A stretch of DNA of 44,076 bases from Acidobacteriota bacterium. GTDB taxonomy: Bacteria; Acidobacteriota; Holophagae; Thermotomaculales; Thermotomaculaceae. Below the pieces are notes generated by a model. It was not told where the DNA came from, searched no databases, and saw only the letters and a list, made by a program, of their open reading frames with translations. The stretch's first letter is position 1. Each line of letters begins with the position of its first letter. The stretch lies in the NCBI GenBank assembly GCA_013152385.1, contig JAADGL010000018.1, positions 1 to 44,076 on the forward strand, given 5' to 3'. The position numbers and the translations under genes were made by a program. This document shows positions 1-44,076 of this stretch, piece by piece.

Positions 1-82
1 GCAGTTTTTGGGGATAGGCTGCTGCCGCCGAAGTGCGCCGTTGAGCTTGCTCATAAGAAGCGCTTCGGTGTCAGCAGCCGTA

Positions 83-102
83 CTGACGGCACCAGCCGTC
101 AG
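83..102. repeat. Perfect hairpin with nearby 14-nt direct repeat, downstream of phoR
   Basis: CTGACGGC (83-90) and GCCGTCAG (95-102) are perfect inverted arms around a 4-nt loop. A 14-nt string, CCGTCAGCGCGGCG, occurs at 96-109 and again at 148-161, so it overlaps both the hairpin and the phoR stop codon. No T-run follows on either strand, so this does not look like a normal intrinsic terminator. It may be a REP-like GC-rich repeat or a stabilising 3' hairpin for the pst-pho transcript. No gene could be supported in bases 1-150. Confidence 0.45.
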
Positions 103-150
103 CGCGGCGAAACCGTCAACACGGCAGACCCCCCCAATGCAGTGGAACCG

Positions 151-1896
151 TCAGCGCGGCGGAACCTCCGGCGCTCCGCGCCGCCGCGGCAAAGGTTCCT
201 TCTCCTCCACCAGCACAACGGTAAAGGTGTTGCCGCCCCGGCTGTTTTCACTGAGAGAAACGCTGCCCCGGTAGAGGGTGGCGATATGTTTTACGATGGA
301 AAGCCCGAGGCCGGTACCGCTGCGCTCCCGATTCCGTGACCGGGAAACGGTGTAAAAACGCTCAAAAATCCGGCTCCGCTGGCCAAGCGGAATCACCGGG
401 CCTTCATCGGATACGGAGAGAATCACGGTTTCATCCGAATGGTTCAGCTCAATTTCCACAGTTTCCCCCGAGCTGTATTTCAACGCGTTGTCAATGAGGT
501 TGGTTAATACACTTTCAAGATGCTCCCTGCGGATGAAAACAGATGTGTCATTTTCATTGAAACGGAGTTTTTTCCCGCATTCCCGGTAACGCGCAGCCAG
601 TTCACCCGCAAAGTCGTCCCAGTTCACCGGCTCCGGTACTTTTACTGTCTGGCCGGTGTTTTCCAGCCGGTGCAATTCCAGCAAATCGCCGATCAGGTCG
701 TTGAGCCGCCGGGTCTGGTTCAGGATTATTCTGTGAAATCTGTCCGCGTCTTCCCGGGCAATTTCCCGGTTCTCTACCAGGGTTTCCGCATAGCCCATTA
801 TGGAAGCCATCGGGGTTTTCAATTCGTGGGTAATGTTCCCGATAAGTTCACTTTTAAATACGTCATAGCGCCCCCGCTCAGTGATATCGTGAATGACAAT
901 CAGGGTATCGGATTTAATTTCACGGACATAAACTTCAAAAAAACGCCCCCCCCGGCTGAGCCTGGGAAAGTATTTTTCATCCGACTGAAGTATGTTCCGA
1001 ATTAATGACAGGGATTCCATATCCGAAATTCTGTCCAGAACATTTTCCCCGCGATTCAGCCTGGCGCCAAGGTGTTTTTCTACGTTCTGATTAAAGAGAA
1101 TCACCCGGTTCTCTCCATCAAGAAGAATTATGCTTTCTTCCATTGTGGAAAGAATCTGCTTTAATCTGGCACGTTCGTCCATAACTTTTTTCTGATTTCT
1201 CAGCATTGAATGATAGATTCGATAAATCAGGCCGGAAATCCGGGACATGGTGGGGTCATCAAAGGCGGGGAAATGTACATCTTCCTCCCCGCTTTCCACC
1301 TGCCGGACGATTTCATCCAGCTGCCGGAGGGGATACGCGAGACGTTTTGCAAGGTAGAGGGAAATCAGCCCGGTGGCAATGAGGAGAAATATCAGCGAAA
1401 GTACCACATGGTTCCGCCATGCCGCCTGAATCTGTTTCACATAGGTCATGGGGTAGGCAAGGCGGAGAACCAGATTGTTCGGCAGACGCTCCGCGTAGTA
1501 CATCATTTCCTGTTTCACCGTGTGGCTGAAGCGAATGGAGTGCCCTTTCCCCCGAAGCATCGCGGCTGCCACTTCCGGCCGGGTGCTGTGGTTTTCCATT
1601 TTCAGAATTCCGCCCGGGTTCAGGTAGGAATCGTCCACCACTTTTCCGTCCGGGCGAATCAGGGTTACCCGGAGAGTCGTTTTCGCGGAAATCCGCTGTA
1701 CACGGCGGTGGGCGGCAGGACTGAAATGATATGAATTTTCGTATTGAGCCAGTATCTGCCACATGTTCCGCATTTCGGAAAGAAGCTCGTTTTTTCCCGA
1801 TTCCATCATCCGCCCCGCCGAGTAGGAAAACACCCAGAGTAGAACCAGAACTATGGGAATGTAGATGATGGCAAAGTATTTCAGGAAAGATTTCAT
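151..1896 (-). CDS. phoR: Phosphate regulon sensor histidine kinase PhoR
   Basis: Inner-membrane histidine kinase, 581 residues, expected to phosphorylate PhoB under phosphate limitation. TM1 lies near residues 7-26 and TM2 near 163-183, with an extracytoplasmic loop of about 135 residues between them; many PhoR proteins have much smaller loops. A HAMP-like linker (about 184-240), a PAS domain (about 245-345) and the HisKA region follow, with the phosphoacceptor His357 in NITHELKTP. The ATPase domain has its N box near 466-470 and GTGLGLSIV at 527-535. The G1 region reads DEGPVIP where DxGxGI is usual, so one glycine is replaced. The last 17 or so residues are Pro/Arg-rich and run into the downstream GC-rich repeat. 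The start overlaps the phoB stop (ATGA). The pst-phoU-phoB context makes PhoR the clear assignment. Confidence 0.93.
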   Translation of the reverse strand: MKSFLKYFAIIYIPIVLVLLWVFSYSAGRMMESGKNELLSEMRNMWQILAQYENSYHFSPAAHRRVQRISAKTTLRVTLIRPDGKVVDDSYLNPGGILKMENHSTRPEVAAAMLRGKGHSIRFSHTVKQEMMYYAERLPNNLVLRLAYPMTYVKQIQAAWRNHVVLSLIFLLIATGLISLYLAKRLAYPLRQLDEIVRQVESGEEDVHFPAFDDPTMSRISGLIYRIYHSMLRNQKKVMDERARLKQILSTMEESIILLDGENRVILFNQNVEKHLGARLNRGENVLDRISDMESLSLIRNILQSDEKYFPRLSRGGRFFEVYVREIKSDTLIVIHDITERGRYDVFKSELIGNITHELKTPMASIMGYAETLVENREIAREDADRFHRIILNQTRRLNDLIGDLLELHRLENTGQTVKVPEPVNWDDFAGELAARYRECGKKLRFNENDTSVFIRREHLESVLTNLIDNALKYSSGETVEIELNHSDETVILSVSDEGPVIPLGQRSRIFERFYTVSRSRNRERSGTGLGLSIVKHIATLYRGSVSLSENSRGGNTFTVVLVEEKEPLPRRRGAPEVPPR

Positions 1897-2568
1897 TTTT
1901 CCATCCGGTAACCGATTTTCGGAACAGAACGGATCAGCCGTCCCTTTTCCCCCAGTTTTTTCCGGAGGGAAGAAATGTGGGCATCCACGGTTCTGGTGAA
2001 TATTTCCGCTTCATAGCCCCAGATGGTGTTCAATAGCTGATTGCGGGTGAATACTTTTTCCGGATTCCGGACAAAAAGCAAAAGCAGCTCGAATTCCTTG
2101 GCCGCCAGCTGGATGTCTCTGCCGTCCACACTGGCCCGATGGGTTTCGGTGTTGACACAGATGCCGGAATGAACTGCCGTTTCCCTGCCTGTGCTGCCGG
2201 ACCGGCGGAGCAGTGCCGCCGTTTTCGCGAGCAGTATTTTGATACTGAATGGTTTTGTCAGGTAGTCATCCGCCCCCGCGTCAAGGCCCGATACGATTTC
2301 ATCTTCACTGTCTTTCGCGGAAACAATCATCACCGGGATTTCCGAAACCCGGTCCATTCTGCGGAGAATTTTCAAAAACTGGTCCCCCTGAAGCCCGGGC
2401 AGCATGAGATCCAGCAGAATCAAATAAATCATAGTGTGTTTCTTTCAGCAGCATCAGTGCGTCGTTGGCGTTTGCGGTTCCGGTGGGGGCAAAGCCGGCT
2501 GTTTTCAGGTTGAATTCCACCAGTTCCCGGAGATCCGGCTCGTCTTCAATGACCAGTATCTGTTTCAT
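1893..2568 (-). pseudogene. phoB: Phosphate response regulator PhoB, frameshifted by a 4-bp tandem duplication
   Basis: An OmpR/PhoB-family regulator lies in two frames. The first part starts at 2568 (MKQILVIEDEP) and keeps the acidic pocket. The second part, read through to 1893, has the phosphoacceptor Asp in LILLDLMLPG, the KPF lysine and the complete winged-helix DNA-binding domain. The break coincides with AAATAAAT on the plus strand (2422-2429). Removing one AAAT restores H-Y-D-L-I-L-L-D and one 223-residue PhoB, the normal family length. As sequenced, the first frame runs on into unrelated residues and stops at 2305. An ATG at 2432 could start a 179-residue protein that lacks the first beta strand and helix. 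The start overlaps phoU by 23 bp and the end overlaps phoR. It may be a true mutation or an assembly error. Confidence 0.9.
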
Positions 2569-3232
2569 GCTCTGCTTCCTCCAGCGGAATATGGCGGATA
2601 ATGTTCCCCGAAACCATAAAGTAGACGTTTTCAGCAATATTTGTGGTGTAGTCGGCAATCCGTTCCAGCCCTTTCGCCACCAGCATCAGGGAAAATACCG
2701 CCTGATTTTTTCTCAAATCTTCCACAAGATAGGTCACCAGTTCCCGGAGAATCTGGTTATTCAGATGGTCCACCTCGTCGTCCCGGCGAATCAGCGCCAG
2801 GGAACCGTCGGCATCTTTTTCAAGATAAGCGTTTACGCTGTCCACTACCATTTTTGCCGCAAGTTCCCCCATTCTCGGCAGGTCAATGTAAGGTTTTACC
2901 TGCGGAACCCGATTCAGTTTCAATACTTCCTTGCAGATGTCCACACAGTGGTCGCCGATTCGTTCCAGGTCCACAATTATCCGTGTTGCCGCAATGATGA
3001 AGCGTAAATCAATTGCTTTCGGTTCGTAAAGGGCAAATATTCTGAGACACTGCTCGTCAATCTCCACGTCCATATGGTCAATGCTGTCATCTCTCCGAAT
3101 CACGTCCCGTGCCAGCTCATCATCCCGTTCCACGAGAGAACGGACACTGTCACTGACCATCCGGGAAACTGCGTCTCCCATGCCGGCGATTCTGCCCCTC
3201 AAGTCTGTGTATTCCGCTTCCTGATGTCTCAT
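2546..3232 (-). CDS. phoU: Phosphate-specific transport system accessory protein PhoU
   Basis: A 228-residue, all-helical cytoplasmic protein made of two PhoU repeats. Each has the family's acidic metal-binding E/DxxxD pattern, around VIRRDDSIDHMD in the first repeat and LIRRDDEVDHLN in the second. PhoU bridges the PstSCAB transporter and PhoR and keeps the regulon off when phosphate is plentiful. Length and both motifs are typical. It starts 11 bp downstream of pstB and overlaps the phoB start by 23 bp, which fits translational coupling in a pst-phoU-phoBR transcript. Confidence 0.95.
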   Translation of the reverse strand: MRHQEAEYTDLRGRIAGMGDAVSRMVSDSVRSLVERDDELARDVIRRDDSIDHMDVEIDEQCLRIFALYEPKAIDLRFIIAATRIIVDLERIGDHCVDICKEVLKLNRVPQVKPYIDLPRMGELAAKMVVDSVNAYLEKDADGSLALIRRDDEVDHLNNQILRELVTYLVEDLRKNQAVFSLMLVAKGLERIADYTTNIAENVYFMVSGNIIRHIPLEEAEHETDTGH

Positions 3233-3243
3233 GTCCGCCTCCG

Positions 3244-4026
3244 TTACCCGAACCGACCGGTAATGTATTCTTCGGTCAATTTTACGTCCGGATTTGTGAA
3301 AATCACGTCTGTTTCGTTAAATTCTATCAGTTCTCCCACGTACATGAAAGCAGTATAATCCGAGATCCGCGCCGCCTGCTGCATATTGTGGGTCACGATG
3401 ATTACTGTTATTTCTTCTTTCAACCGGAAAATCAATTCTTCTATTTTACTGGTGGAGATGGGGTCAAGAGCGGATGTGGGTTCATCAAACAGAATCACTT
3501 TCGGCTCCACCGCCAGTGCCCTGGCAATGACCAGCCGCTGCTGCTGCCCGCCGGAAAGGCCGGAAGCACCGGATTTCAGCCTGTCTTTTACTTCATCCCA
3601 CAGGGCCGCGTGTTTCAACGCCGCTTCCACCCGGTGGGAAAGCTCTGTCCGGTTCCGTATCCCCTTCAGTTTCAGCCCGTAGGCAATATTGTCAAATACC
3701 GACATGGGAAACGGCGTCGGTTTCTGGAATACCATGCCGATTCCCGCCCGAAGTTCGGTGATGTCCACGTCTTTTCCCAGCAGGTTCCGGCCTTCCATCA
3801 GAATTTCCCCTTCATAGCGGTTGCCGGGGTACAAGTCATGCATCCGGTTGAAACAGCGGAGAAATGTTGTCTTTCCGCAGCCGGAGGGGCCGATCAACGC
3901 GGTAACGGAGTTTTTCGCCACATCCATTGAAATATTTTTTACCGCCCGGACGCTGCCATAGGAAAAACTCAGGTTCTGAACCCGAATCAATACCCTGCCC
4001 TTCTCAAGTTCAATTTGTTTGTTCAT
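3244..4026 (-). CDS. pstB: Phosphate ABC transporter ATP-binding protein PstB
   Basis: A 260-residue ABC ATPase that powers high-affinity phosphate import through PstC-PstA. Walker A is GPSGCGKTT near residue 46, the signature is LSGGQQQR, and Walker B is [12 protein letters not shown]. The Q-loop stretch [13 protein letters not shown] is characteristic of PstB and separates it from other ABC ATPases. Length is standard for the family. It follows pstA with only a one-base gap and precedes phoU. Confidence 0.97.
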
Positions 4027-4027
4027 G

Positions 4028-4870
4028 TCAGCTTCTGTACCTCCACTTAATCAAGAGCCTGCCGGCAACGGTTACCAGCAGAATCGCCACGGTAATTACC
4101 AGTGCCGCCGCCCATGCCATCCCGTGCCAGTCATCGTAGGGCCCCATCGCATACTGAAAAATGGTTACAGTCAGTGACGGGGTGGACTCACTGAGATTTG
4201 TCGTAAAAAATGAATTGTTGAACGAGGTAAAGAGCAGCGGTGCCGTTTCCCCCGCCACTCTCGCAATGGAGAGAAGAATCCCGGTAAAAATTCCGGTTGC
4301 GGCACCCCGGTATACCACCTGCGTAATCACTTTGTAATACGGCGCACCCAGGGCAAATGCCGCTTCCCGCAATGACCACGGCACCAGTGACATCATGTCT
4401 TCCGTGGTTCGAATCACCACCGGAATCATAATAATTGCCAGCGCGACTCCACCTGCCCAGCCGTTGAAATGGCCGATAGGCTTCACCATAATGGCATATA
4501 CAAAGGTTCCGATAACAATGGACGGCACCGATACCATAATGTCGGACAGGGTGCTGATAAAACGCCCCAGCCTTGAATGACGGCCGTATTCGGACAGAAA
4601 GGTTCCACCCAGTATTCCGAACGGAATCCCGATAACCATTGCCACCAGCGTAATCAATATCTGGCCCACAAATGCGTTTCGAAGGCCGCCGCCCTGAAAT
4701 CCCGGGGGAACCGGGTCTTTGGTGAACAAATCCATCGTAATAAATGACATTCCGTGGCGAAAAACGTCCCAGAGAATGAAAAACAGCCAGAAAAGCCCGA
4801 TTACAGCGGCAAACACGGATAAACTCAACGCCACTTTGTTCCGAATTTTGCGTTTTGTCAGAATGTTCAT
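4028..4870 (-). CDS. pstA: Phosphate ABC transporter permease PstA
   Basis: A 280-residue inner-membrane permease with about six transmembrane segments. The BPD-transport EAA loop is visible as [17 protein letters not shown] (about residues 166-182), the site that contacts PstB. It forms the translocation channel with PstC. The start overlaps the pstC stop by 4 bp (ATGA) and the end nearly touches pstB, so the three transporter genes are co-translated. Domain content and length are ordinary. Confidence 0.95.
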
Positions 4871-5799
4871 GATTTTGCCCGCTCTTTCAAAATAAATTTT
4901 GCCGCCGCCAGGGTCAGAAAACTCATTACAAACAGGATTAACGCGAGATAAAACAGAGATGCCATGTACATGTTTGAATCCGCCTCGGTAAACTCATTGG
5001 CAAGTGTCACGGTGATGGTGGCGGAGGCATCCAGAAGAGAATGGGCAATCTGATGCTTGTTTCCCAGTACAAAGGCAACTGCCATCGTTTCACCCAGTGC
5101 CCGGCCCATGGCAATGACCATTCCGCCGAACACTCCGCCTTTGGAATACGGGAGCACAACGTTTCGAATCACTTCCCAGCGGGTGGCACCGATACCGTAC
5201 GCGGATTCCCGCAGTACCTGCGGCGTAAGCGTGAAGGTGTCCCTCGCAATGGACGCCATGAAGGGAATAATCATAATGCTTAAAACCGTACTGGCGGTGA
5301 GAATATCAATTCCCAGCGGCGTACCGCTGAATAAGGAACCAAGATAGGGGACTTTCCCGATGGTATGCTGCAAAAAAGGCTCCACCGTATTGCCCATAAT
5401 GGGCGCCAGGGTAAAGAGGCCCCACATGCCGTAAATAATGCTTGGAATCGCCGCAAGCAGCTCAATTGCGGTTCCCATTGCCCCTTTCAGAAAATTCGGG
5501 CAGAGTTCTGTCATGAAAATTGCAATTCCGATTGAAACCGGTATTGCAATTATCATTGCCAGAACCGTGGTCACAATGGTTCCATACAGGGAACTGGCAG
5601 CACCGAAAACCTCATGAACCGGATCCCAGGTCGGCGTGGTAAGAAAACGAAAAAAGCCGAATTTGCGTATTGCGGGGAGGGACTGCTCCACAAGGGAAGC
5701 AAAAATTCCCACAATCACCACAAGCACTACAAGCGCCGCGCCGAAGGTAACGACCCGGAACAACTTGTCTTTATAGTCCGTTACATTTTGATTTGACAT
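4867..5799 (-). CDS. pstC: Phosphate ABC transporter permease PstC
   Basis: A 310-residue inner-membrane permease with six predicted transmembrane helices. The EAA-loop region reads LRESAYGIGATRWEVI. The start at 5799 (MSNQNVTDYKDK) is preferred because GGAAAG lies just upstream. An in-frame ATG at 5817 has no ribosome site and sits against the hairpin tail. PstC pairs with PstA in the high-affinity phosphate importer. It is separated from pstS by a gap of about 87 bp holding a terminator-like hairpin, and overlaps pstA by 4 bp. Confidence 0.94.
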   Translation of the reverse strand: MSNQNVTDYKDKLFRVVTFGAALVVLVVIVGIFASLVEQSLPAIRKFGFFRFLTTPTWDPVHEVFGAASSLYGTIVTTVLAMIIAIPVSIGIAIFMTELCPNFLKGAMGTAIELLAAIPSIIYGMWGLFTLAPIMGNTVEPFLQHTIGKVPYLGSLFSGTPLGIDILTASTVLSIMIIPFMASIARDTFTLTPQVLRESAYGIGATRWEVIRNVVLPYSKGGVFGGMVIAMGRALGETMAVAFVLGNKHQIAHSLLDASATITVTLANEFTEADSNMYMASLFYLALILFVMSFLTLAAAKFILKERAKS

Positions 5800-5818
5800 G
5801 TTCTTTCCAGAATTCATA

Positions 5819-5849
5819 CAAAAAGGGGGGAGAGAACCGTGTCCTCCCC
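5819..5849 (-). terminator. Hairpin plus U-run between pstS and pstC (likely partial terminator)
   Basis: On the minus strand GGGGAG (5849-5844) pairs with CTCCCC (5832-5827) around an 11-nt loop, followed by two C residues and a TTTTTG run. This has the form of a weak intrinsic terminator inside the operon. In other pst operons such a site makes pstS, the binding protein needed in excess, more abundant than the membrane components. Its strength here is inferred. Confidence 0.5.
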
Positions 5850-5886
5850 GTTTTTCCGGCAGACATCCTGTTTCCGAAACACAACA

Positions 5887-6894
5887 TCAATCTATTCCGT
5901 TTTTCTTCCAGTAGTCCCGGATGCTGCGCTTCAACGATTCCGGCAGGGGAACGTAAATCAGTTTCCTTGCCGTTTCGTCTCCGTTTTTAAATGCCCATTC
6001 AAAAAAATCCACAACCTTCCGGTTTACAGCGGATTTTTCCTTTCCGAGGAGGATAAAAGAAGCCCCTGCAATGGGCCAGGAACCGTCACCGGGGGCATCC
6101 ACCAGCCAGAGATAATAGCCTGTGTCAGGATTCCATCTGGCACCGGCAGCCGCATCTTTGAAGGATTCAAATGAAGGTTCAACAAACCGGCCGCTTTTAT
6201 TTTTCAGTTTCACATAGCACATTCTGCTCTGTTTTGCGTAGGCAAATTCCACATACCCGATGGAATTTTTCACCCGTTTTACATAGTTGGCAACACCTTC
6301 ATTCCCTTTGCCGCCGATTCCCACCGGCCAATTGACAGATTTTCCCGTCCCCACTTTCCGGCTCCAGTCTCCCGAACAAGCCGAAAGATAAGTTGTAAAA
6401 ATTGCCGTTGTACCGGAACCGTCCGAACGGTGAACAACTGTAATCTCAGAATCCGGAAGATTCAGCCCCTTGTTCAGCGCCTCAATTCTCGGATCATTCC
6501 ATTTTTTAATTTCACCGAGAAAAATCTCAGCCAGGGCTTCTCCGGTCAGTTTCAGCCGGCCGGCGCTCAGCCCTTTCACATTTACCACCGGCACCACGCC
6601 GCCGATAATCGCCGGAAACTGAAGGAGATTTCCCGCCTTCAACTCCGCCGGCTTTACCGGCGCATCAGACGCGCCGAAATCAACCGTACGGTTTTTAATC
6701 TGCCGGACTCCGCCTCCCGAACCAATGGACTGGTAATTTACCCGGACACCGGTTGTCCGGAAATAATTAAATGCCCAGGCGGAATAAACCGGATACGGAA
6801 AAGTCGCACCGGCGCCGTTAATCGTATTCCCGGCCATCAATGCGGGGGAAATCGCCAATAAAAGAAGTGAAAAGAAAATGGTTTTCAGTTTCAT
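5887..6894 (-). CDS. pstS: Phosphate-binding periplasmic protein PstS
   Basis: A 335-residue exported solute-binding protein that delivers phosphate to PstCA. The signal peptide covers about residues 1-21 (MKLKTIFFSLLLL, ending near LMAG). Family motifs are GAGATFPYPVY at the mature N-terminus, SIGSGGGVRQI, DFGASDAP and the phosphate-binding HRSDGSGTT. The start at 6894 is chosen because AAGGAGG lies 6 nt upstream. An earlier in-frame ATG at 6915 has no such site and would put charged residues before the signal peptide. It is first in the pst-pho operon and has a candidate Pho box 57 bp upstream. Confidence 0.96.
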   Translation of the reverse strand: MKLKTIFFSLLLLAISPALMAGNTINGAGATFPYPVYSAWAFNYFRTTGVRVNYQSIGSGGGVRQIKNRTVDFGASDAPVKPAELKAGNLLQFPAIIGGVVPVVNVKGLSAGRLKLTGEALAEIFLGEIKKWNDPRIEALNKGLNLPDSEITVVHRSDGSGTTAIFTTYLSACSGDWSRKVGTGKSVNWPVGIGGKGNEGVANYVKRVKNSIGYVEFAYAKQSRMCYVKLKNKSGRFVEPSFESFKDAAAGARWNPDTGYYLWLVDAPGDGSWPIAGASFILLGKEKSAVNRKVVDFFEWAFKNGDETARKLIYVPLPESLKRSIRDYWKKNGID

Positions 6895-6950
6895 TGAATC
6901 CTCCTTCGCAGCCATGGTAAAAAAACAATGAAAGAAGATTGCATCAAAAC

Positions 6951-6967
6951 TGTAAAAAAGATGTAAA
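6951..6967 (-). promoter_or_regulatory. Candidate Pho box upstream of pstS
   Basis: On the minus strand TTTACA is repeated exactly with a 5-nt spacer, an 11-bp period. This is the arrangement of PhoB/PhoP half-sites, which are TTAACA-like repeats 11 bp apart. It lies 57 bp before the pstS start and overlaps where a -35 element would be. No convincing -10 could be assigned. The role is inferred from motif and position. Confidence 0.5.
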
Positions 6968-7343
6968 CATCCGAAATGCTCTATCGAAACCGGAACAAAA
7001 ACAGGATTGAATACCGAAGAAGGTTAAAACAGCCGCTGAAAACCGGCCTCCATGCCCAGCCGTTCGAAACCAAGGGGAGGCAGGTTCAAATTTGGGTTGG
7101 CGTTTCATGGTGTCTATTCGATGCTGATTAGTTGGTGGGGTAATCTTTTGAATCGAAAAAAACTTGATAGAACCTGCTCCCCACTCACATGGTTTCATAT
7201 ATGTATACGTAAAAAGAAAGAAAATAGTTCCGGATTATTTCATAATTTTGAAATTAACGGCGTTCATTTCAATGAAAAAACAGATGAATGAAATTAGCTG
7301 TTTCATGTTAAAATCAACGGAACACAAAGCACAAGGAGCAATG
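6968..7343. other. Divergent intergenic region between pstS and the POT transporter
   Basis: The gap between the two start codons is about 450 bp. Apart from the Pho box no gene was found. The half nearer the transporter (about 7190-7330) is clearly A/T-rich and probably holds its promoter, but no good -35/-10 pair stood out. An open frame on the plus strand extends upstream of the transporter start, but it has no ribosome site and no recognisable protein sequence. Confidence 0.5.
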
Positions 7344-9407
7344 ATGAGCACAGGAAAACGAAAATACTCCCCGATGTTCTGGCTGACGATTATGTTTGAA
7401 TTTTTTGAGCGCGGGTCCTATTACGGCATGATGAGCGTACTTTCGGTGTATTTCACCGACGTACTCATGTTCCAGAAAGAATCCGTCGGCATTATTAAAA
7501 GTACCATTCAGCCGCTTTTGTACTTCCTCCCCATCATCACCGGGGCACTGGCAGACCGCTTCGGTTACCGGAAAATGCTCACCATTGCCTTTGCCTTTCT
7601 CGGAGTCGGTTATTTTTTTGTGGCCCGGGCCACATCCTACGGGCTGGTCTTTCTCGCACTGGTGGTAATGGCAATCGGTGCCGGTACATTCAAACCCATC
7701 ATATCCGGCTCCATCGCAAGGCTTACCGATGAAAGCAATTCTTCCGAAGCCTTTGGCATCTATTACTGGTCCATTAACCTCGGTGCTTTCCTATTCCCGC
7801 TCTTTCTGGTTCCGTTTCTGAAAAACAATATCGGCTGGCAGTGGGTGTTTTATGCCTCCGCCCTGGGTACAGGTGCGATGCTGTTTCCAACCGTTTTCTT
7901 TTTTAAAGAACCGCCCCTGCCGGAAGAAGTGGCAAAAAAACAAAAAAGCCACAATCTGAAAGACACTATCGCGCACTCTTTTGAAATCATTTACAGTCCC
8001 ATTGTGCTGGTATACCGGCAGCTCAAAGCGGGGAAATACTTTGTTCCGGTTCTCTTTTTGACAATTGTGCTTTCACTTCTCGGATTCGGGCTGAAAAGCT
8101 ACCTTTCCGGAAACGTCCTCACCCTCAGCGAATCCGCCTATCCGGTTCACAAAAACGGACGGCTGTTCTATTTCAAAATAGACCGGGACATGACCCGCCC
8201 CGACCTTTTTCAACCTTCGAAAAACGGCATCACAATTTACAAACCGGGAAACCCCAAACTGGTTGACAAGCTGAAAATTGCCCTGCCCCGTTTTAACCGG
8301 GATGAAATCAAAACGGCGCTGAAAAAGGCTGAAACCCCCACCCTGCTGACCTTCCACCGGGCTTCCGGAAAAGGAATCCGGCTGGCGGAACCCAAACCGG
8401 GGGATTATCACATTTACGTTGGAAAAGATATTGATATCGAAAAAACAATCAAACAATTGAGAAGCGGTGCGTTTTTACACCCCTTTCCGGAAGGAAAGTT
8501 GAGAAGTTTCCTGAAAGATGCCCGGCACCGCCCGTTTCCACTGCTGTTCATCGGCCTTCTCCTCGGTTTTGCCTTTTTCATCCTGCTGCTGAAGGACCGG
8601 GGCATTGCCGATAAAAAAGTTTCCACCATAATGCTGTTGCTCATTTTCGCTGTCTGTGCCGGCATTCCGGACCTGACAATTTTCGCAAGAATTCTCAGCT
8701 TTGCCATTTTCTCAACCGTTCTTTCGCTTTTCACCATCGAAACGGAAGATACCGAGCCATTCATTGACCACTTCCGGTTCCTTCTCCTCATTTTTATCTA
8801 CTCCGGCTTCTGGGTCATGTACTTCCAGATGTTCGATTCCGTCCTCTGGTACGTAAAAGCCTATGTAGATTCCACGCCTCTCAATCTCGTAGTCAACCGG
8901 ATTCTGGCAATGGCCGATATTCATATTCACTGGTATTTTGATGTGGAACACGTCACCGTTATTAACGCACTGACCATTATTGTACTCCAGCTTTTTATCA
9001 CAAAAATTGTCAAAAACAGCAAGGCACTGCCCACGATGATTGCCGGAATTCTCTTCGGTACCATCGGCATGGCGCTGCTGGCCGTTTCCACCGGTATCTG
9101 GGTTTTTCTCATCGGCATCATTATCTTCTCCATCGGTGAGATGACGGCACATCCCAAATTCATTTCCTATGTCGGGCAAACCGCCCCCAAAGAAAAAGTC
9201 GCCATGTACATGGGCTACCTCTTTCTCTACGGCGTCATCGGAAGCAGTATCGGCGGGGTACTGGGGGCAAACCTCTACGTTCACTTTGTGGACCACCTTC
9301 ATCAGCCCCGGATTCTGTGGATTATTTTCGCTTTGATCGGTGCCGCCACCATAGCCGGGCTGGCACTTTACAACCGCTTTTTCCCCGCAAGAAAAACGGA
9401 AGGATAA
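7344..9407 (+). CDS. POT/PTR-family (MFS) peptide transporter with a large soluble insertion
   Basis: A 687-residue inner-membrane transporter. The N-terminus shows the proton-dependent oligopeptide transporter ExxER signature (EFFERGSYYG), and the motif IYYWSINLGA matches the POT FYxxINxG signature. These predict proton-coupled uptake of di- or tripeptides. About 14 hydrophobic segments are visible. Between two of them, at about residues 250-395, lies a roughly 145-residue hydrophilic, Lys/Pro-rich segment absent from ordinary POT proteins (usually 450-550 residues). ATG 7344 is chosen because AAGGAG sits 5 nt upstream; the ATG at 7341 is also possible. The receiver-protein gene follows after about 50 bp. 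The substrate is not provable from sequence. Confidence 0.8.
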   Translation: MSTGKRKYSPMFWLTIMFEFFERGSYYGMMSVLSVYFTDVLMFQKESVGIIKSTIQPLLYFLPIITGALADRFGYRKMLTIAFAFLGVGYFFVARATSYGLVFLALVVMAIGAGTFKPIISGSIARLTDESNSSEAFGIYYWSINLGAFLFPLFLVPFLKNNIGWQWVFYASALGTGAMLFPTVFFFKEPPLPEEVAKKQKSHNLKDTIAHSFEIIYSPIVLVYRQLKAGKYFVPVLFLTIVLSLLGFGLKSYLSGNVLTLSESAYPVHKNGRLFYFKIDRDMTRPDLFQPSKNGITIYKPGNPKLVDKLKIALPRFNRDEIKTALKKAETPTLLTFHRASGKGIRLAEPKPGDYHIYVGKDIDIEKTIKQLRSGAFLHPFPEGKLRSFLKDARHRPFPLLFIGLLLGFAFFILLLKDRGIADKKVSTIMLLLIFAVCAGIPDLTIFARILSFAIFSTVLSLFTIETEDTEPFIDHFRFLLLIFIYSGFWVMYFQMFDSVLWYVKAYVDSTPLNLVVNRILAMADIHIHWYFDVEHVTVINALTIIVLQLFITKIVKNSKALPTMIAGILFGTIGMALLAVSTGIWVFLIGIIIFSIGEMTAHPKFISYVGQTAPKEKVAMYMGYLFLYGVIGSSIGGVLGANLYVHFVDHLHQPRILWIIFALIGAATIAGLALYNRFFPARKTEG

Positions 9408-9456
9408 ATCCTGTGTTACAATGGCCTGACTGAAGAAATGGAGGTTGAAAACGGCA

Positions 9457-9867
9457 ATGGTAAATTATCTTGACGCAAAAATACTGACGGTGGAAGACGA
9501 CAACAATCTTCGAAAAACACTGATGAAGATTCTGATTCGGGAAGGGTTCTGTGTGGCATCGGTCAGCAACGGCCAGGAAGCGCTGGAGCTTCTGGAACTA
9601 CAGAAATTCGACATTATCATCACAGACTATAAAATGCCGGTTCTCGGTGGTGAAGAGTGGGTACGGAAACTGAATGAACTCCAGGGGAAAAATAAAATTC
9701 TGCTCCTTTCCGCCTTTCTCGAAGAGGCCAAGGTTGTGGAAGATGAGGTCGGCGACAGTATTTCCAAACCGTTCAAACGCAAAGAACTGATTAACAAAAT
9801 ATTCTCACTGTTGAAGAAAAATAATTTCCAGGGAAGAGATGGCGGAAACACATCATCAGTTGACTGA
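9457..9867 (+). CDS. Stand-alone response regulator receiver protein (CheY-like)
   Basis: A 136-residue single-domain receiver. The acidic pocket is VEDD near residue 13, the phosphoacceptor is Asp57 in IITDYKMP, Ser85 lies in LLLSA, and Lys104 in SKPFKR. No output domain follows, so it probably acts by protein contact or in a phosphorelay. The ATG at 9457 lies 12 nt after GGAGG; a TTG at 9445 is in frame but too close to that site. The end overlaps prmA by 29 bp, implying translational coupling. No partner kinase is adjacent. Confidence 0.85.
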   Translation: MVNYLDAKILTVEDDNNLRKTLMKILIREGFCVASVSNGQEALELLELQKFDIIITDYKMPVLGGEEWVRKLNELQGKNKILLLSAFLEEAKVVEDEVGDSISKPFKRKELINKIFSLLKKNNFQGRDGGNTSSVD

Positions 9868-10738
9868 AAAAACGATTCAATTTCCGCAAATTAACCTCAC
9901 ATTTGAGAATCGGGACAACCTGTCTGTCATATCGGACTTCCTGATGGGCCTTGGTGCCGATTCTGTGGAAATTCAGGAAAAATCTCCTGTTCTCCGGGTC
10001 ATTCTCGCCCCCGGAAAATCTCCGGATACCATCATTGAATCATTGACAGGCTTCTGCGGAGCTGTCAATATTCCGCTCCCTGAAATTGAAACCAGGCAAC
10101 TTCAAAACCGGGACTGGACAGCTGTCTTCCGCGAACATTTCACCCCATTTTCCATGAACAGCAGCGTATTCATCGTACCGTCCTGGATGAAGCATGAATA
10201 CGGCGAACAGGAAGGCGGAAAGCAGGTTATCATCGTGGAACCGGGCCAGGCGTTCGGAACCGGCCTCCACGCGACTACGGCTCTGGCCGCCGATATGATT
10301 GTAGACTATGCCCGGCTCAACCCCGGATTTTCAATGATTGACGCCGGTACCGGAAGCGGTATTCTGTCAATTATTGCCGAAAAAAACGGAGCTGAGGACA
10401 TTATCGCGTTTGACATTGACCCGCTATGCAGCCCCGCCCTCACCACACATCTGAAATTAAACGGGGCCGATACGGACAAGTTCCGGCTTTTTGTCGGAAC
10501 CGAAAGCGCAATCCGGAAAAATATCCGTGCCAACCTTGTGGTCATTAACATTATTGAACAGGTTATCCGGAAAATTCTGCCGACACTGGCACCGATGGTA
10601 ACAGGCCGGCTGATTTTATCCGGCATTCTGGAACAGGACAGTGAAGAATTTATCTCTTTCGTTGAAAACCTCGGTTTCTCGGTTCAGGAAACAGAGACAC
10701 GGGATGAATGGGCAGCATTCAGCTGCGGGAAAAATTAA
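9839..10738 (+). CDS. prmA: Ribosomal protein L11 methyltransferase PrmA
   Basis: A 299-residue SAM-dependent methyltransferase that trimethylates ribosomal protein L11. An N-terminal substrate-recognition region is followed by the PrmA signature FGTGLHATT. The SAM motif I DAGTGSGIL and the motif IV region VVINII come next. Length is normal for PrmA. It overlaps the receiver gene upstream, and its stop overlaps the rsmE start (TAATG). The prmA-rsmE pair is conserved in many bacteria and supports both calls. Confidence 0.92.
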   Translation: MAETHHQLTEKTIQFPQINLTFENRDNLSVISDFLMGLGADSVEIQEKSPVLRVILAPGKSPDTIIESLTGFCGAVNIPLPEIETRQLQNRDWTAVFREHFTPFSMNSSVFIVPSWMKHEYGEQEGGKQVIIVEPGQAFGTGLHATTALAADMIVDYARLNPGFSMIDAGTGSGILSIIAEKNGAEDIIAFDIDPLCSPALTTHLKLNGADTDKFRLFVGTESAIRKNIRANLVVINIIEQVIRKILPTLAPMVTGRLILSGILEQDSEEFISFVENLGFSVQETETRDEWAAFSCGKN

Positions 10739-11484
10739 TGCAGATTCGAAGGGTATTTGTTGAACACGCCGCAAAACCGGACGAAACCATTGTTTTAAAT
10801 CCTGCCGAACACCATTACACTGCCCGGGTTATGAGGCTGAAGAAGGGGCAGTCTATCGAACTTATCAGCCCTGCCGGCTGTATGAACGCGACGCTGGAAT
10901 CCATCTCAGCCAAACAGACCACAGTCCGTATTCTTTCTCTGCCGGAAATAAAAAATGAACCTTCTGTCCCCATTACACTGTTCCAGGGCATTCCGGATCA
11001 TCTGGAAAAACTGGAACTGATCACGCAAAAAAGTGTGGAACTGGGTGTCAGCCGGATTGTCACCTTCACCTCCCGTTACACAGACGCAAAATACCGAAAA
11101 CTGGACATAACAAAAAAAATGGAACGGATACAAAAGATTTCGAAAGAAGCAGTCCGGCAATGCGGGCGCACCCGGATTCCGCAGGTTACCGGCCCGGTTC
11201 CGTTTCAGGAGCTGGAAAACGAAACCGGGCAGCTGGACACTGTATTCCTGTTTTTCGAAAAAAAAATGGAAAAAACACAATTCCGGCAGAAATTTACCCC
11301 CGGCACACTTGGAATTATCGTAGGGCCGGAAGGCGGATTTTCAGACAAAGAGGCAGAACAGCTCACAAAAAGCGGCAATATTCCCATCCATCTGCCAAGC
11401 CGGATTCTCAGAACTGAAACAGCGGCAATTGCCTGCCTCACACTCATTCAGGCAAAATTCGGAGATTATTCCAATGTCTTCTGA
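10738..11484 (+). CDS. rsmE: 16S rRNA m3U1498 methyltransferase RsmE
   Basis: A 248-residue SPOUT-class methyltransferase. The N-terminal PUA-like part contains HHYTARVMRLKKG. The C-terminal knot carries VGPEGGFSDKE and the signature LPSRILRTETA, which form the SAM site. The family methylates U1498 of 16S rRNA. The start at 10738 overlaps the prmA stop codon, and the first residues (MQIRRVFV) match typical RsmE N-termini. Its 3' end overlaps the next gene by 11 bp. Confidence 0.93.
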   Translation: MQIRRVFVEHAAKPDETIVLNPAEHHYTARVMRLKKGQSIELISPAGCMNATLESISAKQTTVRILSLPEIKNEPSVPITLFQGIPDHLEKLELITQKSVELGVSRIVTFTSRYTDAKYRKLDITKKMERIQKISKEAVRQCGRTRIPQVTGPVPFQELENETGQLDTVFLFFEKKMEKTQFRQKFTPGTLGIIVGPEGGFSDKEAEQLTKSGNIPIHLPSRILRTETAAIACLTLIQAKFGDYSNVF

Positions 11485-13078
11485 AATTAAAAACAGCAAA
11501 AAACTGTTTACTCCGGAATTTTCATTTCCCGCCGGGGCATTATTTGCCACCGGAAGTGCCATCATCATTCTTCGGATGCTGCTGGAAGATCTCATTGAAC
11601 CACCCTACCTGCTCAGCAACGGCCTTACGTTTTATGAAAACTTTGTTGATTTGAGCCACGTATTTCTCTGCTGGTGGCTGCTTTTCCTGTCCGTTATACT
11701 GGTGGCCGCTTTAATCCTGAAACGCCGGTTTATAAATATCTTTTCCATCTCCCTGTTCGGGCTTCCGGTTCTTTTTATCGTCCCGGTTGTGGATTTCCTG
11801 ATGCCATCCACCGGATTAACGGGAATACAATATCAAAACAGCTTTTCCACGTTTCCCCATGTTCTTGCCAACCTGTTCAACCCCTTTGTTTCCCTTCCCG
11901 GAATCACTCCGGGAATCCGGATTGAACTCACCATTATCCTCATCGGAATTCCCTTCGTTGTCCGTTATCTATTGAAAAAAAGCTGGAAAAGAGGAATATC
12001 TGTTGCCACAGCGGCATTTCTTCTGATTCTCTTCTTCGGCTATCTCCCGGCACTCTACCGTTTTGCCGGAATTCCAGAATTTCAGGACACTGCGGTTCCC
12101 GATTCCTTTGACTTTATGAGAATGCTGCTGATTCCGCTTTTGCTGCTTACTTCCGGACTGATTCTGCGCCTTGTACACGAGCAGCCCGGGGGCTGGAAAC
12201 TGCTGAGAAAGGCAATTTATCCGTCCCGGATGACCGCCTACGGCAGCGCGTTCCTCGCGGGATATTTCCTGGTACGGTTGACAGGCTCAGGGAATCCCCC
12301 CCTTCAGCTTTCCCCCGCAATGGAAATCATCCGAGTTGCCGAAGCCCTGTCGGGAATCTGGTTTCTTTTTCTCTCAACAAAATTCCGCAACGACATTGTT
12401 GACCTTCCGGCAGACCGGATTTCCACCCCGGACCGGCCGCTGGTAACCGGAGAAATCTCAGTGGATACGGCATCCCATCTCGCAATTATTTTTTCTGCAA
12501 TCTCTTTTCCACTGCTTATTCAGGGAAGCCCCAATGAACTTCTGTTCTGGATGGGATTTTTCAGTATTTCCCACCTCTATGTTTCCCGTCACCTGAATAT
12601 TCGGAAAGTTTATCCCCTGGGACAGGCCGCCATCGCCATGCTCATTGTCCTCCTCGTGCTTGCCGGAGCCGAACTTGCGGTAAAAGGCGGCACACTTGAG
12701 GCTATTTCCTTTCATCCGGCATTTATACCCGGAGTCTTTCTAATGGCATTTCTTGTTGCAAACTTAAAGGATTTTCGAGACCTTGAAGGAGACCGAATCG
12801 CCGGTTACCGTTCCCTGCCCATGCTGTTTTCCAATCCGCTGCGGGCAGTTCCGTGGCTCATTATCAGCACAGCTGTGATTGTCACACTGCTGTCATTTTC
12901 CGTCGGGATTCCGATGGTACCGGTGGGAATCGTTATGGCACTCTACCTTTTCCTCGGATTTCGAACCCTGCGGAAAATTTCCGGTTTTCAGGAAATGGAT
13001 AAAATCACCCTTCTGACAATCTGGGCAATCCTTGCCTGCCTGGCGCTGTTTGTCGTTAACAATCTCTTTTCCTTTTAA
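11474..13078 (+). CDS. UbiA-superfamily prenyltransferase with extra N-terminal membrane region
   Basis: A 535-residue integral membrane protein. The C-terminal part (from about residue 250) has both Asp-rich motifs of UbiA prenyltransferases: NDIVDLPADR near 306 and DFRDLEGDR near 433. These bind the prenyl diphosphate through Mg2+. Normal UbiA proteins are about 290 residues with these motifs near 70 and 190. The first 240 or so residues here are therefore extra and contain about six or seven hydrophobic segments of unknown function. The acceptor substrate (quinone, haem, phospholipid or other) cannot be told from sequence. The start MSSEIKN is inside the end of rsmE. It is last in the plus-strand group and converges with the pilin-like gene 22 bp away. 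Confidence 0.75.
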   Translation: MSSEIKNSKKLFTPEFSFPAGALFATGSAIIILRMLLEDLIEPPYLLSNGLTFYENFVDLSHVFLCWWLLFLSVILVAALILKRRFINIFSISLFGLPVLFIVPVVDFLMPSTGLTGIQYQNSFSTFPHVLANLFNPFVSLPGITPGIRIELTIILIGIPFVVRYLLKKSWKRGISVATAAFLLILFFGYLPALYRFAGIPEFQDTAVPDSFDFMRMLLIPLLLLTSGLILRLVHEQPGGWKLLRKAIYPSRMTAYGSAFLAGYFLVRLTGSGNPPLQLSPAMEIIRVAEALSGIWFLFLSTKFRNDIVDLPADRISTPDRPLVTGEISVDTASHLAIIFSAISFPLLIQGSPNELLFWMGFFSISHLYVSRHLNIRKVYPLGQAAIAMLIVLLVLAGAELAVKGGTLEAISFHPAFIPGVFLMAFLVANLKDFRDLEGDRIAGYRSLPMLFSNPLRAVPWLIISTAVIVTLLSFSVGIPMVPVGIVMALYLFLGFRTLRKISGFQEMDKITLLTIWAILACLALFVVNNLFSF

Positions 13079-13100
13079 GAAACGGCACATTCATCCACCG

Positions 13101-13667
13101 TTAATGGCTGCCACACTCCGACTGCCATTGCTGATATCGCCGGTGCCAATCCCGGTTCCACTCACGATACGCCGTTTCCGCATCGTTCAGCTGCTCCCCT
13201 GCCGCCTGACGCTCCGCTGCGGAATGAACATAGCGATAGCCCCAATGCCCGGAACTGCTCCTGCCCCAGCGGGAATGGTGCCCGGGAATCCAGTATCGTT
13301 CCCGCCGCATTGCCTCATTATAGCGGGAACGGGCATTACGAACAGCCTGCTGTAACCGCCCCCCCTCTACCGCCCTCTCCTGCTGAAGGGCTGCCCGCTG
13401 CTGCCGGCATTCGGTATCGGGATTCGGGGCCGGGGGCGGCGGCGTGGGATTCGGCGGAGTCGGAGCCGGACCCGGTGGTGGGGTATCAGGGTCTCCGACC
13501 CAGTCATCAGGGGCATCCCCGTCAAATAGATTGAGCCGGTTGGTTGCCCCGGAAAACAGACTGCGCAGCTCCACCCCAAGCCCCTTGACCATCATCATTG
13601 CGCCTAATGCGACCAAAACGACAATCAAAATATACTCGGTATTGGACGCCCCGGCCTGCCGCCTCAT
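13101..13667 (-). CDS. Pilin-like protein with Pro-rich linker and charged C-terminal domain
   Basis: A 188-residue protein. Residues 2-6 are a very short leader ending in Gly, then ASNTEY begins a hydrophobic helix, so the Flp/type IVb prepilin pattern of Gly(-1), Glu(+5), Tyr(+6) is present. The helix is followed by a short Gly/Asn region, a Pro-rich linker (about 65-85) and a C-terminal half rich in Arg, Gln, Trp, Tyr and His that looks coiled and basic. It is probably processed by the prepilin peptidase of the nearby tad operon and used as a minor pilin or cell-surface adhesin; this is inferred. ATG 13667 is used because GGGGAGGGG lies just upstream; a GTG at 13670 is the alternative. Confidence 0.65.
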   Translation of the reverse strand: MRRQAGASNTEYILIVVLVALGAMMMVKGLGVELRSLFSGATNRLNLFDGDAPDDWVGDPDTPPPGPAPTPPNPTPPPPAPNPDTECRQQRAALQQERAVEGGRLQQAVRNARSRYNEAMRRERYWIPGHHSRWGRSSSGHWGYRYVHSAAERQAAGEQLNDAETAYREWNRDWHRRYQQWQSECGSH

Positions 13668-13684
13668 CACCCCTCCCCGTTTAA

Positions 13685-13711
13685 CACAAAAGGGGATGGT
13701 TGCCCATCCCC
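13685..13711 (-). terminator. Intrinsic terminator after the CsgG-like gene, or leader attenuator
   Basis: GGGGATGG and CCATCCCC form a perfect 8-bp stem with a 4-nt loop, followed on the minus strand by TTTTGTGTT. It lies 33 bp after the CsgG-like stop and ends just before the ribosome site of the pilin-like gene. It can therefore end the upstream transcript or act in the leader of the downstream one. Confidence 0.75.
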
Positions 13712-13712
13712 C

Positions 13713-13743
13713 GTTATATTCATCTTAAGTAAGAAACAGGCAA
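13713..13743 (-). promoter_or_regulatory. Possible promoter for the pilin-like gene
   Basis: TTGCCT (13743-13738) and TATAAC (13718-13713) are 19 bp apart on the minus strand, just downstream of the CsgG-like stop. The spacing is longer than ideal. If used, the transcript would begin within the terminator hairpin next to it. Confidence 0.3.
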
Positions 13744-13744
13744 T

Positions 13745-14653
13745 CTATTTGACAATATCCCCCGTCTTGAATCCTTTCCCGCCGACAACGGTACAAATCG
13801 AATACTTTTCCTGCGCGGAAACGACTCTCAACGAGCCGATTTTGGTTTCACTTGCTCCAAGTTCTTCGCCGGTATCGGGATCAATCAAAGCTTCCCCTTT
13901 CCGGTAAACCGTATAACTGTCACCGGTATTTACTCCATTTCGGGCTCCCAGATTTATAAAAACTTTTGAACCGGAAACTTTGATAATTTTTCCTTCCCGC
14001 TTGGTCATCGCAACCGGAGTAATTTTCAGGTCCGCAACCTTACTGGACATTTTCTGCGCCATTTGTTCCACAATGGGCTCGAAAATTTCATTTACCATGG
14101 TTTCATCAAAATCCGTTCCGCCGCCGATAGTGGCAATCCGCAGATTCATGAACTTTTTCTCACCGCTTCCCTTGTCAACATAAACAATCTCGCCGGTATC
14201 GGTCCGAATTAAGCGAATATCCAACCGTCCCTGAAGCTTTTTGTTTTTAAACTTGAACCCGACTTTGAAAAAAGCATCAAAACTCTTTCCCTTGTATGCA
14301 AAACGGGTAACCCTGCCGGTCAGCAAATACTGGACTCCGAGAAGTTTTCCGATTTTAACCGCGGTATCCGGGCTGATATTACCGGACAGGCCGAGATTCT
14401 GCTCCTTCATAATATCCTGCAGTCTTGCCCGCTCAAACACACGGAAATTTCCTTTCTCAACCAGAGCTGTTGTAAACAGATCCACCAGCGCGGCCGAAAT
14501 TTCCCGTTTATGGGGCCGGAAACCGGACCACAAACCCGCACCGTCCACCGGAAAATCAATGATGGCAATTCTGGGCCGATTATCCCCCGCCTTAACGAAA
14601 GACATGCTCCCCGCCACCAGCAATACAAAAAGTACGAAAGCAATTTTCTTCAT
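13745..14653 (-). CDS. CsgG-family exported protein with FlgT-like C-terminal domain
   Basis: A 302-residue secreted protein with a signal peptide (MKKIAFVLFVLLVAG, cleavage near VKAG). There is no lipobox Cys, unlike true CsgG lipoproteins. Residues about 27-200 have the CsgG/TolB-N-like pattern: PRIAIIDF, FRVFERARLQDIMKEQ, then IGKLLGVQYLLTGRVT. The last 80 or so residues (VFINLGARNGVNTGDSYTVY onward) resemble the FlgT C-terminal/SH3-like domain that often follows. Such proteins act in the periplasm or at the outer membrane in assembly of surface structures. The start at 14653 is supported by AAGGAG; an upstream in-frame start would precede the signal peptide. It sits beside a pilin-like gene and the tad locus, which suggests an envelope role. 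Confidence 0.75.
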   Translation of the reverse strand: MKKIAFVLFVLLVAGSMSFVKAGDNRPRIAIIDFPVDGAGLWSGFRPHKREISAALVDLFTTALVEKGNFRVFERARLQDIMKEQNLGLSGNISPDTAVKIGKLLGVQYLLTGRVTRFAYKGKSFDAFFKVGFKFKNKKLQGRLDIRLIRTDTGEIVYVDKGSGEKKFMNLRIATIGGGTDFDETMVNEIFEPIVEQMAQKMSSKVADLKITPVAMTKREGKIIKVSGSKVFINLGARNGVNTGDSYTVYRKGEALIDPDTGEELGASETKIGSLRVVSAQEKYSICTVVGGKGFKTGDIVK

Positions 14654-14683
14654 ACGCGTCTCCTTTCCTGCTTCTGAAAGCTT

Positions 14684-14728
14684 AGTATATCTGCTTCTAC
14701 TGTTTTCCGTGTCAACCTGACCTGACAC
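14684..14728 (-). promoter_or_regulatory. Promoter-like elements with 20-bp spacer and overlapping inverted repeat
   Basis: On the minus strand a perfect TTGACA (14715-14710) and a near-consensus TATACT (14689-14684) are separated by 20 bp, too long for normal sigma-70 use. GTGTCA-N8-TGACAC (14709-14728) is a perfect 6-bp inverted repeat covering the -35 element. This layout suggests a regulated promoter for the CsgG-like gene. Confidence 0.45.
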
Positions 14729-14746
14729 AGATCACATTTTTGAAAA

Positions 14747-15019
14747 TTAATTCAGGGAAGCTTTCAGATCTTTCCCAACCTTAAAATAGACAATGGTTTT
14801 CGGCGGCACGTCAACCAATTCCCCGGTTTTCGGATTCCGGCCTTTTCTCGCACGGCGCTGGCGCAGGCGAAAACTGCCGAATCCCCGCAATTCGATTCCC
14901 TCTCCGGCCTTTAAAGACTCAATAATGGATGAAAAGAAAACATTTACGGTCTGTTCCGCTTCTTTCCTGGAAAAATCCAACTCTGTAATTAATTTGTTTA
15001 CAAGATCTGCTTTCGTCAT
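14747..15019 (-). CDS. HU/IHF-family DNA-binding protein
   Basis: A 90-residue nucleoid protein. The N-terminal helices (MTKADLVNKLITEL) are followed by RGFGSF and the DNA-minor-groove arm containing GRNPKTGE. Residues such as RKGRNPKTGELVDVPPK look more IHF-like than HU-like, but the subunit type is not certain. GGGGAGGG lies just before the ATG. Its own promoter is visible 40-60 bp upstream. It may be co-transcribed with the CsgG-like gene 93 bp downstream. Confidence 0.92.
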   Translation of the reverse strand: MTKADLVNKLITELDFSRKEAEQTVNVFFSSIIESLKAGEGIELRGFGSFRLRQRRARKGRNPKTGELVDVPPKTIVYFKVGKDLKASLN

Positions 15020-15054
15020 ATATCCCTCCCCAAATATTTTGGAACCTTTTCTCT

Positions 15055-15083
15055 AATTTACGGCTCATCGCCCGTAAAGTCAA
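15055..15083 (-). promoter_or_regulatory. Sigma-70-type promoter for the HU/IHF gene
   Basis: TTGACT (15083-15078) and TAAATT (15060-15055) are separated by 17 bp on the minus strand, about 36 bp upstream of the HU/IHF start. The spacer contains part of an inverted repeat (TTTACGG/CCGTAAA). The -35 lies immediately after the end of the tad operon. Confidence 0.6.
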
Positions 15084-15094
15084 GTATTTATCTG

Positions 15095-16144
15095 CTATTT
15101 TGCCAACTTATCCAGCATTTTCTGTGCTTTTCCCTTCGTGTCCGGGAATTGCAACGCCTGTTGAAAGGCAATCCGTGCCTGTTCCGGCTGCCCGGAATTA
15201 AGATAGCTCCATCCCAGACGGTAGCAAATCTCTCCCTCTTCCATCCCAAGGGCCAGGCACCTTTCGTATGCAAATGCGGCATCTTTAAACTTTCCCACTT
15301 CATCACAAACCTTCCCGAAGAGCAGAAAATAATTGCCGGAAAGGTTCGGCAGATCCTTACATTTGTTCATCACCTGAAAAGCTTTCTGAAATTTTGCCTG
15401 TTTGTATAACTCCTCCGCAGTGGTCATGCACACCTGTTTCTGATAATAATTTTCATAATCCCGGCCCATGTCTCCGGACATTTCGTCCAGCATCCGCTGG
15501 ATTTCCGGTTTTTTGTCCGCTTTAACCACATTCAATAATTTTCTCGCGTAATAGTAAGCTTCCAATCTGTTTTTCTCAACTTTCAGGTAACTTTCACTCA
15601 TCCGGGAATAGGCATCGGGCCGTGACGGGTCCAGGTCTATCGCTTTTTTCCACCACTTTCTCGCATCCTTCAAATCTCCCTGCCCCACCAGCAGTTCGCC
15701 CAGGCGGATATACGAAAGATAATCATCAGGATGCTCGCGAATAATGGACTGATACAGCTTTATCGCATCCGGGACTGATTTTAACGAGACCAGATACTCC
15801 GCTTTTAACACCTGAAAATCCAGATTATCCGGCTTTGCCGCAGCTGCTTTCTCAGCAAAGGGATACCCGTCCTTCGGAAGATTTTCTTCCATAAAACTCA
15901 TGGCGGCATGGTAATAGATGTCTGCCGGAATGTTCTTCTTTTTCCTGTTCTTGTCAAAAAACTTCAGATAAAAGGGAATTGCCTTTGCATACTGGTTTTC
16001 GCCATAGTATGCCTCTGCTTTTTTTAAATATTTTTCCCCGTGAAAATTCATGGAAGAAGAAATTTTCTTAAAAATTGATGCATTACCACTGAAAGTTACC
16101 GAGAAAACAAACGTTATTGTAAGAAAAACCTTTATTGTTCGCAA
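15095..16144 (-). CDS. Exported TPR-repeat protein, probable TadD-like pilus assembly factor
   Basis: A 349-residue protein with an N-terminal hydrophobic signal (MRTIKVFLTITFVFSVTF) and then tetratricopeptide repeats along its length, for example AYYGENQYAKAIPFYLKFF, YLSYIRLGELLVGQGDLKDA and CYRLGWSYLNSGQPEQARIA. TadD of other tad systems is a TPR lipoprotein that helps place the secretin. No lipobox Cys is present here, so this would be a soluble periplasmic counterpart. The start overlaps the end of the FHA/TPR gene by 13 bp. It is the last gene of the tad operon. Function is inferred from repeats and context. Confidence 0.7.
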   Translation of the reverse strand: MRTIKVFLTITFVFSVTFSGNASIFKKISSSMNFHGEKYLKKAEAYYGENQYAKAIPFYLKFFDKNRKKKNIPADIYYHAAMSFMEENLPKDGYPFAEKAAAAKPDNLDFQVLKAEYLVSLKSVPDAIKLYQSIIREHPDDYLSYIRLGELLVGQGDLKDARKWWKKAIDLDPSRPDAYSRMSESYLKVEKNRLEAYYYARKLLNVVKADKKPEIQRMLDEMSGDMGRDYENYYQKQVCMTTAEELYKQAKFQKAFQVMNKCKDLPNLSGNYFLLFGKVCDEVGKFKDAAFAYERCLALGMEEGEICYRLGWSYLNSGQPEQARIAFQQALQFPDTKGKAQKMLDKLAK

Positions 16145-18186
16145 TCTGATATCCTCTTTAATGCTTTTTTGTAAAGCGGATCGGTTTTCGGAACCATCTG
16201 AATGACCTGTCTAAAATAAAATATCGCCTGTTTACAGTCATTGTACTGAGTCTGTTCAATATACCCTTTGTTGTACAGCTCCTGGCCCTTATCTTCTATC
16301 TCCATCTTCATTGAAGCGGCTTTCTGAAAACCGGGCTTGGCCTTTAGAATTTTTACAAGGAAATTGTAAGCCGCAGCATAATTTTGTTCCCGGTACAAAG
16401 AGCTTGCCTTGTCCATGTAATAATCTACCATTAAAGCCATGGAATCCTGTTCTACCTTTCCATCTTCTCCATAAAGGTTCTGCCTGGAAATTTCAAACAA
16501 ACGTTCAAACAGCGGTACCGCTTTAGACACTTTCCCCTGTAGTGCCAACTGCTTTCCCTGTTCATAGTTCCGCCTCACTTCGTTCATATATTTCTTTAAA
16601 TGACGAATCCTGGAAGGAATCTTCAGGTTTTTCTCCAGATAGGCATTGGACGCCTGGGTAATACTGGCCAATGCATCTACGATCCGGCCATTCAGATAAT
16701 ATTCCCTGGCCTTTTTCAGTGAAATGGCGGCCTTTCTGTTTGCCGCACGCTGACGTTTCACGTATGCGGTGCGGGCTGCCACACGTTTTTTAAATTTATT
16801 GTATTTCTCCGCCACATCCGAATATTGTTCCTGGACATCCTGATTATCCGGAAATTTCTCTTTCAGAAGAGCTGCCAGTTCGTAGGCGGATTCAAGATCA
16901 CCATCTCCCAGTTTTCCTTCAATTTTCTCTCCCTCATTGTCAATGTAGGAAGATTCCGCAGATTTTAACACCTCATTTCCCTTGGTCAAATAGACGGATT
17001 TTGGATCAATCCGGCTCAACAGATCCCTGGCAGCGCTGAAATCCCCGGACTGAATTTTCTGATTCATTGCAAGAAATTTGCTGCGGTTGGCAATTTCCAT
17101 TTTTGCTTTTTCCAGTTCACTGTCCGCCCCTTTCAACTGAAAACTCTGAATCAGTTCCACAACTTTATCCCAATCCTGGTTTTCCATGGACAGGTGAACT
17201 TCTTTCATGATTTCAGCCCGGGTCAGGCGATTCCCTTTCTGGCCGGGCACCCCACCGGAACCGCCGGAGGGCAGAAGCATCAGAATAATAAGCAGAAACA
17301 ATAGTACACCACCCACAACGATGAGCAGCTTCTTTTTATTGTCAGGGCTACCGGCACTTCCCTTTCCTTCCTTCAGGTCCTCAAAAGAAAATAATTTCCC
17401 CGGTGCCAGATAAACAGCCGACACATCCCCGAATCTTAAAAGATCCCCATGGCGAAGAGCATGCTCCGAAACACGTTTGTCTTTTATAAACAGACCGTTT
17501 GTACTGTTTTCGTCTTCTACTGAAAATGAATTGTCGCCTTTTCGTATCAATCTGGCATGAATACGGGAAATGGAAACATGATCGATTTGGATGTCACTGT
17601 CGGCTTCCCTGCCCACAATCATCTCGCCTTTATCCAGTACAAATTCTTCCGTGGGATTCAGATTGTCGTCAAGAAGAACCAGCCGGGGCGACATCAGGAC
17701 ATTCTTCATCCCGAAAAGGACTGTCTTTTTTGCCGGATTTCTCTCTGCCCCAGAAGTTTTTCCCTCTTCCGATACCGGTGCCACAAGTGGAATATCCGGA
17801 ATCTCGGTCACATCAACCATAACGGTTCCGTTCTCCGGCTCTTCTTCCTGAATCTGCGCCGGTGACGGCGTTTCAGATGCCTCCGACTCACATTCCAGGA
17901 GAAAATCAATTGAACCGAAGGCAATCCTGTCACCACACTCGACCGGAACGCGTTCCGTGAGTTTCTTGCCATTCACAAACACACCGTTGGTGCTGTTCAG
18001 GTCTTCAATGGCAATCACACCATTTTGAAATTCAATCACAGCATGATAGGAAGAAACATTGGGCAACGGGATGGATAAGTCGTTGTCCGGCTTTCGCCCG
18101 ACAGTTAAGCGGCGGTTTTCTTCCGTAAAATCAAAATGGAAACTTTCCCGTATGGATGCACTTAGAGGTTTAAATATTACTTTCAT
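16132..18186 (-). CDS. Double-FHA transmembrane protein with C-terminal TPR-like region
   Basis: A 684-residue protein. FHA domain 1 lies at about residues 22-97 (VGRKPDNDL, SSYHAV, NSTNGVFVNG) and FHA domain 2 at about 185-260 (VGREADSD, SRIHAR, NSTNGLF). Both keep the Gly-Arg, Ser/His and Asn-Gly residues that bind phosphothreonine. The linker between them is acidic and contains Thr sites (NGTVMVDV, KKTVLFG). One transmembrane helix at about 286-305 is followed by a Gly/Ser stretch and roughly 360 residues of degenerate helical TPR-like repeats. The expected topology is FHA domains in the cytoplasm and repeats in the periplasm. The start overlaps the upstream FHA gene by 4 bp. It may link phosphorylation signals to the pilus machine; the exact role is unknown. 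Confidence 0.72.
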   Translation of the reverse strand: MKVIFKPLSASIRESFHFDFTEENRRLTVGRKPDNDLSIPLPNVSSYHAVIEFQNGVIAIEDLNSTNGVFVNGKKLTERVPVECGDRIAFGSIDFLLECESEASETPSPAQIQEEEPENGTVMVDVTEIPDIPLVAPVSEEGKTSGAERNPAKKTVLFGMKNVLMSPRLVLLDDNLNPTEEFVLDKGEMIVGREADSDIQIDHVSISRIHARLIRKGDNSFSVEDENSTNGLFIKDKRVSEHALRHGDLLRFGDVSAVYLAPGKLFSFEDLKEGKGSAGSPDNKKKLLIVVGGVLLFLLIILMLLPSGGSGGVPGQKGNRLTRAEIMKEVHLSMENQDWDKVVELIQSFQLKGADSELEKAKMEIANRSKFLAMNQKIQSGDFSAARDLLSRIDPKSVYLTKGNEVLKSAESSYIDNEGEKIEGKLGDGDLESAYELAALLKEKFPDNQDVQEQYSDVAEKYNKFKKRVAARTAYVKRQRAANRKAAISLKKAREYYLNGRIVDALASITQASNAYLEKNLKIPSRIRHLKKYMNEVRRNYEQGKQLALQGKVSKAVPLFERLFEISRQNLYGEDGKVEQDSMALMVDYYMDKASSLYREQNYAAAYNFLVKILKAKPGFQKAASMKMEIEDKGQELYNKGYIEQTQYNDCKQAIFYFRQVIQMVPKTDPLYKKALKRISDCEQ

Positions 18187-19121
18187 TTCAGTTTTGCCAT
18201 CCTAAATGCTGCTGTCCGGTAAATCATTGAAGATTCATCCGGAACCATTGCTTCAATTGTCTGATAAAATTGAATCGCACTTTCATTATCATTTTCACTT
18301 TCCGCCATCCAGGCCTGCTGAAACAATTGTTTCAGTTTCTTTTTCAACTGCTGTTCGGTCTGAGCAATTTTCGGATTCAGTTCATCCCAGAGTGCCGGCT
18401 TCGGCTCAATGCCCATGATACTGCCTTTGGCACGGTAAAAATACAATAGCGCCGTAAATGCGGCATCATAATTTACTTTGGCCATTTTTAGTTTTTCTGT
18501 TCCGAGGTTGTAATAGGATTGCCCCTGCGCCAGATTTTTTTTATCATCTATTTTGTTTCGAACCTGCTGTTCCAGTTTCAGAAAATAAGTGTTGAGCATT
18601 CCCGCCCGTAAAGGTGCCTGGCCTTTCTTCCCGGCATTGCCCGAAGGTAGCAGCGCTAAAATCAGAAGGATTAAAACCAGCCCGATGGCAACACTGCCAA
18701 TCAGAATCTGACGTTTCGTGAAGGGAAGCTTCCCGCCACGGGCCGCATTCAAATCTTCCCTTGAAACCATCATTGTTTTGTTTCCGCCAACTTCTTCAAC
18801 TTTGTTACGGGCGAAATCAGTCCCTGCCGTATCCGTGTAGACAACAATCTTATAATTGCAAAAAGAAATTTCGGATTTATTTCCCAGTAAAACAGCGGAT
18901 GAAAGCGGTTCTCCGTTGAGAAATGTTCCGTTAACACTGTTTTCATCCTGAACATAGGGCTTTCCTTCCTGCTCAAAAATTGTCAGGTGCCGGGAAGAAA
19001 CCATGGGGTCATTGATAATCAGGTTACAGTCCGTTCCTCTGCCGATGACCATTTTCCCACCGGTCAGCTCCAATTCCCGCTCTTTCTTTTCGCCCACATA
19101 AAAAACAATTCGAATACTCAT
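18183..19121 (-). CDS. FHA-domain single-pass membrane protein of the tad operon
   Basis: A 312-residue protein with an FHA domain at about residues 20-95 (VIGRGTDCNL, SSRHLTIFE, NSVNGTFLNG). A linker with the possible target Thr116 in NKTMMVSRED follows. There is one transmembrane helix at about 139-158 and a C-terminal helical region of about 150 residues. The layout matches the next gene, with FHA inside, a single TM (LLPSG at its end in both) and an outer helical domain. The two are probably paralogous partners. Overlap with the next gene is 4 bp. No kinase is found in the window. Confidence 0.72.
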   Translation of the reverse strand: MSIRIVFYVGEKKERELELTGGKMVIGRGTDCNLIINDPMVSSRHLTIFEQEGKPYVQDENSVNGTFLNGEPLSSAVLLGNKSEISFCNYKIVVYTDTAGTDFARNKVEEVGGNKTMMVSREDLNAARGGKLPFTKRQILIGSVAIGLVLILLILALLPSGNAGKKGQAPLRAGMLNTYFLKLEQQVRNKIDDKKNLAQGQSYYNLGTEKLKMAKVNYDAAFTALLYFYRAKGSIMGIEPKPALWDELNPKIAQTEQQLKKKLKQLFQQAWMAESENDNESAIQFYQTIEAMVPDESSMIYRTAAFRMAKLK

Positions 19122-19138
19122 TTGAAGTGATTATAATC

Positions 19139-19477
19139 CTATTGCGAAATTCGTTCAAGTGCTTTGTTTTCTTTTATGAGTCCGGTCCCCTCAACTACCG
19201 CCCACGCACCCGGACAGGAGAAAAAACGATAGGGCAAAACCGTTTTCTCTTTCAATACCCGTCCCTCCCGGTCAACAAAAATAACATCAATGGCAAATGC
19301 CATAAAAAAAGTATGAATAGAACTGCACGGAACAATCCGGTAAACCGCATCGGTTTCAGTTCTTACACCCAACATCCCCCTCGCCCGGGTCCACAGCGTG
19401 TGACAGGAAACAAGAGGACGCTCCACAAAGCTCCCATCGCTGTAATACACAATCACCGAATCCTCATTCACCGACAT
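19139..19477 (-). CDS. DUF192 family protein
   Basis: A 112-residue protein matching DUF192. It shows ARGMLGV near residue 32, the central SSIHTFFMAFAIDVIFVD (family pattern SFWMxNTxxPLDxxF) and a typical ending VVEGTGLI. The biochemical function of the family is not known. It lies between tadC and the FHA gene with gaps under 30 bp, so it is part of the tad transcript. No signal peptide is seen, although many DUF192 members are exported. Confidence 0.8.
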   Translation of the reverse strand: MSVNEDSVIVYYSDGSFVERPLVSCHTLWTRARGMLGVRTETDAVYRIVPCSSIHTFFMAFAIDVIFVDREGRVLKEKTVLPYRFFSCPGAWAVVEGTGLIKENKALERISQ

Positions 19478-19504
19478 TTCCCCTTTTCCGGCTGCATCGA
19501 AAAA

Positions 19505-20419
19505 TCAGAACAGCTCTCCCCGTGTCCATTTCACAATTATACCGCCGAACAGAATCAAAATTGTTGAAAAGAGAATAAACACAAGGGGAAACATGATTTT
19601 AACAGATGCCTCCCCGGCCGCCTTTTCAGCTTTCTGGGAACGGGAAATCCGCAGGGATTCCGCCTGAACCTTCAAAACCTGTGCCACCGGTGTTCCCATT
19701 TTTTCCGCCTGCACAATAGCGGAAACCACACTGTTTAATGCTTCAACACCCGCACGGCGTGCCATGTCATTCAAAGCATCCCGTTTGGTCTTCCCCATTC
19801 GGACTTCCTGCAGAAACTGGAAAAATTCCTCTATCAGCGGACTCCCGGTTGTGTCCCGATCCACCATTCTGCGAATAGCAGACAGAAAATCCATTCCGGC
19901 CTCAACCGCCATGGTCAGTACATCCAACTTATAAGGCAAGTCTTTATAAATGGCGATTTTTCGCATATCCGATTGATTGGCAAGAAAAAAATAGGGAAAA
20001 ACATTGCCAAACACAAAAGCCAGCAGGAGAAAAACCGGATTGGCACTGCCTGTCATGGAATAATTGAAAAAGGCAGCAAAAAGTGTAATCAAAATCGAGA
20101 CCATCCCGGTAAAACCGATAAATTCATACGGGGTGAAGCCATACGGATACCCTGCAGATTCAATCCGCCGGGTTAACATTGTAATGTATTTTTCCGGAAT
20201 CCGCATCTGCTTCGCTTTTGCCGCAAACATCAGGGTCAAAGGATATGTCACCCGGATAAATGAATTTTCCTCGAAAATCTGCCGTTTTTTGTTCTCAAGA
20301 TGACCGCCGGGAAGACTCAATTTAAACTCTTCCACCTGCTTTTCCGATGGCAGAAATGAGTAAACCAGAATAAAGAAGGCAAAGAAAAACAGAATATAGC
20401 CGCCAAGTTCATAAATCAC
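19505..20419 (-). CDS. tadC: Tad pilus inner-membrane platform protein TadC
   Basis: A 304-residue protein of the type II secretion F (GspF) family. Hydrophobic segments lie at the N-terminus, in the middle (about 105-150) and at the C-terminus. The central cytoplasmic part has the family pattern LTMAVEAGMDFLSAIRRMVD followed by EVRMGKTKRDALNDMARR. With TadB it forms the platform on which the CpaF ATPase drives pilin assembly. It is 9 bp after tadB, in the order cpaF-tadB-tadC usual for tad loci. Confidence 0.9.
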   Translation of the reverse strand: MIYELGGYILFFFAFFILVYSFLPSEKQVEEFKLSLPGGHLENKKRQIFEENSFIRVTYPLTLMFAAKAKQMRIPEKYITMLTRRIESAGYPYGFTPYEFIGFTGMVSILITLFAAFFNYSMTGSANPVFLLLAFVFGNVFPYFFLANQSDMRKIAIYKDLPYKLDVLTMAVEAGMDFLSAIRRMVDRDTTGSPLIEEFFQFLQEVRMGKTKRDALNDMARRAGVEALNSVVSAIVQAEKMGTPVAQVLKVQAESLRISRSQKAEKAAGEASVKIMFPLVFILFSTILILFGGIIVKWTRGELF

Positions 20420-20428
20420 AGCAGCCCC

Positions 20429-21289
20429 CTAAATATCAATATTAATGACTTTACGGATCAGATAGATACCGATCAGCCAGAAGATTGCCGCGACAAAGAG
20501 AATCGCTGTCCCCTGCGGCGTATTAAACAGCGGTTTCATCAGTTCAGGGTTAATCTTGGACAGAATCGCTGCCAGAAAAAACGGCAGCCCGCCCAGAACA
20601 ATGGATTGCATCCGGCCCTGAGCGGTCAACGCCTTCACCTTTGCCTCCAAACGCATAATTTCTTTAATGGACAAAGCCAGAGATTTAAAAATCTCCGCGA
20701 TATTTCCACCGGTCTGCCGGGCAACGAGAATGGACGTGGTCATCAAATCAAAGTTATTGGATTTCAAACGAGCCGCCATATTTTCCAATGCCTGATCAAA
20801 AGGAACACCCAGGCGAACTTCATTCACCAGAAGCCCGAACTCCTGAGAAACCGGCGGCACCAGCTGCTTTGTCACCACCTCGCAGGCCATGGGAAGGGTT
20901 AACCCCGCTGAAACGGAATTTGACATCACATACAGGGCATCCACCAGCTGCAATTCCAATTTTTCCGCCCGCTTTTTAATTGAGAGTTTTAAAGACAGCT
21001 TGGGAAGATAATATCCGGCCGCCCCGAAAAGAAGCATAAATAAAACGCTGTCGGTCCAGAGATACCCCACAGCCGCCAAACCCACCATTGCCAGCATGTT
21101 GTTTCTGAAAAAACGGTCCGGGGAATACGGCATGAAGTTTTTTTGCAGCTCCCCGCCGATTTTTTTGTCATAAGACTGACGATAGCGCGTATATCCCAAC
21201 TGAACCGCTTCAAACATGGCATATCCAGCCCATCCGAGTCCAACCGCAATCAGGATATAGGACAAAATGTATAAAAGAGTGTCCACCAT
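20429..21289 (-). CDS. tadB: Tad pilus inner-membrane platform protein TadB
   Basis: A 286-residue GspF-family membrane protein. It has an N-terminal hydrophobic helix, a helix pair near residues 65-90, the cytoplasmic family block VMSNSVSAGLTLPMACEVV with VNEVRLGVPFDQALENMA, and two C-terminal transmembrane helices. It pairs with TadC as the assembly platform. It lies 3 bp after cpaF and 9 bp before tadC. Confidence 0.9.
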   Translation of the reverse strand: MVDTLLYILSYILIAVGLGWAGYAMFEAVQLGYTRYRQSYDKKIGGELQKNFMPYSPDRFFRNNMLAMVGLAAVGYLWTDSVLFMLLFGAAGYYLPKLSLKLSIKKRAEKLELQLVDALYVMSNSVSAGLTLPMACEVVTKQLVPPVSQEFGLLVNEVRLGVPFDQALENMAARLKSNNFDLMTTSILVARQTGGNIAEIFKSLALSIKEIMRLEAKVKALTAQGRMQSIVLGGLPFFLAAILSKINPELMKPLFNTPQGTAILFVAAIFWLIGIYLIRKVINIDI

Positions 21290-21292
21290 AGC

Positions 21293-22945
21293 CTACACCT
21301 TGAAAAGGTCTTCCGGCACTTCGATGCCCCGTGCCTTGAAATCTGCCAGAAAAGACGGCAGGTAACCGGTTGCCATGTGTTTTCCCACAACTTTCCCTTT
21401 GGCATCCACGCCTTTTTGCTCAAAGGTAAACACATCTTCAAGAAGGACGTTGTATTCATCGTCCAGGCCCAGAACTTCCGAAATCTTCATAATTTTACGG
21501 GAACCGTCCGAGAGCCGGGACTGCTGGACAATAATGTCAATGGCTGAACCGATCTGATCCCGGATCGCCCGAATCGGCAGATCCATCCCGGACATCAGAA
21601 CCATGGTTTCCAGACGCCGGAGAATATCCTCCGGAGAGTTGGCATGACCGGTAGTCATGGAACCGGCATGACCGGTATTCATGGCCTGAAGCATGTCCAG
21701 AGCTTCCCCGCCCCGGCATTCACCGACAATAATCCGGTCCGGGCGCATACGAAGCGCGTTCTTTACCAGATCCCGAATTGTAATGGCGCCCTTCCCCTCA
21801 ACATTTGCCGGTTTGGACTCCAACGTCACGACATGGCGCTGTGGCAATCGCAGTTCGGCCGCGTCTTCAATGGTAATAATCCGGTCATCGTGCTGGATAA
21901 AAGAAGCAATCACATTCAACAGGGTTGTTTTACCGGAACCGGTTCCACCGGAAATTATGATATTCTTCTTTCCCTTTACACAGACTTCCAGAAACTTTGC
22001 CATAGCCGGACTCAACGTACCGAATCCGATCATGTCATCAATTCCAAGGCGTTTGGTTCCGAACTTCCGAATTGTCAGGCACGGCCCTTTCAATGCCAGC
22101 GGCGGAATAATTGCGTTAACACGGGAACCATCTTTCAAACGTGCATCAACCAGCGGTGAAGACTCATCAATCCGCTTCCCGATGGGAGCCACAATCCGTT
22201 CAATAATCGCCATTAAAGCCGGATCGGATGAAAATCGTTTTTTGGATTCAACCAGCTTTCCCTTCTTCTCCACATAAATCAAATCTTTGGAAATCACCAT
22301 AATTTCACTGACATCTTCATCCCGGAGAAAATCTTCCAACGGCCCCAGGCCCACCACCTCATCCTGCATTTCCTTTTTCAGAGCTTTTCTGTCCACCCAT
22401 TTCGGAATCGCCGCACTCATCTGAGAAAGAATCATATCCAGCCGTTTACTGACCAGATCACTGAGTTCCTGGTCCCGTTTTGCCGTAAAATCCACCCAGC
22501 GGAGATCCAGAGTCTCAAGAAGACGTTTATGAATCTGATCCCGAATTCCCGACAAAGCATTCAATTGTTCTTCGCTGAATTCAGTTGTACTTTCGGATGC
22601 CTTTTCCACAACCGGTTTGTCCGCTTCAATCACTGCAGACTGTTTTTTCATCCCCTGATCCGCTTCAAAAACAAGGGCATATTCCCCGATAATCACCGGC
22701 TTACCCGGCTGTACCGGGGTCTGCTTATTCTTTTCCAATCGTACTTTGTCAATAAACACGCCGTTGGAGCTGGTGTCTGTAACCCAGACACGGCCATCCT
22801 GTATCTGAAAAACCGCATGGCGCCTGGAAATAATGGTAGAAGGCAGAACGACCTGGGCCGGAGCTTCCCGGCCCACCACGAACTCCGCAGGAATGGACTT
22901 GAGTTCCTTCCGGGTCCCGTCCTTGCCTACGATGGTTAATTTCAT
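21293..22945 (-). CDS. cpaF: Pilus assembly ATPase CpaF/TadA with an N-terminal FHA domain
   Basis: A 550-residue secretion ATPase. Residues about 1-95 are an FHA domain (VVGREAPAQ, SRRHAVF, SSNGVFIDK), a fusion absent from classical CpaF. After a linker, the CpaF part contains DVSEIMVI, the Walker A SGGTGSGKTT, the Asp box ITIEDAAEL, the Walker B region RPDRIIVGECRGGEALDML and the His box TGHAGSMTTGHANS. It powers Flp pilus assembly from the cytoplasm. The fused FHA domain could recruit the ATPase to phosphorylated partners such as the two FHA membrane proteins; that is inferred. The start overlaps the cpaC stop by 4 bp. Confidence 0.9.
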   Translation of the reverse strand: MKLTIVGKDGTRKELKSIPAEFVVGREAPAQVVLPSTIISRRHAVFQIQDGRVWVTDTSSNGVFIDKVRLEKNKQTPVQPGKPVIIGEYALVFEADQGMKKQSAVIEADKPVVEKASESTTEFSEEQLNALSGIRDQIHKRLLETLDLRWVDFTAKRDQELSDLVSKRLDMILSQMSAAIPKWVDRKALKKEMQDEVVGLGPLEDFLRDEDVSEIMVISKDLIYVEKKGKLVESKKRFSSDPALMAIIERIVAPIGKRIDESSPLVDARLKDGSRVNAIIPPLALKGPCLTIRKFGTKRLGIDDMIGFGTLSPAMAKFLEVCVKGKKNIIISGGTGSGKTTLLNVIASFIQHDDRIITIEDAAELRLPQRHVVTLESKPANVEGKGAITIRDLVKNALRMRPDRIIVGECRGGEALDMLQAMNTGHAGSMTTGHANSPEDILRRLETMVLMSGMDLPIRAIRDQIGSAIDIIVQQSRLSDGSRKIMKISEVLGLDDEYNVLLEDVFTFEQKGVDAKGKVVGKHMATGYLPSFLADFKARGIEVPEDLFKV

Positions 22946-24165
22946 TTTTTATTCCTCTGATACCATTTCTTTTTCTCTTTGTTAAACTCCTGCAGAGGTT
23001 TGTCAATCATCTGTTTATTTTCCTGGCTGTCCGCGGTAATCCGCTTTGCCGTGATGAACACCACCGCATCGGTTCGGCCGTTCTGGTACTGTTTGGACCT
23101 AAACAGCGCGCCAAGGACGGGAACACTGCCGATTCCCGGAACTTTGGAAACATCTTCGCTCTTGATTCGTTTAATGAAACCGCCCAGCGCAATGGTCTGC
23201 CCTTCTTTTATCCGGACCGAAGTCTTAATCTTCTCGGTTTTCAGGGAAGGCACACCGTTACTCATCACACCGGCAAGAGAGGAAATTTCGGCATCAATCG
23301 TAATCCGCATATTCCCGAGACTGTCAATCTCCGGCGTCACATTAAACTTTGTGCCGTATTGCTTCCATTCCACCGTGGACGTCTGCTGCGTAATGTTCCG
23401 CACCCCGAATTCACCGCCCGCATAATAGGTGGCCGGCTTTCCGGCAATGGTAATCACTTTGTGTGTATCATAAACCCGTGCGTCTCCGTTCCCCACCATC
23501 AGACTCAATGCCTTGGCAAAATTGGAAACGATTCCGAGGGTGCTCCCCATTACCGCACCGGTAACCAGATTCTTCTGATAGTTGTAATTAACACTGAGTC
23601 CATGAATGGCTTTATCCCAATTGATGCCGTAATCGCCTTTTTTCTGGTTGGATACTTCCACAACATTAAATTCCACCAGGATGTTGTCTTCCTTGGGCAG
23701 ATACGCCTGCTTGAATTCAGCGAATTTCACCACCTGGTCACCATAGAGACTGATTACCTTGTTGATCCGGTCATTGTCGTTTTTTGTGAGAATCTGCCCG
23801 TCAATAATCACCCGGTCTCCGACAACCTTCAGCTTAATCCCTTCAATACCTGCCAGGAGCGAGGCAACTTCCGATTTGATTTTATTTGGATCTTTTGCAA
23901 TTACCGTAACCATATATGTCTGGGTGGCACCGTTTTTCATAATCAGGCTGACCTGGGTGGACCCCACTCCCACCGCCCGCAAAATAACTTTGGACTGATC
24001 TTTGGGAATGGAAATCGCCACCACAGAGGGGTTCCCGGCAGAAACGGAAGTCACACCGGCCCCGCTCAAAACCTTCTGCTGCCCCAGTGCCAGAGTAATA
24101 TCTTCCGCCATACCCAGCATTGAAAAACTCAATGCAATTACAACCAATAGAATTATTCGTTTCAT
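22942..24165 (-). CDS. cpaC: Tad pilus secretin CpaC/RcpA
   Basis: A 407-residue outer-membrane secretin with a signal peptide (about residues 1-20, ending LGMAE). The N-terminal CpaC domain (LALGQQKVLSG, GVGSTQVSLI) is followed by a BON-like segment (VVGDRVIIDGQI). The secretin core ends in the conserved VRIKEGQTIALGGFIK, then VPVLGALFRSKQY and VFITAK. It forms the outer-membrane gate for the Flp pilus. It is 11 bp downstream of cpaB. Usually cpaE/tadZ follows cpaC; here cpaF follows directly. Confidence 0.92.
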   Translation of the reverse strand: MKRIILLVVIALSFSMLGMAEDITLALGQQKVLSGAGVTSVSAGNPSVVAISIPKDQSKVILRAVGVGSTQVSLIMKNGATQTYMVTVIAKDPNKIKSEVASLLAGIEGIKLKVVGDRVIIDGQILTKNDNDRINKVISLYGDQVVKFAEFKQAYLPKEDNILVEFNVVEVSNQKKGDYGINWDKAIHGLSVNYNYQKNLVTGAVMGSTLGIVSNFAKALSLMVGNGDARVYDTHKVITIAGKPATYYAGGEFGVRNITQQTSTVEWKQYGTKFNVTPEIDSLGNMRITIDAEISSLAGVMSNGVPSLKTEKIKTSVRIKEGQTIALGGFIKRIKSEDVSKVPGIGSVPVLGALFRSKQYQNGRTDAVVFITAKRITADSQENKQMIDKPLQEFNKEKKKWYQRNKK

Positions 24166-24176
24166 ATCAAGCTCCT

Positions 24177-24986
24177 TTATTTTAGAATTTCAATTTTCCC
24201 ATGGCGTTTTCTATTCATTGCGTCCCTGCGCTTCTGCATTGCGGCAAGGCTTGCTTTCCCAAAGATACTGCCGAAATCCACCTGTGGGATTTTTTCTTCG
24301 GATTTCTGATCCTCCGCATTTCTGAGCACAAAAATCAGCTTCGTTTTGCGCCGGGCAAACTCAATCAATTCCGCCTCTTCCGGGGTAACGGAAAGCGTAA
24401 TGGACCCATAATTTTTCTGCATTCTCTCCTGCCGATTTGTCCCGATTCCAACCTGACTGCCAATGGCCAGTACCGGAACCGCCTGAAGAATGGTCAGGGT
24501 GGTCTGAATCGGCACAGTTCCCGGTTTCAGGAAAGTGCCCAGAATATCCACATAATCGCCGGGCCGAATCAGGCCCGCCACACTGGACTCCTGATCCACC
24601 CGAACCGTAATTGCCCGTTCTCCGGGAAGAATCGCGGAAGAAAGAAAGGATGATGTCAAGCCGCCCGCCACGCCGGCCTTGAAATATGACATCAAAATAG
24701 GATCCCCTCTTTTGATATCTACTTTTGCCGAGTTTCCGATAATCTGGGTCAGGGCACTCACTTTGATCGCCCCTTTGGGCAGGTATTCTTTGTACAATTT
24801 TTTTGCCGCGAGCATTCCCTGGTCAATGGGCGTACCGGCCGGAATGTTCTTCTTCGCAATAAGTACATTGGCCAGCATGGATGCATCCGTATACTTCTTC
24901 TTTTCACCGCTGACCATCAGCTGAATCAGAATCACACCGACAACCGCCAGTATAATGGCAAAAATCATTGCCTTCTTCTTATCCAT
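24177..24986 (-). CDS. cpaB: Flp pilus assembly protein CpaB/RcpC
   Basis: A 269-residue protein with one N-terminal membrane helix (about residues 8-25). A SAF domain (VLIAKKNIPAGTPID) and the RcpC/CpaB domain (ERAITVRVDQESSVAGLI, RPGDYVDILGTF, ILQAVPVLAIG, TLSVTPEEAELI) follow. CpaB supports the secretin in the periplasm. It immediately precedes cpaC as in most tad loci, and follows the unknown membrane-anchored gene after 20 bp. GGAGGGG lies before the start. Confidence 0.92.
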   Translation of the reverse strand: MDKKKAMIFAIILAVVGVILIQLMVSGEKKKYTDASMLANVLIAKKNIPAGTPIDQGMLAAKKLYKEYLPKGAIKVSALTQIIGNSAKVDIKRGDPILMSYFKAGVAGGLTSSFLSSAILPGERAITVRVDQESSVAGLIRPGDYVDILGTFLKPGTVPIQTTLTILQAVPVLAIGSQVGIGTNRQERMQKNYGSITLSVTPEEAELIEFARRKTKLIFVLRNAEDQKSEEKIPQVDFGSIFGKASLAAMQKRRDAMNRKRHGKIEILK

Positions 24987-25006
24987 ATCCCCTCCTTTTC
25001 AATGGG

Positions 25007-25975
25007 TTATCTATCTTTTTGTATCTGCTCTATCATGGTTACCAGTGTCGTTCCTTCCGATGTCCTGCCAAAAAGCACGGTCAACAGCCTCGGCCCTCTG
25101 GACGCGAAAATCGTATTGCTGTATCCGGCACGCTGTGCCCCCTTCCGCGCGGCATCGGGAACATCCCAACCGTTTCCCAGAAGATCGGAAAGGTAGTAAT
25201 CATGGGTACTGGACACCGTATCGTCAACCGCATAAATCATTGTGGCCGCCGTCCCGAAATCATCGGCCTGCCGCATACAGAGAAGGCGCTGGGAATAGGG
25301 GTGGCGATCCACATCATCCAGATCTTCCCCCGGAACATCTTCTCCGTTTTTCGGAAACAGCTTCTCCAGTTGAAACGGCCCTTCCGTCCAATAGCGGATT
25401 ATTGTGGTTTTGTCCGAATCAGGGTCCTCTTTCATTGCAACCACGGCTTTTCCGATCACAGTATCTCTCAAATTTCCTTTTTTAATAAACCACTTCTCAT
25501 TATCTCCTCTGTCAAGGACACCGAGAAAGCCGTAGGAAGGCCCCTCTTTCACAAACACAGGTGCGCCGCTAAGACCGACTACCCGTTCAAATCCTTCGAG
25601 AAGTCTGGCTGCCTTGCTGCCGGGGACAAATCCGATTTCCTTCATCTCCTTATCCGGAATCATACGAATTCTTTCCGGCATATACAATTTTTTGTAAAAT
25701 GAAATCACATCGTGAATAGACGCATGGACCACTTCAGCCGAATAGGCAAAGCGCTGGCCATTTACAAAGGTATGGCCAAGGGCACCGATTCGCCCGCCTT
25801 CACGAAAATCAGGCATTCCTTTGGCAGGCCCTTGCATAAGTTCATACACATCCGCTTTCCCCTTCTGTTCCAGAGCAGAAAAACGGGAGCCAACCCAGAG
25901 AACCGCAATAACAACAGTGCATGTTAATCCGATACGAAATAATTTTATGCCGATTTCTCTGACATTAAGACCCAC
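25007..25975 (-). CDS. Unknown membrane-anchored protein in the tad operon
   Basis: 322 residues with no family recognised. A single hydrophobic helix at about residues 12-31 (IGLTCTVVIAVLWVG) would place the remaining 290 or so residues in the periplasm. That region is mixed alpha/beta, acidic near the middle (EDVPGEDLDDVDRH), and has few cysteines. GTG 25975 is the chosen start because it follows GGGGGA and overlaps the tadE end by only 11 bp. A longer open frame runs upstream to 26077 over tadE in another frame and is unlikely. Position between tadE and cpaB suggests a periplasmic assembly or pseudopilus-associated role, but nothing proves it. Confidence 0.55.
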   Translation of the reverse strand: MGLNVREIGIKLFRIGLTCTVVIAVLWVGSRFSALEQKGKADVYELMQGPAKGMPDFREGGRIGALGHTFVNGQRFAYSAEVVHASIHDVISFYKKLYMPERIRMIPDKEMKEIGFVPGSKAARLLEGFERVVGLSGAPVFVKEGPSYGFLGVLDRGDNEKWFIKKGNLRDTVIGKAVVAMKEDPDSDKTTIIRYWTEGPFQLEKLFPKNGEDVPGEDLDDVDRHPYSQRLLCMRQADDFGTAATMIYAVDDTVSSTHDYYLSDLLGNGWDVPDAARKGAQRAGYSNTIFASRGPRLLTVLFGRTSEGTTLVTMIEQIQKDR

Positions 25976-26528
25976 TGAAAATTCCCCCGATTTTCGACGC
26001 AATGACTCCCCAGAAACTGTGATCTCCCAACTCTTTGTACGACCATGCATTGGTATCCACCACACAGGCGGACGCAATATTTGTCTTGTCTCCCAGAGTT
26101 GATTTTAAATAAGGACTAACCGTAATCGGATAAGACACGGCATAGCCTTTTGAACTGCTCAGGGTATCCATAAACCCCATGAGGCCGGAAGCCATCCCTC
26201 CGGAATCGCCTCCGCTGCCCGAGCGGCTTGATCCGGTATTGTACAAATCCATCGCCTGTGCGGATGAAACTTCCGTAACTTTAACTTTATCTCTGTCCAA
26301 TCGGCCGAAAAAATAGTTTTTCACTTTTTTCTTCAGTTCCGCTTCCGTAGAATTCCGATATCCCTTTTCCCACGCCGCAAACCTTGACGCAGAAACCGTC
26401 TGCTGTTGTGCGAAATAGGCTTTCGCGAAAAAAATAAGGCCGAATGTCAAAAGCAGATAGATGGGCAGAAACATCGCAAACTCTACCAGTGCCTGCCCTC
26501 TCTGATCAGTGAATAATGAATTTGTCAC
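25965..26528 (-). CDS. tadE: TadE-family pseudopilin-like protein
   Basis: A 187-residue protein. The N-terminus has RGQALVEFAMFLPIYLLLTF, the TadE motif, with a Gly, Glu(+5)-type site and a long hydrophobic helix. The rest is periplasmic and contains a Ser/Gly-rich stretch near residue 105. TadE proteins are processed by the prepilin peptidase and support pilus assembly. GTG 26528 is preferred since GGAGGAGG is 5 nt upstream; another GTG at 26552 is in frame. It overlaps the tadG-like gene by 23 bp. Confidence 0.78.
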   Translation of the reverse strand: MTNSLFTDQRGQALVEFAMFLPIYLLLTFGLIFFAKAYFAQQQTVSASRFAAWEKGYRNSTEAELKKKVKNYFFGRLDRDKVKVTEVSSAQAMDLYNTGSSRSGSGGDSGGMASGLMGFMDTLSSSKGYAVSYPITVSPYLKSTLGDKTNIASACVVDTNAWSYKELGDHSFWGVIASKIGGIFSGS

Positions 26529-28446
26529 TGAAACCTCCTCCCCCCAGCGCACTCAGAGCACCGAGAAACCCGCCGGAACTGCCGCCGGTCCCCTCTCCTG
26601 TGGTGGAACTCATGCTGCTCATGGAAGAACTGTTTATACCATTCGTAATTTCACTTAATTTGTTAAACTTCACCAGACGCACCCGCCAGCACTGATTAAA
26701 CAAATGGGAAAACGCGTGGTTTGCCGTATATACTTCCGCCTGGGAAAAATAAATCATCCCGATGGGGTTGGGATTCTTCAGATAGCGGCCGGACAGCACG
26801 TGAGGTTTCGGCTTCAAATAAACAATTCCCACAAAATCTTCATGTTTTTCCCAGTATTCCTTGCCATCTTCCTTGTCCCGCTTCAAGAGATAGGGCTTGG
26901 GTTTATCACTGTCCGATGTATTGCCCCAGGATTGTCCCGGAGTCACATGGTCTGTTTTTGTATATTCACAGGAAGAAAGTTTTGTTTCCGTAACTTTGCA
27001 GATTTTAATCGGTATAATATGGCCGTGTTTATCCCTCTGACGCTGGGTCTGGGGAGTTGCGTCGTCGTACAACCCTTCTTCATACGTGGTCGTATAGCAG
27101 GAAACCGTGCGTTCCTTACAATCCGAACCGAGGTAATTCAGCATATTTCTTGCCGCATCTCCTGTTTTTGTTTTACTGGATCCCTCATCGTACAGAACTT
27201 CGTCTGTTCCGGGATGTTTCACCACATCATAACCGTAAATGGTAACTTCCCCGTTTTGTGTTTTTTTGCTGCCCCGTGGCTCACATCGGCTGTCTTCATC
27301 CGGCCCGCTGCACTGATGAAACTTAATCACATCTCCCATGTCCATCGTCTCCGCCTCATGCTTTGACCGCTTGGTTTTAATCACAGATGTTACAAAAGTT
27401 GCTTTTTTCAGCTTATTCCGATGACTGTAACAAACACTGCACTTGTCCGAGGTCTGATCATAATTCACATCCCCCGTTTTTCCCTCACACATGGATTGAT
27501 AGGTGGCCTCCACCACCGCGTCAAATGTGAGCCCGATCATGGGATAGACAATTCGAAGAGCCGGATAAGGTGTGAACGCTTTGAAATACCCGTTGAATCC
27601 GCCGAGGGGCGCGGGGCCAAAAGTACCCCCCAGAGTCAGAATACCGAGAATGGACCCGAACGTACCGGAACTTCCCATATAGCCGGTGGTGGGAAGGTGC
27701 TGAATTGTCTGTGCCCCATGCCCCGGAACATCCAGTTTGGCATCATGGGCCGGTTTGCAGAGATTCTTAAAATCGCGCTTATTATCGTCAATAAAAGGCA
27801 GTTTTAAATCCACCATAGGAATCATCGGATAGAGGAATCCGAATGTGGCTTCATTGGCAATCCCGATTCGAATCGACTCAATCTGAGCAATGAAGGGAAT
27901 TACATCCACAATTACGGTTTCTCCTTTTGATAACGCCTTTTCCAGCTGCCATAATATACCATTGCCGTCATTATCCAGGGTTTCCCGTAACTCCTTCATA
28001 ACATCTTCAATACCCTCATTTATGATATTGCCGCCTTCTACATAAACATTCAGTACCGCTCCGGCGGCAGCGGTAAAGGGGAAAGCTGTCAATGCATCCG
28101 CAACTGCTTGTAATGCAATCAAAATTCCCTTCGCAATCTGATAGGTCCTCTCCGTTGATTTGATCAGAATAATAATCGCCAGAATCTGGGTTTCCGCCAC
28201 ATTCATCATGGCAATGGTGTTGTGCCCCCTTGCCATCCAGGTGGCACCGGACACCGCTACCGCGTCTGCGGCTGTCACCATCCGCATTTTTTTAGACGTC
28301 ACATCCCCGGTGTTGATGACCATAAACACAAACAGCACCACAAAAAGAAGGGTCAGTGCCACAAAAACAATGGACTGTCCCCCTTCATTTTCATGAAATC
28401 CCCGAATCCTGCTGATAAACAGATTATTTCTCTTTTGAGTTATCAT
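26506..28446 (-). CDS. TadG-like pilus-associated protein with a Cys-rich periplasmic region
   Basis: A 646-residue protein. The start ATG 28446 overlaps the previous stop (ATGA). The N-terminal GGQSIVFVALTLLFVVLFVF and AADAVAVSGATWMARG match the TadG/TadE-like N-terminal region (putative Flp pilus-assembly TadE/G family). A second hydrophobic stretch lies near 105-165. Residues about 330-520 hold a dozen or so cysteines, many in close pairs (KCSVC, CSGPDEDSRC, CKERTVSC), suggesting disulphide-linked structure outside the cell. The C-terminus is Ser/Gly/Met-rich. TadG usually carries a von Willebrand A domain; I could not see one here. It is probably a cell-surface or tip component. Confidence 0.65.
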   Translation of the reverse strand: MITQKRNNLFISRIRGFHENEGGQSIVFVALTLLFVVLFVFMVINTGDVTSKKMRMVTAADAVAVSGATWMARGHNTIAMMNVAETQILAIIILIKSTERTYQIAKGILIALQAVADALTAFPFTAAAGAVLNVYVEGGNIINEGIEDVMKELRETLDNDGNGILWQLEKALSKGETVIVDVIPFIAQIESIRIGIANEATFGFLYPMIPMVDLKLPFIDDNKRDFKNLCKPAHDAKLDVPGHGAQTIQHLPTTGYMGSSGTFGSILGILTLGGTFGPAPLGGFNGYFKAFTPYPALRIVYPMIGLTFDAVVEATYQSMCEGKTGDVNYDQTSDKCSVCYSHRNKLKKATFVTSVIKTKRSKHEAETMDMGDVIKFHQCSGPDEDSRCEPRGSKKTQNGEVTIYGYDVVKHPGTDEVLYDEGSSKTKTGDAARNMLNYLGSDCKERTVSCYTTTYEEGLYDDATPQTQRQRDKHGHIIPIKICKVTETKLSSCEYTKTDHVTPGQSWGNTSDSDKPKPYLLKRDKEDGKEYWEKHEDFVGIVYLKPKPHVLSGRYLKNPNPIGMIYFSQAEVYTANHAFSHLFNQCWRVRLVKFNKLSEITNGINSSSMSSMSSTTGEGTGGSSGGFLGALSALGGGGFSDKFIIH

Positions 28447-29543
28447 TCCGCCTTCATCTCCACATGCATGGTACATTCCGCCTGAAGTTCAAAGACATAA
28501 CCGGCGGAAATGCTGGTATCGTGTTCAATGAGATTCGTTCCAAACAGGTCAGGCAATTTGTCCAAACCTAATTTTTCAAACAGACTCCATCCGAACCGCT
28601 TTCCCATAAACGCATTGGCAATGGGAATTCCCAGATGGAAAGCATGGATTACCCGGACAGTGACCACTTTCCGTCCGTATGTTTTGTCTGTTGTAATCGG
28701 GTCAAAATTATCATCAAGGAGCTGAATCTGCGTAAAAAAGTACGAATAAATATAGCGGTCAATGGCAGTAGCCGCGTAATTTCCAAGGTCACCGGAACCG
28801 AACACACCGCCGATTGCATTGAATACCGAACCCACCGCACCGGTGATCGTACTCAGGCCCGTCGCCGCCCATTGCAAGGGGCTGAATGAATGCCCCATCA
28901 CCGTGACGGTAAACTCATTCATAATATTGCTGGCATCCGCGGAAATCGGCATGCAGGTAAGCCGTGCAGCATTTCGAATCATGTTCAGCTTTCCCTTTTT
29001 GTTCTTATAAATCACGACCCCTTCCGGCTCGTTCTTATCGTTGCTGTCCTGTTTATCCAGGGAAATGGGAATAATCACCGCTGCGGCACGGGCGGCAGAA
29101 AATGCGGAATAATTCACCACTAACCTCGCGGTGTATATCAAGCTCAACTGCATGAGACAGAGCGTTATAAACAATAGGATTGGAAATGAGATAATGAATT
29201 CGGTCATCGCCTGGCCGTCTTCATCTCCGCCGACATCTTTCAGGCCCCGCTTTGCTCTTCTTGATGCTTTGAATGTAGAAAAAAGAATAATCATCAGAAT
29301 GACGATACAGGCAATTGCCAGTAACATCGGCCCGGACAACTTCAGCTTTGAAGCGGTACCGGTCTCGGCAATCAGATCACGGGATGCCATATCCCGGCCC
29401 TGATCAATGGACTCTATTGATTGTTCAAACCCTTTTTTCAATATGTGGGTCCGATAATAGTATGTGCCGATTATTGCAACAACGGCAACAATCACAAGAA
29501 TGATAATATATTCAAACCCCGCGCCGCCTTTCTGTTTTTTCAT
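28443..29543 (-). CDS. Fusion of a Flp-type pilin N-terminus with a TadE-like protein
   Basis: 366 residues. The start MKKQKG/GAGFEY shows a prepilin site with Gly6(-1), Glu11(+5) and Tyr12(+6), followed by a helix of about 20 hydrophobic residues as in Flp. A hydrophilic segment (about 32-66), a second membrane helix (about 70-88) and a basic loop follow. Then GQAMTEFIISFPILLFITLC (about 110-130) is a TadE motif with its own Glu(+5) site, and a periplasmic TadE-like region of about 230 residues follows. Pilin-like and TadE modules are normally separate genes. The start overlaps cpaA by 4 bp and the end overlaps tadG by 4 bp. Confidence 0.7.
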   Translation of the reverse strand: MKKQKGGAGFEYIIILVIVAVVAIIGTYYYRTHILKKGFEQSIESIDQGRDMASRDLIAETGTASKLKLSGPMLLAIACIVILMIILFSTFKASRRAKRGLKDVGGDEDGQAMTEFIISFPILLFITLCLMQLSLIYTARLVVNYSAFSAARAAAVIIPISLDKQDSNDKNEPEGVVIYKNKKGKLNMIRNAARLTCMPISADASNIMNEFTVTVMGHSFSPLQWAATGLSTITGAVGSVFNAIGGVFGSGDLGNYAATAIDRYIYSYFFTQIQLLDDNFDPITTDKTYGRKVVTVRVIHAFHLGIPIANAFMGKRFGWSLFEKLGLDKLPDLFGTNLIEHDTSISAGYVFELQAECTMHVEMKAE

Positions 29544-30127
29544 GGAACCAACCTGCTTTTGTTAATCAAATCAAAAACACTGACCTGGAAATGGAATTCC
29601 AATACCGCCCAGAGGGTCCCGAGACAAATGGCAAAACCGAAAGGAATGCGGATACTGTTTTCGGGATTCAGGGAAATGGGTTCCATTCCCGGGAACAACA
29701 GGGACAGGGGATAGGAGAAAAACACGGAAAAAACGTTGCGCAGCGTCCGGAGAAACTTCCCCTTCCAGACCACCGCCGCAATGGACATGATTCCACCGAT
29801 TAAAGCGGAATAAAATGACGCATAGAGCACAAACGGATAGCCCATCAGTGCTCCCACCGCCGTCATCAGCTTCACGTCGCCGCCGCCGAATCCACCCATC
29901 ATGAACACTAAAAAATAAAGGATGAAGCCCACGAGGAGCCCCACCAGTGAAGATTTCAATGCCATGAACCCGGCAAATAACGACAAAAGCACACCAAGCA
30001 TAATTACCGGGTATGTGATTTTGTTGTATATTTTGCCGTAGAGAATATCGGTAATTGCGCACACGGTCACCACGCCATACAACAATACGTCCCGCGTAAT
30101 CTCCAACCCCTGCCCCACAGTCAGCAA
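29540..30127 (-). CDS. cpaA: Prepilin peptidase CpaA/TadV
   Basis: A 195-residue A24-type aspartic peptidase of the inner membrane. The two catalytic aspartates are in AITDILYGKI (near residue 26) and GGGDVKL (near residue 85). There are about six hydrophobic segments and no N-methylation domain, as expected for Tad-type peptidases. It cleaves Flp, TadE and related precursors after the Gly. The start is probably TTG 30127 (AAGGGG 6 nt upstream), two bases from the flp stop codon. No ATG is near. Confidence 0.9.
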   Translation of the reverse strand: MLTVGQGLEITRDVLLYGVVTVCAITDILYGKIYNKITYPVIMLGVLLSLFAGFMALKSSLVGLLVGFILYFLVFMMGGFGGGDVKLMTAVGALMGYPFVLYASFYSALIGGIMSIAAVVWKGKFLRTLRNVFSVFFSYPLSLLFPGMEPISLNPENSIRIPFGFAICLGTLWAVLEFHFQVSVFDLINKSRLVP

Positions 30128-30128
30128 A

Positions 30129-30383
30129 CTACGCCCCTTCGACCTGAACCTGCTTATTCAACGCATTGGTGGACTGGCCGAACAAGCCCTTGATCTTCTT
30201 GCCGAAAACCTTTACCACCAAGATAACAAAGATGGCAATGAGGACGAGAATAATAATATATTCCGTCATCCCCTGGCCTTCTTCATCTTCATGAAAGCGT
30301 TTAAGCAGCGCTTTCACATCTACCCCTTCCGGACTGAAGCCGGTGGGAACCCGTGACCCGAACATCTGCATAAATCTAAACAT
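30129..30383 (-). CDS. flp: Flp/Fap-type major pilin
   Basis: An 84-residue pilin precursor. A long 36-residue leader ends in EEG, and the mature start QGMTEY carries Glu(+5) and Tyr(+6). A hydrophobic helix (IIILVLIAIFVILVVK) and a short tail follow. AGGAGG lies 5 nt before the ATG. Most Flp leaders are shorter. It is the probable main pilus subunit and is followed directly by the peptidase gene. Confidence 0.92.
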   Translation of the reverse strand: MFRFMQMFGSRVPTGFSPEGVDVKALLKRFHEDEEGQGMTEYIIILVLIAIFVILVVKVFGKKIKGLFGQSTNALNKQVQVEGA

Positions 30384-30420
30384 TCAAACCTCCTGTGAAA
30401 AGAAAATTTTTGCCGTACCA

Positions 30421-30591
30421 TCAGGGAAACGGCAATTGCACAAAAAAGCTGATTAACTTAAAATAAAAATCAACCGCATTGATGAATACATTAAAAATCC
30501 AATAAATAGGTACCATCACCAACACTACTATCAGGATATATTCCGTATATGCCTGACCCCCATTATCAGTGAACACTTCGTGTTCTTTCAT
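30421..30591 (-). CDS. 56-residue pilin-like micro-protein, first gene of the tad operon
   Basis: A short gene beginning MKEHEVFTDN and ending VQLPFP. It has the prepilin site G/QAYTEY (Gly12, Glu17, Tyr18), followed by the hydrophobic run ILIVVLVMVPIYWIF. It is preceded by GGGAAGGGA close to the ATG and lies 37 bp before flp on the same strand. Mature length would be 44 residues. The Pro and Trp inside the helix are unusual for Flp. It is likely a minor pilin or initiation subunit. Confidence 0.7.
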   Translation of the reverse strand: MKEHEVFTDNGGQAYTEYILIVVLVMVPIYWIFNVFINAVDFYFKLISFFVQLPFP

Positions 30592-30752
30592 TTTTTCCCT
30601 TCCCCACCGTTTTTTAACAATTTTCTCTATGCATATAGGTTAACACCATTTATACAAAAAAACAACATGATATATGTCACATTATGAATTTTCTATTTTC
30701 TGCGGAACAAAATTCCGGTAAAGTAAAAAAAGTGGAGAAGGAGGAAAAGAGA
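30592..30752. other. Divergent A/T-rich promoter region between tad operon and threonine aldolase gene
   Basis: About 160 bp separates the two divergent starts. It contains GTTAAC and ACATGATATATGT palindromes and several TATAAAT-like strings on the minus strand, but no -35/-10 pair with normal spacing that I trust. Both the 15-kb tad operon and the plus-strand pair probably start here. Confidence 0.5.
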
Positions 30753-31799
30753 ATGGCAGAAATCAGTTTTGGCAGCGACAATCATTCCGGTATCCATCCG
30801 AAGATATTGGAAATGATGGCAGCAGCAAATACCGGCCACGTTACCGCATATGGAAATGATCCATACACCGAAAAAGCGAAAAAGCTTATCCGAAAACACT
30901 TCGGAGGCCAGGCGGCTTTTTATCCGGTCGTAAACGGAACAGGGGCCAATGTCCTGTCACTGAAAGCCATCACCGCTTCCCATAATTCAATTATCTGCCC
31001 CGGGTCCGCCCATATCAACACAGACGAGTGCGGGGCGCCGGAACAGCACACCGGCTGCAAACTCGAAACTGTTGAAACCACGGACGGGAAACTCCGGCCC
31101 GAACAAATTGAACAGGCTCTTTCCGGCCGCCATGACGAACACCATAACCGGCCCCGGGTTGTCTCCATTACCCAGGCCACCGAAGTGGGAACTTGCTACA
31201 GGGCGGAAGAAATACGCGAACTCGCGGACACGGCTCATAAAAACGGGCTTTTGCTGCATATGGACGGGGCACGGATTGCCAACGCCGCCGCTTTTTTGAA
31301 GGTTTCATTCCGGGAAATCACAACAGATGCCGGTGTGGATATCCTCTCTTTCGGCGGAACCAAAAACGGCATGATGATGGGAGAATCCATCATTATTCTA
31401 AACCCCGGGCTGGACAAAGAAATGAAATTTATCCGAAAACAGGGGATGCAGCTGGCATCAAAAATGCGTTTCCTTTCCGCCCAGTTCCTTGCCTATCTGA
31501 CAGACGATCTCTGGCTGGAAAATGCCCGGCACGCCAACAAAATGGCCCGGTTGCTGGCAGAGAAGGTACAAAACGCCCCCGGAATCCGCATTGAATGGCC
31601 GGTGGAATCAAACGGGGTATTTGCCCGAATCCCGAAGCCCCTGATTCCGAAGCTCCAGGAAGTATTCTTTTTCTACATCTGGAACGAAGAAAAAGGAATT
31701 GCCCGCTGGATGTGTTCCTTTGACACAAAAGAAAGCCACGTCCTCGCATTTGCAAAAGCCATCCGCAGCGCCTGTGAAACATATCAAAAGGAGAATTGA
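30753..31799 (+). CDS. ltaE: Low-specificity L-threonine aldolase (PLP-dependent)
   Basis: A 348-residue fold-type I PLP enzyme of the threonine aldolase/beta-eliminating lyase family. It opens ISFGSDNHSGIHP (family pattern SDN.SG.HP), with AYGNDPYT after it. HMDGARIANAA holds the PLP-pyridine Asp and SFGGTKNG holds the Schiff-base Lys. It cleaves L-threonine or allo-threonine to glycine and acetaldehyde in the cytoplasm. The start at 30753 has AAGGAGG 8 nt upstream; an earlier in-frame ATG would add a Lys/Glu-rich tail. The downstream gene starts 1 bp after its stop. Confidence 0.87.
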   Translation: MAEISFGSDNHSGIHPKILEMMAAANTGHVTAYGNDPYTEKAKKLIRKHFGGQAAFYPVVNGTGANVLSLKAITASHNSIICPGSAHINTDECGAPEQHTGCKLETVETTDGKLRPEQIEQALSGRHDEHHNRPRVVSITQATEVGTCYRAEEIRELADTAHKNGLLLHMDGARIANAAAFLKVSFREITTDAGVDILSFGGTKNGMMMGESIIILNPGLDKEMKFIRKQGMQLASKMRFLSAQFLAYLTDDLWLENARHANKMARLLAEKVQNAPGIRIEWPVESNGVFARIPKPLIPKLQEVFFFYIWNEEKGIARWMCSFDTKESHVLAFAKAIRSACETYQKEN

Positions 31800-31800
31800 A

Positions 31801-32166
31801 ATGTCACTGTTATTCATATACTACCCAAAGTGCGGAACATGCCGAAAAGCATTGAAATGGCTGAAAGAAAACGGCATTGATGTAAAAAAACGCCACATTG
31901 CGGAAACCCCGCCCACACGGAAAGAGCTGGAAGAATGGTTCATCGCAAGTCAATTACCCATTCGAAAACTATTCAACACAAGTGGGAAAAAATACCGGGA
32001 ACAGGGGTTAAAAGAAAAAGTCAAAACCGCACCGGAAACCGAACTACTGGACATTCTGGCCACAGACGGCATGCTGGTCAAACGTCCGATCCTCGTCATA
32101 GAAAACAGGACCGTATTTTTCGGATTCAATGAAAGCAACTGGAAAACCGCTCTCACGGAAAATTAA
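31801..32166 (+). CDS. ArsC/Spx-family thioredoxin-fold protein
   Basis: A 121-residue protein with the thioredoxin-like active site YYPKCGTCRKALKWL (Cys11 and Cys14). The family pattern PIRKLFNTSGKKYRE and the conserved RPILV near residue 95 follow, where Arg sits in the catalytic loop. Members include glutaredoxin-dependent arsenate reductase and the Spx regulators. The CxxC form points to the YffB/Spx-like branch, so arsenate reduction is not assured and no arsenic genes are nearby. AAAAGGAG precedes the start, which is 1 bp after the aldolase stop. Confidence 0.82.
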   Translation: MSLLFIYYPKCGTCRKALKWLKENGIDVKKRHIAETPPTRKELEEWFIASQLPIRKLFNTSGKKYREQGLKEKVKTAPETELLDILATDGMLVKRPILVIENRTVFFGFNESNWKTALTEN

Positions 32167-32269
32167 ATTTGATACCCTGCAATTTCGGACCGGTTCCGTA
32201 CATGAGCCGGAGAAATTAACATACATTTTCGCCCCTGCCCTGTTTCTGCAACGCAGCGGCAGAGCACTG

Positions 32270-32298
32270 CAACAGAAGAATGGAAACTATCGTTTCCA
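32270..32298 (-). terminator. Hairpin at the end of the membrane-protein gene
   Basis: On the minus strand TGGAAAC and GTTTCCA form a perfect 7-bp stem with a 4-nt loop that covers the stop codon, followed by a TTCTTCTGTT tract. It is a weak intrinsic terminator candidate and lies between two convergent genes. Confidence 0.4.
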
Positions 32299-32964
32299 CC
32301 CTCTTTTCAGCCGCTGAAAAATAGTGTCTGTATCCGAATTCAGACGATAAATCACACTTTCCAGTAACAGACCGTAGGCAATGTGTGCCAATATCACTGT
32401 GAGGGGAAATCCCCAGCCGAAATCCATCCCGAAATAACCAACCCCAAGGGCAATCGTAACCGGGCTCACCATAAATCCGATTCCAATGAGAACAGCAAAC
32501 ATTGTGGCAATCCACACACGGCCTCTTCCGAAAATGAGAGAAAAAATAATACCAAATGCGGCACCATTCCAGAAATGATAGGCATATCCTGCAATATTGG
32601 ACAGCAGGCCGGGGCCCTGAGCAAAGCGGTTCAGCAGCAGTACACCGAGGAGTTTAGGCATATCTCCGGGCATTGTGCCCATACGAAAACCAATCTGGCG
32701 GACAAGTTCCAATCCCAGTGTCGCAACAAGCCCGGCAATGATTCCATTCAGAATCTGACGGTGAACATCGGAAAAGCCCCATAGCCTCGCCAAAAGGTAT
32801 ACAGCTGCCAGCACGGCAAGAGAGGGAAACAAAACCACAATTGCGAGGTGATGCAACGTGAAATGCCCGGCCTGGGCGGCCACAAACAGGTTGGGGCTGA
32901 TGCCTGCCATGAGAAGGGCTGTTAAAATCAGTACAATTTCCCTGTAAGATACTGTCGGTTTCAT
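32287..32964 (-). CDS. Unknown multi-pass integral membrane protein
   Basis: 225 residues with about six hydrophobic segments. No family is recognised with confidence. Conserved-looking polar sites inside the membrane include HFTLHH near residue 35, ELVRQIGFRMG near 85 and GYAYHFWNGAAFG near 127. The last 20 or so residues are Arg/Lys-rich and cytoplasmic. GGAG lies upstream of the ATG. It follows the DUF302 gene after a strong terminator, so it is expressed by readthrough or from its own promoter. His residues near the membrane could suggest cofactor or metal binding, but this is only a guess. Confidence 0.6.
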   Translation of the reverse strand: MKPTVSYREIVLILTALLMAGISPNLFVAAQAGHFTLHHLAIVVLFPSLAVLAAVYLLARLWGFSDVHRQILNGIIAGLVATLGLELVRQIGFRMGTMPGDMPKLLGVLLLNRFAQGPGLLSNIAGYAYHFWNGAAFGIIFSLIFGRGRVWIATMFAVLIGIGFMVSPVTIALGVGYFGMDFGWGFPLTVILAHIAYGLLLESVIYRLNSDTDTIFQRLKRGWKR

Positions 32965-32989
32965 ATGATTACTCCTTTAATTAATTGTT

Positions 32990-33031
32990 GAAAAAGAAAG
33001 GGGCAGCCGGGTTTTTCCCCCCGGCCGCCCC
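32990..33031 (-). terminator. Strong intrinsic terminator after the DUF302 gene
   Basis: Minus strand: a 12-bp GC-rich stem (33031-33020 with 33011-33000, one G-T pair), an 8-nt loop, and then a TTTCTTTTT run. It lies directly after the DUF302 stop and before the membrane-protein gene. Confidence 0.82.
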
Positions 33032-33040
33032 CGGGGGGGA

Positions 33041-33520
33041 TTATCGGGAAAGCATGGAGGTTAATTTTGCCAGTTTCATATCCAGCATCGCCGCAATCTT
33101 CCCGATTGCTTCACCTTTGAAAGATCTGAGCTGAGCCGAGGGTTTAACATAATTAATATGAGTCTTACCATCAACGCCTTCATACAGATTGATTCGGATT
33201 GGAACTGCGACTCCAACACCGTGGTCGGCTGAAAAAAGTTTCTTCCCGATGGCAGGGTTACCCACAAACAGGGTAACCGCATTCAACTTCAACCCAGTCA
33301 TGGAAAGAATTTTTCCCTGGTTCAATTCTGACAAAACCATCATTCCGTTCCTTGCCACCATTCGGCGGAACATCTCTACAGTTTCCGCAAACGGTGCCTT
33401 TGCGGTTACCGTAACCAGGCTGTTTTCCTGTGCATACGCCGGGCTTGCCTGAAAAAGTACGCCCCCAATAAGTAATGCCAGTACAAATGCCGGGAAAATT
33501 GTTTTTAGTCCTTTTGATTT
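33041..33520 (-). CDS. Exported DUF302 protein
   Basis: A 159-residue protein with a signal peptide (about residues 1-30, ending SPAYAQ) and a DUF302 domain. Typical family features are APFAETVEMFRRMVARNGMM near residue 40, VTLFVGNPAIGKKLF, and PIRINLYEGVDGKTHINYVKP. The molecular function of DUF302 is not known; members often occur with sulfur, redox or metal-handling genes. The start at 33520 has AAGGAG 7 nt upstream; an in-frame ATG at 33553 adds a basic tail and is less likely. Two adjacent palindromes lie about 60-100 bp upstream. Confidence 0.82.
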   Translation of the reverse strand, partial: KSKGLKTIFPAFVLALLIGGVLFQASPAYAQENSLVTVTAKAPFAETVEMFRRMVARNGMMVLSELNQGKILSMTGLKLNAVTLFVGNPAIGKKLFSADHGVGVAVPIRINLYEGVDGKTHINYVKPSAQLRSFKGEAIGKIAAMLDMKLAKLTSMLSR

Positions 33521-33582
33521 CATGATGCAACTCCTTTTTTTAATCCGGTTCATAAATGTGGATTTCTCCGTCCAATAAAACC

Positions 33583-33601
33583 TGTCATGTTAAAAATGAC
33601 A
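33583..33601. promoter_or_regulatory. Palindrome 1 upstream of the DUF302 gene (candidate operator)
   Basis: TGTCAT-N7-ATGACA is a perfect 6-bp inverted repeat, 19 bp in all. Its centre is 22 bp (two helical turns) from a second 19-bp palindrome. It is probably a binding site for a dimeric regulator not encoded nearby. Confidence 0.5.
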
Positions 33602-33604
33602 TCC

Positions 33605-33623
33605 AACGATATAATCTATCGTT
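33605..33623. promoter_or_regulatory. Palindrome 2 upstream of the DUF302 gene (candidate operator)
   Basis: AACGATA-N5-TATCGTT is a perfect 7-bp inverted repeat, also 19 bp in all, overlapping a TATAAT string on the plus strand. It differs in sequence from its neighbour, so two regulators may be involved. The rest of the 257-bp gap (33521-33777) is A/T-rich with no gene seen. Confidence 0.5.
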
Positions 33624-33777
33624 CGGTGATTAGACGGATGAAGTCGCAAATCCTTACAAAAAAATTATATTTCTTGATCCGCCCTGTATTTTATTGATTC
33701 TTAAAAGTAAGATAAAATGGGATAAGTATAGTGTTCTGGATAAAAAGACAGGCGGGCAGGCCCGGGGGGGGTAAACA

Positions 33778-34242
33778 TTAAACCCCGGACAGGAGACGGA
33801 CGATTTTTTCCAGGCCGCCACGGTCGCATTCATCAAAAGAATTGAGGCGGTCACTGTCCACGTCCAATACGGCAACGATATTTCCACAGTGGTCATGAAC
33901 CGGAACAACAATCTCGGATTTTGACCGGGAATCGCAGGCAATATGACCGGGAAACAAAGAAACATCGGGGACAATGATGGATTCATTCCGGCTGACACAT
34001 GCCCGGCAGACCCCTTTCGCCGGATCAAGTGTCTGGCAGGCAACCGGCCCCTGATACGGCCCGGCAATAAGTTTATCCCCCACAAGACGGTAAAAACCGG
34101 TCCAGAAAAAATGGGGCATTTTCCCATGGAGAACTGCGGTAACAGTTGACATCTTTGAAATGATATCCCCATCCTTCCTCAGAAGCTCCCGCAACTGTTC
34201 CGCAATACGATTGTACCGCCCCTCTTTTTGTTTACTGTCCAT
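33778..34242 (-). CDS. msrC: Free methionine-(R)-sulfoxide reductase (GAF domain)
   Basis: A 154-residue cytoplasmic GAF-fold enzyme that reduces free methionine-(R)-sulfoxide with thioredoxin. The three catalytic and resolving cysteines are present with exact family spacing: Cys69, Cys79 (GVC) and Cys103 (HIACDS). The conserved IVPDVSLFPGHIACDS block and SEIVVPV are also present. An extra Cys82 sits next to the second. It lies downstream of fabF after a terminator. Gene context is not informative. Confidence 0.92.
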   Translation of the reverse strand: MDSKQKEGRYNRIAEQLRELLRKDGDIISKMSTVTAVLHGKMPHFFWTGFYRLVGDKLIAGPYQGPVACQTLDPAKGVCRACVSRNESIIVPDVSLFPGHIACDSRSKSEIVVPVHDHCGNIVAVLDVDSDRLNSFDECDRGGLEKIVRLLSGV

Positions 34243-34260
34243 CTGCCCGTCCTTTCATCA

Positions 34261-34286
34261 AAAGAAAAGACAGGGGAGCCCCCCTG
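34261..34286 (-). terminator. Intrinsic terminator after fabF
   Basis: Minus strand: CAGGGG and CCCCTG form a 6-bp stem with a GGCT loop, followed by TCTTTTCTTTT. A T-run also lies on the other side on the plus strand, so it may work in both directions. It separates fabF from the sulfoxide reductase gene. Confidence 0.75.
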
Positions 34287-34317
34287 CCTTTTTAACTTTT
34301 CATTTTTCTGTCTTTTA

Positions 34318-35556
34318 TCAGTTCTCAAATTTCTTCAACAGAAGACAGCCGTTGGTGCCGCCGAATCCAAATGAATTGGTCAGCGCGTGAGAAATTTCGA
34401 AAGACTCCGGCCCGTCGGGCAGGTAATTCAAATCACATTCCGGATCCGGGTTCTTCAAATTCACGGTTGGATGGGTCTTCTGGTGAAAAATACTCAACGC
34501 CACGACGGCGGACTCCAACCCTCCGGCACCACCGAGAAGATGGCCCACCATTGATTTGGTGGAATTTACCCGCAGTTTATCCGCATGTTTCCCAAAAACC
34601 TTCCGAATTGCTGCGGTTTCGATTTTGTCGTTAAACGGTGTCGAAGTTCCGTGGGCATTGACATACTGCACATCCTCCGGCGCAACGCCTGCCGAATCCA
34701 ATGCCATTTTCATGGCACGTATCGGGCCGCTGCCGTCAATTGCCGGCGCTGTCATGTGATAGGCATCTCCGGACATTCCGTATCCCACCACTTCGGCATA
34801 AATCCGGGCACCGCGTTTCAATGCTGCGCCCAGCTCCTCCAAAACCAGGATTCCGGCGCCTTCACCGATCACAAATCCATCCCGGTCTCTATCAAAAGGA
34901 CGGGATGCGGTCTCCGGCGAATCATTCCGGGTGGACAATGCCTTCATGGACGCAAACCCGCCCACAGCCATTTCCGTTACCGCAGCTTCCGTCCCGCCGG
35001 CCAGCATGGCATCGGCATCCCCCCGCTGAATGAGGCGGTAGGCATCTCCGATGGCATGAGTTCCGGTGGCACAGGCGGTAACAATAGAAATATTCGGCCC
35101 CTTCGCTCCGGTGCGGATGGAAACTGTGCCGGCGGCAAGGTTAATGATAACGGAGGGGATAAAAAAAGGAGAAATCCGCCGCGGCCCCCTCTTGCGCAGC
35201 ACATCATGCTGTGCTTCAAGGGTACCCAGCCCCCCGATACCGGATCCAATCAGCACACCGGTACGGGTTGCATTCTTCGGGGTAATGGTATAGCCGGAAT
35301 CTTTCAATGCCACATCGCTTGCGGCCACTGCATATTGGATGAACCGATCTGTTTTTCTGGCTTCTTTCCGATCCATAAAATCTTCAACGGGAAAATCCAC
35401 TTCCCCTGCCACCTGGCACGGAAATTCTTCCGGATCAAAACGGGTGATTCTCCGAATGCCGTTCTTCCCCGCAAGGAGGGCTTCAAAAACAGAATCGACA
35501 CCGATTCCCAGAGGAGAAACCGTGCCAATCCCGGTAATTACAACTCTTCGATTCAT
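34318..35556 (-). CDS. fabF: 3-oxoacyl-[acyl-carrier-protein] synthase II FabF
   Basis: A 412-residue condensing enzyme of fatty-acid elongation. The active-site Cys162 is in VTACATGTHAIG, and the two catalytic histidines are in NAHGTSTPFND and VGHLLGGAGG. The N-terminal RRVVITGIGTVSPLG and C-terminal NSFGFGGTN are typical of FabF. It condenses malonyl-ACP with the growing acyl chain in the cytoplasm. It is 17 bp after acpP, the classic acpP-fabF pair; other fab genes are not in the window. Confidence 0.96.
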   Translation of the reverse strand: MNRRVVITGIGTVSPLGIGVDSVFEALLAGKNGIRRITRFDPEEFPCQVAGEVDFPVEDFMDRKEARKTDRFIQYAVAASDVALKDSGYTITPKNATRTGVLIGSGIGGLGTLEAQHDVLRKRGPRRISPFFIPSVIINLAAGTVSIRTGAKGPNISIVTACATGTHAIGDAYRLIQRGDADAMLAGGTEAAVTEMAVGGFASMKALSTRNDSPETASRPFDRDRDGFVIGEGAGILVLEELGAALKRGARIYAEVVGYGMSGDAYHMTAPAIDGSGPIRAMKMALDSAGVAPEDVQYVNAHGTSTPFNDKIETAAIRKVFGKHADKLRVNSTKSMVGHLLGGAGGLESAVVALSIFHQKTHPTVNLKNPDPECDLNYLPDGPESFEISHALTNSFGFGGTNGCLLLKKFEN

Positions 35557-35573
35557 GGGGGCACCAAGTGGGC

Positions 35574-35807
35574 TTACTGGTGCTCCTCGATGTATTTCAC
35601 CACATCGCCGACAGTCTGAATCTTCTCTGCGTCTTCATCCGGAATCTCAATCCCGAAACCATCTTCAAACGCCATAATCAATTCAACGATGTCCAGGGAA
35701 TCTGCACCGAGGTCGTTGATAAAATTGGCTGCTTCCGTGATCTGGCCTTCGTCCACTTCCAGCTGATCTACAATAATTTCTTTTACTTTTGTCAGCGTTT
35801 CACTCAT
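35574..35807 (-). CDS. acpP: Acyl carrier protein
   Basis: A 77-residue acidic protein with the phosphopantetheine site Ser37 in [11 protein letters not shown]. It carries acyl chains for FabF and other fatty-acid enzymes. The start at 35807 has AGGAGG 5 nt upstream. A longer frame upstream would add 51 residues unrelated to ACP and would run through the promoter, so it is rejected. Confidence 0.97.
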
Positions 35808-35838
35808 TGTTTCCTCCTCTGAAACTGAATTCAAGTGG

Positions 35839-35867
35839 ATTGTAGAGACGGAAAAAGGAAAAGTCAA
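35839..35867 (-). promoter_or_regulatory. Strong sigma-70-type promoter for acpP-fabF
   Basis: Minus strand: TTGACT (35867-35862), a 17-bp spacer and TACAAT (35844-35839), about 32 bp before the acpP start. This is the best promoter match in the window, as expected for a highly expressed gene. Confidence 0.87.
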
Positions 35868-35902
35868 GGGAAAACACTTCAGAAAGGGACAAGTATGGAT
35901 AA

Positions 35903-35947
35903 GGTTGAGGCTGAGGTTGAGTAAAGACAGGGACATGTCCAATTCCC
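35903..35947. repeat. Small tandem repeat and perfect palindrome upstream of acpP
   Basis: GGTTGAG occurs twice 12 bp apart (35903-35921) with a related GCTGAG between. GGACATGTCC (35931-35940) is a perfect 10-bp palindrome, within GGGA...TCCC ends. It lies between the acpP promoter and the secreted-protein gene and may be an intergenic repeat of REP type. Confidence 0.35.
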
Positions 35948-36010
35948 TTCTGCCTTGCACTTACATTTCCACTCGCACTCAATCGGAGGTGAACAGAGCA
36001 CCTCCCCTTA

Positions 36011-37582
36011 TCACCGGCAGTTTGCCGCACTCTTCCAGCCGAATCTCTCCCCTTCGAAATACATATCCCTGCCGCCCCCCACCGCAGAATACCGCAGATC
36101 CCGGACACCCAGATTTGCCGGATTTGTGAAAGTTAATGTAATAACACCCTGCTTCCGATTACCGCGAATGGTCCAGGTTCCCTGACTGTTGTCACTGGAA
36201 GCCGACCCGTAGGTACCCGTTACCGATGCACTGTTCTCGGAATAATAGCTGAACCTGCCGTTTGAACAGAATGTCCAGGTTTTATCATGGCTGATTCCGC
36301 CGTAAGATGAAGTGGACCCGCTGTGGCGCCAGTAAACCGCCGAAAACCATGCCATCAGCGTCCGATCGGCCCGGGGGGCGGAAAACCGAATACTGCCTGC
36401 AATCTCTTTTGCCCAGCGGGGATAGCTGCCGTTGTAAGACGCGACACTGGTCATGGCAATGATCGTCACCCCCATTGCTCCGGGATGGGGAGAAATCAAC
36501 CCCGCCACATAAGCCCTGGCCGCCTGCCCGTTAACCCGGCCGGAAAACACAGCACCCATGCCGTTTGAACCGATCCGTTCATACCGGGAAACCGGCATCA
36601 GTTGAATGCCGGCCTCTTCATCCATAATTCCTTCACCCGCCCCCGCCTGCAGCTCCTGAAGGGTATGGTAAGGATTTGCGGTTATTGCAATCAGTCCCTT
36701 GTATGTTTTAGAAACGAGAAGATATCCTCCTGAGCTATTCCTTGCCGTCCATCCCGACGGAACCGTAAAAGTAACACCGGCCTGCCTGTCTGTAATGGTG
36801 CGCCCCTTCGTTGCAGAACTAACAGGCTGTGTGGCCGCAGGCCGCGGTGCCGCCCCCGTGGCAGGCACCTGTTGCCGCAGGGGCTTTGATGATGCCGCAG
36901 CAGTCCGGGTTTTGTGCAGGGAATAAGTGGTGCCACCGGTGGAAAATGTCATTTTGTTACCGGATAAACGGGCTGAAAACGGATACAAATTTCCACCTGC
37001 ATTGAAATTCCCCCGGAGCGCCTTTCCGGCGGAAGTCCCGGTGAGGGGGAATTGGCTGCCATTGAAGACCAGGGTTCCGGAAACAGCCTTTCCTGACGCC
37101 TGTAAAGAAAGCGTGACCCCTTCACCTGAAAATGTGCCATTGAATGGAGACACGGCATTTCCACCGGCCAAAGGATTCCGGGAAGCAACCGCCCCCCTTG
37201 TTGCGGCACCAATTGACCGTGCCGCCCCGCCACCGCCGACCTTTGTAAAATACAGGCTCCGGCCCTGGTCGCTGTCCGGCTCCATCAGATAAAAAAGCAG
37301 CTTCCCGCGCTCAAAATGAACCTCAAAAAAAGCCTGCCCTTTGCTGTCCGTTGCCGTACCTTCCCCAATACCGTCCGCAACCTCGCCATTTAATGAAATC
37401 CGGTATCCGTTGCTACCGACAAGCTCTCCGCTCAATGTCCCGTTTTGCTGCTGACGCAATTTCAGAGTCAAAACCGTATTCCCGCTGTTCAGTGTATAGG
37501 TTCCGGTATAATCTGCCGCATTTGCCGAAATAACCGATCCTGGCAAAACAAAAATAATCAAAATAAGATACAGTTTTTTCAT
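36011..37582 (-). CDS. Large secreted protein of unknown function with two N-terminal beta-repeats
   Basis: A 523-residue protein with a signal peptide (MKKLYLILIIFVLPG, cleavage near ANAAD). Two related beta-rich units follow, starting YTGTYTL (about residue 25) and FNGTFSG (about 148). Both have the pattern of alternating L/V and G-T-L/T-G turns and end with Y-S/F-T-K/L-H-K. A Pro/Ala linker (about 235-265) leads to a region beginning ITDRQAGVTFTVPSGW, which resembles a PsbP/DUF1795-like beta domain. A C-terminal domain with Trp/Gly and TWTIRG, TLTFTN and RDMYFEG follows. Only two cysteines are seen, both near the C-terminus. It is monocistronic; AGGGAAGGGAAG precedes the ATG. The fold is suggested, not the role. 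Confidence 0.65.
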   Translation of the reverse strand: MKKLYLILIIFVLPGSVISANAADYTGTYTLNSGNTVLTLKLRQQQNGTLSGELVGSNGYRISLNGEVADGIGEGTATDSKGQAFFEVHFERGKLLFYLMEPDSDQGRSLYFTKVGGGGAARSIGAATRGAVASRNPLAGGNAVSPFNGTFSGEGVTLSLQASGKAVSGTLVFNGSQFPLTGTSAGKALRGNFNAGGNLYPFSARLSGNKMTFSTGGTTYSLHKTRTAAASSKPLRQQVPATGAAPRPAATQPVSSATKGRTITDRQAGVTFTVPSGWTARNSSGGYLLVSKTYKGLIAITANPYHTLQELQAGAGEGIMDEEAGIQLMPVSRYERIGSNGMGAVFSGRVNGQAARAYVAGLISPHPGAMGVTIIAMTSVASYNGSYPRWAKEIAGSIRFSAPRADRTLMAWFSAVYWRHSGSTSSYGGISHDKTWTFCSNGRFSYYSENSASVTGTYGSASSDNSQGTWTIRGNRKQGVITLTFTNPANLGVRDLRYSAVGGGRDMYFEGERFGWKSAANCR

Positions 37583-37880
37583 ACGCTTCCCTTCCCTCCC
37601 GGCCGCAGACGGCCGTTATTTTTTTAATATTGTCAAAATGTTATCACATTTCACCCGGATAAGAACCATAAAAACAAAATGATTGCCGAAAATCCGCTTC
37701 ACTTTTCCCGTCCCGGTAAATAAAATCTTCGTGTTCTCATACAGATATGCCGTGATTATTCCGGTAAAATGGTGGTATGATTACATGGACGGGAACAAAG
37801 GGAAACACTGGTTTAATTTCAATTTACTGAAAAACCCCTCCCTCGGATCAATATCGCAAGCCAAGGAGGACATCTGAATC
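37583..37880. other. Divergent intergenic region with hairpin
   Basis: CGGCCG-N4-CGGCCG (37600-37615) is followed on the plus strand by a TTATTTTTTT run, so it looks like a plus-strand terminator although no plus gene lies before it. On the minus strand it would be in the leader of the secreted-protein gene, close to its ribosome site. The rest holds the efflux promoter. A 64-residue open frame here lacks a ribosome site and is not credited. Confidence 0.45.
37752..37781 (+). promoter_or_regulatory. Possible promoter of the efflux operon
   Basis: GTGATT (37752-37757) and TATGAT (37776-37781) with an 18-bp spacer, about 100 bp before the membrane-fusion gene. The -10 is good and the -35 weak. 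No regulator gene or clear operator is adjacent. Confidence 0.35.
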
Positions 37881-39068
37881 ATGCTGAATTCAAATGCGAG
37901 GCAAATGGCCGTGGCCATACTCATATTTTTGAGTGCGGGTTTGGTGATGACAGCCTGTGGGCCGCGCCGGAGCCGTGGCCCCAAAAGAGGCATCCCGGAA
38001 GTAAGCATTGTGACAATGAAGGCGAAACAGCTGGTGTTGACCACAGAACTTCCGGGCCGGACAGCCCCCTTTCGCATTGCCGAAATCCGCCCTCAGGTCA
38101 GCGGCCTGATTATAAAACGTCTGTTTATCGAAGGTTCCGATGTCAAGGCCGGACAGGTGCTTTATCAGATTGACCCCGAACGGTACAAAGCGGCTTACGA
38201 ACAGGCAAAAGCGGCTGTCGCAGCGGCAGAAGCGGCCCTCCCCGCCCTTTATTCCCGAGAAAAACGCATGAAAGGGCTGGTGGCCATCCATGCCGTCGGA
38301 CAGCAGGAATATGATGACGCACTGTCGGCTCTGCGACAGACAGAAGCCCGGTTAAAAGAAAGCCGTGCAGCGATGGAAACCGCAAAAATCGACCTGTCCT
38401 ATACACCGGTCAAGGCACCGATTTCCGGTAAAATCGGAAGATCTACGGTAACGGAAGGAGCATTGGTCACTGCGTACCAGCCCCGCCCCCTTGCCACAAT
38501 TCAGCAGCTCAACCCCATCTACGTGGATGTCTCCCAGTCCACCCGTGATTTGCTTCAACTCAAAAAACGCCTCGCAGACGGACAATTGAAGCACAACAAC
38601 ACCCTGAACAAAGTAAAACTTATTCTGGAAAACGGCGCCGCATATCCGCTGGCAGGCAAATTGAAATTTCGCGATATCACGGTTGACCCCACCACCGGGT
38701 CGGTTATTCTGCGGATTGTTGTTCCGAATCCTGACCACATGCTTCTGCCCGGAATGTTTGTCAGAGCAATTGTGGAAGAGGGGATAAAACCCGATGCCAT
38801 TCTTGTTCCCCAGCAAGGCGTGAGACGGAACAGCAGAGGAAATCCCTTTGCTCTCGTTGTGGGCCCCGGAAATAAAGTCCAGATGCGGAAACTGGTCCTT
38901 GATCGTGCCTTTGGCAGCAAATGGCTGGTTTCATCGGGACTGAAAACAGGTGATCGGGTAATCGTGGAAGGAATTCTGCGAATCCGGCCGGGCATGCGGG
39001 TCAAAGCAACGGAATTTACCGGAGATAAAGCCACCGGCGCCCGGGGCGGCCAGCATTTACGGAACTAG
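37881..39068 (+). CDS. RND efflux periplasmic adaptor (membrane fusion protein, AcrA/MexA type)
   Basis: A 395-residue periplasmic adaptor. The signal ends in a probable lipobox (VMTAC, Cys26), so the mature protein is lipid-anchored. It shows the HlyD-type barrel-lipoyl half ELPGRTAPFRIAEIRPQVSG, the lipoyl motif GQVLYQIDP, a helical hairpin rich in Ala/Lys/Gln, the second lipoyl half IDLSYTPVKAPISGKIGRS, then beta-barrel segments and the VPQQGVRRN region. It joins the RND pump to the outer-membrane channel. AAGGAGG is 11 nt upstream. The pump gene begins 2 bp after its stop. No regulator gene is adjacent. Confidence 0.93.
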   Translation: MLNSNARQMAVAILIFLSAGLVMTACGPRRSRGPKRGIPEVSIVTMKAKQLVLTTELPGRTAPFRIAEIRPQVSGLIIKRLFIEGSDVKAGQVLYQIDPERYKAAYEQAKAAVAAAEAALPALYSREKRMKGLVAIHAVGQQEYDDALSALRQTEARLKESRAAMETAKIDLSYTPVKAPISGKIGRSTVTEGALVTAYQPRPLATIQQLNPIYVDVSQSTRDLLQLKKRLADGQLKHNNTLNKVKLILENGAAYPLAGKLKFRDITVDPTTGSVILRIVVPNPDHMLLPGMFVRAIVEEGIKPDAILVPQQGVRRNSRGNPFALVVGPGNKVQMRKLVLDRAFGSKWLVSSGLKTGDRVIVEGILRIRPGMRVKATEFTGDKATGARGGQHLRN

Positions 39069-39070
39069 CA

Positions 39071-42000
39071 ATGTTATCAAGATTTTTTCTTAAGCGCCCT
39101 GTTTTTGCCTGGGTTATTGCCATTGCAATGATGGTGGGGGGCGGACTGGCCATCTACAATCTGCCGATATCCCAATATCCTCCCATCGCGCCGCCTGTCA
39201 TTTCCATTGACGCGTTTTACCCCGGAGCAGCCGCCGAAACCGTTGAAAACACCGTAACCCAGATTATTGAACAGAAAATGACCGGCCTTGATAACATGCT
39301 TTACATCTCCGGCACCAGCTCTTCGTCAGGCGCATCCAACATCATGTTGACCTTTTCCCCGGGAACAGACCCCGACCTTGCCTGGGCGAAAGTTCAGAAC
39401 AAGCTTCAACTGGCAATGGCCAGCCTGCCGGATGTTGTTCGGCGCCAGGGAGTAAAGGTCAGAAAATCAACCGCAAACTATCTAATGATTATCGGGCTGA
39501 TTTCCGAAGACGGCAGCATGAACGGCAATGATTTGAGAGATTACTCCCAATCCAACCTTGAAAAAGTCCTCTCCCGAATACCCGGGGTTGGAGATGTACA
39601 GAATTTCGGTTCCCAGTACGCCATGCGCATATGGGTAAATCCGGACAAACTGACAAATTACCATTTAACCATGGAAGATGTGATTACCGCACTGCGGGCA
39701 TACAATATGGAAGTCTCCGCCGGACAGTTCGGCGGGGCACCGGCAAAAAAAGGCCAGCGCCTCAACGCATCCATCATAGTCCAGCATCTGCTGAAAACAC
39801 CGGCGGAATTTGCCGCCATTCCCATTCGAATCAATCCGGACGGTTCAACCGTAAGAATCCGGGACATCGGGCGTACTGAACTGGGAACAGAACGTTACGA
39901 CATCATCGCAAACTACAACGGCCACCCCGCGGCAGCAATGGCTATTCGAAAATCCGCCGGCGCCAATGCGGTTTCCACCGCCAATGCGGTTAAAGAAAAA
40001 ATGAAAGAAATGAGCCGCTATTTCCCCAAAGGCATGAAAGTAGTTTACCCTTACGACACCACGCCGTTCACCGTGGTTGCCATCAACGAAGTTGTCCGGA
40101 CGCTCTTTGAGGCCATCTTTCTGGTTTTCCTGATCATGTACCTCTTTCTGGGAAATGTCCGTGCCACATTGATTCCCACAATCGCCGTACCCATCGTACT
40201 TCTCGGTACCTTCGGTGTCCTCGGCCTGTTTGGATTCTCCATTAACATGCTCACCATGTTTGCAATGGTACTGGCCATCGGCCTGCTGGTGGATGATGCC
40301 ATCGTTGTGGTTGAAAATGTCGAACGAATCATGGCCGAAGAAGGCCTTCCGCCCAAAGAAGCCGCCGCAAAATCCATGGATCAGATTACCAGTGCCCTCA
40401 TCGGTATCGGCCTTGTTCTTGCGGCAGTGTTCGGCCCCATGGCCTTTTTCCCCGGCTCCACCGGAATCATCTACCGCCAATTTTCAATCACCATCGCGGC
40501 CTCCATGTTGCTTTCGGTAATCGTGGCACTGGTGCTGACACCGGTACTCTGTGCCTCATTACTGAAACCGATACCGGCGGGGCACGAACCCTCCGAAAGC
40601 TCAATTCATTTTCTCCGCCCTTTCTTTCGGTGGTTTGACCGTTCTTTTTTTAAACTACGCTCTCTTTACATTAAAATAGTTAAACACGCATTGGATCACA
40701 AATTCAGATATATTCTTCTTTATCTACTGTTAATCTGCATCGTCGGGGTCCTGTTTCTACGAATGCCCACCGCCTACCTTCCGGACGAAGACCAGGGAAT
40801 CCTGATGGTTCAAGCAAGCCTGCCCTCCGGCTCCACCCTGGAGCAAACCGAAAAAGTGATGAAAACCGTCCGGGACTATTTTTTAAATGATGAAAAAGAA
40901 GCCATTGAATCATTCATGGCTGTTCCGGGAATCAGCTTCAGCGGCCAGGGGCAGAATGTGGCATTGGGATTCGCAAAACTAAGGGACTGGAAATTCCGCA
41001 ACCGACCGGACTTAAGAGTTAAAGCGGTTGCCCGGAGAGCCATGATGCGATTTTCAAGAATCAAAGCCGCCATGGTATTTGCTTTTCCACCACCGGCGGT
41101 AATTGAACTGGGGAATGCCACAGGATTCAACCTCCAGCTGCTGGATCTCGGAGGATTGGGACACAAAGAACTCATGGCAGCCCAAAACAAACTCCTCGGC
41201 ATGGCGGCACGGGATCCGCGGCTGGTCCGGGTCCGGGCCAACGGCCTGAACGATGTCGCGGAATATAAAATTGATGTGGACCGGGAAAAAGCCGGCGCCC
41301 TCGGACTCCCCATCACATCCATCAACGACACCATTGCGGCATCCTTCGGCAGTGCCTACGTCAACGACTTCATACAATCCGGCAGAATCAAGCGGGTCTT
41401 CGTCCAGGCGGACGCCCCTTACCGAATGCTGCCGAAAGATTTGAAAAAACTCTATGTGCGGAACACTGCGGGGCAAATGGTTCCCTTTTCCTCATTTGCC
41501 AGCGGACACTGGATCACCGGCCCGGCAAAACTGCAACGCTACAACGGCTTCCCATCCCTCAACATCTGGGGGGAACCCGCACCCGGCCTGAGTTCCGGAG
41601 ACGCCATGCACGCAATGGAAGAACTCATCTCCCGGCTGCCCAAAGGAATCGGATTTGACTGGACAGGACTGTCTTATCAGGAAAAAATGACCGGCTCCCA
41701 AACCGGCCTGCTGTACGCATTCTCCATTCTCATCATCTTCCTGTGTGTCGCCGCCCTGTACGAAAGCTGGTCCATTCCCATCGCCAACCTGCTGATGCTG
41801 CCCCTCGGTGTCCTCGGCGCAATTCTGGCCACCAGCATCCGGGGCCTGCCCAACGACGTTTACTTTCAAATCGGCTTTCTTACAACAATGGGCCTTTCCA
41901 CAAAAAATGCCATCCTGATCATCCAATTCATCCTCGAACGGATGAAACAAGGCGGTGGATTGGTTGAATCCACCCTCGGTGCCGTCAAAACACGGTTTCG

Positions 42001-42250
42001 GCCTGTCCTGATGACCTCACTGGCATTCTTCTTCGGTGTTCTGCCGCTGGCCCTCGCCACCGGTGCGGGCGCGGGCGCGGAAAATGCCATCGGAACCGCC
42101 GTGACGGGGGGAATGCTGTCCGCCACATTCATTGACCTGATATTTATTCCGCTCCTCTTCGTCCTCATGGTCCGCCTTTTCGGCAAAAAGAAAGAAAACA
42201 GCGGGAAAAGCCCCCGCATTGAAATCCTGAACCCACAGGGGGGGCAATAA
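39071..42250 (+). CDS. RND efflux pump inner-membrane protein (AcrB/MexB type, HAE1 family)
   Basis: 1059 residues, the normal length for a HAE1 pump, which exports drugs, dyes or detergents using proton motive force. TM1 (KRPVFAWVIAIAMMVGGG) is near the start. TM4 carries the proton-relay aspartates in LLVDDAIVVVENVERIM. The family block VFLIMYLFLGNVRATLIP is present, as is the C-terminal TM block (about 960-1040) with TRFRPVLMTSLAF. The two large periplasmic loops are present. Substrates cannot be told from sequence. It is coupled to the adaptor upstream and the channel gene 1 bp downstream. Confidence 0.96.
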   Translation: MLSRFFLKRPVFAWVIAIAMMVGGGLAIYNLPISQYPPIAPPVISIDAFYPGAAAETVENTVTQIIEQKMTGLDNMLYISGTSSSSGASNIMLTFSPGTDPDLAWAKVQNKLQLAMASLPDVVRRQGVKVRKSTANYLMIIGLISEDGSMNGNDLRDYSQSNLEKVLSRIPGVGDVQNFGSQYAMRIWVNPDKLTNYHLTMEDVITALRAYNMEVSAGQFGGAPAKKGQRLNASIIVQHLLKTPAEFAAIPIRINPDGSTVRIRDIGRTELGTERYDIIANYNGHPAAAMAIRKSAGANAVSTANAVKEKMKEMSRYFPKGMKVVYPYDTTPFTVVAINEVVRTLFEAIFLVFLIMYLFLGNVRATLIPTIAVPIVLLGTFGVLGLFGFSINMLTMFAMVLAIGLLVDDAIVVVENVERIMAEEGLPPKEAAAKSMDQITSALIGIGLVLAAVFGPMAFFPGSTGIIYRQFSITIAASMLLSVIVALVLTPVLCASLLKPIPAGHEPSESSIHFLRPFFRWFDRSFFKLRSLYIKIVKHALDHKFRYILLYLLLICIVGVLFLRMPTAYLPDEDQGILMVQASLPSGSTLEQTEKVMKTVRDYFLNDEKEAIESFMAVPGISFSGQGQNVALGFAKLRDWKFRNRPDLRVKAVARRAMMRFSRIKAAMVFAFPPPAVIELGNATGFNLQLLDLGGLGHKELMAAQNKLLGMAARDPRLVRVRANGLNDVAEYKIDVDREKAGALGLPITSINDTIAASFGSAYVNDFIQSGRIKRVFVQADAPYRMLPKDLKKLYVRNTAGQMVPFSSFASGHWITGPAKLQRYNGFPSLNIWGEPAPGLSSGDAMHAMEELISRLPKGIGFDWTGLSYQEKMTGSQTGLLYAFSILIIFLCVAALYESWSIPIANLLMLPLGVLGAILATSIRGLPNDVYFQIGFLTTMGLSTKNAILIIQFILERMKQGGGLVESTLGAVKTRFRPVLMTSLAFFFGVLPLALATGAGAGAENAIGTAVTGGMLSATFIDLIFIPLLFVLMVRLFGKKKENSGKSPRIEILNPQGGQ

Positions 42251-42251
42251 A

Positions 42252-43667
42252 ATGAAAAAACAAATACTTCTACTTGCAATTGCCGCCATCTTCTCCGGCA
42301 GTTGCACACTGGCTCCCCAATACACCCGGCCCAAAGCACCGATCCCGGAACAGCTGCCGCAGGCGAAACCGGCCGGAACATCTGCAAAAGCAAAAATCTC
42401 CGCCAACCCCGCCACCATGGAGTGGGGAAAATTCTTCCCGGACAAAAAACTACGGAAAATCATTGAAATGGCACTGAACAACAACCGGGACCTGCGTATC
42501 GCCGCACTGAACGTGGAAAAAGCAAAAGCTGTTTACGGTATCCGGCGCGCAGAACTCTATCCAACCGTCACCGCAACAGGCGGTGAAATAAAACAGCGAA
42601 TCTCCTCCGGCCTCCTCTCCCCCGGAGAATCCGCAAAAATCAGAGAATACAACGTAAACCTCGGCATCTCATCCTGGGAAATTGACTTCTTCGGTCGAAT
42701 CCGCAGTATGAAAGCCGAAGCCCTGCAGACATACCTTGGAACCGAAGAAGCCAGGCGGAGCGCTCAGATTTCTCTCATCTCTGCCGTGGCGCAAACCTTT
42801 CTGACACTGGCAGCAGACAGGGAAAACCTCAAACTGCTCGAATCCACCCTTTCGACACAGAAAACCAGCTGCGAGCTGATTCGAAAAAGTTACAAACTGG
42901 GCATCGCCGGCGAATCGGAACTTGAACAGGCCAAAGCCGGGATAAACACCGTGAAACTTCAGATTGCCAACATCAAACAACTGCTGGCTGAAGACCAAAA
43001 CGCCTTAAACCTTCTTGCCGGAAAACCTGTGCCGGAATCACTGCTGCCGGAAAACCTGAACACCATTCAACCGCCAGAAGACATCTCCCCCGGCCTGTCT
43101 TCCGAAGTCCTGCTCCGGCGTCCGGACATCCTCATGGCAGAAAGCGCATTAAAAAGAGAAAACGCAGCCATCGGCGCAGCCCGGGCGGCACTATTCCCCC
43201 GCATCTCCCTGACCACCGCCCTGGGAAGGGCAAGCCGTGAGCTGTCAAACCTCTTCAAAGGGGGCAATCGAACCTGGAACTTCATCCCTCAAATCGAAAT
43301 GCCCATCTTTGATGCCCGGTCATGGTCCGCGCTGAAAGCCAGTAAAGCAAACCGGAAAATTGCACTGGCCCGATACGAAAAAGCTATCCAGGCCGCATTC
43401 AGAGAAGTTGCCGACACCCTGGCGGCACAAAACGCGGCGGAAAAACAAATGGCGGCACAACAGGCCATCGTTCAATCGACCGTGAAAATTCTTAAACTCT
43501 CCAACGCGCGCTACAACTACGGAATTGACAGTTACCTCAACGTACTTAAAACACAACGCACCCTCTACGTCGAAAAACAGAACCTGCTTACCCTCCGGCT
43601 CAACAAACTCATCAATAAAGTCCGGCTCTATGCCGTACTGGGAGGAGGAGGCGGGAATGCTCCGTAG
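42252..43667 (+). CDS. Outer-membrane efflux lipoprotein (OprM/NodT family)
   Basis: A 471-residue TolC-like channel. The signal peptide ends in the lipobox SGSC (Cys18), followed by the family start LAPQYTRP. Two OEP repeats form the beta-barrel and coiled tunnel, with internal motifs such as LGISSWEIDFFGRIRS, LLRRPDILMAES and GAARAALFPRISL. It ends LYAVLGGGGG plus three residues. It completes the adaptor-pump-channel operon. The stop lies at the junction with the IS256 remnant, and its last few codons may come from that element. Confidence 0.93.
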   Translation: MKKQILLLAIAAIFSGSCTLAPQYTRPKAPIPEQLPQAKPAGTSAKAKISANPATMEWGKFFPDKKLRKIIEMALNNNRDLRIAALNVEKAKAVYGIRRAELYPTVTATGGEIKQRISSGLLSPGESAKIREYNVNLGISSWEIDFFGRIRSMKAEALQTYLGTEEARRSAQISLISAVAQTFLTLAADRENLKLLESTLSTQKTSCELIRKSYKLGIAGESELEQAKAGINTVKLQIANIKQLLAEDQNALNLLAGKPVPESLLPENLNTIQPPEDISPGLSSEVLLRRPDILMAESALKRENAAIGAARAALFPRISLTTALGRASRELSNLFKGGNRTWNFIPQIEMPIFDARSWSALKASKANRKIALARYEKAIQAAFREVADTLAAQNAAEKQMAAQQAIVQSTVKILKLSNARYNYGIDSYLNVLKTQRTLYVEKQNLLTLRLNKLINKVRLYAVLGGGGGNAP

Positions 43668-44076
43668 AAGAAGCCCTCATCGAAATGTACCTTGCCGGAG
43701 TCAGTGTCAGGAGAGTAGAAGACATCACAGAAGCCCTGTGGGGGACCAAAGTCAGTCCGGGAACCATCAGCAATCTCAACCAGAAAGTCTACAAACGTAT
43801 CGAAGCCTGGCGGAACCGGCCCATTGAAGGCACACATCCCTACTCTACCTTGACGGCATCAGCCTGAAACGGAGCTGGGGCAAAGAAGTGCGAAACGTCT
43901 CCATTCCGGCCGCCTTTGGCGTTAATCAGGACGGATACCGTGAAATACCCGGCATAACCGAAGGGGGCAAAGAAGACCATGAAAAAATGAAACTGAAACG
44001 TGCAGCGGGCAAAGTCAGAGACGGAGCGCACGAAACCCTCAGCGACTACCACTTCCCCAGCCGGCACCGGCGTTCC
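43660..44076 (+). pseudogene. IS256-family (Mutator-type) transposase remnant
   Basis: The sequence encodes SVEEALIEMYLAGVSVRR, then ITEALWGTKVSPGTISNL, which is the middle of an IS256-type transposase. The N-terminal part (over 100 residues) is missing. Near 43844-43846 one base is lost. The frame then continues as YLDGISLKRSWGKEVRN, which has the first catalytic Asp, and NQDGYREIPGITEG. After KEDHEK (about 43985) the text jumps to a C-terminal part (MKLKRAAGKVRDGAHETL), so the central catalytic portion is deleted. The element is therefore dead in three ways. It continues past the window end. Confidence 0.88.

Follow-up and report, generated by a model that had tools for sequence, protein, structure and literature searches.

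The FHA-bearing Tad operon

The window analysed here is the whole stretch of 44,076 nucleotides from an Acidobacteriota bacterium (assembly GCA_013152385.1, contig JAADGL010000018.1), and its minus strand carries a run of Tad genes that extends from about 30127 (CpaA) to 13101 (a pilin-like gene), of which the segment 15095-22945 covers only a portion (Table 1). Matches to T2SSE, T2SSF (two genes) and Secretin in Pfam, together with peptidase and pilin-like genes recognised by sequence and profile, identify the system as a Tad (type IVc) pilus. From cpaC to the TPR gene, adjacent genes either overlap by 4-13 nt or are separated by gaps of 3-27 nt, and the run therefore looks like a single operon. 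The gene order, which the first-pass annotation had proposed to trace in other genomes, is preserved in relatives of the same genus and family to the limits of their contigs.

Table 1. Genes of the Tad run and one further operon, with window positions and the basis of each assignment
Feature	Position	Strand	Basis and remarks
CpaA/TadV prepilin peptidase	29540..30127	-	Direct sequence reading; profile matches in other Tad loci
Two pilin-like hydrophobic segments, possible pilin-TadE fusion	28443..29543	-	Direct sequence reading; relatives in L040, L087
TadG-like protein	26506..28476	-	Direct sequence reading; weak profile matches in other Tad loci
TadE-like pseudopilin	25965..26552	-	Direct sequence reading; weak profile matches in other Tad loci; start codon uncertain (overlaps next gene)
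356-aa protein	25007..26077	-	No Pfam match; BLAST matches in L040, L087, L105, L053
CpaB	24177..24986	-	Position; own profile matching CpaB genes beside other cpaC/cpaF; without Pfam confirmation
CpaC secretin	22942..24165	-	Pfam Secretin 120 bits; end overlaps cpaF start by 4 bp
FHA-CpaF, Tad motor ATPase	21293..22945	-	Pfam T2SSE 200 bits, FHA 53 bits
TadB, platform protein	20429..21289	-	Pfam T2SSF
TadC, platform protein	19505..20419	-	Pfam T2SSF
DUF192-like protein	19139..19477	-	Pfam DUF192, under curated cut-off; frequent among the Tad loci compared
Single-FHA single-pass membrane protein	18183..19121	-	Pfam FHA 61 bits; TM segment; model; linker conservation
Double-FHA single-pass membrane protein, KilD-like	16132..18186	-	Pfam FHA, two stretches, 135 bits total
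TPR protein (TadD-like), N-terminal signal-like segment	15095..16144	-	Pfam TPR families; 13 bp overlap with double-FHA gene
CsgG-family protein, 3' of TPR gene	13745..14728	-	Pfam CsgG 90 bits; kept in relatives' genomes
Pilin-like 189-aa protein	13101..13670	-	Direct sequence reading; no Pfam match
RND-type efflux operon (adaptor, pump, outer-membrane factor), same contig	37881-43667	+	Judged by eye

According to BLAST, the 356-aa protein is shared with FHA-Tad loci of Myxococcota and deltaproteobacteria. The gene with two hydrophobic segments apparently joins a Flp-like pilin to a TadE-like part.

The first-pass annotation described four FHA domains in three proteins of the operon, and all of these score well above the curated Pfam FHA cut-off of 20.7 bits. 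In CpaF, the FHA domain is N-terminal (aa 22-91, window 22673-22882) in a protein without a TM segment or a TadZ domain, and the order of FHA domain, poorly conserved linker and ATPase core (Pfam FHA and T2SSE) makes it a class III CpaF. The single-FHA protein presents its domain at aa 24-92, followed by a linker with invariant G113, N114 and T116, one strong hydrophobic segment at aa 139-157 and a helical C-terminal part, and the double-FHA protein carries FHA domains at aa 27-95 and 189-256, with a disordered linker (103-163) between them, a single strong hydrophobic segment at aa 287-305 and a helical/TPR-like C-terminal part. The phosphothreonine (pThr) pocket residues GR, SxxH and NG, which had been reported as intact, are indeed present in all four domains, and across the window's family none of the 30 FHA domains (9 from CpaF and 21 others) has lost the pocket Arg or Ser.

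A structural check of the FHA fold, which had been called for, was passed by both membrane proteins, for which AlphaFold returned FHA folds, a disordered linker, a TM helix and a helical repeat (mean pLDDT 80.6 for the double-FHA protein). The closest solved structures to these models include the pThr-binding FHA domains of GarA, OdhI, FhaA and Ki67. YscD and PscD are also among the matches; in each of the three proteins, however, the score of the FHA model is above that of YscD and the pocket is intact, so that YscD-type ring proteins of type III secretion are not their best match. The pocket residues of all four domains and the fold of the two membrane proteins are those of canonical pThr-binding FHA domains. 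From the single TM segment and the models, we infer that the FHA side is cytoplasmic and the helical/TPR-like part outside, in agreement with the topology first suggested.

The double-FHA protein looks like a relative of KilD, of the Kil system of Myxococcus xanthus, judging from a sequence comparison made with the KilD-position proteins of Citreicoccus (L063) and Myxococcus (L064). These are its best BLAST matches outside the family (E 9e-13 and 3e-12, respectively), with about 25% identity that lies largely in the FHA domains, and they are also matched by a profile of the part that follows the FHA domains. KilD has been termed cytoplasmic in the Kil papers (PMC8460266, PMC12075869); a strong hydrophobic segment is found in the KilD-position relatives as well as in the protein of the window. 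With an N-terminal FHA domain on CpaF and a double-FHA, KilD-like gene beside the motor, the operon is of the Kil-type FHA-Tad kind.

The observation of an FHA-wired Tad operon is therefore confirmed, and what did not hold is the suggestion that this concentration of FHA domains is unusual. Among 80 named CpaF loci (L numbers), FHA-CpaF occurs together with single- and double-FHA proteins in L054, L059, L086, L088 and L091 (Lentisphaeria/Victivallales/Verrucomicrobia and a related bacterium), and Myxococcus L064 and Citreicoccus L063 combine FHA-CpaF and a double-FHA protein with an additional FHA protein that has no TM segment. In L078, L094, L098 and L118, mostly from Bdellovibrionota, single- and double-FHA genes accompany a CpaF without FHA. 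In an even draw of Myxococcota, an FHA gene lies 3' of CpaF in 30/30 of the loci listed, with two FHA domains in 28 of these and a gene cut by the contig end in the other two. An exceptional concentration was thus rejected, since similar sets recur in other phyla.

The genome of the window has 12 FHA domains in total, eight of them outside the operon. One belongs to a second FHA-CpaF paralog (L031, 13359-14816), which lies outside the Tad operon and beside a type IV pilin-like gene (15065-15511), and FHA-bearing paralogs of this kind are also present in related genomes.

FHA and TadZ on the CpaF motor

No TadZ/CpaE, the MinD-like hub by which Tad machines are recruited and positioned elsewhere, was found in the operon of the window, and this absence is a feature that the first-pass annotation overlooked. 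As the end of cpaC overlaps the start of cpaF by 4 bp, there is no tadZ/cpaE gene between them, and a search of the window's genome for a TadZ-like gene gave no match at E<=1e-15, the grade that was set for TadZ. The same holds across the loci compared, where FHA-CpaF and TadZ/CpaE are mutually exclusive: among 218 CpaF loci, 124 have FHA without TadZ, 80 have TadZ without FHA, 14 have neither, and none has both. When the named loci and the window's family are considered, TadZ is present in 0/47 loci with FHA-CpaF vs 40/42 loci without FHA, either as a separate gene or as an N-terminal fusion to CpaF; the FHA-less loci without it are L090 and L106, and L106 is truncated by the end of its contig. 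Additional draws from four groups (Burkholderiales, Myxococcota, Pseudomonadales and Planctomycetota) yielded 77 loci with FHA only, 28 with TadZ only, 12 with neither and none with both, in flanks of about 1.5 kb that may miss a distant TadZ, and mainly from best-matching loci, except in Burkholderiales. Where a genome with FHA-CpaF does have a TadZ-grade gene, that gene is followed by another CpaF, which has no FHA. Matches of ParA/MinD grade are present in many of the FHA-CpaF genomes. No report of this exclusion was found in a search of mostly open-access literature.

The TadZ-CpaF fusions, which measure about 720 aa and carry an N-terminal MinD/ParA-like domain, occur in L062, L065, L071, L078, L098 and others (Omnitrophota, Bdellovibrionota), and both of those scanned with Pfam matched MinD/ParA in one part and T2SSE in another. 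In the tree of 91 rows, the motors with a separate TadZ are parted by one branch (98/98) from the FHA-CpaFs and the TadZ-fused CpaFs. The first to branch off (98/82) is a fusion group mostly from Bdellovibrionota; the fusions of Omnitrophota adjoin the FHA motors in a region where the branching order has no resolution. Given that the FHA-CpaFs group with the fusions, FHA and TadZ share the same N-terminal place, and we prefer to read them as alternatives at this place on the motor. The motor of the window groups with CpaFs of Myxococcota and deltaproteobacteria (99/93).

In the tree of 218 motors, all 124 FHA-CpaFs lie inside one clade of 128 (support 92), and the other four members, which have lost the FHA or keep only remnants of it, also have no TadZ. 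The exclusion is thus essentially one evolutionary split, so that contingency p-values overstate the evidence, and the direction of the switch is not given by the tree, as it is unrooted. Repeated independent switches between FHA and TadZ were considered and rejected on account of this split; the independent-pairs test had no power.

Phosphothreonine pockets, kinases and linkers

The pThr pocket of the CpaF FHA domain is unevenly kept, the Arg and Ser being retained in 9/9 sequences of the window's family, 28/29 of Myxococcota and 3/23 of Planctomycetota, and in 0/14 and 0/13 of Burkholderiales and Pseudomonadales, respectively. In the latter two orders the role of the domain is therefore not canonical pThr binding. 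Among the named loci, an intact CpaF pocket is accompanied by a partner FHA protein in 12 cases and stands without one in 5, vs 2 and 19 for a degenerate pocket (p 1.5e-4, uncorrected for kinship), so that survival of the pocket is tied mostly to the presence of partner FHA proteins. A docking on pThr in the lineage of the window, with a phosphorylation-independent role of FHA elsewhere, fits this distribution.

The search for Ser/Thr kinases and phosphatases, which had been proposed as a check, returned 12 Hanks-type kinases and one PP2C-type phosphatase in the genome, and none of the Hanks-type kinase matches lies on the contig of the window. The first-pass annotation had suggested that ATPase recruitment or pilus activity may be under Ser/Thr-kinase control, and this stays plausible: the intact pockets and the enzymes encoded in the genome stand, and the phosphosite and the kinase that would act on this operon are conjectural. 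Kinase genes are found in 7/38 FHA loci vs 0/42 others (p 0.004, confounded by taxon). In L117 (13551-16438), a Hanks-type kinase gene overlaps the gene of an FHA membrane protein, and in L075 (7883-11396) another follows such a gene about 10 nt on its 3' side, both recognised as Pkinase by Pfam; these two kinases are candidates for the missing kinase link. Elsewhere in the genome of the window (L036, 6864-9760), the gene of a Hanks-type kinase shares 4 bp with that of a coiled-coil-like FHA protein.

As for the possible targets, the linkers of the membrane proteins include invariant Thr islands (T116 in the single-FHA protein; T121 and T155 in the double-FHA protein), which we take to resemble the OdhI/GarA phosphoacceptor motif. 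The enrichment of Thr among the conserved linker positions is not significant (P 0.23), and the linker threonines as phosphosites therefore remain only a lead. A Thr motif is kept or repeated in Myxococcus relatives and absent in other Myxococcota. The double-FHA protein of L202 has three copies of such a motif (TRAxPxxG or near) in an otherwise low-complexity linker between its FHA domains, and other Myxococcus relatives have a single copy.

A further FHA protein of the window's genome (L032, 8179-9093) joins FHA to GGDEF in the layout known from DgcB of Bdellovibrio, and two adjacent Thr residues (DTTD) lie close to its N-terminus; the FHA domain of DgcB binds DgcB's own phosphorylated N-terminus (PDB 6hc1).

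A TadZ-less machine and its possible mode of docking

It is proposed, at what we judge to be even odds, that the window encodes an FHA-type Tad machine related to the Kil system of Myxococcus, without TadZ, whose CpaF is recruited through pThr docking on FHA membrane proteins. A platform at the inner membrane would be formed by the single-FHA protein and the larger, KilD-like double-FHA protein, and the N-terminal FHA domain of CpaF would sit where related motors carry the fused TadZ domain. A Hanks-type kinase encoded elsewhere would phosphorylate threonines, perhaps in the linkers of the membrane proteins, and the binding of FHA to pThr would then bring CpaF onto the platform and license pilus assembly, with the phosphatase reversing the docking. 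The parts of this proposal that we infer are the takeover of TadZ's job by FHA, the triggering by phosphorylation, and the identity of the kinase and threonines involved. It draws on the 0/47 FHA-CpaF loci with TadZ, the 30/30 pockets of the family and the link between intact pockets and partner FHA proteins, as well as on the kinase genes that overlap or abut an FHA gene in L117 and L075, the need for KilD in killing, and the Fha-TssL pair of the T6SS. It is weakened by the single split of the tree, the pocketless domains of Burkholderiales and Pseudomonadales, the contig without a kinase, and the linker Thr statistic.

Taken across the clade, the boldest reading, to be held tentatively and at somewhat under even odds, is that one group of Tad machines swapped the CpaF-fused TadZ for FHA at the same place, replacing a self-organising ATPase with docking on an FHA-membrane platform, which would be pThr-dependent in the Myxococcota-like lineages and the window's family. 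FHA might instead have replaced TadZ only as a scaffold, a structural adaptor independent of phosphorylation such as the FHA fold of YscD in type III secretion; its retention on CpaF despite the loss of the pocket, a loss that is complete in the draws from Burkholderiales and Pseudomonadales and affects most of those from Planctomycetota, and the YscD and PscD matches favour this, but the pockets kept throughout the window's family, the higher scores of the FHA model and the retention of pockets alongside partner FHA proteins argue against it, and we consider it rather unlikely.

It is improbable, to a further degree, that the FHA of CpaF is an added regulatory switch, with the task of TadZ performed by another MinD/ParA-like protein encoded elsewhere or unneeded, and with the exclusion a chance by-product of the spread of a single ancestral machine. 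The single split and the ParA/MinD-grade matches agree with this, and the four FHA-clade members that have lost FHA or retain remnants of it, and have no TadZ, are neutral, but the FHA clade groups with fusions that bear TadZ at the very place of FHA. FHA domains might also have piled up in a genome that is simply rich in them, without any specific part in controlling the pilus, as the eight domains beyond the operon might suggest, but this can hardly be reconciled with the conservation of gene order and pocket residues in the family, nor with the similar arrangements in other phyla, and is given very little credence.

If the swap of TadZ for FHA is correct, a TadZ-less clade that extends over several phyla would mean that one machine can be placed in two ways, despite CpaE having been termed "ubiquitous" in Tad systems, where the model has it forming a ring that encircles CpaF (PMC13170226), and TadZ having been described as a polar hub for the recruitment of further Tad components (PMC6668835). 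As a group, the FHA/Kil-type Tad machines have the look of a Tad variant that does without TadZ, which suggests that protein phosphorylation, rather than TadZ, governs the placing or the activation of the pilus, and which could account for the many FHA proteins of the Kil clusters of Myxococcus, whose pilus assembles upon prey contact. With the Tad system of Caulobacter (PMC13170226), the operon of the window shares CpaA, CpaB, CpaC, CpaF, TadB/C and pseudopilins, and differs in lacking CpaE/TadZ, in place of which it has an FHA domain on CpaF and membrane proteins with FHA.

FHA-CpaF itself is already known, both as class III and in Kil. Class III CpaFs, described mostly from betaproteobacteria as an FHA domain, a disordered linker and an ATPase, in an account from which TadZ and partner FHA proteins are absent (PMC12019362), share their domain order with the CpaF of the window, whereas the pocket is lost in the betaproteobacterial (Burkholderiales) sequences (0/14) and intact in the window. 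In the T6SS, the pathway of PpkA, Fha and TssL has Fha binding pThr of the inner-membrane protein TssL (PMC3953482), so that an FHA domain reads pThr on an inner-membrane component and assembly follows, as proposed here; it is, however, another machine, and the operon of the window has no kinase gene.

The closest comparison is with Kil, for which an FHA domain fused to KilF and an over-representation of FHA proteins have been reported (PMC8460266), with kilD directly 3' of kilF, and with KilD, which clusters upon prey contact, needed for killing (PMC8460266, PMC12075869); TadZ/CpaE is absent from the account of both papers. Shared with the window are the FHA domain at the motor N-terminus, several FHA proteins in the cluster and a double-FHA protein, which at the KilD position of Myxococcus relatives resembles that of the window, and no TadZ-grade gene was found in the Myxococcus genome searched. 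On the other hand, the Kil genes are split into two clusters, whereas the window has one operon that includes TadB/TadC, TadD, CpaB and pilins; the window has a single-FHA membrane protein, whereas in Myxococcus (L064) the additional FHA protein lacks a TM segment; and prey killing is known for Kil, whereas the system of the window is known here from its genes alone. Finally, an additional CpaF-like ATPase without FHA lies within the FHA-Tad loci L040, L045, L053, L086, L087 and L117, and Kil has been described with a single ATPase.
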